From positions 50,237,986 through 50,301,985 of the forward strand of contig OZ024875.1 in the NCBI GenBank assembly GCA_964017185.1: 64,000 bases of DNA, read 5' to 3'. Made by a program: the position numbers and the translations under genes. Below, one piece after another: positions 1-64,000 of the stretch; position 1 is the stretch's first letter; the number at the start of each line of letters is the position of its first letter. This stretch comes from Rugalucina vietnamica. Its lineage: Eukaryota > Mollusca > Bivalvia > Lucinida > Lucinidae. Under the pieces are notes generated by a model, which saw only the letters and a program-made list of their open reading frames with translations, ran no database searches and was not told where the DNA came from.

Positions 1-546
1 ACATACCCTTTAAGCATGCACCTTGACCACTGACCTTGACCTATATTTTACGGTCCACTGACTTTGAAAATTTTTACATCAAAGTTTGTTTTTCTTGACA
101 TCAGTGATAGCTGCGAGGGTGAAATCTTGCATAGTAATTGTTCTTGACATACCCTTCAATCACGCATCTTGACCCCCTGACCTTGACCTATATTTCACCG
201 TCCATTAACTTTGTTAATTTTTATGTCAAAGTTTGGTTTTCTCTGCATCAGTGATAGCTGCAAGTGTGAAACCTTGCATAGTAATTGTCCTTGACATACC
301 CTTGAAGTACACACATTGACCTGCTGACCTTGACCTATATTTTACAGTCCATTGACTTTGTTAATTTTTACGTGGAAGTTTGTTTTTTTCTGCATCAGTG
401 ATAGCTGTGAGTGTGAAAGCTCGCATAGTAAATGTCCTTCACGTACACTTTCAGAACACACCTTAACCTGATGCCCTCGACCTATATTTCCTGTTTTAAG
501 TTATTTTGCCCGATGCAGGTGCAATATCGACCTCCTCGGCGTTCTT
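1..546. repeat. 3' part of a Helitron-like tandem-core element (148-bp unit)
   Basis: About three diverged copies of a 148-bp unit (recurrent words CCTTGACATACCCTT, TGACCTATATTT, CATCAGTGATAGCTGC) run into a terminal segment with GATGCAGGTGC and then GTTCTTG. The same unit and the same terminus recur at 7698-9119, so this is the end of another copy of that element, cut by the window edge. Architecture (tandem core plus subterminal inverted GCAGGTGC) resembles bivalve 'pearl' elements, which are Helitron-like; that assignment is inference. Confidence 0.75.
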
Positions 547-1084
547 GTCTCTTTTTCTACCGCATACAGTATCATTATGGTCATTTGTGACAGACGATAC
601 TTATCAAGTAGATGAGATGTGGAAAGTAACAAGAAATTAGAAAAATACTATGCTACCTTTCACATGTACAATTATCACAGGTGTTAAGAAATGCACTTTA
701 AAGCTAGGCTCACAGTAAAAAACAAAACAAAAAAAACTCTGTCACTATAGCTCGCTTCTTATGGCAAGTTCATTATCAATCACACTCTGACACATGCGCA
801 GTGGAGCAGTCTATCCGTCACTAAAGCAGGAAATATATTTTTTTTTTTTTTAAGTTGATGAAGCATGAAATTTGGGTCAAGGGCACGGGACCAGGTGGTT
901 ATTTTAGGAGTTTGTCAAAAACAATGGATATGTCTATACACTAGCAAGTTTTACAAGTTCATTAGAGCAATAAAATATATATGCTGGACCTAACATGGTG
1001 TGCAGCTCAGCAGAAAACTTTGTCACTACCTACTGAGCTATGGCGGATACCTATATTAACCTCATCTAGATCTCGCGCATTTTT
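547..1084. other. Intergenic, nothing recognised
   Basis: AT-rich sequence between two copies of the 148-bp-unit element. It contains a T homopolymer near 838-852 and no convincing coding or RNA gene. Confidence 0.5.
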
Positions 1085-1521
1085 ATCGCACCTGCTTATA
1101 GCAGGGTGCGATATAGGAGTTCAAATTTCTGTCCGTACGTACGTTCGTTCATTCGTCCGTCCATTCGTCCGTCCGTCAACATTTACGTCGAAGTTTAGTT
1201 TTCTCAACATCAGTTATAGCTGCGAGTCTGAAACCTTGCATAGTAATTGTCCCTGACATACCCTTCAAGCACGCACCTTAACCCGGTGCCTTTGACCTAT
1301 ATTTCATGGTCCACTGACTTTGAAAATTTATATGTCGAAGTTTTGTCAACATTTACGTCGAAGTTTGGTTTTCTCGACATCAGAGATAGCTGCGAGTTTG
1401 AAACCTTGCATAGTAATTATACCCCCCGCAAAACGAAGTTTTAGGGGGGTATACTGTTTTCAGCCTGTCCGTCATTCCGTGATTCCGTGATTCCGTCATT
1501 CCGTCAACATTTGGACATCTT

Positions 1522-3329
1522 TATACCCCCCGCAAAACGAAGTTTTAGGGGGGTATACTGTTTTCAGTCTGTCCGTAATTCCGTGATTCCGTGACTCCGT
1601 CATTCCGTCAACATTTTGACATCTTTGCTGAATAACTTAAGTAGTTTTTGCCCGATGTTCTTCAAATTTTCAACACACCTGCACCATAAGACAACACATG
1701 TGTGGTATGAATTTAGGGGCCAAAGGGTCAGTTTTGCAAGAGTTATGGGACTTTTTAAACCTATACATAGAATGTTTGCCATAGTGCTAATAGTGCATAC
1801 TTTGTGAAATCAACTCCTCCTACAGCTTTCAATATTCTCTTTTGATACTTTGCAGATATGTGCCAGAGATATTGAAGATATGCATGAAGAAGTATTATGC
1901 TAAAAAAATGAATTTTGACAAATTTACAGCATTTTGAACTTAGCCAATTTTCGATAATTGCCATATTCAATAATGTTTGGTAGTGCATAGTTTGTGAAAT
2001 CAACTCCTCATAGGGCTTTCAGTATTTCTTTTCAATACTTTGCAGACATGTTCCACACATATTGAGGATGTGCATGAAGAATTATAATGCTGAAAAAATA
2101 ATTTTTGACAAATTTACAGCATTTTTCAACGTAGCCATTTTTTGACCATTGCTTATATACAATAATGATTGGTAGTGCATATTTTGTGAAATCAACTCCT
2201 CCTAGGGCTTTCAGTATTTCTTTTCAATACTTTGCAGACATGTTCCACACATATTGAAGATGTGCATGAAGAATTATAATGCTGAAAAAATAATTTTTGA
2301 CAAATTTACAGCATTTTTTAACATAGCCATTTTTTGACCATTGCTTAAACAATAATGGTTGGTAGTATATATTTTGTGAAATCAACTCCTCCTAGGGCTT
2401 TCAGTATTTCTTTTCAATACTTTGCAGATATGTTCCACACATATTGAAGATGTGCATGAAGAATTATAATGCTGAAAATATAATTTTTGACAAATTTACA
2501 GCATTTTTCAACATAGCCATTTTTTGACCATTGCTTATATACAAAAATGGTTGGTAGTGCACATTTTGTGAAATCAACTCCTCCAAGGGCTTTCAGTATT
2601 TCTTTTTGATACTTTGCAGACATGTTCCTCACATATTGAAGATGTGCATGAAGAATTATAATACTGAAAAATTATTTTTTGACAAATTTACAGCATTTTT
2701 TAACATAGCCATTTTTTGACCATTGCTTATATACAATGATGGTTTGTGAAATCAACTCCTCCTAGGGCTTTCAGTATTTCTTTTCAATACTTTGCAGACA
2801 TGTTCCACACATATTGAAGATGTGCATGAATAATTATAATACTGAAAAAGTGATATTTGACAAATTGACATCATTTTTCAACATAGCCATTTCTTGACCA
2901 TTGCTTATATACAATAATGGTTGGTAGTGCATACTTTGTGAAATCAACTCCTCCTAGGGCTTTCAATGTTTCTTTTAGATTCTTTGTAGATTTGTTCCAG
3001 ATATATTTTAGATGTGCATGAATAATTTTCATGCTGAAAATTTAATTTTTGACAAACTTACAGCTTTTATTTAACTTAGCCAATGTTTACCATTTCTCAT
3101 GATAAACAATGATCATAGTGCATACAGTGAAATCAACCTCAAGCTTTCAATATATTCTTTTAATATCTTATAGATGTGACTGGCATACTGGGGATGTACA
3201 TGAAGGATTATAATGCTGAAAAGATATCTTTGACAAATTTTCTGCATGTTTGACTTAGGAAGTTATTGGCCAGCTTCAGATAATTTTGCGGGGGGTATAC
3301 TGAAAGCCTTGCTTGCAGCCAATTTCTAG
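1522..3329. mobile_element. Helitron-like element B-inner, inserted in B-outer
   Basis: A second complete copy: 5' ATACCCCCCGC hairpin, CCGT-rich stretch, about eight tandem units of roughly 190 bp, then GCGGGGGGTATACTG and a terminal CTAG. The outer copy reads CATCTT at the left junction and TTGCTGAATAAC at the right, and the intact sequence CATCTTTGCTGAATAAC is seen inside this copy at 1619-1635. The junction therefore defines a precise insertion at TT. Confidence 0.78.
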
Positions 3330-4859
3330 TTGCTGAATAACTTGAGTAGCTTTTTCCTGATTTGTTTCAAATTTTCACCACACTTGCGCCATCAGACAAT
3401 ACATGTGTGATATGAATTTAGGGGCCAAAGGGTCAGTATTGCAAGAGTTATGGGACTTTTTAAGTCTTCCTATAAGCTATAACATGTTTGCCATAGTAGT
3501 ACATACTTTGTGAAATCAACTCCTCTTACAGCTTTCAATGTTTCCTTTTAATATTTTGCTGATATGTTTCAGATATATTGCAGATGTGCATGAACAATTG
3601 TCATGCTGAAAAAATCATTTTTGACAAATTTACAGCATTTTTAACTTAGCAAATTTTCTATAATTGCTTATATTCAATAATGGTTGGTAGTGCATACTTT
3701 GTGAAATCAACTCCTCCTAGGGCTTTCAGTGTTTCTTTTCAGTACTTTGCAGACATGTTACAGACATATTGAAGATGTGCATGAAGAATTATAATGCTGA
3801 AAAAATAATTTTTGACAAATTTACAGCATTTTTTAACTTTGCCATTTTTCGACTATTGCTTACATACATACTTTGTGAAATCAACTCCTCCTAGGGCTTT
3901 CAGTATTTCTTTTCAGTACTTTGCAGACATGTTACAGACATATTGAAGATGTGCATGAAGAATTATAATGCTGAAAAAATAATTTTTGACAAATTTACAG
4001 CATTTTTTAACTTTGCCATTTTTCGACTATTGCTTACATGCATACTTTGTGAAATCAACTCCTCCTAGGGCTTTCAGTATTTCTTTTCAGTACGTTGCAG
4101 ACATGTTACAGACATATTGAATATGTGCATGAAGAATTATAATGCTGAAAAAATAATTTTTGACAAATTTACAGCATTTTTTAACTTAGCCATTTTTCGA
4201 CTATTGCTTACATACAATAATGGTTGGAAGTGCATACTTTGTGAAATCAACTCCTCCTAGGGCTTTCAGTGTTTCTTTTTAATTCTTTGCAGATTTGCTC
4301 CAGATATGTTGAAGATGTGCATGAAGAATTTTTATGCTGAAAATTTTAGTTTTGACAAATTTACAGCTTTTTAAACTTAGCCAATTTTGACCATTTCTGC
4401 TTATATTCAATTATGGTTGATAGTACATACTTTGTGAAATCCAACTCCTCCTGGGGCTTTCAGTAATTCTTTTCAATACTTTGCAAACATGTTACAGACA
4501 TATTGAAGATGTGCATAAAGAATTTTATTGGTGAAAAAATAATGTTTGACAAATTTACAGCATTTTTCAACTTAGACATTTTTCAACCATCGCTAATATA
4601 CAGTACGGCTGGTAGAGCATACTTTATGAAATCAAGTCCTCCTAGTGCTTTCATAGTTTCATTTGAATTCTTTGCACACTTGTTCCAGATATATTTCAGA
4701 TGTGCATGAATAATTCTTATGCTGAATAATTCATTTTTGACAAATTTACAGCTTTTTTTAGCATAGCCAATTTTTGACCATTTCTCATGATAAATAATGA
4801 TCAACAGTGTACAGTGAAATCAACAATAATTGTACTCCCTGAGCTTTCAGTATATTATT

Positions 4860-7526
4860 AGCTCACCTGAGCCGAAGGCTCGCAGGTGAGCTTATAGGAT
4901 AGGCAGGCATCCGTCGTCCGTCGTCGTCGTCGTCGTCGTCGTCCGTCGTCCGTCCACAATTTCAAAGAAGAATATTTCTGAAGCTAGTAGGCCGATCTTG
5001 ATCAAATTTAATGTGAACCATAATTGGGTTGAGGGATTGTTGGCATTAGGTTTTGGAGCAGATTGTATCAAAATTGTGGTTTCCATGGCAACAGATAGGT
5101 CCCATAGACTAACAATGGGAAAAATTAAAAAAATCTTCTTCTCTGAAACCACTAGGCCCACAGCTTTGATATTTGGTATGTAGCAATGGCTAATGGTCCT
5201 CTACATAAATTGTGCCATTCATGCCCCTGGGGTCAAATTTGGCCACGCCCTGGGGGTCGATAGTATCCATAGACTTACTATGGGAAAAAAATTCAAAAAT
5301 CTTCTTCTCTGAAACCACAGGGCCCACAGCTTTGATATTTGGTATGTAGCAATGGCTAATGGTCCTCTACATAAATTGTGCCAGCCATGCCCCTGGGGTC
5401 AAATTTGGCCACGCCCCGGGGGTCGATAGTCTCCATAGACTTACAATTGGAAAAACTAAAAAAATCTTCTTCTCTGAAACCACTAGGCCCACAGCTTTGA
5501 TATTTGGTATGTAGCAATGGCTAATGGTCCTCTACATAAATTGTGCCATTCATGCCCCTGGGGTCAAATTTGGCCACGCCCCGGGGGTTGATAGTCTCCA
5601 TAGACTTACTATGGGAAAAAAATTAAAAAATCTTCTTCTCTGAAACCACAGGGCACACAGCTTTGATATTTTGTAGGTGGCAATGGCTAATGGTCCTCTA
5701 CATAAATTGTGCCATTCATGCCCCTGGGGTCAAATTTGGCCACACCCCGGGGGTCGATAGTCTCCATAGACCTACAATAGGAAAAAAACTAAAAAAAATC
5801 TTCTTCTCTGAAACCACTAGGCCAACAGCTTTGATATTTGGTATATAGCAATGGCTAATGGTCCTCCACATAAATTGTGCCATTCATGCCCCTGGGGTCA
5901 AATTTGGCCACGCCCCAGGGGTTGATAGTCTCCATAGACTTACTATGGGAAAAAAATTCAAAAATCTTCTTCTCTGAAACCACAGGGCCCACAGCTTTGA
6001 TATTTGGTATGTAGCAATGGCTAATGGTCCTCTACATAAATTGTGCCATTCATGCCCCTGGGGTCAAATTTGGCCACGCCCCGGGGGTCGATAGTCTCCA
6101 TAGACTAACAATTGGAAAAACTAAAAAAATCTTCTACTCTGAAACCACTAGGCCCACAGCTTTGATATTTGGTATGTAGCAATGGCTAATGGTCCTCTAC
6201 ATAAATTGTGCCATTCATGCCCCTGGGGTCAAATTTGGCCACGCCCCGGGGGTTGATAGTCTCCATAGACTTACTATGGGAAAAAAATTAAAAAATCTTC
6301 TTCTCTGAAACCACAGGGCCCACAGCTTTGATATTTTGTAGGTGGCAATGGCTAATGGTCCTCTACATAAATTGTGCCATTCATGCCCCTGGGGTCAAAT
6401 TTGGCCACACCCCGGGGGTCGATAGTCTCCATAGACCTACAATAGGAAAAAAACTAAAAAAAATCTTCTTCTCTGAAACCACTAGGCCAACAGCTTTGAT
6501 ATTTGGTATGTAGCAATGGCTAATGGTCCTCTACATAAATTGTGCCATTCATGCCCCTGGGGTCAAATTTGGCCACGCCCCAGGGGTTGATAGTCTCCAT
6601 AGACTTACTATGGGAAAAAAATTAAAAAATCTTCTTCTCTGAAACCACAGGGCCCACAGCTTTGATATTTTGTATGTGGCAATGGCTAATGGTCCTCTAC
6701 ATAAATTGTGCCAATCATGTCCCCGGGGTCAAATTTGGCCACGCCCCGGGGGTCGATAGTCTCCATAGACCTACAATAGGAAAAACTAAAAAAATCTTCT
6801 GCTCTGAAACCACTAGGCCCACAGCTTTGATATTTGGTATGTAGCAATGGCTAATGGTCCTCTACATAAATTGTGCCATTCAAGGCGCTGGGGTCAAATT
6901 TGGCCACGCCCTGGGGGTTGATAGTCTCCATAGACTTACTATGGGAAAAAAATTAAAAAATCTTCTTCTCTGAAACCACTAGGCCCACAGCTTTGATATT
7001 TGGTATGTAGCAATGGCTAATGGTCCTCTACATAAATTGTGCTATTCATGCCCCTGGGGTCAAATTTGGCCACGCCCCGGAGGTTGATAGTCTCAATAGA
7101 CTTGCTATGGGAAAAAAATTAAAAAATCTTCTTCTCTGAAACCACAGGGCACACAGCTTTGATATTTTGTATGTGGCAATGGCTAATGGTCCTCTACATA
7201 AATTGTGCCAGCCATGCCCCTGGGGTCAAATTTGGCCAGGCCCCGGGGGTAGATAGTCTGCATAGACTTACAATGGGAAAAACTAACAAAAATCTTCTTC
7301 TCTGAAACCAAAAGGCCCAGAGCTTCTATATTTTGTATGTAGCAATGTTTGGTAGTCCCCATTATAAATTGTGCCAGTCATGCCCCTGGGTCAAATTTGG
7401 CCATGCCCCGGGGGTCAATAGTGTCCATGCATAGACTTTCATTGGTCGATTCTCAATTAATTTAAATCTCATGAGCTTGCAATGTGATAATCTCTCAGGT
7501 GAGCTACAGGACCAATGGTCCTCTAG
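4860..7526. mobile_element. Helitron-like element C (166-bp core) inserted in B
   Basis: The 5' end is AGCTCACCTGAGCC with its hairpin partner GGCTCGCAGGTGAGCT, then a CCGTCGT microsatellite (4910-4955). About 13 tandem units of roughly 166 bp follow (words CTTCTTCTCTGAAACCAC, TGGGGTCAAATTTGGCC, CTACATAAATTGTGCC). The 3' end has CAGGTGAGCT, inverted relative to the 5' end, then the palindrome AGGACCAATGGTCCT and CTAG. A terminal hairpin followed by CTRR is a Helitron hallmark. Left flank ATT and right flank TTT fit T|T insertion. Alternate units differ, giving higher-order repeats. Confidence 0.8.
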
Positions 7527-9119
7527 TTTAATACCTTACAGACATGAGTCAGACATACGGAGGATTTTCATGAAGGATTATAATGCTGAAAAGATATTTT
7601 TGACAAATGTTTTGCATGTTTGACTTAAAGGAAGTTATTGGCCTTAGATAATTTTGCGGGGGGTATACTGAAAGCCTTGCTTGCAGCCAATTTCTAGTTG
7701 TCCTTGACATACCGGTCAGGCACGCACCTTAACCCGGTGCCCTTGACCTATATTTCACGGTCCGATGACTTTGAAAATTTTTACGTCGAAGTTTGGTTTT
7801 CTCGACATCAGAGATAGCTGCGAATCTGAAACCTTGCATAGTAATTGTCCTTGACATACCCTTCAAGCACGCACCTTAACCCGGTGCCCTTGACCTATAT
7901 TTCACGGTCCACTGACTTTGAAAATTTTTACGTTGAAGTTTGGTTTTCTCGACATCAGAGATAGCTACAAGTCTGAAACCTTGCATAGTAATTGTCCTTG
8001 ACATACCCTTCAAGCACACACCTTAACCCGGTGCCCTTGACCTATATTTCACGGTCCACTGACTTTGATAATTTTTACTTTGAAGTTTGGTTTTCTCGAC
8101 ATCAGAGATAGCTGCAAGTCTGAAACCTTGCATAGTAATTGTCCTTGACATACCCTTCAAGCACGCACCTTACCCCGGTGCCCTTGACCTATATTTCACG
8201 GTCCACTGACTTTGATAATTTTTACGTCGAAGTTTGGTTTTCTCGACATCAGAGATAGCTGCAAGTCTGAAACATTGCATAGTAATTGTCCTTGACATAC
8301 CCTTCAAGCACACACCTTAACCCGGTGCCCTTGACCTATATTTCACGATTCTCTGACTTTGAAAATGTTTACGTAGAAGTTTGGTTTTCTCGACATCAGA
8401 GATAGCTGCAAGTCTGAAACCTTGAATAGTAATTGTCCTTGACATACCCTTCAAGCACCCACCTTAACCCGGTGCCCTTGACCTATATTTCACGGTCCAC
8501 TGACTTTGATAATTTTTATGTCGAAGTTTGGTTTTCTCGACATCAGAGACAGCTGCAAGTCTGAAACCTTGCATAGTAATTGTCCTTGACATACCCTTCA
8601 AGCACGCACCTTAACCCGGTGCCCTTGACCTATATTTCACGGTCCACTGACTTTGAAAATTTTTAAGTCCAAGTTTGGTTTTCTCGACATCAGAGATAGC
8701 TGCAGGTCTGAAACATTGCATAGTAATTGTCCTTGACATACACTTCAAGCACACACCTTAACCCGGTGCCCTTGACCTATATTTCACGGTTCACTGACTT
8801 TGAAAATTTTTACGTCGAAGTTTGGTTTTCTCAACATCAGAGATAGCTGCAAGTCTGAAACCTTGCATAGTAATTGTCCTTGACATACCCTTCAAGCATG
8901 CACCTTAACCCGGTGCCCTCGACCTATATTTCACGATCCACTGACGTTGAAGTTTGGTTTTCTCGACATCAGAGATAGCTGCGAGTCTGAAACCTTGCAT
9001 AGTAATTGTCCTTGACATGCCCTCAAGCACGCACCTTGACCTGGTGCCCTTGAACTATATTTCACGGTCTATTAACTTTGCCCGATGCAGGTGCGATATC
9101 GACCTCCGCGGAGTTCTTG

Positions 9120-9315
9120 TTATTTTGTTTATTTTGTCTAATGTAGGGACATAAAACCAAGATTATTCTGCATTAATTGCCCAGATAACATTTGGCCAAA
9201 TGTGACAGATTAGTGCACAGGCGACGATGGTGTTGAACCGTCGAAGGAGGAATATTTTAGTTGACTTCCGCTTTACGGTGACTCGTCGCACCACTCACAA
9301 CGGAAGTTTACAAAG
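9120..9315 (+). promoter_or_regulatory. Presumed CEP41 promoter and 5' leader
   Basis: Only about 195 bp separate the end of element A from the CEP41 start codon, so the core promoter must lie here or in the repeat. Two ETS-type motifs are visible: ACTTCCG at 9264-9270 and CGGAAGT at 9301-9307. The sequence is richer in CpG than its surroundings (for example GACTCGTCGCACC). No TATA box is evident. Function is inferred from position and motif only. Confidence 0.5.
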
Positions 9316-9354
9316 ATGTCTGCCGTAAGCACGTCGAGACCAAAGAAAGTAGAC
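9316..9354 (+). CDS. CEP41: CEP41 exon 1
   Basis: Encodes MSAVSTSRPKKVD. The ATG in AAAGATGT has a purine at -2 and A at -3. Donor GTAAGT, phase 0. The start is chosen because it is the first ATG upstream that joins in frame to exon 2; the short Ser/Lys/Arg-rich N-terminus is typical of CEP41. Confidence 0.88.
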
Positions 9355-12300
9355 GTAAGTTGGAATTTCTACTTTGTTTGAAAAATAAAAGGCGATTTTG
9401 ACACTGAAACTTAATCATTGCAAGTTATTTCATTGTTTTGTCCGTAGTGTCTTTCTGAAATTCATACTGTTGTTTATTTTTCAGCCGCTGAGCAAAAAGG
9501 TTCCTGAAAATCCAAAATACAAAAATGTGCGCTCTACGATTGATACAGGTAAGCTTTGATCATTGTACAAATTTGACTTTTTCATTGTGTGATCAATGAA
9601 CATCAAGTACACGTCTATCAATTTGCTAGAGATGATTATTTCCGATCATCACCGCTGGAATTCAAACGTCCTGTACACAGGGGCCTGTATCATCATTTTT
9701 TAAGGCTTTAGGTGGGATTAGTATGTATATATAGTCTATATATTTAGTCTATATATTCATACGAATCCCCCTAAAACCTTAAAAATGATGATACAGGCCC
9801 CTGTGGTCATGTAAACTGTCCTGTATTCAAGGCGTCAGAATAGCTCAATGGTTTCGTACTGGAATTTCTGAGCTATATACGTTCACGTCCTGGCATTGAC
9901 GAATATATTTCTGAAAAGAAATTAATCAGGAACCTGTTGGAACATATGTGGTTTAGCTGTCCCCTTCTGAATGATGTCACGAGTGTTTTCACGGGAACAT
10001 ATTTGGCAAATTAATCCAACAGTTTGCCACATATCCAAATCCTTGCAACACTGTCTCAAACATTGCAAATTGTGTCTTAATAATAATGACTTTACATTTT
10101 TGTATCTCCAGTCCATACATGTGACGAATTCGAAATAGGCATATGGGAGATTTTTCTTTGATTTCAGGGAGGTTTTTGAAAAAATGTATATAGAATACAT
10201 AGGACAATTCTATGTTCATTTCAGGGAGATTTTGAATTTTCTTGAAAAAAGTGGTACATCACTACATGTGCATGTATATTTTAGACAAACTTTAGATCAT
10301 TTTGTCACTCATCACCTGGAGTCTCCCTGTGATCAGGGAAGCATCACACACATGCCAGTCTGGTCTCACATGACAAATCTTTACCAAAATAGTCATTCAT
10401 GAAAATTATAAAGACAATGTATCAATTTGACTTCTACGCCAGTTTTTAGTACAGATATTTACAAAAGTGTTAGATTCTGACCATTACGTTCCTTTTATAA
10501 CATGATGCATCACACTTGGTATAGCAGACCAGTTTCTTCATCTTATTCTCACAACAGTTCTCTTTATGCCATGAATGTTGTCTTGTTTGTTATATTTAAG
10601 AAATGAATTTCATTTTTTTCTGCTAGCATTCCACTTTGGTTCATTATATCTAAGCTCCATGAACATCAGAAAAATGAAATTCTGAATTTCATTACTTATA
10701 TTTACATTTATTGTGTCGCTTGTTGAAAAATGATCAAGGCGATCTTATTTACAAGCAAATAGCGAATTTACACACAGTGTGAGTTCATACAGCGGAGAGG
10801 CATCAATGGCATCATGATGTTTACAATGTCCAATCACATTGGTGAGAGCCATGCTTGACACGATGTTGTTCATTGAACTATGTATCGCATTTCATTTCTG
10901 TAGATTCATTAAGACTGCATCAGAAATGTAAATGTTGCCTAAACAATGCTACTTACTAAACTGTATGAACAACATTCCCGTACATGATGATAAACAAGAA
11001 TATTTATTTTTATTTTTGAATAAATTTCATAAACATAAATATGTGCATAGCATTATTGGGACTGGGTGAGTTAATCACGCTGCTGATAAAATGAGTACAT
11101 ACTTGAATTGTTGGTATGCACAGAATAAACATTTTGCTGCATACTGTATAGACAAATGAGCCACCTCGTGGAAAAACCAACAATGTGGTTTCCGAACAGA
11201 TCTGACACAAACCGGCCTGTACAGCTACAGAAGCAGGCTAGATGTTTGAAATTTTGGAGTTAGGTAGAGGAGGAGTTGTACTATCCGAGTAGCGAAAACA
11301 AAGGCGCTGATCAGCCTTGCGGTTACCACGAAGCTGATCTGGGTCTTTGTTTTCGCCTATGCAGATTGTTGGTTTTCCCATGGGGCGGCTCAAATTGTGA
11401 AAAAAAATTATCCACAGCACTGAGACATACACAGAAATAATTATACTGGACAAAAAAAGAAACGCAACAATAGGCCACAGAGGATTTTCGAGTTTAAGGG
11501 TAAAACGTTGATAATTTCAGGTCTATTGCTGTAGGATTCCCATTCATGGGATATACACTCCCAGTAAATTAAAAACAACATATTTCGCGTTTCTCCGCAA
11601 CCATGGCAAACGCGAAATTTTCATTTCTCGGAGAAACACCGCGAAATAAGCCAGGTAGACAAAATCGTCTGCGCAAACTTCCTCGGTGTTTCTCGGTGAA
11701 ATTTCTCGGTGTTTCTCCGAGAAAGGTAATTACCTTGATTTGTCGATCAAAGTCAATTTCGCGGAGTTTCTCGGAGGAATTTTGAAAATGAGTACATGTA
11801 TGATAATTTTTGAATAAATATAAAACATTTAAAGTTAAGTTTTTTTACAAGTATGTAACTAATGGATATTACGTATTTATTTAGATGGTTATAATCCATA
11901 TTTAATGTTTTGTTTACATTAAATTTTATGACCTTTATCACCTGTGTTTTGTTTAACACCATCTACGATTACCCGATCTTTGAACATAAGAATGGATGCG
12001 AATCTGATTTAATATTTAAGGGCGTCATTAGATATTCGTAGCTTGAGCATTGTCCTTTCCGACAAATAATGAAATAACCACACTTCAAGTGAACATATGG
12101 ATAATCAGTATCCAGGAAAACATGTCCGTGAAATGTGTACCCCCTTACACCCCACTTTCATGTACAAAATCTGGGGTTTGCAGGGGTCACGTATACCTAT
12201 TGTTCTTATTTTTGATCGACATATTCTGTGAGTATTCGGTAGAACCGCCTCAGCGATACGGTGCTAAGGTATACCCACAATCAATGTTTTGAGCAAAAAT

Positions 12301-14602
12301 ATTAAGATGTCAAAGATTTTCCATTAAATTTTCAATTTTGCTTTCGAAAAAATTCTCTATACATGTATATTGCATGGGCAAGTTTTCGTAATGAATAACA
12401 TTTGATCGAAGGTATTTAATTCTGTACAGTAGCAATGATTTAATAGGCTGTTTGCTTTTATTGCATGCATGTCAGGATAAACACGGGTCATCAAAATGAC
12501 AAGAATATACCGGCCGCAACCTTTTCTTTGCGAAGCAAACACACTATCTGCAAGACCACTGCGGCCAGTCTTATTAAATTTTCGTACCTTAGTCGTCCGC
12601 CAGCATTACTTGGTAAGCTGTTAACGTACTAACCGTAATCACATATTAAGATTATGGCTCAATATAATTTATCACATATGATTTGACCACTCGTAAATGT
12701 ATACTGGCATGTATTATATCGAACCTACATGTAGTAGGAAGGAATTTTCGTAAAAAAAAAATATTCTCCATGAAAAACCACAAAGCCGTATAAATCATGA
12801 ACTGATGGGATCGCCTAAATTGATACCCTTTCGCCTTCATCCATGCATGGTTTAAACAACAAAAATAATCAACAAAACTTACAGAAATTATTGTTGACTT
12901 TTGTGGCATACTTGTAGAGTGGGAGAGACAGAATCACCAGGAGGTGTGTTTCAGCATGCATGTGTACTTGTTTCGTATTCACTTATAAACACGAAACTGC
13001 TCGAAAACTGTCTGCCGTAAAGTGAAGTATAAAATCAAGCAAATAAATAATGCTGACCGTGAAGCGAACACTTTCATATGACTTCATCCCAACTGACTGC
13101 TTTGTAAATCACCTAAACATGAATTAACTTGTCCATGTATTTTTATTGCCGAACATCCATCATTAAAAATGAGCCGTCTCGTGAGAAAACCAACAATGTG
13201 GTTTCCGAACAGGTCCGACACAAACCAGGCTGTTCAAGCACAAAAGTTGGCGAGAGGCTGGAAACTTTGGATTTAGAAAGTAGACGAATTGTACTTTCCG
13301 TATGGCGTAAACAAGGGCACTGATCAGCTTCGCAGATACGGCGAAGCTGATCAGCGCCTTTGGTTTCGCATATGCAGATTGTTTGTTTTCTCATGAGGTG
13401 GCTAACATCATTCTTGAGTAATAAGTTTTTAGTTTCCATTCTTATTTTATTCCACGAATTTGAAAGTTATATGGCATAATTTCTTTATAACGTCACAGAC
13501 AAAAATGGCAGAAGCGCTTTCGGAAGGAGAGGTTTCATCCACTTCTTATGCAACTTGACAGTATCGAATTCTTAAGAAATCTTTAGAAGAGGCTGAAATA
13601 TAATTACTTTTATTTACATGTACATGAATTAGGGAAAATGTCGGTTATTCTTTTTTTTTTTTTATCTTTTACGTATACATGATGTAACATCACTTCCTAT
13701 TTTGCCGCCATTTTTGTTACAATACGACATCGATATATAAATGTAGATGTACCAAACATACGTACTCATGTCTCTGCTGTTCATAGCGTGTCGGATGCTG
13801 TTTCGCTAGTTTTTGTTAGTGACGGGTTTGCTAATACGAATGTTGTGCAGCGAGGGGAGATTCATATTCTTCACTTTTCTGGGTGGTTGCTGTTGCACCG
13901 GTTCTGTATCAGCATTGCATATAGCCCATTTGGAATGCCAAGACATCTCAAACTTGGATAGAAGTCAAACAAAGCAGTGAAAACGTACCGACGTAACCGT
14001 GGCTGTGGACTAGGACGTTAGTAACAGCAATATTGCACAGTGATTTTTGTATTAATGCACATACATAATTTGTGTAGACGGTCCCGGTATTTTTTTAAAA
14101 CCGACACCAAAATATAAGGCCATGCATTAGTTTTCGTGCAAAATGAGTGTACCCGTTCCTGCTTTCTACGCAAACATTAAGTTTAAGCGCAAATTAGCTT
14201 TCGTAATCGCAATATCATCGCTTTGTGTTAGTTTCGTTTAGGATATTTAAACATGGAGTAGGAATTTCAAACGCTGATTGTTTCTTTGGTTCGTTGTAAT
14301 CTAACATGAATGACTGGTTTTCTTCCACTACCAGGATCCCTACATCAGGGATATTGTTGGCTTGAAAATGTAAGGGGCCATTTTGTGGAAAATGCTCAGC
14401 TAGAATCACAATCGCCAATCTCCTTACATTATAAAACCGGCCCATTATTTCAAAATGAAGGGGCCATTTTGAAAATTAAAGGGCAATTTTGCCCATGGCC
14501 CCTTCCAAAATTATCCCTGCTACATTCGATGTCCGGCGCTGTAGTATTACGAAAAATTGCCCACGCGATATACAGAGAGCGTCAACCTCGCTAAATATTG
14601 CA

Positions 14603-14637
<35 letters not shown>

Positions 14638-17600
14638 GTAAATAAATAAATAAACAAGAAAAGTTTTTTTTCAGCTCCAAAATTGGATAAATTCATAGTA
14701 GGAAATAAATGGTAGTTTTAATATTTATGCTTTAAACATTGATTGTCGGTACAGGTTGGAACCGCCTCGGTGAGGCGGTTCTAACAAATACATGTACCCA
14801 TAAATTATGTTGAGAGCAAAAAATAAGAAAATATGTACAGGACTTTTTCTCTATACAAAACTGGGTCCGGTTTCCGGTACCAAATTTTTTCCCAATTGGC
14901 TGAAAAAATTCCCAATTGACCTGGAATATTCCCAATTAGCAGAAAAATCCCAATTTAAAAGGTAAACTTTCCCAAGTTTGCTAAAAATTGCACTTTTTTT
15001 TTTCCAAAATTGTCGTATTTTTTCCCAAAATCGTCATATTTTTTCCCAATTTAATCGGTACCAAAAATTTCCCAAAAAGGTCAGAAAAAGCCCTGATGTA
15101 TAAGCCGGTTCATCCCAGTTTTACTTCAATAACCTGAGTCACGGCGTCAGAAAACCGGTCTGCATAGTTCCCGACCAGTTCTGACACAAACCAGCCTGTA
15201 CAGTCGCTGATGATGGATAGAACCTGAAATTTTAGATTTACGAAGAGGGGGAACAGCACTATCCGAGTAGCGGAAACAAAGGCGCTGATCACTCTTTCTA
15301 TTAAATATACTTAAAAGGATTATAAAAAAATAACTTAAAGGTAAAGTCGATTTTCATAATCGTGCACATTATTTCTCCGAGAAACTCCGCGAATAGGTAT
15401 ATCTGGACTTACCTGTTTTCTCGGGTAAATATCTGCGGTCGCGGTGAAATTTCGCGTCGGAATACATGAAACGCGAAATGTTTTAATGAAAAGAGAAATT
15501 TACCGTTCTTTCTCCGAGAAACGAGAAATATGTTGTTAAAACTTTACCGGGACTGTAAGGGTATATCGTGTGAAAAACTGATTTTCGTTTCAATAAAAAA
15601 TCAATGAGAATTTTTTGTCGTCTTAAATAATGCAAATCAGGAAAGATTTTCTCTGCGCATGGGCACACTTTTGAACCTCCAACTCATCATGGAACAATGT
15701 CAGCTGCTCCCAAATTAAAATAAATGAAAAAGAAAGAAAGTTCCTCGACACACAAGCTCGTAATTAAAACCATCAATTTCCCTATATGTTTAATTGAAAG
15801 TGGGGTAATTTCAATTTTATTCATTTTATTTCTTGAAAGTGTGAGTTATCTGCTGAGTAGTACATAGTGATTTTGAATGTGGGTTTATAACAGATTTAAA
15901 TCGTACCATTATTTAAATGATTTTGTTCACACTGTATGGTTTACTACTTTCAGCATGCCCATAGTCGGCATTCGAACAACTTCGTAAATACTCATCAAAA
16001 TGAAAATCGTTTTTTTGCATTCGGAAGACTGATATCTAATGCAGAAGTAGAAAATGCAATGATTTCTGATTGTATCATAGTTTGCTCAAAATTTAGTGGA
16101 ATATAATTGTTGTGTTTCTTGTTTTGTTCAGTATATAATTACACATTTGTTCTTTCATATACAGGTGCCAGTGTTACAAAGTACATGGAAAAGATAGAAG
16201 ACATCAGAAGTAGTAAGTGTTAAGCTAGATTCACATGAACAAAGTTTCTTTGCCAAAGATCACAATGCTGTGCAATCTATTGCATTATTAAATCTTGCAA
16301 TTCAATTTTTAATCAGCAAAACATCACTTATCTACAATACTACATTCTAATGCACTTGAGAATGTAATGCAATGTCTGATTGGATAACAACAAAAATTTG
16401 CGACAGTATATTCTGCGATATACTGTCGGAAACCCTGCGTCATGAGCAACGTTGCTTGTGATTGGTTAACATCGTGGTTATACGGTCGCTTGTGACACTC
16501 ACATTTAGTAAAAAACAATGCATTTTCGATGTTTATGGTTAAAAAGTACATTTCAATGGGGATAACAGTATTCAGATTTTTCATTTGGGGCAGTATGTGG
16601 TTGGATATATGATCGAAAATCATGTTTTTCGGCTCCGCTGAAGCATTGCCGTATTACAAAATTTCTGACCGTATATCTGAAGATATACTACAGTTATCCC
16701 CTAATTGACTGCATGCCCTGTGAACTTTTATATGAGCCTGTGCATGAGAAAACCAACAATTTGCATATGCGAAAACAAAGGCGCAGATCAGCTTCACGGT
16801 AACCGCGAAGCTGATCAGCGCCTTTGTTTTCGCTACTCGGATAGTACAATTCCTGTTCTACTTAAATCTGAAATTTCAAGCTTCTAGCTCTTTTCTGTTC
16901 GTGTACAGGCCGGTTTGTGTCGGACCTGGTCGGAACCCAAATTGTTGATTTCTCACGCACAGGCTCATGTAGAAAATTTGCTCAGTGCCTTTAACTCTGC
17001 CATTTTAGCCATACCACGAGAAACTGGTCTTCAGCATTTCCGACTAGGTCCGACACAAACCGGCCTGTACAGTCACAGTAGCAGGCTAGAAGCTTAAAAT
17101 GTTGAGCAGATGTAGAAGAGGAATAAATTATTGTACTACCTGGGTAGCGAAAACAAAGTCACTGATCAGCTGTGCAGTTGATCGGGGCCTTTGTTTTCGC
17201 ACAGGCAAAAATCTGGTTCTCGTGATGAGGCTCATTTGTGAAAGCTTCTTTTTTTTTGACAAAACACGGCTAACAAACCTTTAAATGCGTAACCGCCGGT
17301 TAAGAAAGAAAATCCGATTCACGCCCTTCCGGTTCCGCATATGAAGACCAAGAAAAGGTAAACAAAACGTACACTGCTAGGATCGATTGATGATTATATT
17401 TTAGTACAGAAATATATCGATTATCTATGAATGCTATTTTGTCACTTATTTACTATTGTAACTCAGCACCAAAGTAGCTCACAAAATAATTTGATGGTCT
17501 TTGAGTTATTTATTCCCTTCTTCGAACCTGGTGTTCCAACAAGGCCAAAGTCGGCGAAATACAACTAAAATTGGACAATTTGCTGGTAAATATCAAATTT

Positions 17601-20600
17601 TAGTGATTGTTCCACGACAAATTTACAGATATGTATTAACTAAATTGCATCTGACGTCTGTGCCAGTATTTCGTTGTGTGAGTGCCCGTCATTATCGATT
17701 TGAAGGGAAGGAAAAGATGGGTATGCATTTAATCATTAAAATATGAAGGATATATTTCAAGATACGTTTGAAAACCTCAACCTGTTCAAGTTATGGTATT
17801 TATTTCCCTGTAAAGCGTTTTGAAAGACATAAAACCAAGAAAAAACAAATTAAAGTATACAGAATGCTGTAAAATCGTCTTCATGAACAGGAATATCATG
17901 CATGTGAACTATTGTATTACATGTATTTCATAGACAGTTTGTATTATTTTATATCAAACATTTTCTCTGCGAATATCACAAACACACCAAATTTGAGTAA
18001 GCAACTATTAAGAAAGGACGAGAGAATGTGACAATAATCTTCAGCATAAAACAATTAACAAAAACAAAAACTTTAATACATGTGTGACTATATTGCTATC
18101 ATTCTAATGATTAAATTCGTAACCGAAATGTTGACACAGCTTTTAACCACATATGCATAGAATTCATTGGCCAGAGGACCAGACCTCACACAATGTTAAA
18201 ATCATCTGCGCACTGTATTGCTTTTCGTTAATATGGACATAATGAGCGGAAATCTAAAAATATCCCTGCGACTGACCCACATTTTCGTCGTGTACAATGC
18301 AATCCCAACATGTGTTTTGGGGTAGGAAATAAAAATCATGATTATAAAGAAAAAATTCTGGAAATCCTTTGGGGTCCAAATTTAGTAATGTCTAACTGAT
18401 AAAGCAGCATTGAGAGAATTACAACCCCTTTCACTCGAGTTTGCCGTTTGAGCATTTGCATCACACAAGAAGACCATGTGTTCCGAAGATCTGAGTTTCT
18501 TTTCATGTTGTCCTCAAAGACATCTGGGTTGATTGATCTGCTCATTTGAGTGACAGCTTCAAACTAAATGACCTTTAAAAACGGCAAACTCGAGTGAAAT
18601 TTTAACTTCCTATGTGGATGTTTTGCCATGTAGATACCAATCAGGTAACTGCTTAATTGATAAAATTCTGCTTTTCTCTCTATCCTGTTACAAATGTGTG
18701 TTCTCAATATGCATCAGGGGTCCAGTTACTGGGCTCTAGGGCGAAAAACTTCGCCCTAGGAGCCCAGGAATCGCCCTGGGGAGCCCCAAGGGCTACTAAA
18801 ACTTCGCCATGCTAATTTCTTCAACTTTTTTAAAAGCTTTACTTGTGTAAACAAATGGGTCATCAAACGATGTCTAGTGCAATCAACTGGAACATTATCC
18901 CTACCTGTCAACACTTCAAACAGCTGGCAGTTGGTTTGCTAATCCCTTCAGCATATCAATTATCATTGATTAGGTCATAATTGTGTTAAAATTGACACAT
19001 TTCAGTGATCATTCCACATGTGAGTGGTCACAGATTTACCTGTCATTTTTATCCGGGCCTATTTATCCATGCATTCAAATGAGATCAATAAAGTCAAAGG
19101 ATGCCTTTTTGATGTGGACAGTTATGTATCATAGTAATTGACATTTTGTGCACAGAAGTTGTTTTTATTTTTTATTTAAAGATCGTTTTTACAAGTTCTA
19201 GCTTTTACAAAATTGTTGTCCTTTCTATTTAGAGGTTCTTTATGTTTGTAAAATGATTTCACTGTTTCCCTAACTCCAAAATGCAGTCTAATAGAAATAT
19301 TAATAGAAGATTAGCAGAATATTTCCTTTCTTTTTTATTTGGTCATTAAAAATACAAGGAGTGGAAAACTATGTTGTATTTCAAATCAAGGATTTCATTT
19401 TAAACGGAAACAATCCAGTTCCGTATCATAAGTCGCTTTATTTGTCACTTCTCCCTAGGTCCCAAAACTTCTCCCTAACTTTCTTGGAGAGAGAAATGAT
19501 TTCTCCCTATTTTTCAAGGCCAGCAGGACCCCTGATGCATTGTATATGTTGTGCAAAGAATTTTGAAATAAAAATGTGCTTTAACCAAGCAATTACAATG
19601 TTTTTATCAGAAGAGGTGACATCTTTACCTACAGATAAATGCTGAATAGATTCTAAGAACACCTGGCACCTGGGACACTGTTTCAGTTCTAAAATAGAAT
19701 AAAAAGTTACCTGATTTACAAACAAACGGCAAACTCGACTGAACAAATTTGATTGACCTAAATGCTCAAACGGCAAACTCGAGTGAAAGGGGCTGTATAA
19801 TATCTGTCTTCGAATCGAAATATTTTACTCGGAAACACGAGCTGCAAAAGTTTGTTTACCTTTTGTTGGTCATCTGATGCGAAACCGGAAGGACATGAAT
19901 CGGATTTCTTTTCTTAACCGCAGTTACGCATTTAAAGGTTTGTTAGCCGTGAAAAGAGCCACATCATGCAAAACTTTCCTTTTTGCATACACAAAGACAA
20001 GGACAGAAATCAGATCATGAGATGTACAGTAACTGATCATAGCTGATCTCTACTCAGTGTCATTAGTTTTGCTTCTCGTAGATAAAGCAATCACTCTACT
20101 TGCTAGTAATGCCATATTGTCTGTTTTGTTTTCTCATGACTGTACTCATGAGTGCATCTAGAAAAAAAATCTGTTTTACTCCTCTATTGACTGTGGAGGA
20201 GTATGCACATATGAAATGAACATGAACAAATAGAAAACCTTTTTGCATGGTTCCTTATAATATAGGGATCAAAAATGATTTTCCATTCATTAACATTCGC
20301 TAGGTCCCGAGGGGAGTGTTGAAAACCGAGGGCGTAGCCCGAGGTTTTCAACACTCCCCGAGGGACCTAGCGAATGTTAATGAATGACAAAATCATTTTT
20401 GATCGCTATTATTGCATAAATTCTGCAGAAACGAATGAAATAAGGTGCAGAAACGAAAGAAACATGGTGCACTATATTTTACAGCCTCATCACATTTTCA
20501 TACGCGTAAAAGCTTTCGTTTTTATGCTCGTTCCGGGCGGACTTCAGTTTCTGATTACTAGCACGTGCTTTGCGTGGAGCCCGGTAACGGGCATAAGTAA

Positions 20601-23600
20601 AAGCCATGTATTAACAGCACGTGCGCGCGTGAATTGCAATATTAATGCATGGCATTCTCTTCATTAATAAATGGCTGTTAATATCGTGTGACACGGTTAT
20701 TTATGCAATAAGGTTTGATAAAAACAACTTGTACCGGATCACAATGACTTCATTGATAGCATACGAAAACACGCCCATGGAATATACAGATTTTTCTTCA
20801 GTTGTAAATTGTAGATTGTAAGTTGTAGAAAGTTTTTGATAGTTTTCTTATTTTTACTCAAAATATAGATTGTGTGTACAGGTTCTAACGAGTACCCACA
20901 ATCTATGTTTTGGAGCAAAAATAAGAAAAATAGGTATACCCCTGCACATCCCAGTTTACTATAAAAGTAGGGTATAAGGGGATATATATTACACGAGCAT
21001 ATTTTCCTGATGATTCCCTCTAGCTTGGCTCATTTTTCCATGAAGATTTGGTGGTTTGTCAGTCATCCTCTTTCACTGATACATGTACGTAGATGTTGCC
21101 AAAATAAAGGCAGTGGTATATTAAAAAGGTTCATGTTAATGTTGTAGTCTACCCTGCGGATCTCTTTTATGGCAGTTTTCAGCTTCTGTAGAAGTCGCAT
21201 GTATTATTTTTTATCACAACTCTGTGAGGTGAGGCCTGGTGACCCCTAGATATTTAAATTACGACAGTGTCATGAGAGAAATCTTTTTGACAATAGCTTG
21301 AATCATTTCCCCAATTCATCATCATCATTTCCTTTTTATAGTCCATTGTCTCCTGAGGGTTGGACTTGTTTGACAAGTCTTCAGTCCTTCTTGGATGATC
21401 TCTCTGCTCATGAGCGATTCTGATGATCAGCAGTAACCATACTAAGCTTCTTTCTGTTATCCCATGATTTCCTTGGTTTGCCGATCTTTTCTTTGCAACA
21501 CTCCACAACACAGTCTCCACCACTTCTCTAGCTTTCCCCCGCATCGTGCCCACATTGAGTGTGCCAGTATGGAAGGACTTTGGGCTTTCACTGGATTCGC
21601 CAGTAGGGCCTGACCCTGCAGCTCCTTGCCCCCAAGCTGCCAAGCTGGAGACACTACTGACTACTCCATGGTTGTCAGCTCTGCCTGAGTTTTTAGCTCA
21701 CCTGAGCCGAAGGCTCACAAGGTGAGCTTATAGGATGGCCATGATCCGGCGTCCGTCCGTCGTCCGTCCGTCGTCCGTCCGTCCGTCGTCCACAATTTCA
21801 AAGATCTTCTTCTCTGAAACCGCTTGGCCGATCTAGTAGAAATTTTATGTGGAGCCTCCTTTGGTAGTGGCATTTCAAGTTTGATTGCGAAATCCAGGTC
21901 ACATGACCAAGATGGCCGCCACGCCCATATATGGTAAAAACCCTTCAAAAATCTTCTTCTCCAGAACCGGTGGGCCGATTTCCACGAAACTTGGTATGTA
22001 GCATTGGGGACTTCAGCCCATCATAGTTTGATAAAATAATGACCCTTGGATGACCTTGACCTATTTTACGGCAAGGTCAAATTTGGAAACATAGGCTTTT
22101 ACATGGGAAAAAGTGAAAACTATGGATTTTTTGAAAACTGTTGCAGCCTGAGGCCTGAAAAGTGGTAGATGCAAACAACTAATGGAGTAGATAAAGGATT
22201 GTGATTAATATAGGTCAAGGTCATCTCTTGACCTTGGCCAGTATGTAATCCATACACACTTTTCAAAGATCTTCTTCTCTGAAACTGCTTGGCCAATCAA
22301 AGTAAAATTTTATGTGGAGCATCCATGGGTAGGGGAGACGAAAGTTTGATCGCGAAATCCAGGTCACATGACCAAGATGGCCGCCACGCCCATATATGGT
22401 AAAAACCACTCAAAAATCTTCTTCTCCAGAACCCACAGGTTGATTTTCACGAAACTTGGTATGAAGCATTTGGGGCTCCAGCCCATCATAGTTTGATCAA
22501 ATGATGACCATAGGATGACCTTGACCTATTTTACGGCAAGGTCAATTTTGGAAACATAGGCTTTTACATGGGAAAAAGTGAAAACTATGGATTTTTTGAA
22601 AACTATTGCAGCCTGAGACCTGAAAAGTGGTAGATGCAAACAACAAATGGAGTAGATGAAGGTGTGTGATTAATTTAGGTCAAGGTCATCTCTTGACCTT
22701 GGCCAGTCTGTCGTCCATACACACTTTTCAAAGATCTTCTTCTCTGAAACTGCTTAGCCAATCAAAGTGAAATTTTATGTGGAGCGTCTATGGGTAGGGG
22801 AGACAAAAAGTTTGATCGCGAAAATCCAGGTCACATGACCAAGATGGCCGCCACGCCCATATATGGTAAAAATCACTCAAAAATCTTCTCTTCCAGAACC
22901 GGTGGGCTGATTTCCACGAAACTTGGTATGTAGCATCGGGGACTTCAGCCCATCATAGTTTGATAAAATGATGACCCTTGGATGACCTTGACCTATTTTA
23001 CGGCAAGGTCAATTTTGGAAACATAGGCTTTTACATGGGAAAAAGTGAAAACTATGGATTTTTTGAAAACTATTGCAGCCTGAGGCCTGAAAAGTGGTAG
23101 ATGCAAACAACTAATGGAGTAGATGAAGGTATGTGATTAATTTAGGTCAAGGTCATCTCTTGACCTTGGCCAGTCTGTCGTCCATACACACTTTTCAAAG
23201 ATCTTCTTCTCTGAAACTGCTTGGTCAATCAAAGTGAAATTTTATGTGGAGCATCCATGAGTAGGGGAGACGAAAGTTTGATTGCAAAATCTAGGTCACA
23301 TGAGCAAGATGGCCGCCATGCCCATATATGGTAAAAACCACTCAAAAATCTTCTTCTCCAGAACCGGCAGGCCGATTTTCACGAAACTTGGTATGTAGCA
23401 TTTGGGACTCCAGCCCATCATAGTTTGATCAAATGATGACCATAGGATGACCTTGACCTATTTTACAGCAGGTCAAATTTGGAAACATATGCTCTTACAT
23501 TGGAAAAGTGAAACTATTGATTTTTTGAAAACTGTTGCAGCCTGAGACCTGAAAAGTGGTAGATGCAAACAACTTATGGAGTAGATGAAGGTATGTGATT

Positions 23601-26600
23601 AATTTAGGTCAAGGTCATCACTTGACCTTGGCCAGTCTGTTGTCCATACACACTTTTCAAAGATCTTCTCTGAAACTGCTCGGCCAATCAAAGTGAAATT
23701 TTATGTGGAGCGTCTATGGATAGGGGGAACGAAAGTTTGATCGTGAAATTCGGGTCACATGACCAAGATGGCTGCCATGCCCAACTATGGTAAAAACCAC
23801 TCAAATATCTTCTTCTCCAGAACCGGCTGGCCGATTTTCGCGAAACTTGGTATGAAGCATGACTCCGGCCCATCATAGTTTGTTGAAATAATGACCCTAG
23901 GATGACCTTGACCTATTTTACGGCAATGTCAATTTTGGAAACATAGGCTTTTACATGGGAAAAGGCGAAAACAGTGGATATTTTGGAAACTGGTGCAGCC
24001 TGAGACCTGAAAGTTGCTAGATGCAGACAACTAATGGAGTCAATGAAGGTAAGTAATTAATGAAGGCCAAGGACATTTCTTGACCTTGACCCCAGGTCAT
24101 TTAAATGTCAAAATTAAAATTATGGTTTTCTCAGAAATCACTGGGTTTGGAAACTATTGCAGCCTGAGACCTGAAACTTTGCAGATGCAGACAACATATG
24201 AAGTCAATAAAGGTGTGTGAGTATTCAAGGTCAAGGTCATTTCATGATGACTTAATACTCCAAGATCAGGCATCAGGTGAGCGTTCTCAGGACCAATGGT
24301 CCTCTGGTTTCTTTTATGTTGACTTGTCATGATTGTTTGTAGCAAGATTTTTATGGCAAGATGCCTTTCCTTTCACCAACTCAGACACTGTTCGACAGTC
24401 CAAATGATCTGCTGTTCCCTTCTGACTTAGGCTGTGTGCTCCAAGGTTGGCACCCTAAGAATTGTGCTCCTACGGAGGACCACTGCTGCAACACTGGCAT
24501 TGAATTTGATTAGTGTGCAGTTTGCTATGTCAAAAATTAATGTTTAGTTTTACATTCCTCCGTGGTAATTTTGTAGAACAATCTTACCAAACAGCCATTA
24601 CGAAAACAATGAAATGTAAAGAGATTTTATTTCAGCTGAAAAAAAAAAATTTGTTAAAACGCTGTACACCCCAGTCTTATTACATAAACATGGGGTTTAA
24701 AGCCAGATGTACTTAATGAAGGCGCTCAAAGGAACGTGCGTATCTTAGGGTCGAAACGTCATTTTACGCTGCATCGTAACGTCAGTTTTCGCTCGAAACG
24801 TCATTCCAAGCGTCAGTTTACGATGGAATACGAAACTATGCACATACAATTATGCAGAGGACTTCAGAAATGTAAAAGTTTTGATATAATTTATTATTTT
24901 TGCTCAAAATATAGACTGTGGACATGTTATCCCTAGGAAAACATCATTTGCTCGACAGTTAGCAATAATGAATACTAAATTGCGTTAGCAATTTTGGCGC
25001 AAAATCGACATCGCGCATAAAACCTACTGAATTCAGCAACTACTACCTCTCTTTGCACGCTTATAGGAGGAAAACGAATCCGGTAACTAAGGACTTTCTC
25101 GTTACCTACCTGTAGTTCAGGAATTTCTCAGTTTTTTAAAAAATCCTACTGTGGATTTTTTTAAATATATCAAGAAAATTAACAAAAAGGGGGTCTAAAA
25201 ATCCCATATTACGTTGACGTCAATGTATTTTCGCTCTCAAATTTGACGATTTTGAAGGCCGATATCTCGAAAACAAGCTTGGAATGGTATCAATTTCTTT
25301 TCATTTTCGTGTATGCAGGACATCAAAATACACTCACATGCAAAAAATAAAAATTTTCTACCATGAGGTCAATTACGTACATCTGGCTTTAAGGGGGTAT
25401 TTGAGGTCAATTACGTACATCTGGCTTTAAGGGGGTATTCATTTCATTGACATGTTTTCCTAATGACCAAGTTGCTAACTACAGCTGAAAAAAACAAATA
25501 GACAACAGATTGGTTACAGTACGTATACTTCTGGAACTGAAAATTGGCATCAGGGAAATTGTTTGTTCAAGTTTAAAGAACATTCATGAATTAAACATTA
25601 AGGTAATCAGGTTCAGTTTAATGCAAAGCATGCATGCTTATTACCAAACAAATTTGACAGTTTTCTCTGACAAGATAGTGCTTTACCCCAATCAAAGCAT
25701 TGATTTTTGGTTGGCCCATTAATACCTCGGTAAGGTCTAATGCTAAACAATGTTTCCATGAAAATAAACCTGTCTCTATGTATTTTCCTCATTCTTATGT
25801 GTCATCACTGTTGGGATTCTGGGAGGGCTCAGTCTTGGGCTTCTAGAATACCACTTGGTTTCCATGGGTATGGCTTATGAAATGGTAGAATTTTGTTACA
25901 CATATCTGATTTCAAATTGGAACTTTATACCAGTCTGATTTCAAATTGGAACTTTACACTCGTCTGATTTTCACATTGGAGCTTTACTCTTGTCTGATTT
26001 CAAAACGGAACTTTATACCAGTCTGATTTCGAATTGGAATTTTACACTAGTCAGATTTTCAGATTGGATCTTTCCAGTCAGTTTTCAGATTGGAACTTTA
26101 CATCAGTCTGATTTCAAATCAAACTTATCTTTTACACTTTGCCTTTGTTGCAAAGCAAGACAAAGTAAGTTTTGAGACATTGAAGAAAGTTGTCAAACTG
26201 TTTAATAAATATGGTACATAAATAATAGCCTTTATCTTTGATCAGATTAAAAGATTATCCGGCTGTTTAACAAATGGTTATGGGAGGGATTTAAATACAG
26301 GTCATTGTAAAATTTCAGCTAGATAAATTTATCTGCATGTCAGTATCACATTAACCATTTCACATTTTAAATACCCTGATATTGAATTGTAATGGATTTT
26401 CAATCATCTAAATCTCAAGAGTACAAAACATTCTAAATAATATATGAAATTCTTACTGTTTGAAGTTTTTCTTAGTAGAATTTGTGTTTACAAAACACTT
26501 TTCCCCCAACACAGGCCTGCTGTTGAAGTTGGCAAGTGAAGAAATGAAAAAAAAGATGAAGTTTGGTCTTAATCTAAAAAGATGTGGCTTTAAACACCTT

Positions 26601-29600
26601 TACTTACCATTTCTTACTAGTTAGTGCAGACAAAATGAAAAATTAAAAAAGTAAAGTCTCTGATAAGACTCTTTCCCAATAAAGTGGCACTCAACAGGTA
26701 CCTTAGGTGAACCCATCTTTTTGTTTGCTTGCACTTATATCTTTAAATACATACTGCTTGATTTTACATAATGTAAACTAAAAAAATGTTCACAAGAACT
26801 TTGTTTTTCACTAAAATTCGTGAATAATGCTGCCTTATGCATGCAAAGTTCTCGAGAATATAGGGATACTATAAGTTTTATAGATTGTATGAATACTCGC
26901 TCGTGAATTCAAGAACTTGCTAACATTACGAAAACTTGCCCATGCAATATACCAAAAATTGTTTGGTTGTAAAAATGAAAATTTTCACTGGAAAAGTTTT
27001 GATATTTTTCTTATTTTTGCTCAAAACATAGATTGTGGGTACACGTTAGAACCGCCTCGGTGAGGCGGTTCTAACGAGTACCCACAATTTATGTTTTGGA
27101 GCAAAAATAAGAAAAATAGGTATACCCCTGCATACCCCAGTTTTACTATATAAAAGTGGGGTATAAGGGGGTATTTATTTCACGGACATGTGTAATTTAG
27201 ATATAGAAAACAAGTCATGCCAAAATTTCCAAATTTACAGTATATCGATTGCACTTGTTTACTCTTGCATTTGAGCCGCCTCATGGGAAAACCAACAATG
27301 TGGTTTCCGAACAGGTCTGACACAAACCGAGCTGTACAAGCACAGAACCAAGCAAGAAGCTTGAAATTTCGGATTTAAGTAGAAGAGGAATTGTACTATC
27401 CGTGTAGCGAAAACAAAGGCGCTGATCAGCTTCGCGGTTACTGCGAAGCTGATCAGCGTCTTTGTTTTCGCCTATGCAGATTGTTGGTTTTCCCATGCGA
27501 TGGCTCATTTGTCTAAATACATGTTAAAAATTTACAGTAAATACCACAATGAAATGATTTTATTGAAATATAAACTGCTTATTATTCCAGGTTTTAAGGG
27601 GTAATCTATTTTAACTTTCAAAGAGTAAATACCTCTTCTAGACTACCTTAAGAATCATTAATCTTACCTAGGGTAAATGTCTGAAACTTTCGGACACCAA
27701 CATTTTGTGTTATGCCACAGAAATTCTTGGAAAGCAGTCTTTTTGTAGACTTTTTCCTCTATAAGTTGCAATTATAATGGCAATTAGTGTATAATCTGAT
27801 CAGAATGTTCCTTGTAAGACCTGGGTTTGTAATTAGGTTGCAAGGACCAGTTTTCACAATCTAACAAAAATTAAGGTAATATACGTTTATACTTTTACTT
27901 TGTCAATTTAAAAATGGTCATAATTCTCTGACATATGGAACCGTTAAATGGATCCTAGTGATATTGTGTGTTCGGTTAACAATTTTTGTAAAAAATAAAT
28001 ACATAAAAGGATGCTTTCAAATTGAAGAATAGTGTATTTTCATAAACTTCTTGTCGGAATATTTAAATGGCACTCATCGATAAGAACTGAGAAATTAAAA
28101 TTGATTCATGTTTGAGATTATTGCATTAAGAAGTTCCATATGAGCCTGTGCATGAGAAAACCAACAATTTGGGTTTCCGACCAGGTCCAACACAAAACAG
28201 CCTGTACAGTCACAGAAGAAACCCAGGAACTTGAAAATTTGGGTATAAGTAGAGGAGGAAATGTACTATCTGTGTAGCGAAAACAAAGACGCTGATCAGC
28301 TTCGCGGTTACCGCGAAGCTGATCTGCGTCTTTGTTTTTGCCCATGCAAATTGTTGGTTTTCTCACGCACAGGCTCATATTCCTTTTGATCTGAAAACTT
28401 AATCAATTAAGAAAACTTATCATGAGAAAGTGTTCGCATTGCATAACACTAAAAGGACAGTATATTTGGATTTGAAGTGTTGAAAGACAGTTTTGGATTA
28501 CATTCAAATGCAGGTCATGAATTGAGATGAAATTCAGCTTTCACTTGTGGAAGATACATAATTTGTTTTTAATAAAACTTCTTTGATATACATTGGATTG
28601 ATTTAGTACGAATATAGAAAGTTTGGTTCCAAACTTTTTGTCAGATTCTTAAGTTGGATTGAAATTGAGTCAGCATGCCTAAGAAAGGTAACCCGACTGC
28701 AAGTGACAGCAACTTTCACGAACCCCCACCCCCTCTTAGGCCAAAGATTTTCAGAGAACATAGGTTAAAATTATGGGATATACTGGGAGATGCTGATAAA
28801 CCAAGGAATAAAATAAAAGGTGAGGATGTATACAAATCATTACAAAACTACACACATTGAAAATACAGAGATTTTTGAAGCTATACAAATTTAAAAGTTT
28901 CATTTGAAAAATTTGGATTTTTTATTACATTAAATCAAAACATATATAGATAGATGGGTACACTCTAGATGAGTACCCACAATCTATGTTTTGGAATGAA
29001 AATAAGAAAAATTTACTATTAACTCCAGTTTTATTGTATAAAAGTGGGGTTTAACAAAGGGTGTGTACTTTTCATGGATAACCATCATGGACTAGACTGT
29101 ATTATGTACAGTTTTTGACGTTAGTCAGGTCTCAGGACTAGGTCTCTTGGACTTAACAAATTAGACACAACATAGTCTCCAGCCTGGTTACAGTTTGTCC
29201 TTGTCACCAGTTTGTCCTGGAAAATTGTCATGGAACCTCGGTTTATAGTCTCTTCTGAAGGACTGGAGAAGTTTGGAATCAAACCTGCTGGATTATTAGG
29301 TGAGTGGCTTAACCACTGTGCCAAAGAAGCTTCTATTTTAAGGGGCTGTTGTGATTACTGGAGCTAGTTCCAATGCATGATGATAAAATAAGCGCATAAA
29401 ATAATGGCCAATTTTTTTCCGTGTCTTCCATGAACATCCATTGACTCCGACAAACCTCATCTTACCACAAACCTGCATCTGAGCTGTTTGAGTATGTAGC
29501 ATGCATCTTGTTACCTTACCATGCGTCCCTGGCAATTGAGACTCGTATAGGGGGTCATACTTGTCAACTGTCTGGATTGAAAATTGAAAAGTTCTCCAAG

Positions 29601-32600
29601 TACATGTACATGTATCTATGTTTTAAAATTTAGATGCATGGCAAAAATTATTATGCATGCTGTCATTCATTTCACATGAATCCAGACCCTTCTAATTAGT
29701 ACATGTATTGTTATTATTGCTCAGAAAGGGAACAAAATTCTTGGAAAGTGATACACATTGTTGAAACAGTAGTTGTAATGAATTATTAAGTTTCTATTTA
29801 AATTATTAAAGAGGCATGAACTTTGTTGAATAAACAAGCTATTAAAAGCCTTAAAGAAGAAAATGAGCCTTAAATTAACTTTCCATTTCCTATGTACTTT
29901 AGATTTTATGAAAGCAAATATTGATAGAATTTAGTGTGTTTTAATCATTTAAGATTAGCAAAAACTAATATTTGTTTGAGCCTTTGGACAGATAAGCCAT
30001 GACAAATGGTGCAGACTTCACATTATATAGGAGTATCCGGCATTGATTTGAGAATGAAACATTGTTTGGAGTTTTGGTCAAATGGCACAGGTGACTGAAC
30101 ATGGTACATGTAAAAGACCTTAATTCTGGACACTGCATCAGTATTCCTCAACATTTGCTTTGCGGTCATCCAGTACGCACGTTAAAATTATTTGTGTACT
30201 TGTATTATGCGCTATTGTATTTGGCAATCTGAATAAAGAATTGAATTGAATAATTCCCAAGGTTGGAACCCTTTGAATACCAATGACCATGTGGTTTAGT
30301 AAATGGCTTTAAGGTGCAATGGTCCATCATAATTTTTTTGAAAAAGACACCAACCTGTCTCTCCTTGTTAGCTTGATATCCTTGTCGACAATTGATCGGT
30401 AACTGTCTGCTCTAATGGGAAGTGGGGGGGCAGGGGTAGGCGTGATGAATCTTCACATCAGGTACATTTCTTTCATGAAGATTTGGTCTTTTAAAAAATG
30501 TTCTATTGCCATTCTTCCTCTTCCCTGATTCAAGAAGAGCATTAATTTTGACTGTTAGTTGTGAAAGAAGTGTGCACTTAGTACTGGTAACCAGACTCCA
30601 AGAGATTGGGCAGGAACAGTGTTTCTAGGATAACTGACCATTCTTACATGACAGCTGTTGACTGTGGATGTGGAGAACTAACACAGCTTGGTGCTGTTGT
30701 CCCTCCTTGGCTTGTGTGGACTGCCCGTACAGTAGGGAGGGGCAGCGGCGCCGCAGTGGGGCTGCGTGTGTTTCATGACACACAACAAGCCACTTTTGAG
30801 CCTGGTAAAACATGGTGGAGCAACGCCGGTGGCCTAGTGGTTAAGAGCGCTAATTTCACTATCACACTTAATCATTTGATCATGTCTCACTGATGTGTCT
30901 GATGTGGGCTCTGCCCCTCATGGGGCACATATTAGAGAAGCAAAGTTCTGCTTGTGGGTGTGCCAGGTGATTTTTCTCGAGTTCTCCAGTTTTTGCCTCA
31001 CCTACTGATTGGCCTGTCCCATATGAGCTGAAATAACCTTGAAAGGGATGAAAAACGGATAAAGATAAATAGACAAAAAACATAGTGGATTATGACCAGA
31101 GTCAAGCTTTGCAAAGGTGATTTTGATATAATTGATTACAAATGTGACCATGGTCAGATTTCATCAGATTAATTTACACAACTTGTGAATTGAATAACCA
31201 ATTAGTTTAGATATATGCTCTTTGGTTTACACTCTGTCTTTGTTTTGTCCATGTCAGAAAAGATGCATATCAATTGAGCGGCGTCATGAGAAATCCGGTC
31301 TTCAGGATTTCCGACCAGGTCTGACACAAATTGGACTGTACAGTCACAGAATAAGGCTAAAAGCTTGAAATTTTGTATTTAAGAAGACAGTTTGTACTAT
31401 CCGAGGAGCTAAAACAAAGGCGCTGATTAGCTTCGCAGTTACTGAAAATCTGGTTTTCTCATGATGCGGCTCAATTGGTCTATTGCATGTTTTAATTCTA
31501 TTGTTCTAATTCAGTCATTATCGCCAAATCTGAAAATCTAGCTGTGAGTAACAAATAAATTAAGGCTACTGGTATATTAACAAGTTGTAATTAAGAGCAT
31601 GCTACTAGGTGTTGCGCTATGTATCATTAAAATTTCTTATCATGAGAAAGCAAACTTTAATTGAACAGAAAGTAAACCATTCCATTTCTTATATGAAAGG
31701 AAATTGAAAAGTGAGATACTATTTAAATACAGTGCCAGCTTTTGTGGAACATTTTTTCTTTGTATGACCTACAATCCATTTTTGAATAAAATTGAATTAC
31801 AATGTAGAAAATATTAAAGGAATTTAATGAAGTAGGGATGTGGTAGTCAGATGGATTTACTTAAATTTGAACCATTATAGAAATGTTTGTGAGATTAAGA
31901 CAGAATGAACTCACAAGGAGTAGGGGAGGGGTAAGAGACGCCTCTAGAGGATTATATCCTGTGATTTCAAAGGAAGCAGTTCTAAGGAATAAAGAGAGGG
32001 GGCCTGAGCATGCATGGTTAACGAATAGTAAGCTTAAACATTTGTTACGCCTTACGTGTCACATGGACATAAAAATGAGTTTACTCGTAGATTGTTATTT
32101 GAGCCGCGACGCGAGAAAACCGGTCTTCGGGGTTTCCGACCAGGTCTGACACAAACTGACCTGTACAGTCACAGAAGCAGGCTAGAAGCTTGAAATTTCG
32201 GATATAAGAAGAAGAGGAAATATACTATCCGTGTAGCGAAAACAAAGGCGCTGATCAGCTTCGCGGTTACCGCGAAGCTGATCTGCGCCTTTGTTTTCGC
32301 ATAGGCAAAAATCCGGTTTTCTCACGATGCGGCTCATTTGATGTGTTTTTACATGAATATTTAAAATAGTGTGAGATGGAATAAGTAAAGTTTATTAGTG
32401 AAACCAATGTAAATTAATGGAGTTCTAAACCTCAGGGAGTTTAAAAATGTCATTGTCAATATGCCCATACTGTATCAGATTTTCAATCTGCTTAGGGCCT
32501 ATAACCTTTGATCTTTAGATATTTCTACAATTTATGCAGACACTTGCAAGATTCCCAGGCAATGCCTGCAATAGGTGCATTCACCATGTTGTTTTAATTG

Positions 32601-35600
32601 CCCACTATTGTGCCCACTGCACTCCTTGCACATCTGTGAGTTATTAATTTAAACCAAAATAATGGTAGATTAGGACAGTGTGAGCTTCCCTCTGCTACAA
32701 TTGGAATTCTTATTCAACTTTTGATCCCAACATCAGCATAACATTTCTGTGTAATATATAACCCCTTATGCCCCACTTTTATGTAGCAAAACTGGGGTAT
32801 GTAGGGGTATACCTATTTTTGCTCCAAAACCTAGCTTGTGAGTACACGTTAGAACTGCCTCGTTCTAACGTGTACTCACAATCTATGTTTTGAGCAAGAA
32901 TAAGAATAATATAAAATATTTTCAAACAAAATTTTCAAATTGTTACGGCTCTAAAATTTTTTGTATATTTGCATGGAGGAATTTGTAATGATTTGTCTTT
33001 TTTTCTTTTTCCAGATTACAGATATAAGAAGGATGAAGTTTTCAAACGAATGAAAGTTACCACATTTGTTCAGCTGGTAAGTTACTAAAAAGAAAGAATT
33101 AGAATGTCCAGGAATACATGTACATTTGAATCTAAAATCCCATGCAACCAAGACACCAAGCATGAAAGAGAGTTTATCATATGATGTCGCTGTTTTCCAG
33201 TGGATAACATCATGTAATAAAAAGTGTTATGACCACGTGTATTAACACTGTTGGGGGAATACGTAACGTCATTGATGATGTCCGTAACAACAATTTAAAT
33301 TTTCATTGAAAATATGTCCACTTTGAAGGCAAAACAATCCTATTTTAAAAGTCATATGATAAAATGAATCTTACACTCATGGTCATTTCATATGAAATTT
33401 ATTAAACTTGCCAAAGGCTTGATTAATCATATGAAATGACCACTCATGTAAGATCCTCTGTTTAAAGTGAAATATAGCATAATACATGTAATCTTTATTT
33501 AAAGTCACATCATATTTCTTTGTTTGCATGTGATTCTTACCATGTGAATTTGGCATACCATATATTCTCTTTGCATCAAAACCTGCTCAAAATTTTGCTT
33601 GTTTCTCATCCAGGTTTTTAGAGTTGAACTTCGATTATACTGTAAATTCGGAAATTTTGGCGGGCGAGACTTTTGTTTTGCGAATTTTTTATTCCCGAAT
33701 TATTAGTGAGGTCTTGAAATTTGCAAATGAGTGTTCATGCAGTCTTAAAGGCTTATAGAGATTCTTTAATTATAGCGAGAATCTTGAATTCGCAAGGCAT
33801 AGAATTCCGGAAAATTAAGTCCTCGCGTACAGTTATTACACCAGTTCCTGATCATTGCTTACTTTTACATTTGAGCCGCCTCATGGGAAAACCAACAATC
33901 TGCATAGGCGAACACAAAGACGCAGATCAGCTTCGCGGTAACCGCGAAGCTGATCAGCGCCTTTGTTTTCGCTACTCGGATAGTACAATTCCTCTTCTAC
34001 TTAAATCCGAAATTTCAAGCTTCTAGCTCTTTTCTGTGCTTGTACATGTCGGTTTGTGTCGGACCTGTTCGGAAACCAGATTGTTGGTTTTCCCACGAGG
34101 CGGCTCATTTTATGGGACTGTTTCAGGTGATTCAAGTGGCAGAGTATGACTCTCATCTTGGACCTGTGGGTAAGTCTGTACAAGATAGTCAGATATAAAT
34201 TACCATCTTCATTCTAATTAATGCACATGCTCCAATAAGTGCACAGTCATTTTGTTTTTATTGGCATTAGCATTAGTTTTCAGGTTATTTTGTGATAGGG
34301 AATTGAACCAGTGCAATATTGGGTTGCACATAGTAGCTGTCATAACTTAAACTGGTGACATGCTTTTGCCAGAATGTATTTTTCAGCTCTTTAGATAAGT
34401 TCATTACTGAAATGCTATAAGCCAGATGAGATGCCTAAATCAAACATGACTGTCATTTTAAGGCTGAATTTGTTAAGATCAGTTACTTGTAATGATGCAG
34501 GCCTAGAAATTTTTCTGAGGACCTACACGTCCTGTGGGGCGAGTTGTAAACAATTTTCACTCGTCCTTACTGCTGGTGCACTCGTCCTTAAAATCTGGAT
34601 TTCAAAAGAGACAAAAATCATCAAAAACTAATGTCGCCCTGCTTCGACATTTTTGTCTACTTTCGATATCAAAATGGAAATGCTCGATTATTTGACTTTT
34701 GGTGTAAGCCGTTTTATCATGGAGATAAAACCTGGGATGTCTTAAGACTCGATAGTACGGCACGCCGTGAATAAAATGACCAATGCTTTCCGGTATTTGT
34801 GGACCATGTACCGGATTTTATTGAATTTCATTTACTGCGTACTAGTGACGTAGTGCAAACATCCGGTTGACAATCGGAAACGAAATCTTCAGCTGATTTT
34901 GCATTTACGAACATTTACTGCCTTGAGTCAGTCCCAAAAATGCTACTCGTCCTGTCGGGCGAGCCGGGGTAAATTTCCACTCGCCCTTATCGAACTTTCA
35001 CTCGTAAATACGAACGGACGTGTGGATTTTTCTAGGCCTGATGATGTGTATTGAGTAGTGGTTAACTGCTCCCTTTTAGCCTGCTCAGAAATGGGATAGG
35101 TTAACTGATCTTCTTGATATTATGGAAATGTTAAAGAAACAAATTAATTTACATGTGTCAAAAAACTTGGAAAACTTGACTATTTTTTCCTCCACTAGAC
35201 AACGGTGATTTCCGACCAGACACAGCAGATATGGAAATACAGAGAATACAGGGAGGCAGACGGGGGTCCCCTGCCCTAACGGAGGGGGATTATGGTGCCC
35301 CAGCCCAGGATACTGCAAGGTCAACTTTACAGGGGTAAGGCTTATCAATACACGTACTCATATAGGAAGTGGTGGTTGTAACTGATTGAAAAATTCTTGA
35401 CTTGGATTTTAAAACTCAATACAAACAAATGCATCTGAATAAATGTAATCTGTGCTCATATCTGAAAAAATGTAATCTGTGCTCATATTTTTGAAACATT
35501 TTAGAGTGCATGTATTTATAAGCAGTAGAATTTCAAATGCCAGAGCCATGTCATGAGAAAACTGGATTTTTGCACATGCAAGTTGATAAATTTGACGCAC

Positions 35601-38600
35601 ATGGTGATTTGTATATTTTCCAGTGTAATAAAGGGCCAGGGAGAATTAGACAGACAGGATTACCACAACTCTAGTCAGACTACAGAAAGCAGGGCCCTAG
35701 ATGGGTGCCCCTACCTACTGTTAGATATCAGGGATAAAGATGCTTTTGACCAGTGTCATATCATTACAGGTACGATATGAGCTGCGACATGAGAACCAAC
35801 ATTTTGCCTATGCGAAAACAAAGTTGCAGATCAGCTTCGCAGTAACTGCGAAACTGATCAGCGCCTTTGTTTTCCCAATATTACAATCCCTCTAATTTCT
35901 AAATCAAAAATTTTAAGACTATAGCCTGTTTCTGTATCTGTACAGGCCAATTTGTGTCGGAAGTGCTTGAAAACCATGTTGCTTTTCTCATGACGTGGCA
36001 CATTTTATGCTGCTTTAGTAATTTGTAACCATTCCCCTCCCCCCCCCCCCCCCCCACCCCTATTGGGAAATTACTGAGACTTTTTGTCCAGCAAATCCCT
36101 GTTAAAAGCTATGAGGGGACAGTTGTATCATGAAACAATGGCTGTTTTTGGCCACAATCTGCTATGTTATTGATAATCATTTCACTCCTCTTTGCATATA
36201 TTTCACTCCTCTTTGCATATATAAAGCGAATTGTGTATTTTGCCCCGCTCTCCCAGACAGTGTGTTAGCCAAAACCTGGCTCATTTTCTATGGCCGTCCC
36301 TCACCTTTCATTTCCCATGGGGTAAAACACAGTTTACCTATGAACAATCAGTTATTGTTTACGATAAGGAAAAAGAAAAACTTAAAAAACAAAACACATT
36401 AATACGAATGTAAAAAATGAATATCTTGACATAATAAACGGTTGCATGAAATAAACAAAACATAGATGCAGCAAAAAGTTTGCGTTGTTCATCTCATGCC
36501 TGATATTTTGTTTTCTATTTTCAGCCAAGAACTATCCATCTGCAATGTTATCCAGAGCTGTAAACTATGAAACAAAAGAAATGTTAGCTTTTGTATCCTT
36601 GACTGGTGTATACATGTACACAGGGAGTAACCTACAGGGCGACTAGGGAGAAATAGTTTCCCTAGATGAACTAACCTCCCTATTTCAAGCTGAGGGAGAA
36701 GTGAAAATGTATAGATTATATAGGAAAACCTGAAATTCAGGTCCAAACTTCTCTCAAATTTTCTTTGAGAGAGAGGAAATTTCTCTCTAAAATTCTTGGC
36801 TAGGTTGAACCCTGGTACAATCAACGTCAAAACAACATCAACATTTTTGATGAAGTCATGTTTAGATTGCAGCAACTACACAACTTTCAACGCTAATATC
36901 TTTGCTATTTGTGAAGATAATCTCTTCAAATTTTCAGGAAATACACAGAAAAATTTGGTCTTTTACATGCTATAATATCTGTATTTCAAATTTTTATTTA
37001 GCTATAATAAGACTCCTTTTGTTAGATCTTGGCCTATTTAGATGAAAACCTCTTACATATGAATGTGTCGGTGTTTGATAATGGTCTACACTTAACAAGT
37101 CATATAATATGAAAGTGAAAAACTTTATTTACTACTTTTATGCAGGGCTTTATCTAATTGAGATATTTCATCCTTAACATTTATCTCAGAAAAATCAGCC
37201 AGGTAAAATCATAGTTATATATGATGAAGATGAGAGGTTGGCCCCAATGTGTGCCTCTACATTGGTGGAGAGAATGTATGATAATATCTTCCTGTTATCA
37301 GGAGGTAGGTTCATTTCTATTTTAAACCATATATAATGAATGGACTTGCCCGTGATTATCATTTGGGTGAGTTCAATTTCATTTTTAGGGGTATCAGGAG
37401 TGATTTCGTTTTTTATTTCATTTTTTTATGAATTTTTTCTTCGCAAATAATATAGCTCGAGATGTGACGTCACATTCTGCAGCGTCACATCTGGGGCTAT
37501 ACTGTTTGCCTATGGGGCTATACTGTTTGCCTATGGGGCTATACTGTTTGCCTATGGGGCTATACTGTTTGCCTATGGGGCTATAATGTTTGTCTATGGG
37601 GCTATACTGTTTGCCTATGGGGCTATACTGTTTGCCTATGGGGCTATACTGTTTGCCTATGGGGCTATACTGTTTGCCTATGGGGCTATAATTTTTGTCT
37701 ATGGGGCTATACTGTTTGCCTATGGGGCTATACTGTTTGCCTATGGGGCTATAATGTTTGCCTATGGGGCTATACTGTTTGCCTATGGGGCTATACTGTT
37801 TGCCTATGGGGCTATACTGTTTGCCTATGGGGCTATACTGTTTGCCTATGGGGCTATACTGTTTGCCTATGGGGCTATACTGTTTGCCTATGGGGCTATA
37901 CTGTTTGCCTATGGGGCTATACTGTTTGCCTATGGGGCTATACTGTTTGCCTATGGGGCTATACTGTTTGCCTATGGGGCTATAATGTTTGCCTATGGGG
38001 CTATACTGTTTGCCTATGGGGCTATACTGTTTGCCTATGGGGCTATAATGTTTGCCTATGGGGCTATACTGTTTGCCTATGGGACTATACTGTTTGCCTA
38101 TGGGGCTATACTGTTTGCCTATGGGGCTATACTGTTTGCCTATGGGGCTATACTGTTTGCCTATGGGGTTATACTGTTTGCCTATGGGGCTATAATTTTT
38201 GTCTATGGGGCTATACTGTTTGCCTATGGGGCTATACTGTTTGCCTATGGGGCTATACTGTTTGCCTATGGGGCTATACTGTTTGCCTATGGGGCTATAC
38301 TGTTTGCCTATGGGGCTATACTGTTTGTCTATGGGGCTATACTGTTTGCCTATGGGGCTATACTGTTTGCCTATGGGGCTATAATGTTTGCCTATGGGGC
38401 TATACTGTTTGCCTATGGGGCTATACTGTTTGCCTATGGGGCTATAATGTTTGCCTATGGGGCTATACTGTTTGCCTATGGGGCTATACTGTTTGCCTAT
38501 GGGGCTATACTGTTTGCCTATGGGGCTATACTGTTTGCCTATGGGGCTATAATTTTTGTCTATGGGGCTATACTGTTTGCCTATGGGGCTATACTGTTTG

Positions 38601-40420
38601 CCTATGGGGCTATACTGTTTGCCTATGGGGCTATACTGTTTGCCTATGGGGCTATAATGTTTGCCTATGGGGTTATATTGTTTGCCTATGGGGCTATAAT
38701 TTTTGTCTATGGGGCTATACTGTTTGCCTATGGGGCTATACTGTTTGCCTATGGGGCTATAATGTTTGCCTATGGGGCTATACTGTTTGCCTATGGGGCT
38801 ATACTGTTTGCCTATGGGGCTATACTGTTTGTCTATGGGGCTATACTGTTTGCCTATGGGGCTATACTGTTTGCCTATGGGGCTGTACTGTTTGCCTATG
38901 GGGCTATACTGTTTGTCTATGGGGCTATACTGTTTGCCTATGGGGTTATAATGTTTGCCCATGGGGCTATAATTTTTGTCTATGGGGCTATACTGTTTGC
39001 CTATGGGGCTATACTGTTTGCCTATGGGGCTATACTGTTTGCCTATGGGGCTATAATGTTTGCCTATGGGGCTATACTGTTTGCCTAAGGGGCTATACTG
39101 TTTGCCTATGGGGTTCTAAATCTACTTCTGCTTTTTTGTGTCCTCGAGCAAGACACTTTCTGTTTATTAGTATTGGTGTGACTGGGTGTAAAGCCAAAAC
39201 TAAAAACAAATGAGCTTTTTGGTTGTAATAGTCTTGGCTAATCAAGTAGACATCAAATGTCATAAAAATTTTATTAAGATCTACAGGGTTTGCAGTGCCT
39301 TTGTATCTTTAGATGTTTTGTCTTTGCATTTAAGAAACCTAGTTTAAATTCTGAAGGGAAAATTTACAATTACTCATGAATATCTAAATTTCAGCCATTT
39401 ACATATTTATGCCATTTACATATTTATATGATTTTCTTGTGAATAATTTAATGAGTAGTTAAAAACTACAATTGATTTTTTTGTCTTTATATGTGTTACT
39501 TAGTGCGAAGACATTTTGAATCAGGCATGAAGCACATGTCTGCCAAGTTAAAGCCTACAGCAAGCTTCATCATTGAAATTCTGGAAACAAAATAATTTTT
39601 TAGAGTAAATCTTGTCATATTGCCATTTTCAATTGCTTATTTCAATCCATGATATTCTTATTGCAGGTATGAAGGTAGCATACAAACTGTTCCCCGAAGG
39701 TTTTATGACGGGTACCCCTCCCCCTGTTGTCACAGAGACGCCGAGGGCACCGTCAGAAATGCATATGGCAGCGAAGGATCACTTCGACCAATCAGATCTG
39801 GATAATCTCAATATTTACCTTGATTCTCAATTAATGGATAAAAGCTCAGGGAGTAAGTCAAACACCACAACCTTTTTATGACACTATTTTTGGGTCCATG
39901 TCAATTTTCTTATTACCTAGCCATTCTGTGTTCTACTTTAATAGAGTCAAATAAATCGCTTTGTGGGGGGCCTTATTTACAATTATTGTGGGCTAACAGT
40001 GATGTGTTATTTACAAAACCTTGTTATAACAGTGTTAAAAAGAGAGTGAGGTTTTTGATAATAAAGTTCAATGCACTAAGGGGTTGAAAATGTATATTGT
40101 ATGGGTAGTCTGTGTGTTTCTTTGTACTTGCAAGTGTTAAAGCTTTACCGAGTTGTAAAAAATGAATAGTCAGAATTTAAAAAAAAAAAAGTATTGAAAA
40201 TTGAAGATAATATGTACTTGGAATTGACACTAAAACATTGACTTATAATTTAATAAATAAAATCATGATATTTAATTTTGTAACTTCGACGATTTCAGGC
40301 CGATTATCAAAAGCCAGTACAACAGCTAGTAGAATGAGTAATTATTCTTCACGAACATCGAAAGACCAAGCCTCAGTAGCCACGGGGCGAGTGTCGGGAA
40401 GGAAACCTTTCAAACCATGA
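9316..40420 (+). CDS. CEP41: Centrosomal protein 41 (CEP41), complete, 11 coding exons
   Basis: Spliced coding regions: 9316-9354, 9485-9548, 16165-16212, 33015-33076, 34127-34169, 35199-35334, 35624-35769, 36525-36592, 37190-37304, 39667-39852, 40299-40420. All junctions are GT-AG and in phase; the total is 1029 nt, or 342 residues plus TGA (human CEP41 is about 373). Residues 14-70 (PENPKYKNVRSTIDTG, TKYMEKIEDI, YRYKKDEVFKRMKVTTF) match the conserved CEP41 N-terminus. A rhodanese domain spans about 158-252 (CPYLLLDIRDKDAFDQCHI, KIIVIYDEDERLA, NIFLLSGGMKV). The catalytic loop has D/E where active rhodaneses have Cys, so it is probably a non-enzymatic fold. The tail (253-342) is Ser/Thr/Lys-rich. 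In vertebrates CEP41 acts at centrosome and cilium in tubulin glutamylation; the same role is inferred here. Confidence 0.96.
9485..9548 (+). CDS. CEP41: CEP41 exon 2
   Basis: Encodes PLSKKVPENPKYKNVRSTIDT plus one base. Acceptor TTTTTCAG, donor GTAAGC, phase 1 out. PENPKYKNV and the RxxIDTG motif are highly conserved in CEP41. Confidence 0.95.
9678..9803. repeat. 126-bp near-palindromic MITE-like hairpin
   Basis: Arms 9678-9726 (CAGGGGCCTGTATCATCATT...) and 9756-9803 (...AATGATGATACAGGCCCCTG) are near-perfect inverted copies around an AT-rich loop of TATATAGTCTATATA. It sits in CEP41 intron 2. No protein is encoded; a foldback element is the simplest reading. Confidence 0.7.
9834..9902 (+). 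other. Possible tRNA-derived remnant
   Basis: Box A-like TAGCTCAATGG at 9841-9851 and box B-like GTTCACGTCC at 9881-9890 lie at tRNA-like spacing, and GTCA at the start can pair with TGAC near the end. The acceptor stem is incomplete and no sound anticodon arm is seen. It is more likely a decayed tRNA-derived SINE than a working tRNA. Confidence 0.3.
9903..11157. other. CEP41 intron 2, no gene recognised
   Basis: AT-rich intronic sequence. Short open frames on both strands show no domain, repeat homology or splice-coherent structure. Confidence 0.5.
11158..11391 (-). mobile_element. MITE-1 copy 1
   Basis: MITE-1 is the most abundant short element here (18 clear copies, about 230 bp). Termini are GAGCCGCCTCATGGGAAAACC and its inverse, about 20 bp. 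A long central hairpin has arms GATCAGCTTCGCGGT and its complement, flanked by GCGAAAACAAAG. The remainder carries GTCGGACCTGTTCGGAAACC and TTGTACAGGC. Orientation is set by the hairpin side being 5'. This copy has an exact 4-bp duplication AAAT on both sides. Four-base duplications recur in other copies; the superfamily is not resolved and no transposase is present. Confidence 0.9.
11558..11790. repeat. Dispersed repeat with CGCGAAATTTCTC/GGAGAAAC words
   Basis: Rich in repeated TTTCTCGGAGAAAC and TTTCGCG words in both orientations. The left edge (CAGTAAATTAAAAACAACATA) reappears inverted at about 15535-15552, and the right edge (CGCGGAGTTTCTCGG) inverted at 15365-15385, so this and 15362-15552 are two inverted copies of one element. 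The open frame across it is a by-product of the repeat. Confidence 0.6.
12117..12395 (-). mobile_element. MITE-2 copy (GTACCCACAATC family)
   Basis: MITE-2 is a roughly 260-bp family. One end reads CATTACGAAAACTTGCCCATGCA, and the middle is a palindrome of TTCTTATTTTTGCTC, ACATAGATTGTGGGTAC and AGAACCGCCTCGG with their inverse. The other end reads CCCCAGTTTTACTATA...GGGGTATAAGGGGGTATTTA...GACATG. This copy is inverted and its central hairpin has decayed. Confidence 0.75.
13171..13403 (-). mobile_element. MITE-1 copy 2
   Basis: Full length with GAGCCGTCTCGTGAGAAAACC terminus; central hairpin arms AGCTTCGCAG/GCGAAGCT retained. No clear target duplication. Confidence 0.88.
13404..14345. other. 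CEP41 intron 2, nothing recognised
   Basis: AT-rich sequence with a T homopolymer near 13651-13663. No element boundary or gene seen. Confidence 0.45.
14346..14519. mobile_element. CAGG-type inverted-repeat element, 174 bp
   Basis: Starts CAGGGATA and ends TATCCCTG, flanked by exact 6-bp duplications CTACAT (14340-14345 and 14520-14525). The interior repeats the word GGGCCATTTTG and AGGGGCC several times in both orientations. Same architecture as 14838-15095, 18715-19534, 34498-35040 and 36621-36814. Confidence 0.75.
14590..14655. repeat. (AAAT)n microsatellite
   Basis: About 15 AAAT units with a few substitutions, inside a decayed MITE-2 copy. Confidence 0.9.
14838..15095. mobile_element. 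CAGG-type inverted-repeat element, 258 bp
   Basis: Termini CAGGACTTTTTCT and AGAAAAAGCCCTG are inverted, with ATGTA flanking on both sides (14833-14837 and 15096-15100). The interior repeats TTCCCAATT/TTTTCCCAA about ten times. It lies inside a MITE-2 copy, so it is the younger insertion. Confidence 0.8.
15151..15292 (-). mobile_element. MITE-1 copy 3, truncated
   Basis: Retains CCCGACCAGTTCTGACACAAACC, the CTGTACAG segment and ACTATCCGAGTAGCGGAAACA, then breaks off at GGCGCTGATCA in the hairpin. Confidence 0.8.
15362..15552. repeat. Second copy of the CGCGAAATTTCTC repeat
   Basis: Inverted relative to 11558-11790: starts TTTCTCCGAGAAACTCCGCGAA and ends with AACAACATA inverted and TTTACCGGGA. 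Interior diverged. Confidence 0.55.
15560..16164. other. CEP41 intron 2, nothing recognised
   Basis: AT-rich sequence leading to the exon 3 acceptor (CATATACAG). No gene or defined repeat identified. Confidence 0.45.
16165..16212 (+). CDS. CEP41: CEP41 exon 3
   Basis: Encodes (G)ASVTKYMEKIEDIRS plus one base of Asn. Acceptor ATATACAG, donor GTAAGT, phase 1 in and 1 out. TKYMEK(I/L)E is the conserved CEP41 coiled segment. Confidence 0.95.
16734..16966 (+). mobile_element. MITE-1 copy 4
   Basis: Full length, variant termini GAGCCTGTGCATGAGAAAACC. The hairpin GATCAGCTTCACGGT/ACCGCGAAGCTGATC is nearly perfect. Confidence 0.9.
17007..17233 (-). mobile_element. MITE-1 copy 5
   Basis: Retains CCGACTAGGTCCGACACAAACC, a degenerate hairpin (ACTGATCAGCTGTGCAGTTGATC) and GATGAGGCTC at the right end. 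The left terminus is eroded. Confidence 0.82.
18421..19796. mobile_element. Inverted-repeat element with AACGGCAAACTCGAGTGAAA ends
   Basis: Ends 18421-18454 and 19763-19796 are inverted with one mismatch in 34 (ACA[A/G]CCCCTTTCACTCGAG...). Two extra direct copies of ACGGCAAACTCGA(G/C)TGAA lie just inside (about 18583 and 19727). Nested in the 17265-19951 element and itself hosting 18715-19534. Confidence 0.7.
18715..19534. mobile_element. CAGG-type inverted-repeat element, 820 bp
   Basis: Starts CAGGGGTCC and ends GGACCCCTG, flanked by exact ATGCAT duplications (18709-18714 and 19535-19540). Subterminal word repeats: near the left end GGGCGAAAAACTTCGCCCTA and AGCCC/CGCCCTGG, near the right end CTCCCTA repeated four times. 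No transposase seen. Confidence 0.78.
19953..20266. other. CEP41 intron 3, nothing recognised
   Basis: Short AT-rich spacer between two inverted-repeat elements; no gene or repeat identified. Confidence 0.4.
20267..20711 (+). mobile_element. Palindrome-headed element, copy 1
   Basis: Begins with a 137-bp near-perfect palindrome (arms 20267-20309 and 20361-20403, starting GATCAAAAATGATTTT and including ATTCGCTAGGTCCC). A second module is bounded by inverted ATTATTGCATAAA (20408) and TTTATGCAATAA (20700-20711). Two more copies lie at 45161 and 45591. An open frame of 97 codons crosses the module in this copy and a related one in copy 2, but copy 3 lacks it; probably not coding. Confidence 0.8.
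20757..21013 (+). mobile_element. MITE-2 copy
   Basis: TACGAAAACACGCCCATGGAATATA at the left, partial hairpin (ATAGATTGTGTGTACAGGTTCTAACG, ACCCACAATCTATGTTTTGG), then CCAGTTTACTATA and GGGGTATAAGGGG. The GAACCGCCTCGG centre is deleted. Confidence 0.75.
21255..21694 (-). pseudogene. LINE 5' region and endonuclease N-terminus, fragment 1
   Basis: On the - strand a frame contains TGTLNVGTMRGKAREVVETV, matching the start of the apurinic-type endonuclease domain of non-LTR retrotransposons (annotated 'craniofacial development protein 2-like' in many animals: xTLNVGTMxGK). The frame then loses similarity, so the domain is broken after about 40 residues. Upstream 5' UTR sequence continues at 24308-24530, split off by element D. 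A 129-codon frame here is not a host gene. Confidence 0.65.
21695..24307. mobile_element. Helitron-like element D (about 466-bp core units)
   Basis: 5' AGCTCACCTGAGCCGAAGG hairpin with GGTGAGCT, then CCGT/CGTC microsatellite (21748-21790). Five tandem units of about 466 bp follow (words TTCAAAGATCTTCTTCTCTG, ACATGACCAAGATGGCCGCC, TTGACCTATTTTACGGCAAGG). The 3' end is the palindrome AGGACCAATGGTCCT plus CTGG (CTRR). Left flank TTTT and right flank TTT fit T|T insertion. Ends match element C but the core differs. It splits a LINE fragment. Confidence 0.8.
24308..24530 (-). pseudogene. LINE 5' untranslated fragment 2
   Basis: Continues the LINE fragment at 21255-21694 across element D: on the - strand it carries GTGGTCCTCCGTAGGAGC and GTGCCAACCTTGGAGCACAC. 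Assigned as LINE 5' UTR by colinearity with the endonuclease fragment; inference. Confidence 0.45.
24655..25460. repeat. Composite inverted repeat with MITE-2 pieces
   Basis: TTAAAGCCAGATGTAC near 24699 is inverted as GTACATCTGGCTTTAA near 25378 and 25416. MITE-2 words occur at both ends (CACCCCAGTCTTATTACATA, AGGGGGTATTCATTTCATTGACATG) and at 24893 (TATTTTTGCTCAAAATATAGAC). The inside includes GTCGAAACGTCATTTTACG-type words repeated at 24749-24810. It appears to be a MITE-2 copy enlarged by insertion. Confidence 0.45.
25364..25439 (+). repeat. Perfect 38-bp tandem duplication
   Basis: TGAGGTCAATTACGTACATC...GGGGGTATT occurs at 25364-25401 and again directly at 25402-25439 without a mismatch. 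Confidence 0.95.
25905..26118 (+). repeat. 29-bp minisatellite
   Basis: About seven imperfect copies of TCTGATTTCAAATTGGAACT plus TTA(C/T)ACCAG, in CEP41 intron 3. Drift between units is moderate. Confidence 0.85.
26119..26923. other. CEP41 intron 3, nothing recognised
   Basis: AT-rich, no conserved frame or recognisable repeat. Confidence 0.45.
26924..27195 (+). mobile_element. MITE-2, best-preserved copy
   Basis: CATTACGAAAACTTGCCCATG end, a roughly 106-bp palindrome (27009-27114) centred on AGAACCGCCTCGGTGAGGCG, then GGTATACCCCTGCATACCCC, TATAAAAGTGGGGTATAAGG and CACGGACATG. Used as the family reference. Confidence 0.85.
27273..27506 (-). mobile_element. MITE-1 copy 6
   Basis: Full length, hairpin AGCTTCGCGGT/ACTGCGAAGCT intact, exact ATTT duplication on both sides. 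Confidence 0.92.
27507..28141. other. CEP41 intron 3, nothing recognised
   Basis: AT-rich spacer between two MITE-1 copies; no gene seen. Confidence 0.45.
28142..28376 (-). mobile_element. MITE-1 copy 7
   Basis: Full length with the GAGCCTGTGC terminal variant shared with copy 4; exact ATAT duplication on both sides; near-perfect central hairpin. Confidence 0.92.
28675..28819 (+). CDS. Candidate first exon of an unknown nested gene
   Basis: ATG-initiated frame of 48 codons ending at a good donor (AAAG|GTGAGG), phase 1. It encodes MPKKGNPTASDSNFHEPPPP, then LRPKIFREHRLKLWDILGDA, then DKPRNKIK. It is not part of any repeat family seen in the window. Composition looks protein-like, with a proline run then an amphipathic LKLWDIL segment. 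It joins in phase to an acceptor at 31880. I do not recognise the family. It could also be chance or a decayed exon. Confidence 0.35.
28950..29082 (+). mobile_element. MITE-2 partial copy
   Basis: GAGTACCCACAATCTATGTTTTGG, AATAAGAAAAAT, CCAGTTTTATTGTATAAAAG and GTGGGGTTTAAC preserved; left half lost. Confidence 0.75.
29106..29325 (-). repeat. tRNA-derived SINE
   Basis: On the - strand, box A TGGCACAGTGG (29313-29323) and box B GGTTTGATTCC (29275-29285) are at RNA polymerase III spacing, followed by about 150 bp of non-tRNA body. The acceptor stem is absent, as expected for a SINE. Confidence 0.7.
29560..30099. other. CEP41 intron 3, nothing recognised
   Basis: AT-rich sequence without supported features. 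Confidence 0.4.
30100..30252 (+). repeat. LINE 3' tail fragment
   Basis: TTGTATTTGGCAATCTGAATAAAG followed by ATTGAATTGAAT, the short ATTGA tandem tail that terminates many CR1/L2-type LINE copies. Only the 3' untranslated part is present. Confidence 0.5.
30820..31082 (+). repeat. tRNA-derived SINE
   Basis: Box A TGGCCTAGTGG at 30830-30840 followed by TTAAGAGCG; the box B region near 30895-30920 is degenerate. The body carries GGTGTGCCAGGTGATTTTT, GGCCTGTCCCATATGAGC and AACCTTGAAAGGGAT, ending in GATAAAGATAAATAGACAAA. Confidence 0.65.
31276..31472 (-). mobile_element. MITE-1 copy 8, internally deleted
   Basis: 197 bp. The second hairpin arm and flank are missing (sequence jumps from TTCGCAGTTACTG to AAAATCTGGTTTTCTC). 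Exact AATT duplication on both sides. Confidence 0.88.
31881..32100 (+). CDS. Candidate second exon of the unknown nested gene
   Basis: Acceptor ACCATTATAG ends at 31880. Joined to the phase-1 donor at 28819, the frame reads E-MFVRLRQNELTRSRGGVRDA, SRGLYPVISKEAVLRNKERG and PEHAWLTNSKLKHLLRL, staying open until it enters MITE-1 copy 9 at 32101. An internal GGGG|GTAAGA donor at about 31930 could instead end the exon early. No family recognised; the polypyrimidine tract is weak. Treat as hypothesis. Confidence 0.3.
32101..32335 (-). mobile_element. MITE-1 copy 9
   Basis: Full length, GAGCCGCGACGCGAGAAAACC terminus; hairpin AGCTTCGCGGTTACCGCGAA perfect; exact ATTT duplication. Confidence 0.92.
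32744..32960 (-). mobile_element. MITE-2 copy just upstream of CEP41 exon 4
   Basis: Inverted copy: CCCCTTATGCCCCACTTTTA, ACTGGGGTATGTAGGGG, TATTTTTGCTCCAAAAC and the palindrome GTACACGTTAGAAC...GTTCTAACGTGTAC. Ends about 55 bp before exon 4. Confidence 0.78.
33015..33076 (+). CDS. CEP41: CEP41 exon 4
   Basis: Encodes (N)YRYKKDEVFKRMKVTTFVQL. Acceptor TTTTTCCAG with a long pyrimidine tract, donor GTAAGT, phase 1 in and 0 out. The YRYKKDE(L/V)FKR(L/M)KVTTF block is nearly invariant in CEP41. Confidence 0.97.
33110..33187. repeat. Short fragment of the Penelope-like element 3' region
   Basis: GTCCAGGAATACA, TCTAAAATCCCA and AGACACCAAGCATGAAAGA match words in the 40508-40640 and 49215-49260 fragments. 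Confidence 0.4.
33638..33834. mobile_element. MITE-like element with TACTGTAAATTCGG ends
   Basis: TACTGTAAATTCGGAAATTTT at the left and CCGGAAAATTAAGTCCTCGC followed by GTACAGTTA at the right are imperfectly inverted. The interior has TTTGCGAATTTTT and GAATTCGCAAG. In CEP41 intron 4. Confidence 0.55.
33873..34106 (+). mobile_element. MITE-1 copy 10, abutting CEP41 exon 5
   Basis: Full length with exact ATTT duplication and perfect hairpin (AGCTTCGCGGTAACCGCGAA). Its right end lies 20 bp before the exon 5 start at 34127, so the branch point of this acceptor must be inside or at the edge of the element. Confidence 0.93.
34127..34169 (+). CDS. CEP41: CEP41 exon 5
   Basis: Encodes VIQVAEYDSHLGPV plus one base. 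VIQVA matches the conserved QLVIQVA of vertebrate CEP41. Acceptor CTGTTTCAG, donor GTAAGT, phase 0 in and 1 out. Confidence 0.96.
34498..35040. mobile_element. CAGG-type inverted-repeat element, 543 bp, in CEP41 intron 5
   Basis: Starts CAGGCCTAGAAATTTTT and ends AAATTTTTCTAGGCCTG-like (TTTTTCTAGGCCTG), flanked by exact ATGATG duplications (34492-34497, 35041-35046). Near both ends the words ACTCGTCC, CACTCGCCCT and GGGCGAG recur; the centre is unrelated AT-rich sequence. Confidence 0.82.
35199..35334 (+). CDS. CEP41: CEP41 exon 6
   Basis: Encodes (D)NGDFRPDTADMEIQRIQGG, RRGSPALTEGDYGAPAQ and DTARSTLQ plus two bases of Gly. Acceptor TCCACTAG, donor GTAAGG. A low-complexity linker like that of vertebrate CEP41, which also ends in RSTLQ(S/G)V. 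Confidence 0.95.
35546..35605. repeat. Eroded MITE-1 fragment
   Basis: GCCATGTCATGAGAAAACTG and TTTTTGCACATGCAAGTTG resemble one MITE-1 end; too short to orient firmly. Confidence 0.4.
35624..35769 (+). CDS. CEP41: CEP41 exon 7 (start of rhodanese domain)
   Basis: Encodes VIKGQGELDRQDYHNSSQTT, ESRALDGCPYLLLDIRDKDA and FDQCHIIT. CPYLLLDIRDKDAFDQCHI is the rhodanese entry (vertebrate: CPFLLLDVRDRDSYQQCHI). Acceptor TTTTCCAG, donor GTACGA, phase 2 in and 1 out. Confidence 0.97.
35779..36001 (+). mobile_element. MITE-1 copy 11, abutting CEP41 exon 7 donor
   Basis: Diverged full-length copy starting 10 bases after the last base of exon 7, leaving only GTACGATAT of original intron at the donor. 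Hairpin AGCTTCGCAGTAACTGCGAA present; ends GACGTGGCAC. Confidence 0.88.
36029..36060 (+). repeat. Poly(C) tract
   Basis: About 18 C in a row within a C-rich run (CCCCTCCCCC...ACCCC) in intron 7. Confidence 0.95.
36525..36592 (+). CDS. CEP41: CEP41 exon 8
   Basis: Encodes (A)KNYPSAMLSRAVNYETKEML, then AF. Acceptor CTATTTTCAG, donor GTATCC (weak), phase 1 in and 0 out. Aligns with AYSYPIATLSRTMNPYS of the vertebrate rhodanese domain. Confidence 0.93.
36621..36814. mobile_element. CAGG-type inverted-repeat element, 194 bp, in intron 8
   Basis: Starts CAGGGAGTAACC and ends GGTTGAACCCTG, flanked by GTACA on both sides (36616-36620, 36815-36819). The interior repeats CTCCCTA/GGGAGAA and TCTCTC words, as does the right end of 18715-19534. 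It lies 29 bp downstream of the exon 8 donor. Confidence 0.75.
37190..37304 (+). CDS. CEP41: CEP41 exon 9 (rhodanese active-site loop)
   Basis: Encodes KNQPGKIIVIYDEDERLAPM, then CASTLVERMYDNIFLLSG. The loop after IVIY is DEDERLA; an active sulfurtransferase would have Cys at its start. Acceptor TTATCTCAG, donor GTAGGT, phase 0 in and 1 out. Confidence 0.97.
37390..37489 (+). repeat. Dispersed-element segment at the left edge of the minisatellite
   Basis: TATCAGGAGTGATTT, then GTGACGTCACATTCTGCAGC GTCACATCTGGGGCTATACT. The same order occurs inverted at 43500-43700 (AATCACTCCTGATTACAC, GACGCCG...CGGCGTCCCATCTGGGGC), marking both as copies of one element. Confidence 0.65.
37490..39113 (+). repeat. 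21-bp minisatellite, about 77 copies, in CEP41 intron 9
   Basis: Unit GGGGCTATACTGTTTGCCTA plus T, repeated with few variants (ATAATG, ATAATTTTTGTCTAT, GGGGTTATA). Because 21 is divisible by 3, frames stay open on both strands for about 500 codons (YGAILFA on +, SPIGKQY on -). It lies wholly within the intron between exons 9 and 10 and has no start context or splice links, so it is not read as coding. Variant units recur in blocks, suggesting growth by segmental duplication. Confidence 0.97.
39114..39503. other. CEP41 intron 9, nothing recognised
   Basis: AT-rich sequence ending in a T-rich tract (39475-39503) that forms a good acceptor, see next entry. Confidence 0.45.
39504..39595 (+). CDS. 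Possible alternative 3' terminal exon of CEP41
   Basis: A strong polypyrimidine tract (TTTTTTTGTCTTTATATG) and TTACTTAG precede a frame in phase with the exon 9 donor: (V)RRHFESGMKHMSAKLKPTA, then SFIIEILETK and TAA. Used in place of exon 10 it would truncate the protein right after the rhodanese loop. There is no expression evidence, and GMKHMSAKL only loosely resembles GMKVAYKLF of exon 10. Confidence 0.25.
39667..39852 (+). CDS. CEP41: CEP41 exon 10
   Basis: Encodes (G)MKVAYKLFPEGFMTGTPPPV, VTETPRAPSEMHMAAKDHFD and QSDLDNLNIYLDSQLMDKSS, then G. MKV..KFPEG(F/L)xTG closes the rhodanese domain. Acceptor TTATTGCAG, donor GTAAGT, phase 1 in and out. Confidence 0.96.
40299..40420 (+). CDS. CEP41: CEP41 exon 11 and stop
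   Basis: Encodes (S)RLSKASTTASRMSNYSSRTS, KDQASVATGRVSGRKPFKP and TGA. Acceptor CGATTTCAG. Like the vertebrate C-terminus it is Ser-rich and ends in a basic Lys-Pro motif (vertebrate GKPWK). No AATAAA occurs close after the stop; the first clear ones are near 40693 and 41463. Confidence 0.95.
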
Positions 40421-40507
40421 TATAAACATCATCAATGATGACATATTTATTTATTTATACAGTAAGTAGTTTCAGTTGGTCTATATCTTGTGTAAAGTAA
40501 GAATAGA

Positions 40508-40650
40508 AGGTCCAGGAATTGATACAGTCAAATTTAAAATCCCAACCCAGACACCAGGTGGGAAAGAAATGACAGAGAAAACATGAAATTAATCACAGTA
40601 GAACCATCTTTGAATGGCCAGTAAAGAAACTACTCAAGGGCTTAAATCAA
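40508..40650. repeat. Penelope-like element 3'-region fragment
   Basis: GTCCAGGAATTGATAC, ACCCAGACACCAGGTGGGAAAG and TTGAATGGCCAGTAAAGAAA match fragments at 49215-49450, 51190-51400 and 55000-55300. Confidence 0.5.
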
Positions 40651-40827
40651 GAAAATATCATAGAATCTAGCATTTGAAAAGAAATCACAAAAAATAAAAT
40701 GGCGCATTTCCAAAGTGTGTCAGTTTATAAAAGACAAAACTTTATTGATAAAAAAACAACTTTTTAGCTCTTCCTATAATTTGTCTGTAAATTATGTAAG
40801 CACTTTACCATGTAAACTCTTATTAAT

Positions 40828-41059
40828 GAGCCACCGTATCAGAAAACCAACAATTTATATATTCGAAAACAGGTGCAGACCAGCCTAGTGGTAACCGCAA
40901 AGCTGATCAGCACATTTGTTTTTGCTTCACAGATAGTACAATTCCTCTTCTTCTTAAATCCAAAATTTAAAGCTTCTAGCCTGCTTCTGTGACTGTACAG
41001 GCTGGTTTGTGTTGACCAGGTCGGAAACCCAGATTGTTGGTTTTCTCATACAAAGGCTC
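40828..41059 (+). mobile_element. MITE-1 copy 12
   Basis: Full length but diverged; hairpin decayed on one arm (CCAGCCTAGTGGTAACC). Confidence 0.85.
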
Positions 41060-41811
41060 ATTCAATACAACAGACAAGTTGTGTGTTGAAGGTTTACTGG
41101 ACTACTATAAGATTAAGCTGGTGCAGCTTTTCATAAACCAAACAACTTCCAAGTTTAGTTCCTCAAAACTTTACAACATCATGCCAAAAGCTGACATTAC
41201 TTATTTGCCTGTCACATTATTTGTATATTTCAGAATGCACGTCTCATCAAAGATGGTGTTCCGATTCATCTACATGTGATACTTACAAATCAGCTCATGT
41301 GATAATGAACTTTCTTCTTCCTAACTCGCTTCTTAAAACTTACATGTGGAGGCATCTAGACCATTGGGGCTATTAAACATTTCATTTTCAACTCTACTAG
41401 GCACTTATAAAGGAGCAGATAATCATAAATGACGAACTTTGATGATTAAATTGTAAAATTTCAATAAATAATGGCTATGTTAATAGCTATATGATGGAGA
41501 AAAATAACATGCTCATTTGAATTGAGAATGCTGGGTGTCAGATTTATCATGCTATCATACTAAATGAATAAGTTTTAAGTTCAAATGAATCATCATGGGG
41601 ATGGGGAACTTTGATAGAATTTATGAAGCATGTCTGGTAATAATTGAAATGATATGAATGTTCTCCTGCTAATAGTTTGTGTGCATTTTTGCTACACTGT
41701 GTTCTTTCTGTAAAAAAGATCTCTAATCTATATCTCTGTACAAAGTACAGCCTGTAAAAAGTACTACATAATTTAAAATTTTTGCAGAGTCTTTAGGGTT
41801 TCTGATTATAT
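41060..41811. other. Possible CEP41 3' UTR or intergenic
   Basis: AT-rich, with AATAAA at about 41463. No gene recognised; the CEP41 3' end cannot be fixed from sequence. Confidence 0.35.
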
Positions 41812-42050
41812 GAGCCGCGACGCGAAAAGAAAAAACGGTTTTCAGGGTTTTCGACCAGGTCTGACACAAACCGATGTGTACAACCACAGAGGATGGCTAG
41901 AGGCTGGAAATTTTTGATTTAGAAAGAAAAGGAATTGTAATATCCGTGTAGCGAAAACAAAGACGCTGATCAGCTTCGCAGTTACTGTGAAGCTGATCTG
42001 CGCCTTTGTTTTCGCCTATGCAAATTGTTGGTTTTCTCATGCAAAGGTTC
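41812..42050 (-). mobile_element. MITE-1 copy 13
   Basis: Full length, hairpin AGCTTCGCAGTTACTGTGAA with one mismatch; right terminus altered to AAAGGTTC. Confidence 0.87.
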
Positions 42051-42073
42051 AATATAAGACAACCTGGCACCGA

Positions 42074-42296
42074 GGCTATAGAACTTTTTCATGCACAACT
42101 CAGCTTAGACTACAGTTTATCCTGCTCATTTGTCAGCATTTTGACATTTATAGCAGGATAAATTGCAGGTTTTGGTGATTTAAACTGGAAATTTCAATTT
42201 ATTTTGGCTATTTCAATACTTATAAACAGACAATGTAAATTTTAGTCTCAGCTAAGTTGAGCATGAAAAAAAGTTTTTAAATCTCGAGACTAGTTT
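42074..42296. mobile_element. MITE-3 copy 1
   Basis: Ends GGCTATAGAACTTTTTCATG and CATGAAAAAAAGTTTTTAAAT inverted, with CAACTCAGCTTAGAC/GTCTCAGCTAAGTTG subterminal. The centre has TTTATCCTGCTCA...AGCAGGATAAA. Same family as 43128-43366 but with a decayed central palindrome. Confidence 0.75.
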
Positions 42297-42381
42297 GGCA
42301 TTGATGCTTTGTTGCTCTGATAGTTTCTCCTACTCCAAAATTCAAATCTGACCATGGTCACTGCTCAGTGCTGCAAACAAT

Positions 42382-42615
42382 GAGCCACCCCATGGGAAAA
42401 CCAACAATCTGCATAGGCGAAAACAAAGAAGCAGATCAGCTTCGCGGTAACCGCGAAGCTGATCAGCGCCTTTGTTTTCGCTACTCGGATAATACAATTC
42501 CTCTTCTACTTCAATCCGAAATTTCAAGCTTCTAGCTCTTTTCTGTACTTGTACAGGCTGGTTTGTGTCGGACCTGTTCGGAAACCACATTGTTGGTTTT
42601 CCCACGAGGCGGCTC
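42382..42615 (+). mobile_element. MITE-1 copy 14
   Basis: Full length with perfect hairpin AGCTTCGCGGTAACCGCGAA; near-match flanks CAAT/AAAT. Confidence 0.92.
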
Positions 42616-43127
42616 AAATGGTTTGTGTCAGACCTTGTCAGAAACCCTGATGACATGTTTAATGCAATCTTATTCAAGGGGTGAATCAAATGGTACTACC
42701 TTATCTATCTTCCAAGTCATGTATACACATCGTCCAAGTATATCGACCAAGCTGTATCATGATTCGCCCACAGTGAAACAACTTTTATGGCTGTCAGTAT
42801 ACTTGGACAAGAGCAACTTTTTGCTGATGGTATACAAATCACTCAGCTGACAGCACAGGTAGTACAATTTGGTTTACCATTGTGTTGTTATTGTGTGGCG
42901 ACAACAAAGGCATTGATCTGAGCCTTTGGTTCTTGCTTCTTTTACAAAATTAATTACATGCACTATACTCTTGTTAAACTAATAAGCTGTCTCATTTCTA
43001 CTGCCATTTCAAACTCAAATGTGCCTACATTTATATAATGCCATTTTCTACCTTTTTCATGTACATTTATACAGTAACATAGGTTCGTAAAGAAGTGCAG
43101 TGTATTTTGTCAGTGACCAAATCAGGC

Positions 43128-43366
43128 CCAAAGGTTATAAAACTTTTTTTCATGCTCAACTCAGCTGAGATTGAAATTTATCCTGCTCATAAATGTTAAA
43201 ATGCCAACAATTGTTGGCATTTTAACATTTATTAGCAGGATAAATTACAAGCTTTCATGGTCTAAACCTCAAATTTCACTTTATTTGGGCTATTTCATCA
43301 TCCATGAGCAGTTTAAATTTCATGCTCAGCTGAGTTTAGCATAAAGAAAGTTTTATAACCTTGGGA
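43128..43366. mobile_element. MITE-3 copy 2 with perfect 42-bp palindrome
   Basis: Termini CCCAAAGGTTATAAAACTTT and AAAGTTTTATAACCTTGGG inverted; GCTCAACTCAGCTGAG and GCTCAGCTGAGTTTAGC subterminal. At 43190-43231 lies a perfect 42-bp palindrome centred on CCAACAATTGTTGG. TTTATCCTGCT is inverted on either side. Confidence 0.85.
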
Positions 43367-43499
43367 CAGAGCTCATTCAAAGGGAGTTCAGTCATTAAGC
43401 TGTGGCCTGCCTCTTGCCTGTTGTTCAAGAGCCAGTTACTACCATTAAGACAGATACTGGTCACCTAATATGTAAGAGTTTTCCATATTAACTCTTTTG

Positions 43500-43700
43500 A
43501 GTCTGGCATCCTTTTTATGGGACATAGGCAAACAGTATAGGCCCAGATTTGACGCCGCATAACACGGCGTCCCATCTGGGGCTATTCTGTTTGCTGAAAG
43601 GATTTTCATTGAAAACTAATCAACTAATAAAAGTTTTAAATCACTCCTGATTACACTTATAATGAAAATGGGTTTACTCAAATGATGATGGGTGAATCCA
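43500..43700 (-). repeat. Dispersed element carrying a single copy of the 21-bp minisatellite unit
   Basis: Contains ATAGGCAAACAGTATAGGCC (inverse of the intron 9 unit), then GACGCCGCATAACACGGCGTC (a small hairpin), CATCTGGGGCTATTCTGTTT, and AATCACTCCTGATTACAC. The order mirrors the left flank of the intron 9 array. Confidence 0.65.
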
Positions 43701-43838
43701 TTCATCATTTATGGGTTAAGTGGGAAATCAGTATCAACCAGAGGCATAGGTATGGCTGAACTATAGGATCTGAACATGTGTAATGTAATTCAGCAATGAT
43801 TGGTTTAACGTTGATCACTTTCTGTTTTGCAAGCAAAT

Positions 43839-44062
43839 GAGCCTGAACCAACAAATTGGGTTCTGTCCAGGTCCGACACAAACCGGCCTGTACAGTCACA
43901 GAAGATGTTTAGAGGCTGAAAATTTTGGATTTAGAAAGTAGAGGAATTGTACTGTCCGTGTAGCGAAAACAAAGGCGCTGATCAGCTTCGCAGTTATTGC
44001 GAAGCTGATCTGCGCCTTTGTTTACGCCTATGCAGATTGTTGGTTTTCCCATGCAGCGGCTC
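43839..44062 (-). mobile_element. MITE-1 copy 15
   Basis: Left terminus shortened; hairpin AGCTTCGCAGTTATTGCGAA; flanks AAAT/AAAC. Confidence 0.87.
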
Positions 44063-44323
44063 AAACATAATGTCTGGGATCCTGTTCTGTTGAATGATTG
44101 AACTCCCTCTCAGTTGTGAGTAGCAATAATTAAATGACATCTAATAAATTAATGAACGAGGTGAAGACTCGGATGAGCCTGATATTACACCTCAGTCACT
44201 GACCTTGGTTGGGAGCTCAGTAAAGACTTGCATCAGATCAGTCTTCAATGGCTGCACGAAAAGAAAGCAATAGCCGGTTTGCAACCAATTTGAGTGCACA
44301 TGTAATGCCCTAATATGATATTT

Positions 44324-44562
44324 GAGCCGCGTCATGAGAAAACTGGATTTTTTGCCTATGCGAAAACAAAGGCGCAGATCAGCTTCGCAGTAACTGCACA
44401 GCTGATCTGCGCCTTTGTTTTCGTTACTAGAATAGCACAATTCCATTTCTTCCTAAATCCGAAATTTTAAGTTTCTAGACATCTTCTATAGCTGCTGCAC
44501 AGGTCGGTTTGTGTTAGACCTGGTCGGAAACCCTGAAGACCGGTTTTCTTGCATCGCAGCTC
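44324..44562 (+). mobile_element. MITE-1 copy 16
   Basis: Full length, exact ATTT duplication; hairpin AGCTTCGCAGTAACTGCACA with end mismatches. Confidence 0.9.
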
Positions 44563-44637
44563 ATTTGTAACACAGCATCTCATTATAAATGTGATAAACA
44601 ATGGGTGATCATCTATGACGTCTATGCATCAGGCACT

Positions 44638-44849
44638 GAGCCGCCTCATGAGAAAACCAACAATTTGCATAGGCGAAAACAAAGACTCAGATCAGCTTCA
44701 CGGTAACCGCGAAGCTGATCAGCGCCTTTGTTTTCGCTACTCGGAAATCCGAAATTTCAAGATTCTTGCTGTCTCCTGTGCCTGTACAGCTCGGTATGTG
44801 TCGAACCTGTTCAAAAAACCACATTGTTGGTTTTCCCACAAGGTGGCTC
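44638..44849 (+). mobile_element. MITE-1 copy 17
   Basis: Shortened interior (loses GATAGTACAATTCC region); exact CACT duplication, the clearest case because the sequence is not AT-only. Confidence 0.92.
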
Positions 44850-45160
44850 CACTGTTGTTAATACTATTGCTGTGTATGTATTGTAGAAAAATTCTGACAT
44901 AAAATCAGTTGTTTACCAATTATTTCGTAAACCAGGAATGATAACTGTGTCTCTAGCTGAGTTTTGCTTCATACATTGTCATCTCCCCTGTCATATATAA
45001 TGCTTTATTCAATTTTATATTTTACATCCACAGTCAACAGCTAAGGTCATGTCAGGATGGTCACTTATCTCAGCCTTGCTGTTCTTGGGCAAGCTTCCCA
45101 GAGGCAGATTACAAGTAGTTAGTGTACATTTCTTTCACTATTAACTGACAATAATATATG

Positions 45161-45584
45161 GATCAAAAATGATTTTCCATTCACTAACATTCTCTAGGCC
45201 CTAAGGGGAGTGTTGAAAACCGAGTGTTTAGCCGGATGCTTGCAACACTCGCTGAGGGACCCAGCGAATATTAATGAATGACAAAATCATTTTTGATCGC
45301 GATTATTGCATAAATTCTGCACAAACAAAAGAAATAATGATGCACTATATTTTACAGCCTCATCACATTTTCATATGCGTAAAAGTTTTCATTCTTATGC
45401 TTGTTCCGGGCAGACTTCCGTTACTCATTATTAGCATGTGTTTTGCGTGGCGCCCGGTAACAAGCATAAATAAAAGCCATGTATTAACAGCACACTTGTA
45501 CAATAATTTCTATTTTAATACATGTCTTTCTTTTCATTAGTATATGGCTGTTAATATCGTGTGAAATGGGTATTTATGCAATAA
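45161..45584 (+). mobile_element. Palindrome-headed element, copy 2
   Basis: Same as 20267-20711: GATCAAAAATGATTTTCCAT arm, ACTCGCTGAGGGACC, second arm, then module ending TATTTATGCAATAA. The palindrome is more diverged. Immediately followed by copy 3. Confidence 0.8.
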
Positions 45585-45590
45585 TATATG

Positions 45591-46018
45591 AATCAAAAAT
45601 GATTTTCCATTCATTAACATTCGCTAGGTCCTGAGGGGAGTATTAAAAACTGAGGGTGTAGCCTAAGGTTTTCAACACTCCCCAAGGGACATAGGGAATG
45701 TTATTGAATGACAAACTCGTTTTTGATTGCTATGATTATTATGTAAATTCTGCACAAACGAAAGAAATAATGGTGCTTTATATTTTAGAGTGCCTTGGTG
45801 CATTGTCACATTTTCATATCCGTAAATGCTTTCATTCTTATGCTCGTTCTGGTTGGACTTCGGTTACTGCTTTGGGTGGCGCACAGTAATGAGTATAAAT
45901 AAATGCAGTGTATTTTAAAACAGCATGTGTGCATACAAATTGCCACATTAATACACAGTGTTTTTCTTCGTTCCTATACGGCTGTTAATACCATATGACA
46001 CATGTATTTATGCAATAA
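45591..46018 (+). mobile_element. Palindrome-headed element, copy 3
   Basis: Third copy, head to tail with copy 2 and separated only by TATATG. The most diverged of the three; ends GTATTTATGCAATAA. Confidence 0.8.
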
Positions 46019-46148
46019 TTGCTCTTCTTGACCAAGTGAACATCAATTATGGGTCTGCATCATTTCTAATTGAACATGTTACTGATTAGTATGTGAAGAT
46101 TTTGGATATACATTCAGATCAAGATTGGACAGCTCCTGGGCCTTCAGG

Positions 46149-48042
46149 AGAGCTAAAAGTATAGCTATGCTCTGTAGTCTGTGGTCATCATCATCTGCCC
46201 ACTGCCCACATTTTCAAAGAAGAATATCTCCGAAGCTAGTGGGCCAACCTTGCTCAAATTTCATGTGAACAATCATTTGGTAGGGGTGATTCCATTGGGT
46301 TTTGGAGTAGATTTTGTGAAAACTAGTTTCCATAGCAACATATAGCTCCTATAGACTTACAATGGGAAAACATAAAACAAAAAATTCTTTAAAAACCACA
46401 AGGCTGACAGCTTTTATGTTTTTATACCCCGCCACTTAAAAAAGTGCGGGGTATTATGTTATACCCTCCAAAAAAATTTGCGTTCGAGTGTCCGTCCGTC
46501 CGTCTGTCCGTCTGTCCGTCCGTCCGTCCGTCCGTCCGTCCGTCAGCATTTCGTTTCCGGGCTCTATCTTGAGCATTTATTGACCGATTTTCTTCAAACT
46601 TTGTATAGGAGTTTATATCAGGAAGGAGTGGTTTGGGATTGAAGATGGGTAAATTTCGTCAAATAAGTACAGAGTTATGGCCCTTGATTTACGTTAAAAT
46701 TTCGTTTCCGGGCTCTATCTTGAGTATTTATTGACCGATTTTCTTCAAACTTTGTATAGGAGTTTATACCATGAAGGAGTGGTCTGGGATTGAAGATGGG
46801 TAAATTTCGTCAAATAAGTACAGAGTTATGGCCCTTGATTTACGTTAAAATTTTGTTTCCGGGCTCTATCTTGAGCTTTTATTGACCCATTTTCTTCAAA
46901 CTTTGTATAGGAGTTCATATCAAGAAGGAGTGGTCTGGGATTGAAGATAGGTAAATTTTGTCAAATATGTACAGAGTTATGACCCTTGATTTACGTTAAA
47001 ATTTTGTTTCCGGGCTCTATCTATTGACCGATTTTCTTCAAACTTTGTATAGGAGTTCATACCAAGAAGGAGTGGTCTGGGATTGCAGATGGGTAAATTT
47101 CGTCAAATAAGTACAGAGTTATGGCCCTTGATTTACGTTAAAATTTTGTTTCCGGGCTCTATCTTGAGCATTTATTGACCGATTTTCTTCAAACTTTGTA
47201 TAGGAGTTCATACCAGGAATGAGTGATTTGGGATAGAAGATGGGTAAATTTTGTCAAATAAGTACAGAGTTATGGCCCTTGATTTACATTAAAATTTTGT
47301 TTCCGGGCTCTATCTTGAGCATTTATTGACCGATTTTCTTCAAACTTTGTATAGGAGTTCATATCAGGAAGGAGTGGTTTGGGATTGAAAATGAATAAAT
47401 TTAGTTAAATAAGTACAGAGTTATGGCCCATGATTTACATTAAAATTTCATTTCCTGCCTCTGTTTTGTGCATTTATCAACCAATTTTATTCAAACTTTG
47501 TATAAAAGTTCAAATCAGGAAGTAGTGGTTTGGGATTGAAGATGGGTAAATCTTATCAATGTATACAGAGTTATGGTCCTTCATTTATGACAAAATTTTG
47601 TTCTGCTCTTTATCTTGAGAATTTATTTAGAAACATTTTTGCTAAATTAAATTTGCGTGGCGGGGTATCATGCATGCCTGCAGCGCTTTTATTTGTGTAT
47701 GAGGTAGCAGTGTATAGTAATCCTCTTTATAATTCCTGTCAACCATGTCCCTGAGGTTCATAGGGAGTCATTATCCACCATAAGCTAATAATAATAATAA
47801 TAAAAAAAACATGATAAAATCTCTGAAACCACAAGACCCAAAGCTTGTATATTTAGTATGCAGCAGTTTTAGGTGGTGTTCAACATAAATTCTGCCAAGC
47901 CTGACTCTGTGGCCTAAACTCCTTGGAGTCATTAGCTCCCATGTATAATAGAATGTTATTCTCTTTAGCAAAAGATTAGGGGGGTTGGTGTCCTTGAGCA
48001 GGATGCATTTACTTTCTATTTAAGTTCTGTTTAAGGACCAAT
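46149..48042. mobile_element. Diverged Helitron-like element F (element C type), split by element E
   Basis: TCAAAGAAGAATATCTCCGAAGCTAG, AGTGGGCCAACCTTGCTC, GCAACATATAGCTCC and, after 47690, AACCACAAGACCCAAAGC are recognisable element C words. A decayed 3' end AGGACCAATG lies near 48034. The boundaries are approximate. Confidence 0.5.
46434..47688. mobile_element. Helitron-like element E (151-bp core) nested in F
   Basis: 5' ATACCCCGCCACTT with hairpin AAGTGCGGGGTAT, then (CCGT/CTGT)n at 46488-46545. About seven tandem units of 151 bp follow (TTTCCGGGCTCTATCTTGAG, AACTTTGTATAGGAG, AAGTACAGAGTTATGGCCC); the fourth is shortened. The 3' side has GGCGGGGTAT inverted to the start. Flanks TTT on the left and TTTT on the right. 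Confidence 0.78.
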
Positions 48043-48571
48043 GAAGCAATGACTTTAACAGTATTGAAAAAAAATTGTCAGGGTCGTCAAACAACAGCAC
48101 AAATAAAAGATGGTTTAGAGCTTAATACTTGAGATTAATTGCCTATTTTATTCAGTAATTATTAACTGATGTACATGGATTTGGTTCAAAAAGTGCATTT
48201 ATGAAGAAATCACTATCTCCCTTTCATCATATCACAAATGTCCATATGTTACCAAAACCTTTATTTAAGCCGTGGGAGGCATAAACCTAGCACAGGGCTG
48301 CTGATCTGGTCATCCGCAACCAATCTGCCTAGTTACCTGGACATGCCAGAGACTTTAAAACCGTAGTATGGAAAAGTGGTACTTTAAAAGCAGTGAAGAT
48401 ACAGTATGGTGAAAAAATCTTGCTCTGACCTCCATCTTTGTTGTACATATAAAACTAAGCAGGTTTTCTGCGGACAAAGTTTATTCACTTTATTCATAAG
48501 CTTTCCTTGAATCAATGTGAAATATTGTTTTCTATTGAAAAGGTGTGTGGCTTTCTAAAGAAAGCTGGAAA
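48043..48571. other. Intergenic, nothing recognised
   Basis: No supported gene or repeat in this stretch. Confidence 0.4.
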
Positions 48572-48830
48572 CAGATGTCTAAGGCTTCGCGTAAGAAAAC
48601 CAACAATTTGGGTTTCAGACCAGGTCCAACACAAACCAGCATGTACAGTCAAAGAAGCAGGCAAGAAGCTTAAAATTTTGGATTTAAGAAGAAGGGAGCT
48701 TGTACTATCTGTGTAGCGAAATCAAAGCCGCTGACCAGCTTCGTGGTTACCGCGAAGCTGGTCTGTGCCTTTGTTTTCTCACATGCAAACTATTGTTTTT
48801 CTGATGCAGTGGCTCAGATGTCTAAGGCTT
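48572..48830 (-). mobile_element. MITE-1 copy 18 with 16-bp flanking duplication
   Basis: Element 48588-48814, lacking the first bases of one terminus, between exact copies of CAGATGTCTAAGGCTT (48572-48587 and 48815-48830). Other copies show 4-bp duplications, so this flank is anomalous. Confidence 0.85.
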
Positions 48831-49069
48831 GCCTTCATGTATACCGCATGTTGACTTAAGATGTGTAGTAAACAATGTAAAAGGCAAGCGTTTGTTTGGT
48901 TTTCATGTTTTGTTGCAAACATACACAAAGACTTCTATAAAACATTCAAAAACGCATGTTGATTTTGATGCGGATTTTTGACAATGCTGCATAAAAGTAA
49001 ATCTGAAACAGCTGCAGAAAGCATTTTTAGCTTTTTGTTCAATCTGAGTTTTCCTCTTTGTTGCCAGTG

Positions 49070-49237
49070 GTTGGTATGAATACATCGGCGAGGCGGTTCT
49101 AACATTTACCCACAATCAATGTTTTGAGTAAAAAAGTTAAAAATATCTACTTTTTTTTCAACAAAATTTTCAAGTTTGCTTCTGAAAAAGTTCTCTGTAT
49201 AGTGCATGAGCGAGCTTTCATAATGGTAAATAGAATC
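49070..49237 (-). mobile_element. MITE-2 partial copy
   Basis: TCGGCGAGGCGGTTCTAACATT, ACCCACAATCAATGTTTTGAG and GTGCATGAGCGAGCTTTCATAATG; the CCCCAGTTTTA half is missing. Confidence 0.7.
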
Positions 49238-49893
49238 CCAACACAGACCACAGGCATGAAAGAAATGACACAAGAAGACATTTCATAACTCATAACAAGA
49301 CATCTAGAGCAACATGACTAGTTCTTCCCCAGCAAGGTAACCATCTTAATTTGCTAGCATCAACTACAACAGGGAGACAGGTCGAACAAACAGACCAACA
49401 GCACATTTAACATTGAATGGTCAGTAAAGAAGTAACTTGAGGACAAAATCTGTCACATTAGCAGCTAAAACAAAATAAAAATCCCCATTTTACCCATAAT
49501 TCCAAGGGGCCATATGATTTCCAAATATGGCAATTACATAGATTAACTAAGACTCATTTTGCATAAGTATAAAAGAAAGGTCGATGAAATTCCATTTGAA
49601 GTGAATCTTCTGCATTTAGTGAACACCTCAAGCACAAGGTGTAAAGCAAATTGATTCACACAAACAGAACGAGTTGGCCATCTGAAGGATAAGTTGTGTT
49701 CCAAGAGATGCTCGGTCACCTTACATTATATACTATGCACAATAAATTAAGCAATTTTCGGACCTAGTATATCCGCCAGTCTCTGCACATAATAAACAAA
49801 AGTTAATTTTTGGTCTGTATGCATAAGTGTCAACCTTACAAGATCTTGCAAACCACAGAAAAACGTCAAATTCAAAAACCTAGGATCTTAAAG
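49238..49893. repeat. Penelope-like 3'-region fragment and unassigned sequence
   Basis: 49215-49450 carries AACACAGACCACAGGCATG, TCTTCCCCAGCAAGGTAACC and GAATGGTCAGTAAAGAAGTA, matching 51190-51400 and 55060-55270. From about 49450 to 49893 nothing is recognised. Confidence 0.45.
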
Positions 49894-50459
49894 AGCAGTC
49901 ACACATCAGCGTATAAGTGAAACGCGCGCCGGGCGTGTTGAAAAAATAGCAAAATTCCTCACACGCCAGACGCACGTCGGAAACACGTTCAAAACTCGCT
50001 ACAAGCGCGTTGGGTACGCTTGGTGTACGTCCGGCGCGCGTCGCTGTACGTCGCTAAAAGTCTCTGCGCGTTTCGCGCGCGTTTGGGCTAAAACTTTTTT
50101 TAAACATGCTTAAAAATTTTCTAAAAGCTCGGCGTGTCCCGGGCGTGTGACTTATACGTCCCGAATAAGTTCCACGCGCGCTACGGGCGCGTTGAATACG
50201 CTCTGAACGCGTTTGGCGCGCGTTTGAAGCACGCCAGTGTACGTTCCATGCGCGTTCCGATTTTATTAGATGTTGCTTCAGTAGCGTGCCCCAAGCGTGT
50301 GTGTATACGTCCGACACACGCCCCAGTTGCGCGCTAATGTGTGACTGCTAAAGCGTGTTAAAGGAACAAATTAATTTTTATACGCCCAAAGTCTTCAGCG
50401 TGTTGAGATTTTTCATACGCCCGGCGCGCGTTTGGGTTATACGCTACAGTGTGACTGCT
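49894..50459. mobile_element. CpG-rich inverted-repeat element
   Basis: Ends AGCAGTCACACATCAGCGTA and TACGCTACAGTGTGACTGCT are inverted, and similarity extends about 47 bp inward (GAAACGCGCGCCGGGCGT). A third terminus-like motif TGTGTGACTGCT lies internally at 50336-50347. The interior is packed with ACGCGCG/GGCGTG words, giving CpG density far above its AT-rich surroundings. No transposase. Confidence 0.75.
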
Positions 50460-50828
50460 GTTTAAATTTCTCGACTAAAACGTTGCTTTGCTTTTTCTTC
50501 GTTTTGATGAGTAGATAGTTGCTTAAGCATGATTTTTGTTTCCCACTTCAAACAGACCTGTCAAATTTGATACTGACACGAATTTGACGTTTTTCTGTGG
50601 CCACTGCATTATCACCATACAGTTGCGTTTCTCTTGAAAAACGGCACTGAGTGATAATGCCTGGCTCATACAAATATGTTACATGTTGTGCCAAATAAAG
50701 AGATTTTGCAAAATTCCCCTTTGTGGCTACAAAGCATGAGCCGTTAAGTAAATATTGAGTTCAAATTAGTGTTATTTCACTAGCATGACGAATTATGGAT
50801 CAGAAACATCGAAGAGAAATACTGTAAT

Positions 50829-51140
50829 TTTGCAACTTTCAACAAGACAGTCGATACAAAGACTAATATTATCCAAACAGAGCCAAATATATAAAATTTG
50901 GTAAGGAAACGAATCTAAACAGACAATAAATGTAGGTTTTCTCAGAAAACCTCTCTGATCTCAAAGGACCAAAAGGAAAATGTACTTTGGATGATGTACG
51001 GGGAGACTTATAGGGCCGCCAAACGGCACAACACCAGCTGCAGAATAAAAACTGAGATTCATTAAGAGCAGTTAGCATATCAAAGAGAATGGAGGTGGGT
51101 CATACCGCGGTTTCGGCTTCTGAAGCCTCTTCAGTGACCC
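50829..51140 (-). mobile_element. Penelope-like terminal region (pLTR) with hammerhead
   Basis: ACAGAGCCAAATATATAAAA, GATCTCAAAGGACCAAAAGG, GGATGATGTACGGGGAGACT and the hammerhead at its right end. The same blocks recur directly at 54140-54260 and inverted at 60080-60390, as expected of repeated termini of one retroelement family. Confidence 0.65.
51097..51140 (-). ncRNA. Type I hammerhead ribozyme motif, core intact
   Basis: Read on the - strand: stem I strand GGGTCA, core CTGAAGA (consensus CUGANGA), stem II GGCTT-CAG-AAGCC, GAAA, very short stem III CCGCGG, T-A, then TGACCC closing stem I. Every conserved core base is present, and cleavage is predicted after A (NUH = GUA) before TGACCC. 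A tiny stem III is typical of hammerheads in Penelope-like elements, where they are known to occur. Activity is not shown. Confidence 0.8.
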
Positions 51141-51189
51141 TCTTTCGTTGCCTTTGGTTGTGGTTCAGACAAGCCGGACTGGCGAAATA

Positions 51190-51400
51190 CCAGAAATTAA
51201 TTTTAAGGCCCAGCATAGACACCAGGTGAGAAAAAATACACCGCAAAATGCAAGATGAATAGCTCTTTCCCAACATGGTATCCATCCAGCTAATCTTAAC
51301 CAAAACGAAAAGGCAACGAGCACAACAGAGGCAGACAGAATAAACAGCTATATCATGAAGATAAACCACTCTTACTAGGACGGGCATTACCGTTTTCATT
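51190..51400. repeat. Penelope-like 3'-region fragment
   Basis: AGCATAGACACCAGGTGAG, GAATAGCTCTTTCCCAACATGG and ACGAGCACAACAGAGGCAGAC correspond to 55060-55270 in order and direction. Confidence 0.5.
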
Positions 51401-51439
51401 CGCACGGTGACGTTTTTAATGGGGCAGCAAAATGGCACT

Positions 51440-53519
51440 GGACATTCACGATTTTATAAATAAACCTGCATGTGCAAATAATGAATAATCGAATTTCCGT
51501 TTTTGGTGAGGACGCAAAAGTATAATCCTGGAGAATAGGGTTCTGTACGAACAAAACCTAAACGACCTGTTTGCTGTCAGGAAAATTTGGTTGTCAACAT
51601 TTTTTGTCATTTCGGAGTGGATCGAGCCACAGCGTTTGTGTATTAATTAGTACTCTGGGGATTTAGGCTGTCAAAACAATTGAAATGATCAGAATTCAAC
51701 GATGTAAATAGCTGATTTCATTTCATGAATAAGCTGGTGACGGTGGTATATGATTATCAATTTTCAGGTCTTTGGCCGATTAACTAAATAGAAATTGTGC
51801 CACGGCAAAACAATCCAACAACGATTCAAGAAGTTGTATATAAACAAAATTGTAGGACTTTGAGATCCACATTGAAAAACAAAATATCTTAAGTGTTGAC
51901 TCAGAAAAAATTACTATTGCCTGCAAGTGCTCAAACTTAATCCAGTCTTTTCTTGGAACAATTGTCACAATGTTAATTTATGTCGTGAAGTGGCTTATGA
52001 AAAATGACGCTAAAATGAGCATTGCAGCATTAATAAACCTGGCCTGCCACAACACAAAACTATGAGACGTCTTTGTGCTTTAGACCAACCGCATAGGTGC
52101 AGGTGTGTGCAGTTTGTGATGGGTGTTTCTAGTACCGTACACCATTTCAGTGGTCCCACGCATGAGTGCCACGCATTGTCACTTCTTTACATGTAACAAA
52201 CTCTTGTGCATCTTTTCCTGAATTCGTCTTGATATCCTATGATTTCTTCTATTTCAGTTTTATAAGGAACCTTTTTCGCCAGTTCGATGCGCCACACACA
52301 CGGTTTATTGAAGCTGTCATAGAGCCCCTTGCAAGCTAACCCAGGACACAATTTGCCTTTACCTCTTTACATGTCTCCACAGTATATTTATTCAACCTTC
52401 TAGATATATTTTGTCCATCTGATTATACAGTTGACCTGCCAAGCATCAATAATATTTCATGGTGTCTAAATCGCCGTTACAATCAGAAAAATGACATTTA
52501 AGGTCATTTTTATTCATGCTACGGCAGATTCAGAAATCGCTAATTCCACCTTTGTACCCATTTGACTTTCGTCTGATAGAAAATTTTCTCTATATAAAGA
52601 AATCTAGCATCGACCCATTGATTTTCAATGAAAGATCTTTTCATAATTCAACGGGATTAAGCAGGGTAGATTGAGGTTGTTATAGCAACTGCAATAACAA
52701 GTATGTACCAACTTATAAAACATGTCAATCAGTAGTATATCATACACTGATTTATGGTTCAATACGTTAACCCATCTATCATAGTGTGCTACGACAGTTT
52801 CTCTGCTGTGCAAGGGCAAATTTTAAATGACAAAGATGCATCCTAGTTATGGAACAAGACCAAACATCGAAATTCCAGATTTTACTGGCTTTAAATGACA
52901 TTCTTTGAAATATATGAGACAAGAATGAATTTTTCACGACAATAAAGTCCAATATGGAATCGCCCTAATGACAAGGATGGTAAAGACCATTCGTTTCAAA
53001 ATGGGCCAATGTGGTTCTAAAAAATCCATACTCTTATTATATATGAATACCCATGGTATTTTTAAACAGATCTATACATCGTGGAAGTCATGACAATGAA
53101 AAATCATATAGACTTAAGTGCAAAAGCGGATCTAAATTTCAAAGCGCGTTAGCATAATGCAGGGATTTATGGTTGTAGAAAATAAGCTGTAAGAACCTCA
53201 TCTACTCATTACCTTTCCAAGGATTGGTAACAAAGTATAATTGAGATAAATTTCTTCATTGCTGAAGGTGTGTTTCCATCGCGGAAGCATTAAAATGCCT
53301 AGCCTAAAAATACGGGCGTCATGATTTGACAACAAAGCATGATAAAACACAAGGAAATGCTGCTATCAAAGAACTCCGGTGATGAAGATAATCAAATCAT
53401 GCCAAACCTAGAAAAAATAATAGTTCTTTCTTCCAATAATTGATACAAGAATGACAAAAATACCATAAATGCATTAAAGCAACATTCTTCGTGAAATGTT
53501 TTGTGCTGTTTGAGCCTGA
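51440..53519. other. Intergenic, nothing recognised
   Basis: AT-rich, short frames only, no domain or repeat boundary I can support. Confidence 0.4.
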
Positions 53520-53720
53520 TGTACGCTTTCATTTTTTAGGTAAGTTCGGGTAACTGAATGGTCGTCTATTGGGGAATAGCTGCTCACTCGGCTTAATATA
53601 TGTTTTCTTGGTATAAGTAACTAAATGTCGTTTTGGTTTTATCCCACCCCTCGGTTTGTGAAGTGGGAATTTCTTTCTGATTGTGCCATTTCCTGATCAT
53701 TGCTTACTTTTACCTTTTGA
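53520..53720 (+). repeat. Inverted Penelope-like 3'-region fragment
   Basis: GGGGAATAGCTGCTCACTCGGC, TTGGTATAAGTAACTAAATG and CCTCGGTTTGTGAAGTGGGA are the inverse of sequence at 55000-55140 and 59340-59500. Confidence 0.6.
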
Positions 53721-53970
53721 TGTTATCATTTTTAATTGAATTAGTCAGTTTCTTTTCCAAAATGTTACCATTTCAATAAGGATGGGTATAATTTATCCAT
53801 TTCCGAAGTTATCAATATCAGACATACGTCTTAGAAGTACCCTCATCATGCGATAGAAAGTTGCCACAGCATTGATCAAACCAAGAGGCATTTTCTTGAA
53901 GGTAAAAGTCCTTCAGAAGTTACGAATGCTGTAAACTGTTGCTAAATAAGATATAAATGTAAGTTCGTTT

Positions 53971-54013
53971 GGTACTGCGCAATTTCGGGTACTGAACCCT
54001 CATCAGTGACCCC
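53971..54013 (-). ncRNA. Degenerate hammerhead motif
   Basis: - strand: GGGTCA, CTGATGA, stem II GGGT-TCAGT-ACCC, GAAA, TTGCGCA, GTA. The core is perfect, but the sequence after the predicted cleavage site (CCAAAC) no longer pairs with GGGTCA, so stem I is lost. Confidence 0.6.
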
Positions 54014-54342
54014 GCGACGATAGCCAGATAAAATTAATATACTGCAATTTCAAAAACTTACACAAGGGTCGTCTAAATTAAAGACAGATGCCTAAACGGA
54101 TTCAAATAATTAAACGATTGTTTAGAAGGTGGCTCTAAACTCAGACATTTATTAGATACTCTGAATACTCTTATTGATCTCAAAGGACCGACAGAAAAAT
54201 ATAATCTGCACTATGGATGATGTGCGGGGAGACTTTTAATGATCTCAACACGATACATCGCCAACTGCAGTAATAACAAATAAAATATAAATAAATGTAA
54301 GATCCTTTGGAAGCGGTGAAAACGTTCAAATGGATGTAGTTT

Positions 54343-54370
54343 GGGCCATATTGCGCAATTTCGGGTACAG
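54343..54370 (-). ncRNA. Half hammerhead remnant
   Basis: - strand GTACCC, GAAA, palindromic stem III TTGCGCAA, TA, TGGCCC. The CTGANGA half is missing. It lies about 370 bp from the 53971 motif, between duplicated pLTR blocks. Confidence 0.5.
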
Positions 54371-54999
54371 ACAGGGCTTTTTAATATTGATTTGTCAATA
54401 GCCCTTAGCGAGATCAAGCTTTTGGACGTTTCTACCTTTAGCCATTTTAGCAAACAGTTCGTCAGGATTCCCCATGATTTCTACTCGCTGTCTTTTTCAT
54501 TCGAATGTCTCAGCAGAATCTTTTTGAAACAGTCACCGATGGTGAAACATATGATAATGTGCAAAGCTGTATAATAGCATGTTTTAGCATAGTATAGGGA
54601 ACAGGGTAAGACTTACACTTAATAGGTTGCAATGTCTGTTGACCATCGAATGACAGAACGTTTGTCTGAATACTTATGCAAGAGATTCACTACATGACTT
54701 TTCTGTTTTTCACCAAGATAACCAGAAACAGTCTCTTTAAATTCAACTGCTGGGAAATATACACCTTCTCTAGTTTCTTTGTCAATAAGTTATAGGTTCA
54801 GAGGGCACAGGCTAATGCAACAACAGTAACCTCGTACGCCTTTTTAATGATTTATACCTATTCGCATGATCGCATGATCTACTGCTTATCACCAACACAG
54901 TCTTCCGTCAACCAGGCCGTAACAAGATATCCTGGAATCATCTTCGATGCAAGCAACAGACATTTCATGGACGGGGAATGGATAGACTGTGTGTAAAGA

Positions 55000-55300
55000 G
55001 GTATAAGTAGGCAAAGATCAGGAAAAGGCGCAATCAGAAAGAGAATCCCACTCCAAAAACCGAGGTGGGAAAAAACCAAACTAACAATCAGGCACTTATA
55101 CCATGAAACATATCGTAAGCCGAATGAGCAGCTATTTTCCCAATAGGTTACCTTAACTTAATTAAAAATATGAAAACATACATAAGGCGCCAACAGCACA
55201 AAAAAATTTTAAACACCAAGACATAAAACAAAAAGAACCACCACAGAAGTATCGCCTTGGAACGATCAGTAACACAAAGTTACTGGCGGGCTTAAACCGG
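55000..55300 (-). repeat. Penelope-like 3' untranslated segment
   Basis: Contains GAATCCCACTCCAAAAACCG, GAATGAGCAGCTATTTTCCC and TATCGCCTTGGAACGATCAG. Direct copy at 59340-59530, inverted copy at 53520-53720. Confidence 0.6.
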
Positions 55301-55605
55301 TTTTACAGGATCCTAACCTCACCCTCAGCTTCTGCAGTGGTTCATAACATTTAGTAAGTTCTTCGGTTCTCGTGGTGAATCTCTAACTAGTCAATGAATC
55401 ATCAAGAACAAACAAATAAATCATGATAAACATCCTGATGAATCAAAAACCAGGACTCACAGATTGAGTAAGCTGCCCGACGATGGAGATCCCTGGGCGC
55501 CGAATAACCTACTAACTCCGGAGCAAAAGAAAAACACCAGTTGGACCCCGGTGGGCCAAGCAACAGACAAGAAGCTCCGGCCCCAACCAACTAAAATGAA
55601 TAGCT

Positions 55606-56238
55606 TTAAGTCGGGGCCATCATAGAGTCTGACGCCCGACCCACCGGCGTGCAATTAAAGAAGGCAGCATAGTTATCAACCATGACTGGGTTAAAAACTA
55701 AGCATGCAGACTGTCGCATAACATTCAAGTTATAACCTATACGTCTGTAACGTGTTATGAATTTTCTGAACTGAAAAGAAAAATCATTAATTCCTATAAG
55801 TTTCTTAAAGTTGTAAACTAAGTCACCATAAAATTCAGGTTCCGAAAGGCCCTCACTTAAAAGCGTCTTTAACCCAACATTACATTTGGAAATCAATTCA
55901 TAGTGTCTACGATAAAATTTAGAAAAGGTTTTTCGAAGTTTATGATACCGATAGCCCTGTTGGAGAAGTTTTGCCGTTAAACATTTATTTCGAGCGTTGA
56001 AGTCTGTAACATGATTGCAGACTCTAGCAAACCTAATAAGTTGCGAAATGTAAACACCATAAGAAGCACGACGAGGAACGTCACCATCCAAAAAAGGAAA
56101 ATTTACTATATCAAAATCAAAGTCATCGCGCTTATCATAAATTTTAAAAGAAACAAATCCATTTGCAACAGAAAGATGTAGATCTAAAAAGGGGGCTTCG
56201 GTATCTGTAAGATTGATGAGTACTTTGTGTGCTGCAGA
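55606..56238 (-). pseudogene. Retroelement reverse-transcriptase C-terminal fragment
   Basis: Open from just after a TAG at 56239-56241 to TAA at 55606. It encodes LTDTEAPFLDLHLSVANGFV, SFKIYDKRDDFDFDIVNFPF, LDGDVPRRASYGVYISQLIR, FARVCNHVTDFNARNKCLTA, KLLQQGYRYHKLRKTFSKFY, RRHYELISKCNVGLKTLLSE, ending NYAAFFNCTPVGRASDSMMA-PT. TEAPFLDL and SYGVYISQLIRFARV are seen after the RT palm in Penelope-like/related retroelement proteins of invertebrates. The catalytic part is missing upstream. Class is supported by nearby hammerheads; the domain assignment is from memory of the family. Confidence 0.65.
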
Positions 56239-56255
56239 CTATATGGATCACAGAT

Positions 56256-56580
56256 TCAATTTACGTATACAGCGACAAGAAAGAAAGCCATACAATGACA
56301 AGAAAGAAAGTCACTGAGAAAACTGGCGTCAAAAATGAACAAAGGCAGTTTGATGAGGTTTTCATCAATGGCATCTGCAATCATATGGAACATGTTTAAG
56401 ACACGACATAAGAAAACTGGACAACTTTTCAATTGTATTTTTATTTCCAGCTCAGCTTTGAATTGGCCTAAAACATCGAGCCGGTCAAAGAAATAAAGAG
56501 GCACCTCTTGCAAAAGGCAACTAGTGATGTTTCTAGCTCGGTGTCCAAGAAGGAAGCCTACAAGTACGTCATACAGCTGG
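56256..56580 (-). pseudogene. Broken upstream frame of the same retroelement
   Basis: A frame reads QLYDVLVGFLLGHRARNITS, CLLQEVPLYFFDRLDVLGQF, KAELEIKIQLKSCPVFLCRV and continues through IADAIDENLIKLPLFIFDAS. It is protein-like but out of frame with the 55606-56238 segment. It could be retroelement coding sequence or antisense chance; not recognised. Confidence 0.3.
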
Positions 56581-56599
56581 ATGATGATGTTTTAAAGTA

Positions 56600-58990
56600 T
56601 TCGATGGACAGAATATGACTTATGAACCATTGCGTCCTGAAGCCATCCTGCTGTTCAACCACTTCTAATTCAAAGGCGCGAATTTTGGTTTTAAAGTTAA
56701 GGAGAAATTTACAGCATTATTTCACTAAGGGAGAAACAGGAGTGATCCTTCCATTCTTATTCCCTATAAGAATTTGGCGTATATAGAATCCTTAGATGAG
56801 CACCGACAACAGAGAGGCGACTCCTTTTATCCATTGCTGGAAAGGAATAAGCAAACATCCTAGATAATTGCCATAGTGCGAGGCATCTTGACCAGGCTGT
56901 GTGGTCTTAATAAGGCATCGAACAAGGACAGAGAAACATATTAGACATGGCTTTTACAGAAATTTGGAAACCTCAGAATGAATGCCATGTTGTCGACTTC
57001 ATCAAATTCACCAAAGTCTTCTACAAAGTTTATTACAAAGTTTTTCTAACCATCCGATGACAGCATAGATGTAGTTATGTGTAAAGAACAATAAAAGAAC
57101 AATGCAAATATTTCCGAGCCATTTTGATGACTAAATGAGACAAACTTGAGTGCGTTATCTGCACCAGAATAACTTTCATCGCCGTCCTTATCAGGTACTG
57201 ATTTGATAGTACATGTATATACTTGTTTTAAAACCAATAGAGAGATTTTAAGCAAAACCGAAGATGTAAACAGATAAACATGAGAGATCCTCCTTGCAGA
57301 GGACATAATATTTAGGGCTTTGAATCGGATTTACAAAGACGCTAAAATAACTATAACCATCTCGGTGCATGGGCAAATTCTGAAAATCATTTGCCTCCAC
57401 ATTTATGGAGAAGTTGCACTCTGTTAGTGGTAGGCTACTATAATTGGGTTCATGCAAGAGCAATAAAGACATTTTTGCATTTGACGACACACCTGTCTGT
57501 ATTGGCCACTCTTCATGGAAGTGTCAATGCTAAAACCAAGGGTCTACAAGACAGTAAATTACTAGTAAATACTGTCTGCATATAAGCACGAAAATAAGAC
57601 CACTTTATTCCCCAGGATGCTATACCATTGTCACTTAGTTTTACACAGAAAACGTTTGCAAAGCACGTGGCAAGACAAAGTAAAAAAAAGAGAAATATCA
57701 TGAAAAAAAAAAGTGAAAAGCTTCTTTCGGCTCTTTAAACATGCTAAACTGAATATTATAACTAGCTACCAAAAATAATTGATCATGCAACGAGACCACA
57801 TGTTCAGCGACTTTAACAGAAAAAAATCTGTGGATTCCTTATTTAATTGTTTATTGTATGTATTTTTATCTAACATGTCACATTTCATGTTGTCTTGTTC
57901 AAAAATATTTACTACATTTTTTCCAGTTCAATATATACGGTAATCCCCTGTTTCTGATGCCATTCAAAACAGCACAGCAGGTTGAAACAACTTGGTTGTT
58001 CCACTTACGACGTGCATGATTACCTGTGCATTACAATCTGGTTAGTTAGTATCGTCATTGACCAATGTCTACATGTAATTTGATATAGTTTAATATTTTC
58101 TAGTTTGTATTTTTCGTTCAATCTTTTAATTTCAGACCTTTATGAATTTATTTATCTTCGGAAGCTGTTACACGTGTTTCTTGGACCCAACCTTGTCAGA
58201 AACCAGGATGACATTTTTCTCATGACAGGACTTAAGGCGACACAGCAGGATGAACACACACATTGCAAGCCTCTGTGACCTACTGCCAAGCCTCTGCCAC
58301 GTTGTTGCACAGCGCCAATCAGACATGGCGGCTGTAAAGCTTCTAAAATTTGAAAAATTTATGATTATATATGATGGGACAAGGAAGCTTTCAGGAATAC
58401 TGGTGTACCTATCAATTCATTATTTAATTGAAATGAAATAAATAACATTGCTTAATTTGTTATGTTGTAAAGGACATTATTTCTGTCTTTAATAGTCCTG
58501 TTTTGTTCAATTTTATAATGTTTACAGCAGTGCGCGCTCTAACCAGTCCAGACGGATTTCATAATTAGTCGGAATCTGACTGTGTGCGGGCACGCAATTA
58601 CGACGGAGTTAAAATGTTTGGACTGTTTCAAAGGCGACCATGTGCCAAATGTTTCCTCATTAGATGATAAATGCAGAACACCTTGGGATAGAACTTGTTC
58701 GGCACAACGGAAGGACAGCTGACGTATTAAGAAGCATAGTTCCATACAAGGGCTCAACTTAAATGAAGGTATGTTTCCATGTTTTACAAAAATAGATTAA
58801 TAAATAAATAAAATTTATAATAATATAATTAATTTCTTGGTCGTAGCAAAGAGGCTTGACCTCTTATTTTGAAAACCTATCAATGTAGTGTGAAAATGTA
58901 AATTAGCTTAGAAAAAAAACTAAAAACATGTAGACCAGCCAATTTATAAAGTTAACCCAGTTTCCGACTTGAATCTCCTTGAGTTAACTG
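56600..58990. other. No supported gene
   Basis: Probably decayed 5' part of the Penelope-like element plus unrelated sequence. A MITE-1-like scrap (CCTTGTCAGAAACCAGGATG, TTTTCTCATGAC) lies at 58190-58228. The + frame at 58250-58441 has no recognised domain. Confidence 0.35.
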
Positions 58991-59078
58991 AAAAAGAACT
59001 TGGCTTTTGACAGCCGTATAATTAAAATATAAAGGTTGAATCCGTTGTAAGCAGAGGAATAAATCAAATGGATACAGT

Positions 59079-59125
59079 GGATCATAATTGCGCGATTTTC
59101 AGCAATGCGCCTCCATCAGTGACCC
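59079..59125 (-). ncRNA. Degenerate hammerhead motif at the 5' side of the element
   Basis: - strand: GGGTCA, CTGATGG (last core A changed to G), an imperfect stem II, GAAA, ATCGCGCAATTA, TGATCC. Stem I (GGGTCA with TGATCC) can still form with one G-U pair. Confidence 0.5.
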
Positions 59126-59339
59126 CTTTATAAAGCGGCAATGGAAGTCAGACGTGTCCTTCATTTTCGAGAATTTACACAAGATAATTCTTAATCAAAG
59201 ACGCAATTTATTCTTATACAGAGACATATAGTTTAACACTTAAAATTAAAAAGAGATGGCGAGACATTTTGCCCGATTATATTAATATAAAGATATGTAT
59301 TCGTTTAAACACAGAACTCTTCAAAAATATTAGTTGATT

Positions 59340-59530
59340 GTATTCGAAAGGTACAAGCAGGCAACGATCAGGAAATGTCGCAATCAGAAAAAGATTCCCA
59401 CTCCAAAAACCGAGGTGGGAAAAAACTAAATTTACAATCGATACTAATACCATGAAGACATATCTTAAGCAGAATGAGCAGCTATTTTCCCAATAGGTGG
59501 CCACTCAGTTACCTAAACTTAACTAAAAAT
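59340..59530 (-). repeat. Penelope-like 3'-region copy
   Basis: TCCCACTCCAAAAACCGAGG, TGGGAAAAAACTAAATTTACA and GAATGAGCAGCTATTTTCCC match 55020-55140 directly. It lies outside the hammerhead at 59079, suggesting tandem or nested element copies. Confidence 0.6.
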
Positions 59531-59862
59531 ATGATTACATACATAATGCATTTACTACATTAATGCATGCTCTTGATCTTCATCTTTAATTGCTTTCATA
59601 GGAAACGTATTAAAAAAATCACATTTTACTTTTAAAACAAAGCAACAATATTTATTTCAAGTAACAACACAGTAATGTTTTTGAAAAAGCGTTCTTATAT
59701 AAATTCCTACCGGTCAATTTTATATTGTGGTGTCTGTCCAGTGCAAAATAAATATGAATAGGACTTGCAATGATTTGTTTAAAAAAAGAATATATAAAAC
59801 TGTGAAATGTCAGTTTACATTTAATAAAGACTTTTGACCTGAGTAATTAAACGGAAAAATAA

Positions 59863-59863
<1 letters not shown>

Positions 59864-59911
<48 letters not shown>

Positions 59912-59946
59912 ATAGAATAAATAAATAAATAAATATATAAATAAAT
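59864..59946 (+). repeat. Poly(A) tract and (AAAT)n
   Basis: 43 consecutive A (59864-59906), then ATAAATAAAT repeats. Could be a retroposed poly(A) tail or slippage; no adjacent gene copy recognised. Confidence 0.9.
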
Positions 59947-60049
59947 AAATAGAATATTTATGTCCAATATTTTATATACAACCATTTACTATATCACTTT
60001 GTATTTCGCACTGTTTTAAAAAAGTAACCGCAGGCAGCATACACGTGTA

Positions 60050-60390
60050 AATGTCAATAGACCTAATTTTTCGTGACTTTCGAAAACTCTATTGACTTCC
60101 CCGTACATCATACATAAAGTCTCCTCGTACATCAGCCATAGTGCAGATTATATTATCATTTTGGTCTTTTGAGATCAGCGAGGATATTCTGAGAAATCAG
60201 AAATTCATTATTTAGATTCATTTTCTAACCAATTTTTTTTTATATAATTTGGCTCTGTTTGGACAATCGATTATCCTGTTGAAAGTTGCAAAATAATGTT
60301 AAATTAGTTCTTTTTGGCTCCATTTTGCGAAATCTAAAGGGTCACTCTAGAGGCTTAAGTAGCCGAAACCGTGGTATGACCCTTCCCATT
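60050..60390 (+). mobile_element. Inverted Penelope-like terminal region
   Basis: Inverse of 50829-51140: AGTCTCCTCGTACATCAGCC, GCAGATTATATTATCATTTT, GGTCTTTTGAGATCAGCG, AATTTGGCTCTGTTTGGAC and a mutated hammerhead. With 50829-51140 it forms a widely spaced inverted pair (about 9 kb). Confidence 0.65.
60339..60382 (+). ncRNA. Mutated hammerhead motif, inverted partner
   Basis: + strand: GGGTCA, CTCTAGA (consensus CUGANGA, two essential bases changed), stem II GGCTTAAGTAGCC, GAAA, CCGTGG, TA, TGACCC. Overall fold kept, core broken; predicted inactive. Confidence 0.65.
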
Positions 60391-60399
60391 TCTCATGAA

Positions 60400-61182
60400 T
60401 ATGTTCACTGCTTTCAAAGGATCTGAGTTTTATTTTTATTATTTTCATGTTTGCAAGAAAAGATATCTTGCTGGGCAATACATTTAAATGTTTTTCGTGT
60501 TATTTGAAAGGTATATGAATAAAGAAATTAACAAGGTACTTTCATTAGGTTCCATGCATGCATTTTCAAGCTACAAATTTTAAAAGAGTTGTGAGATTGT
60601 TTTAAAATTTTTGGGCAACGTCACCATTGACGTCAATGGGATTTTGTTAACAAAATTTCCTTTAAATTTTAGCTCTTGTGTTTGAAAAATGCAATGTCGA
60701 AACTTCATCAAATGACCTCTGTTTATTACTACATTTGTTTAATTTTCAAATGACACAAAATCATACAAGCTGTTGGCCAGAAGAGGAAGGATATTTTTTT
60801 ATTGTTAATATGAAAATACAGTGCAGTCTATGGAGTTTTCGAAAGTGACGAACAATTATGTCTACTGACTGACGGAAATGGAAATTGATGCTATTCCATA
60901 GTGATAAGATACGTTGCCGTAGGGGCTACCCGAACATTTCACGAAAAGTAATGTGATAGAGTCACTCAGCTTCATTCTAAAAATGACAAATTCTAAATTA
61001 TTGATGATTATTACAGACCGGTGAAAGGGTCTGCAATGGGGACAAAATTAACTCCTACATATGTCACACTCATCGTAGGTCATATTGAACAGAAGCTTAA
61101 CCGAAAGATGCAGAAATTGTGTAACGAAAAGTTATGCAAGAAGATTTACTCAGTTAAAGGCACACAAAACAATACAATATAG
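60400..61182. other. Intergenic, nothing recognised
   Basis: AT-rich sequence with no supported gene or repeat. Confidence 0.4.
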
Positions 61183-62447
61183 GAAGGTCTGGATGGGGGG
61201 TCATGGTATTCATTAAATACTAAAATTTAGCCATTTATTCACTGTCATTAAATTTTTGGCTTATTCATTAAAATTAGCTCGATTATTCATTAAAATATGA
61301 TAATTTCTAGTCATGCCTTCTTCACCCAACTAATATCCATAAGCAAATAGGTGTTCCCCACCTAAGGCATCCCTTATCTCAAGCCACAAGGACAAGTTCT
61401 ATGGACTGCTGAGTGCAACCTTGATATTAACGTCTTATACTCATTACTCTGCTAGACCACAAAGCCTCATATAAACTTTCCGAAATAGTATACCGATTGT
61501 TTTAGCAAATCCCCTTTTAAATCTGTTGGGAGTATAATCCCCTCCACCTTAAATACTGAATACGCTCTAAGTTTTACCATGAATCTTTCTCTTCAATTAT
61601 GAATACCAAAGGTTAGTTAAGAAAAATTGTGACTTCAGGGGTAAAAGTTATAATAAAATGCTGTTGATTAGTAAATATGGAAATACTATGTAATGTATGG
61701 ATTTTGTGCTTGTGCCTGATTGTACAATACATTTTAGTAATGTCTTAAATACCGAGCGAGCAAAGCGAGCGAGGAAAAAACTATGTAGCGCCATATAAAT
61801 TGCCAGATAGATAGATTTGCATTAACGTTCTTAGTGCTGCCTTGTTTCTGATTGCAAAAGACACTATAATTATGTTCTGTCATATAAAAAGCAAGATGAT
61901 GTCCATCCATAGAACGATTATCATTATTGGATTGTAACATACATGATTAGGACAAAGTGTGGTAATAGAATGAAAAGAAAATACATATACACAAGCAAAC
62001 AAAACAGTGAAATAGTATCTGGCTCAGTAAACATCCAGAATGATCTATTTTTTTTTCTCTGCCTTCAAATGACACATTTCTTTTTCAATTGGACCATGAG
62101 GTTAGCCCCTACATGCTTGGCTTCCAGACATATGTCTTTCCAAACATTCAAGGATTTCTGAAATATGAATTCAACATTTGAACTTAATCGGGTCTGGGGT
62201 CGTTCTGGATTGTCAGGGAGGACATCTACGACAATGCCATAGCCAAATTTTAGCATATTCATTATTCTTTTAAATGTTATTATTCACTATTCATTATATT
62301 ACTCTGCTATTCATTAAAAATTTACATTTATTCATTATTCTTTAGAACCTCATTATTCACTAATCATTAAATTTTTTGCTCTTTATTCACTCTCATTAAA
62401 AATTTTAGGCCATTATTCATTAATCATTATACCCCATCCAGACCCTC
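61183..62447. mobile_element. Inverted-repeat DNA element, 1.27 kb, ATTCATTA-rich ends
   Basis: Starts GAAGGTCTGGATGGGG and ends CCCCATCCAGACCCTC (inverted), flanked by exact ATATAG duplications (61177-61182, 62448-62453). Next to each end the word ATTCATTA/TTATTCACT recurs about ten times. The interior - strand has short protein-like frames: LKFGYGIVVDVLPDNPERPQ at about 62255-62196 and VEGIILPTDLKGDLLKQSVY at about 61555-61496. These may be remnants of captured or transposase coding sequence. Like the CAGG-type family in layout, but with GA ends. Confidence 0.7.
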
Positions 62448-62589
62448 ATATAGCTGGTAGTTTTCATGATAAAGAAATATACCAAACGCACGATTTTACT
62501 GCAGTTTAGAGCTATTTGTCGGATAATTTGCCACACGAGCTTTCATTTCATGGTGCTAACCATAGAGGAACAAGCAGGTCATCTAAAAG

Positions 62590-63999
62590 CTATCCAATAA
62601 GTTTGGGGTTGCATGTTTGCAAACACTGTTGACTGTAGTCTGAAGTAGCACAAAATGTTGCGTCGCAGTGGATATCTAGCCCTTCATGGTTGGAAGCGTA
62701 TTCGAAGTCCTGGAAAACGAACCTGGTCTCATGCGTTGATTGGGAAATAATGTGGGTATTAGCGTCGACTTCACAACCATTTCTTATGATGAAGAGTTTC
62801 ATACTATTCGGCGAAGCATCGTTCGGAAGCGTATAACAAGTATGAACTCTCATTTTGATCCTCCAGTCGCTTGACGGCGTAAATATCTTGACGTTAACGC
62901 GAGCTCCTACTTGTATGTGTAAGGGATTTCCAGGAATTTTGTTTTCGAAATTGCTGTCGTTGTAAAACGTTATGTTTACTCCATAATGACTGTTTCCACT
63001 TATGTATGGCGCGTTGGTATAAGATGACTCATGATGCACGTGCGCAGAAGCAGTGTCATTACGCTGAATATCGCATTCAATTCCTACCGTCCATAAGTAA
63101 TTGCGAATTATAAACTGATGGATAGAGTCCCTTTCAGCATAGATCAATTTGTTGCGGTATACGATTGCATCTTGAGTTACTATTTCGCTCGTAAGACATT
63201 CTCGAAGTCCTTGTTCGAATCGAACGACATTTCCCAATTCAGTTCCAATACACGAGTTCTCTCCCATATATATTTCTGACGCCTTCGCATCAGGATAAAT
63301 CTTTCGAAGAATTGTCATGTCTATAGAAACGTCCCATCCGTTTGGAGTGCAGTGAGATTTGATTGAGTCACGCACACTTATGACTACTGATATGTGATCT
63401 GTTGTCGTCTCTATGTAGGAGGTGACAAAGGTTGTTGAACTTGTCGTGTTTGTTTCATATAACGTAGAGACTAGTGTTGGTGTTGTTTTCATGTTAGGGG
63501 TGATAGACGAGGTTGCGGTTGGTGCTGGCGGGATGTTAGATTTTCCTGGCGTCAAAGTCTGAGATTCAAGTTTGTTGCCGTCACACTCGAATTCACAAAA
63601 ATATCCATGCTCATACGTAATACTGCTGAAACACCCAGTAATAAAGTAATTCCATTGGCCACTGTATTTTTTAAGACCTACACAACGCCTACCCCTGGTA
63701 GGGTTATTGGCACCTAGTGAGTGAATCTCATTACGCCGGTCACTATCGACATTACCGGGATACAAGCATCTATTCCCTTGGAAACAGCAGCCTAAGAGCT
63801 CACACTGTTCTTCTGTCACATTCAAATGACATGTTACATTTGATGCGCGAGTATAACACTGTGCTTGAGTTTCGTTGCGTGTTCGCTTCCAAAAGAAGTT
63901 AGAGTCGTTAAAGACCGACTGCATCAGACCAATCCACATAAATGTACAATTAGGACAAAGTTGCTGCATGACAGGACCGGCTTGGAACTTCATGAATTC
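62590..63999 (-). CDS. Secreted trefoil and ZP-domain protein, N-terminally partial
   Basis: Single open frame to TAG at 62590; the frame stays open to the window edge (EF before the first Met), and there is no signal peptide in view, so the N-terminus lies outside. Counting from Met at 63993: trefoil (P-type) domain about 46-78 (CHLNVTEEQCELLGCCF, CLYPG); Cys-containing segment 104-137; Ser/Thr/Pro-rich linker about 145-200, likely O-glycosylated; ZP-N about 215-308 (CTPNGWDVSIDMTILRKIYP, NSCIG, C at 266 and 307); ZP-C about 336-461 (YGVNITFYND, VHTCYTLP, IIRNGCEVD, FVFQDFEY, CDATFC). Trefoil followed by ZP is the order in vertebrate ZP1/ZP4 egg-coat proteins. No transmembrane segment or GPI signal follows. 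Likely an extracellular matrix, egg-coat or mucosal protein; which one is not known. Confidence 0.88.
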   Translation of the reverse strand, partial: EFMKFQAGPVMQQLCPNCTFMWIGLMQSVFNDSNFFWKRTRNETQAQCYTRASNVTCHLNVTEEQCELLGCCFQGNRCLYPGNVDSDRRNEIHSLGANNPTRGRRCVGLKKYSGQWNYFITGCFSSITYEHGYFCEFECDGNKLESQTLTPGKSNIPPAPTATSSITPNMKTTPTLVSTLYETNTTSSTTFVTSYIETTTDHISVVISVRDSIKSHCTPNGWDVSIDMTILRKIYPDAKASEIYMGENSCIGTELGNVVRFEQGLRECLTSEIVTQDAIVYRNKLIYAERDSIHQFIIRNYLWTVGIECDIQRNDTASAHVHHESSYTNAPYISGNSHYGVNITFYNDSNFENKIPGNPLHIQVGARVNVKIFTPSSDWRIKMRVHTCYTLPNDASPNSMKLFIIRNGCEVDANTHIISQSTHETRFVFQDFEYASNHEGLDIHCDATFCATSDYSQQCLQTCNPKLIG

Positions 64000-64000
64000 G

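Follow-up and report, generated by a model that had tools for sequence, protein, structure and literature searches.

We found that the minus-strand interval 50812-51141 in a 64,000-nt stretch of Rugalucina vietnamica DNA (contig OZ024875.1; hereafter the window) probably represents, at a likelihood of roughly 60%, a single decayed copy of a hammerhead retrozyme whose reverse transcriptase (RT) would be supplied in trans by a Naiad-type Penelope-like element (PLE). What appears to be new here is that a highly conserved block of the retrozyme unit has the sequence of nt 18-58 at the 5' end of Naiad. It is this common block, not the co-location of the two elements, that would argue for a partnership between them.

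The hammerhead core was read directly from the minus strand, where it runs through GGGTCA (51140-51135), CTGAAGA (51134-51128), GGCTT (51127-51123), CAG, AAGCC (51119-51115), GAAA (51114-51111), CCGCGG (51110-51105), T51104, A51103 and TGACCC (51102-51097), with predicted cleavage between A51103 and T51102. These letters were exactly those written out in the original prediction, and its claim that stem I is closed by exact complementarity also held (6 bp, GGGTCA/TGACCC). Stem II has 5 bp, stem III consists of only A15.1-U16.1 and one C-G pair, and the invariant core (CUGANGA / GAAA / U16.1 H17) was present in the window copy by both direct reading and structural scan. A loose core pattern matched the window 5 times vs 10.3 expected and is by itself worthless as evidence. 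The full structural motif, which demands a stem I of at least 5 bp, a stem II of at least 4 bp and two closing stem III pairs, gave one match in the window and two in 300 windows simulated with its dinucleotide composition (0.007 expected). Since only exact CTGANGA cores with uninterrupted stems qualify, the scan overlooks imperfect motifs such as that of locus L083 described below. As the original prediction had proposed, the genome was searched for further copies: the pattern CTGANGAGGN9CCGAAACCGCGGTA, covering the core and the stem II edges with stem I unconstrained, had 2,542 exact matches (1,247 + 1,295) in the 1.09 Gb of the single assembly analysed and none when reversed. The core is not a chance occurrence, because it stood alone in the window scan and has these relatives in the genome.

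A covariance search, also proposed with the prediction, went against it. Rfam release 15 gave no hammerhead at gathering in the whole window and none at E ≤ 10 in 45000-60000, where, beside SECIS, six matches fell under their gathering scores and were taken for chance. The genome-wide family compensates for this missing covariance match. Predicted folding was also unfavourable: the minimum-energy fold of a 49-nt stretch (-18.2 kcal/mol) was not a hammerhead, the hammerhead fold reached -12.7 kcal/mol, and in the competing fold CTGAAG was predicted to pair with CTTCAG of stem/loop II. The hammerhead fold lay 5.5 kcal/mol above the minimum in the window copy and 2.4-3.8 kcal/mol above it in three other members. 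Self-cleavage of the window copy is doubtful, with little or no activity expected, since it is a single ribozyme with no array partner and the competing fold is more stable; as a monomer it would probably cleave poorly or not at all.

The unit around this core (Table 1) aligned over its full span to the relatives at L040, L053, L058, L052, L029 and L032 with 74-79% identity. The hammerhead forms its 5' edge, and the unit stops ~25 nt short of a second hammerhead; no second hammerhead was found within it, and neither the usual family 3' end nor a target-site repeat was seen at 50812-51141. None of the other three hammerhead units of the window (0/3) is intact. In the degenerate family-A unit the core CTGATGA..GAAATTGCGCAGTA lies at 54006-53973 with the 3' strand of stem I gone, and at 54371 the 5' half of the hammerhead is gone. 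All hammerhead-unit and Naiad pieces detected in the window sit above 50.8 kb. Elsewhere in the window, a minisatellite at 37418-39213 has three reading frames that stay open over long distances (SPIGKQY / LFAYGAI / VCLWGYT repeats). Near 11238, 28118, 33718 and 44609 lies a dispersed repeat, several open frames of which contain the coding-like phrase KPTICIGENKDADQLRGNREADQRLCFRY or something very similar. The 5' flank of the L028 hammerhead unit matches the window many times, possibly at the minisatellite.

Table 1. Hammerhead-unit and Naiad-type features of the window, in order of position.
Feature	Position	Strand	Basis or match
Single hammerhead unit of family B, ~330 of ~375 nt	50812..51141	-	Alignments to relatives
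Block common with Naiad nt 18-58	50993..51032	-	92.7% in the window copy
Minimal type I hammerhead core, 6-bp stem I	51097..51140	-	Direct reading, structural scan, family
Naiad-type 3' end fragment in inverse orientation, nt 3999-4222	53494..53718	+	Alignment
Degenerate family-A unit	53973..54371	-	Pattern match, alignment
5'-truncated Naiad-type PLE: RT C-terminus, SECIS, fixed 3' end	54995..56215	-	Naiad nt 2996-4223, 95.9%
SECIS_1 spanning the stop codon of the Naiad-type RT	55564..55631	-	39 bits, cut-off 35
Relic hammerhead unit, about 71% identity	59020..59205	-	Alignment
Naiad-type 3' end fragment, nt 4019-4221	59347..59549	-	Alignment
Family-B unit with broken core, CTCTAGA replacing CTGANGA	60116..60444	+	Alignment

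Stem pairing was examined in an alignment of 49 distinct hammerheads out of the 68 in the loci then collected. Briefly, only rows that kept the core intact and had four or more stem I pairs and three or more stem II pairs were used, a filter that favours pairing, and 88.1% of cells paired vs 11.5-49.8% for slid structures. Two-sided changes were seen at stem II pair 3 (C-G/G-C, 15/49 rows) and at the stem III pair (C-G/U-A, 17/49 rows), and none was seen in stem I among the 49 rows; in 44/49 the positions that form the innermost pair of stem II in the window copy did not pair. Two-sided cells numbered 35 vs 13.7 in shuffles, a count reached by 0/500 shuffles, whereas the number of pairs with a two-sided change (4 vs 3.6) and of pair types (12 vs 12.4) did not exceed the shuffles, and the two-sided changes mostly mark the split between families A and B. 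The paired stems I and II, with paired changes among relatives, are in keeping with a minimal type I hammerhead. In most rows stem III read CCGCGG or TTGCGCAA, each of them a palindrome. CCNNGG cores had 3,791 matches in the genome, and among the first 91 of these listed the stem III centre was GC in 61, AT in 21, GT in 5 and AC in 4, so that by hand count 82 of the 91 had a palindromic centre. The two-step AT centre was thus commoner among the 91 listed sites than the one-step forms, an excess of the kind that two-copy pairing would favour. The AT-centre copies may however be one subfamily, as 17/21 have an identical core, stem II and loop.

Units of family A (pattern CTGATGAGGGTTCAGTACCCGAAATTGCGCAATA, with its decayed member at 53973-54371) and of family B align across their entire ~370-375 nt. 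The ~375-nt unit has no ORF of its own and occurs in head-to-tail copies, and many of the insertions read contain 1 to 1.6 units. Adjacent hammerheads were mostly 361-382 nt apart, with a few shorter spacings (175, 315 and 327 nt); in family-A loci the spacing was 370-382 nt, with one of 327 nt. Unit ends of the 30 family-B loci (L029-L058) were derived from local alignments. The 3' end lay 92-110 nt past C3 of the last hammerhead in 23 of them, typically terminating in ..GGATCTCAGTTTTATTTTTATT, the exceptions being L044, L045, L047, L049, L050, L055 and L058, and the 5' ends differed among the 30. A target-site repeat was convincing only at L056 (15 nt), and the 4-8-nt repeats elsewhere were near chance. 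A mostly fixed 3' end, variable 5' ends and a target-site repeat, all present in the family, are marks of retroposition. Units within a locus were 99.5% (L020), 98.9% (L061) and 91.4% (L028) identical, and the units of L019, L025 and L026 were 98.9-99.7% identical to the L020 unit, so that the family must have been recently mobile. A repeat of >3 kb that contains a hammerhead unit was read at L003-L008 with C3 changed to T in 6/6 loci, and equal scores suggest that this repeat lies behind many further matches of one genome search.

The neighbouring PLE piece, at 54995-56215, was compared with L082, a full-length tandem copy with a unit of 4,223 nt. The N-terminal ORF of L082 encodes a GIY-YIG endonuclease (EN; PF01541, 26.3 bits, cut-off 22.6) and has three in-frame TGAs, with one more in the RT ORF, and SECIS_1 was found in L082 (37.4 bits) as it was in L059 and L061; the combination of in-frame TGA and SECIS in L082 points to the use of selenocysteine. 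The EN and RT ORFs of L082 lie in different frames and overlap by about 40 nt, which a frameshift, an intron or decay might explain. Searches of Pfam, NCBIfam and PDB sequences returned no convincing match for the RT, and we presume its assignment from YLDDLLN and GIPMGTNCAPLVADLFLYCYE, two motifs identified visually. We take this N-terminal-GIY-YIG selenoprotein PLE, both at 54995-56215 and in L082, to be of the 'Naiad' type, the N-terminal-EN PLEs reportedly named and described by Craig et al. in 2021. Naiad PLEs resemble the neighbour in the window in N-terminal GIY-YIG, in-frame TGAs and SECIS (as judged from the full copy L082), and they are not known to carry a canonical hammerhead. No hammerhead was found in L082 either by exact-core scan of 9.9 kb or by Rfam, and the hammerhead as a part of Naiad was rejected, the full 4,223-nt unit lacking one by scan. 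Naiad-type sequence is abundant: L016, a longer relative of the RT at 54995-56215, gave 24,817 first-look candidates in the genome, and the 144 that were scored were at least 98% identical to the L016 RT. Apparent Naiad-type pairs in opposite orientation, 5'-to-5' within about 4 nt, were seen at L064, L073 and L078.

Comparison of 11 unit queries with Naiad revealed the common block, which was identical to Naiad nt 18-58 in A1 and B9 (41/41 nt) and matched at 88-98% in the other nine; beyond the block, none of the 11 queries had similarity to Naiad with E below 0.1. The block stretch was more conserved than the unit as a whole (0.95 vs a mean of 0.86 in 24 aligned units, mostly of family A), ranking 26 of 379 alignment windows, and the best among the windows listed overlaps the block. 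The block was matched 50 times in 75 sequences, which were mostly chosen for hammerheads and in which the Naiad loci L063-L081 stop short of the 5' end; 47 of these matches were in hammerhead units, two at Naiad 5' ends and one at a locus edge. Joined to Naiad-specific downstream sequence, the block gave 370 exact genome matches (193 + 177) and none in the reversed control, and several of these exact 5' ends were in tandem at spacings of 4,223-4,230 nt, the length of the Naiad unit, with one at 4,279 nt. Because of these 370 ends and their unit-length spacing, the block is no local accident: it belongs regularly to the 5' end of Naiad. A conserved RNA structure of the block was considered and rejected: single-sequence folds were alike, but the RNAalifold alignment fold was without covariation. 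The hammerhead unit is not itself a Naiad, since the two have only the 41-nt 5' block in common; this common block suggests that Naiad drives the retrozyme, through a mechanism that we infer below.

Hammerhead units and Naiad pieces do occur together. RT pieces were found near hammerheads in 8/47 distinct loci (3/17 of family A and 5/30 of family B), about half of which would be expected from Naiad density as estimated from the 24,817 first-look candidates. Among 19 Naiad loci chosen by RT alone (L063-L081), a long hammerhead unit lay within 1.5 kb only at L069, and short hammerhead-unit matches of about 40-72 nt were seen in four (L065, L073, L075 and L077). Template jumping or co-insertion was considered for L034, L050, L059 and L042 and rejected, as a full-length Naiad query resolved all of these as nested insertions: hammerhead units are inserted inside Naiad at L059 and L042, and Naiad pieces inside a hammerhead unit at L034 and L050, the unit at L050 restarting ~20-29 nt before its break point. 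Two junctions persisted, a one-sided one at L035 and, at L061, a unit and a Naiad lying tail to tail with 19 nt between them. Unit-Naiad adjacencies numbered 10 vs a permutation mean of 1.28 (reached by 0/2000), in a count that each nest enters twice and that does not prove co-mobilisation. Thus, co-location does not prove a partnership, because nesting occurs both ways and Naiad density would explain about half of the eight loci.

We propose that tandem retrozyme units would be transcribed as head-to-tail RNA, which the hammerheads would trim or circularise, with the palindromic stem III pairing two copies for cleavage as a dimer and with circular RNA as a possible intermediate. Target-primed reverse transcription would then start from the fixed internal 3' site and be followed by 5' truncation on insertion, using RT presumably provided in trans by the abundant N-terminal-EN selenoprotein PLE of Naiad type. 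The block might act as a shared promoter or as an RNA tag recognised by the Naiad protein, and a ribozyme that is protein-assisted or dispensable, as in the Anolis PLE discussed below, is a live option. Our tentative generalisation, which we would not yet back at even odds, is that the hammerhead retrozymes of animals are parasites of Naiad selenoprotein PLEs, keeping an exact copy of the 5' block as a ticket to the RT or as a stolen promoter. If true, a hammerhead-free autonomous element would drive in trans an RNA parasite that is processed by a ribozyme and is possibly circular, and hammerhead and RT would belong to separate elements. The identity of the block in young copies makes the question of the retrozyme's enzyme directly testable.

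The observations were weighed against readings in which Naiad plays no such role. Retrozyme and Naiad could be independent, having in common only a promoter-like 41-nt block, with another RT (e.g. LINE) mobilising the unit; the block is indeed the sole common sequence with E below 0.1, mutual nesting in repeat-rich DNA largely explains the co-location, and LINE-type RT frames, judged by eye, adjoin the units of L019 and L052. Independence is nonetheless unlikely in our view, given the 41/41 identity to Naiad of two unit queries in a part of the unit that is itself highly conserved, and given that 47/50 block matches fell in hammerhead units and two in Naiad 5' ends, albeit in loci mostly chosen for hammerheads. 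That the window core is a chance match or a non-functional relic, with no ribozyme biology behind it, would fit the missing Rfam match, the unfavourable fold of the window copy, the decay of the other three window units and the C3-to-T change at L003-L008, but it seems very improbable when 0.007 such motifs are expected by chance, when thousands of relatives have an intact core and when stems II and III carry paired changes.

The remaining alternative is close to the original prediction, which had placed the hammerhead in a Penelope-like terminal repeat: the ~375-nt unit would be the pseudo-LTR of a C-terminal GIY-YIG Penelope/Poseidon-like element, and tandem units would be leftover terminal repeats. 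Minimal hammerheads in PLE pseudo-LTRs have been published (PMC7761336, PMC6155905), and the genome does contain other GIY-YIG PLE families with long frames (760 and 765 aa, for example), some with ~3.9-kb tandem spacing. One such family was read at L083 (G000:C15:429500-433900), a canonical C-terminal-EN PLE with a 964-aa ORF. At its minus-strand position 898, about 330 nt before the ORF, a hammerhead-like motif of its own was recognised by eye, with a palindromic GCGCGC stem III, an imperfect stem II and a sequence unrelated to the family of the window; neither the exact-core scan nor Rfam at E ≤ 1 detected this motif. The unit as a part of the L083 family was rejected, as blastn gave no similarity between L083 and the units at E ≤ 0.01 in this one family read and its hammerhead-like motif differs. 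Frames of at least 130 aa in L001-L058, checked by eye, held no canonical PLE, and the units mostly stop at their own fixed 3' site and have no ORF, which makes a pseudo-LTR origin quite unlikely. The prediction stood for the hammerhead, at the level of sequence, and for the surrounding retroelement debris, and was unsupported for the Penelope terminal repeat, the neighbouring PLE having its GIY-YIG at the N-terminus and no hammerhead in its full-length copy. The link to PLEs appears to be of another kind, namely the 41-nt block common with the 5' end of a Naiad-type element, and a retrozyme moved in trans by such an element is the reading that we prefer.

Several features of this retrozyme can be compared with published systems, as far as the passages seen describe them. 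Non-LTR retrozymes of animals carry type I hammerheads (Cervera & de la Pena 2020, PMC7229834), and PLEs were put forward there as strong candidates for moving them on the basis of common hammerheads, tandem copies and co-occurrence. Hammerheads with a weak stem III were reported to cleave as dimers in amphibian members (PMC7229834), and dimer cleavage was proposed for the minimal hammerheads of PLEs (PMC7761336, citing Lunse et al. 2017), in which the tertiary contact between loops I and II was reported absent (PMC7761336). Cleavage by a PLE hammerhead from Anolis required the presence of the element's protein, and catalytic mutants still inserted in vitro (PMC11167929). Our literature search, in the portions of papers that it covered, found no paper linking Naiad to hammerheads, and the passages of PMC7229834 make no mention of a 5' block from a selenoprotein PLE such as the units here carry. 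Like the non-LTR retrozymes in those passages, the family consists of short non-coding hammerhead units (~170-400 nt) in dimers to multimers and thousands of copies, and its ~375-nt unit is similar in size to the mussel retrozyme repeats (~350-390 bp). Unlike them, it has a near-stemless palindromic stem III (CCGCGG or TTGCGCAA) and many insertions of 1 to 1.6 units. A tiny stem III, type I topology and tandem arrangement are shared with the minimal hammerheads that Cervera & de la Pena (2014) and Lunse et al. (2017), as cited in PMC7761336, described from PLEs and Terminons, but the family differs from them in that no PLE ORF was found to belong to the unit and the PLE that shares its block is without a hammerhead in the full-length copy L082. 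In unit length, hammerhead and head-to-tail arrangement the family would thus class with the non-LTR retrozymes, with the window copy as a single unit.
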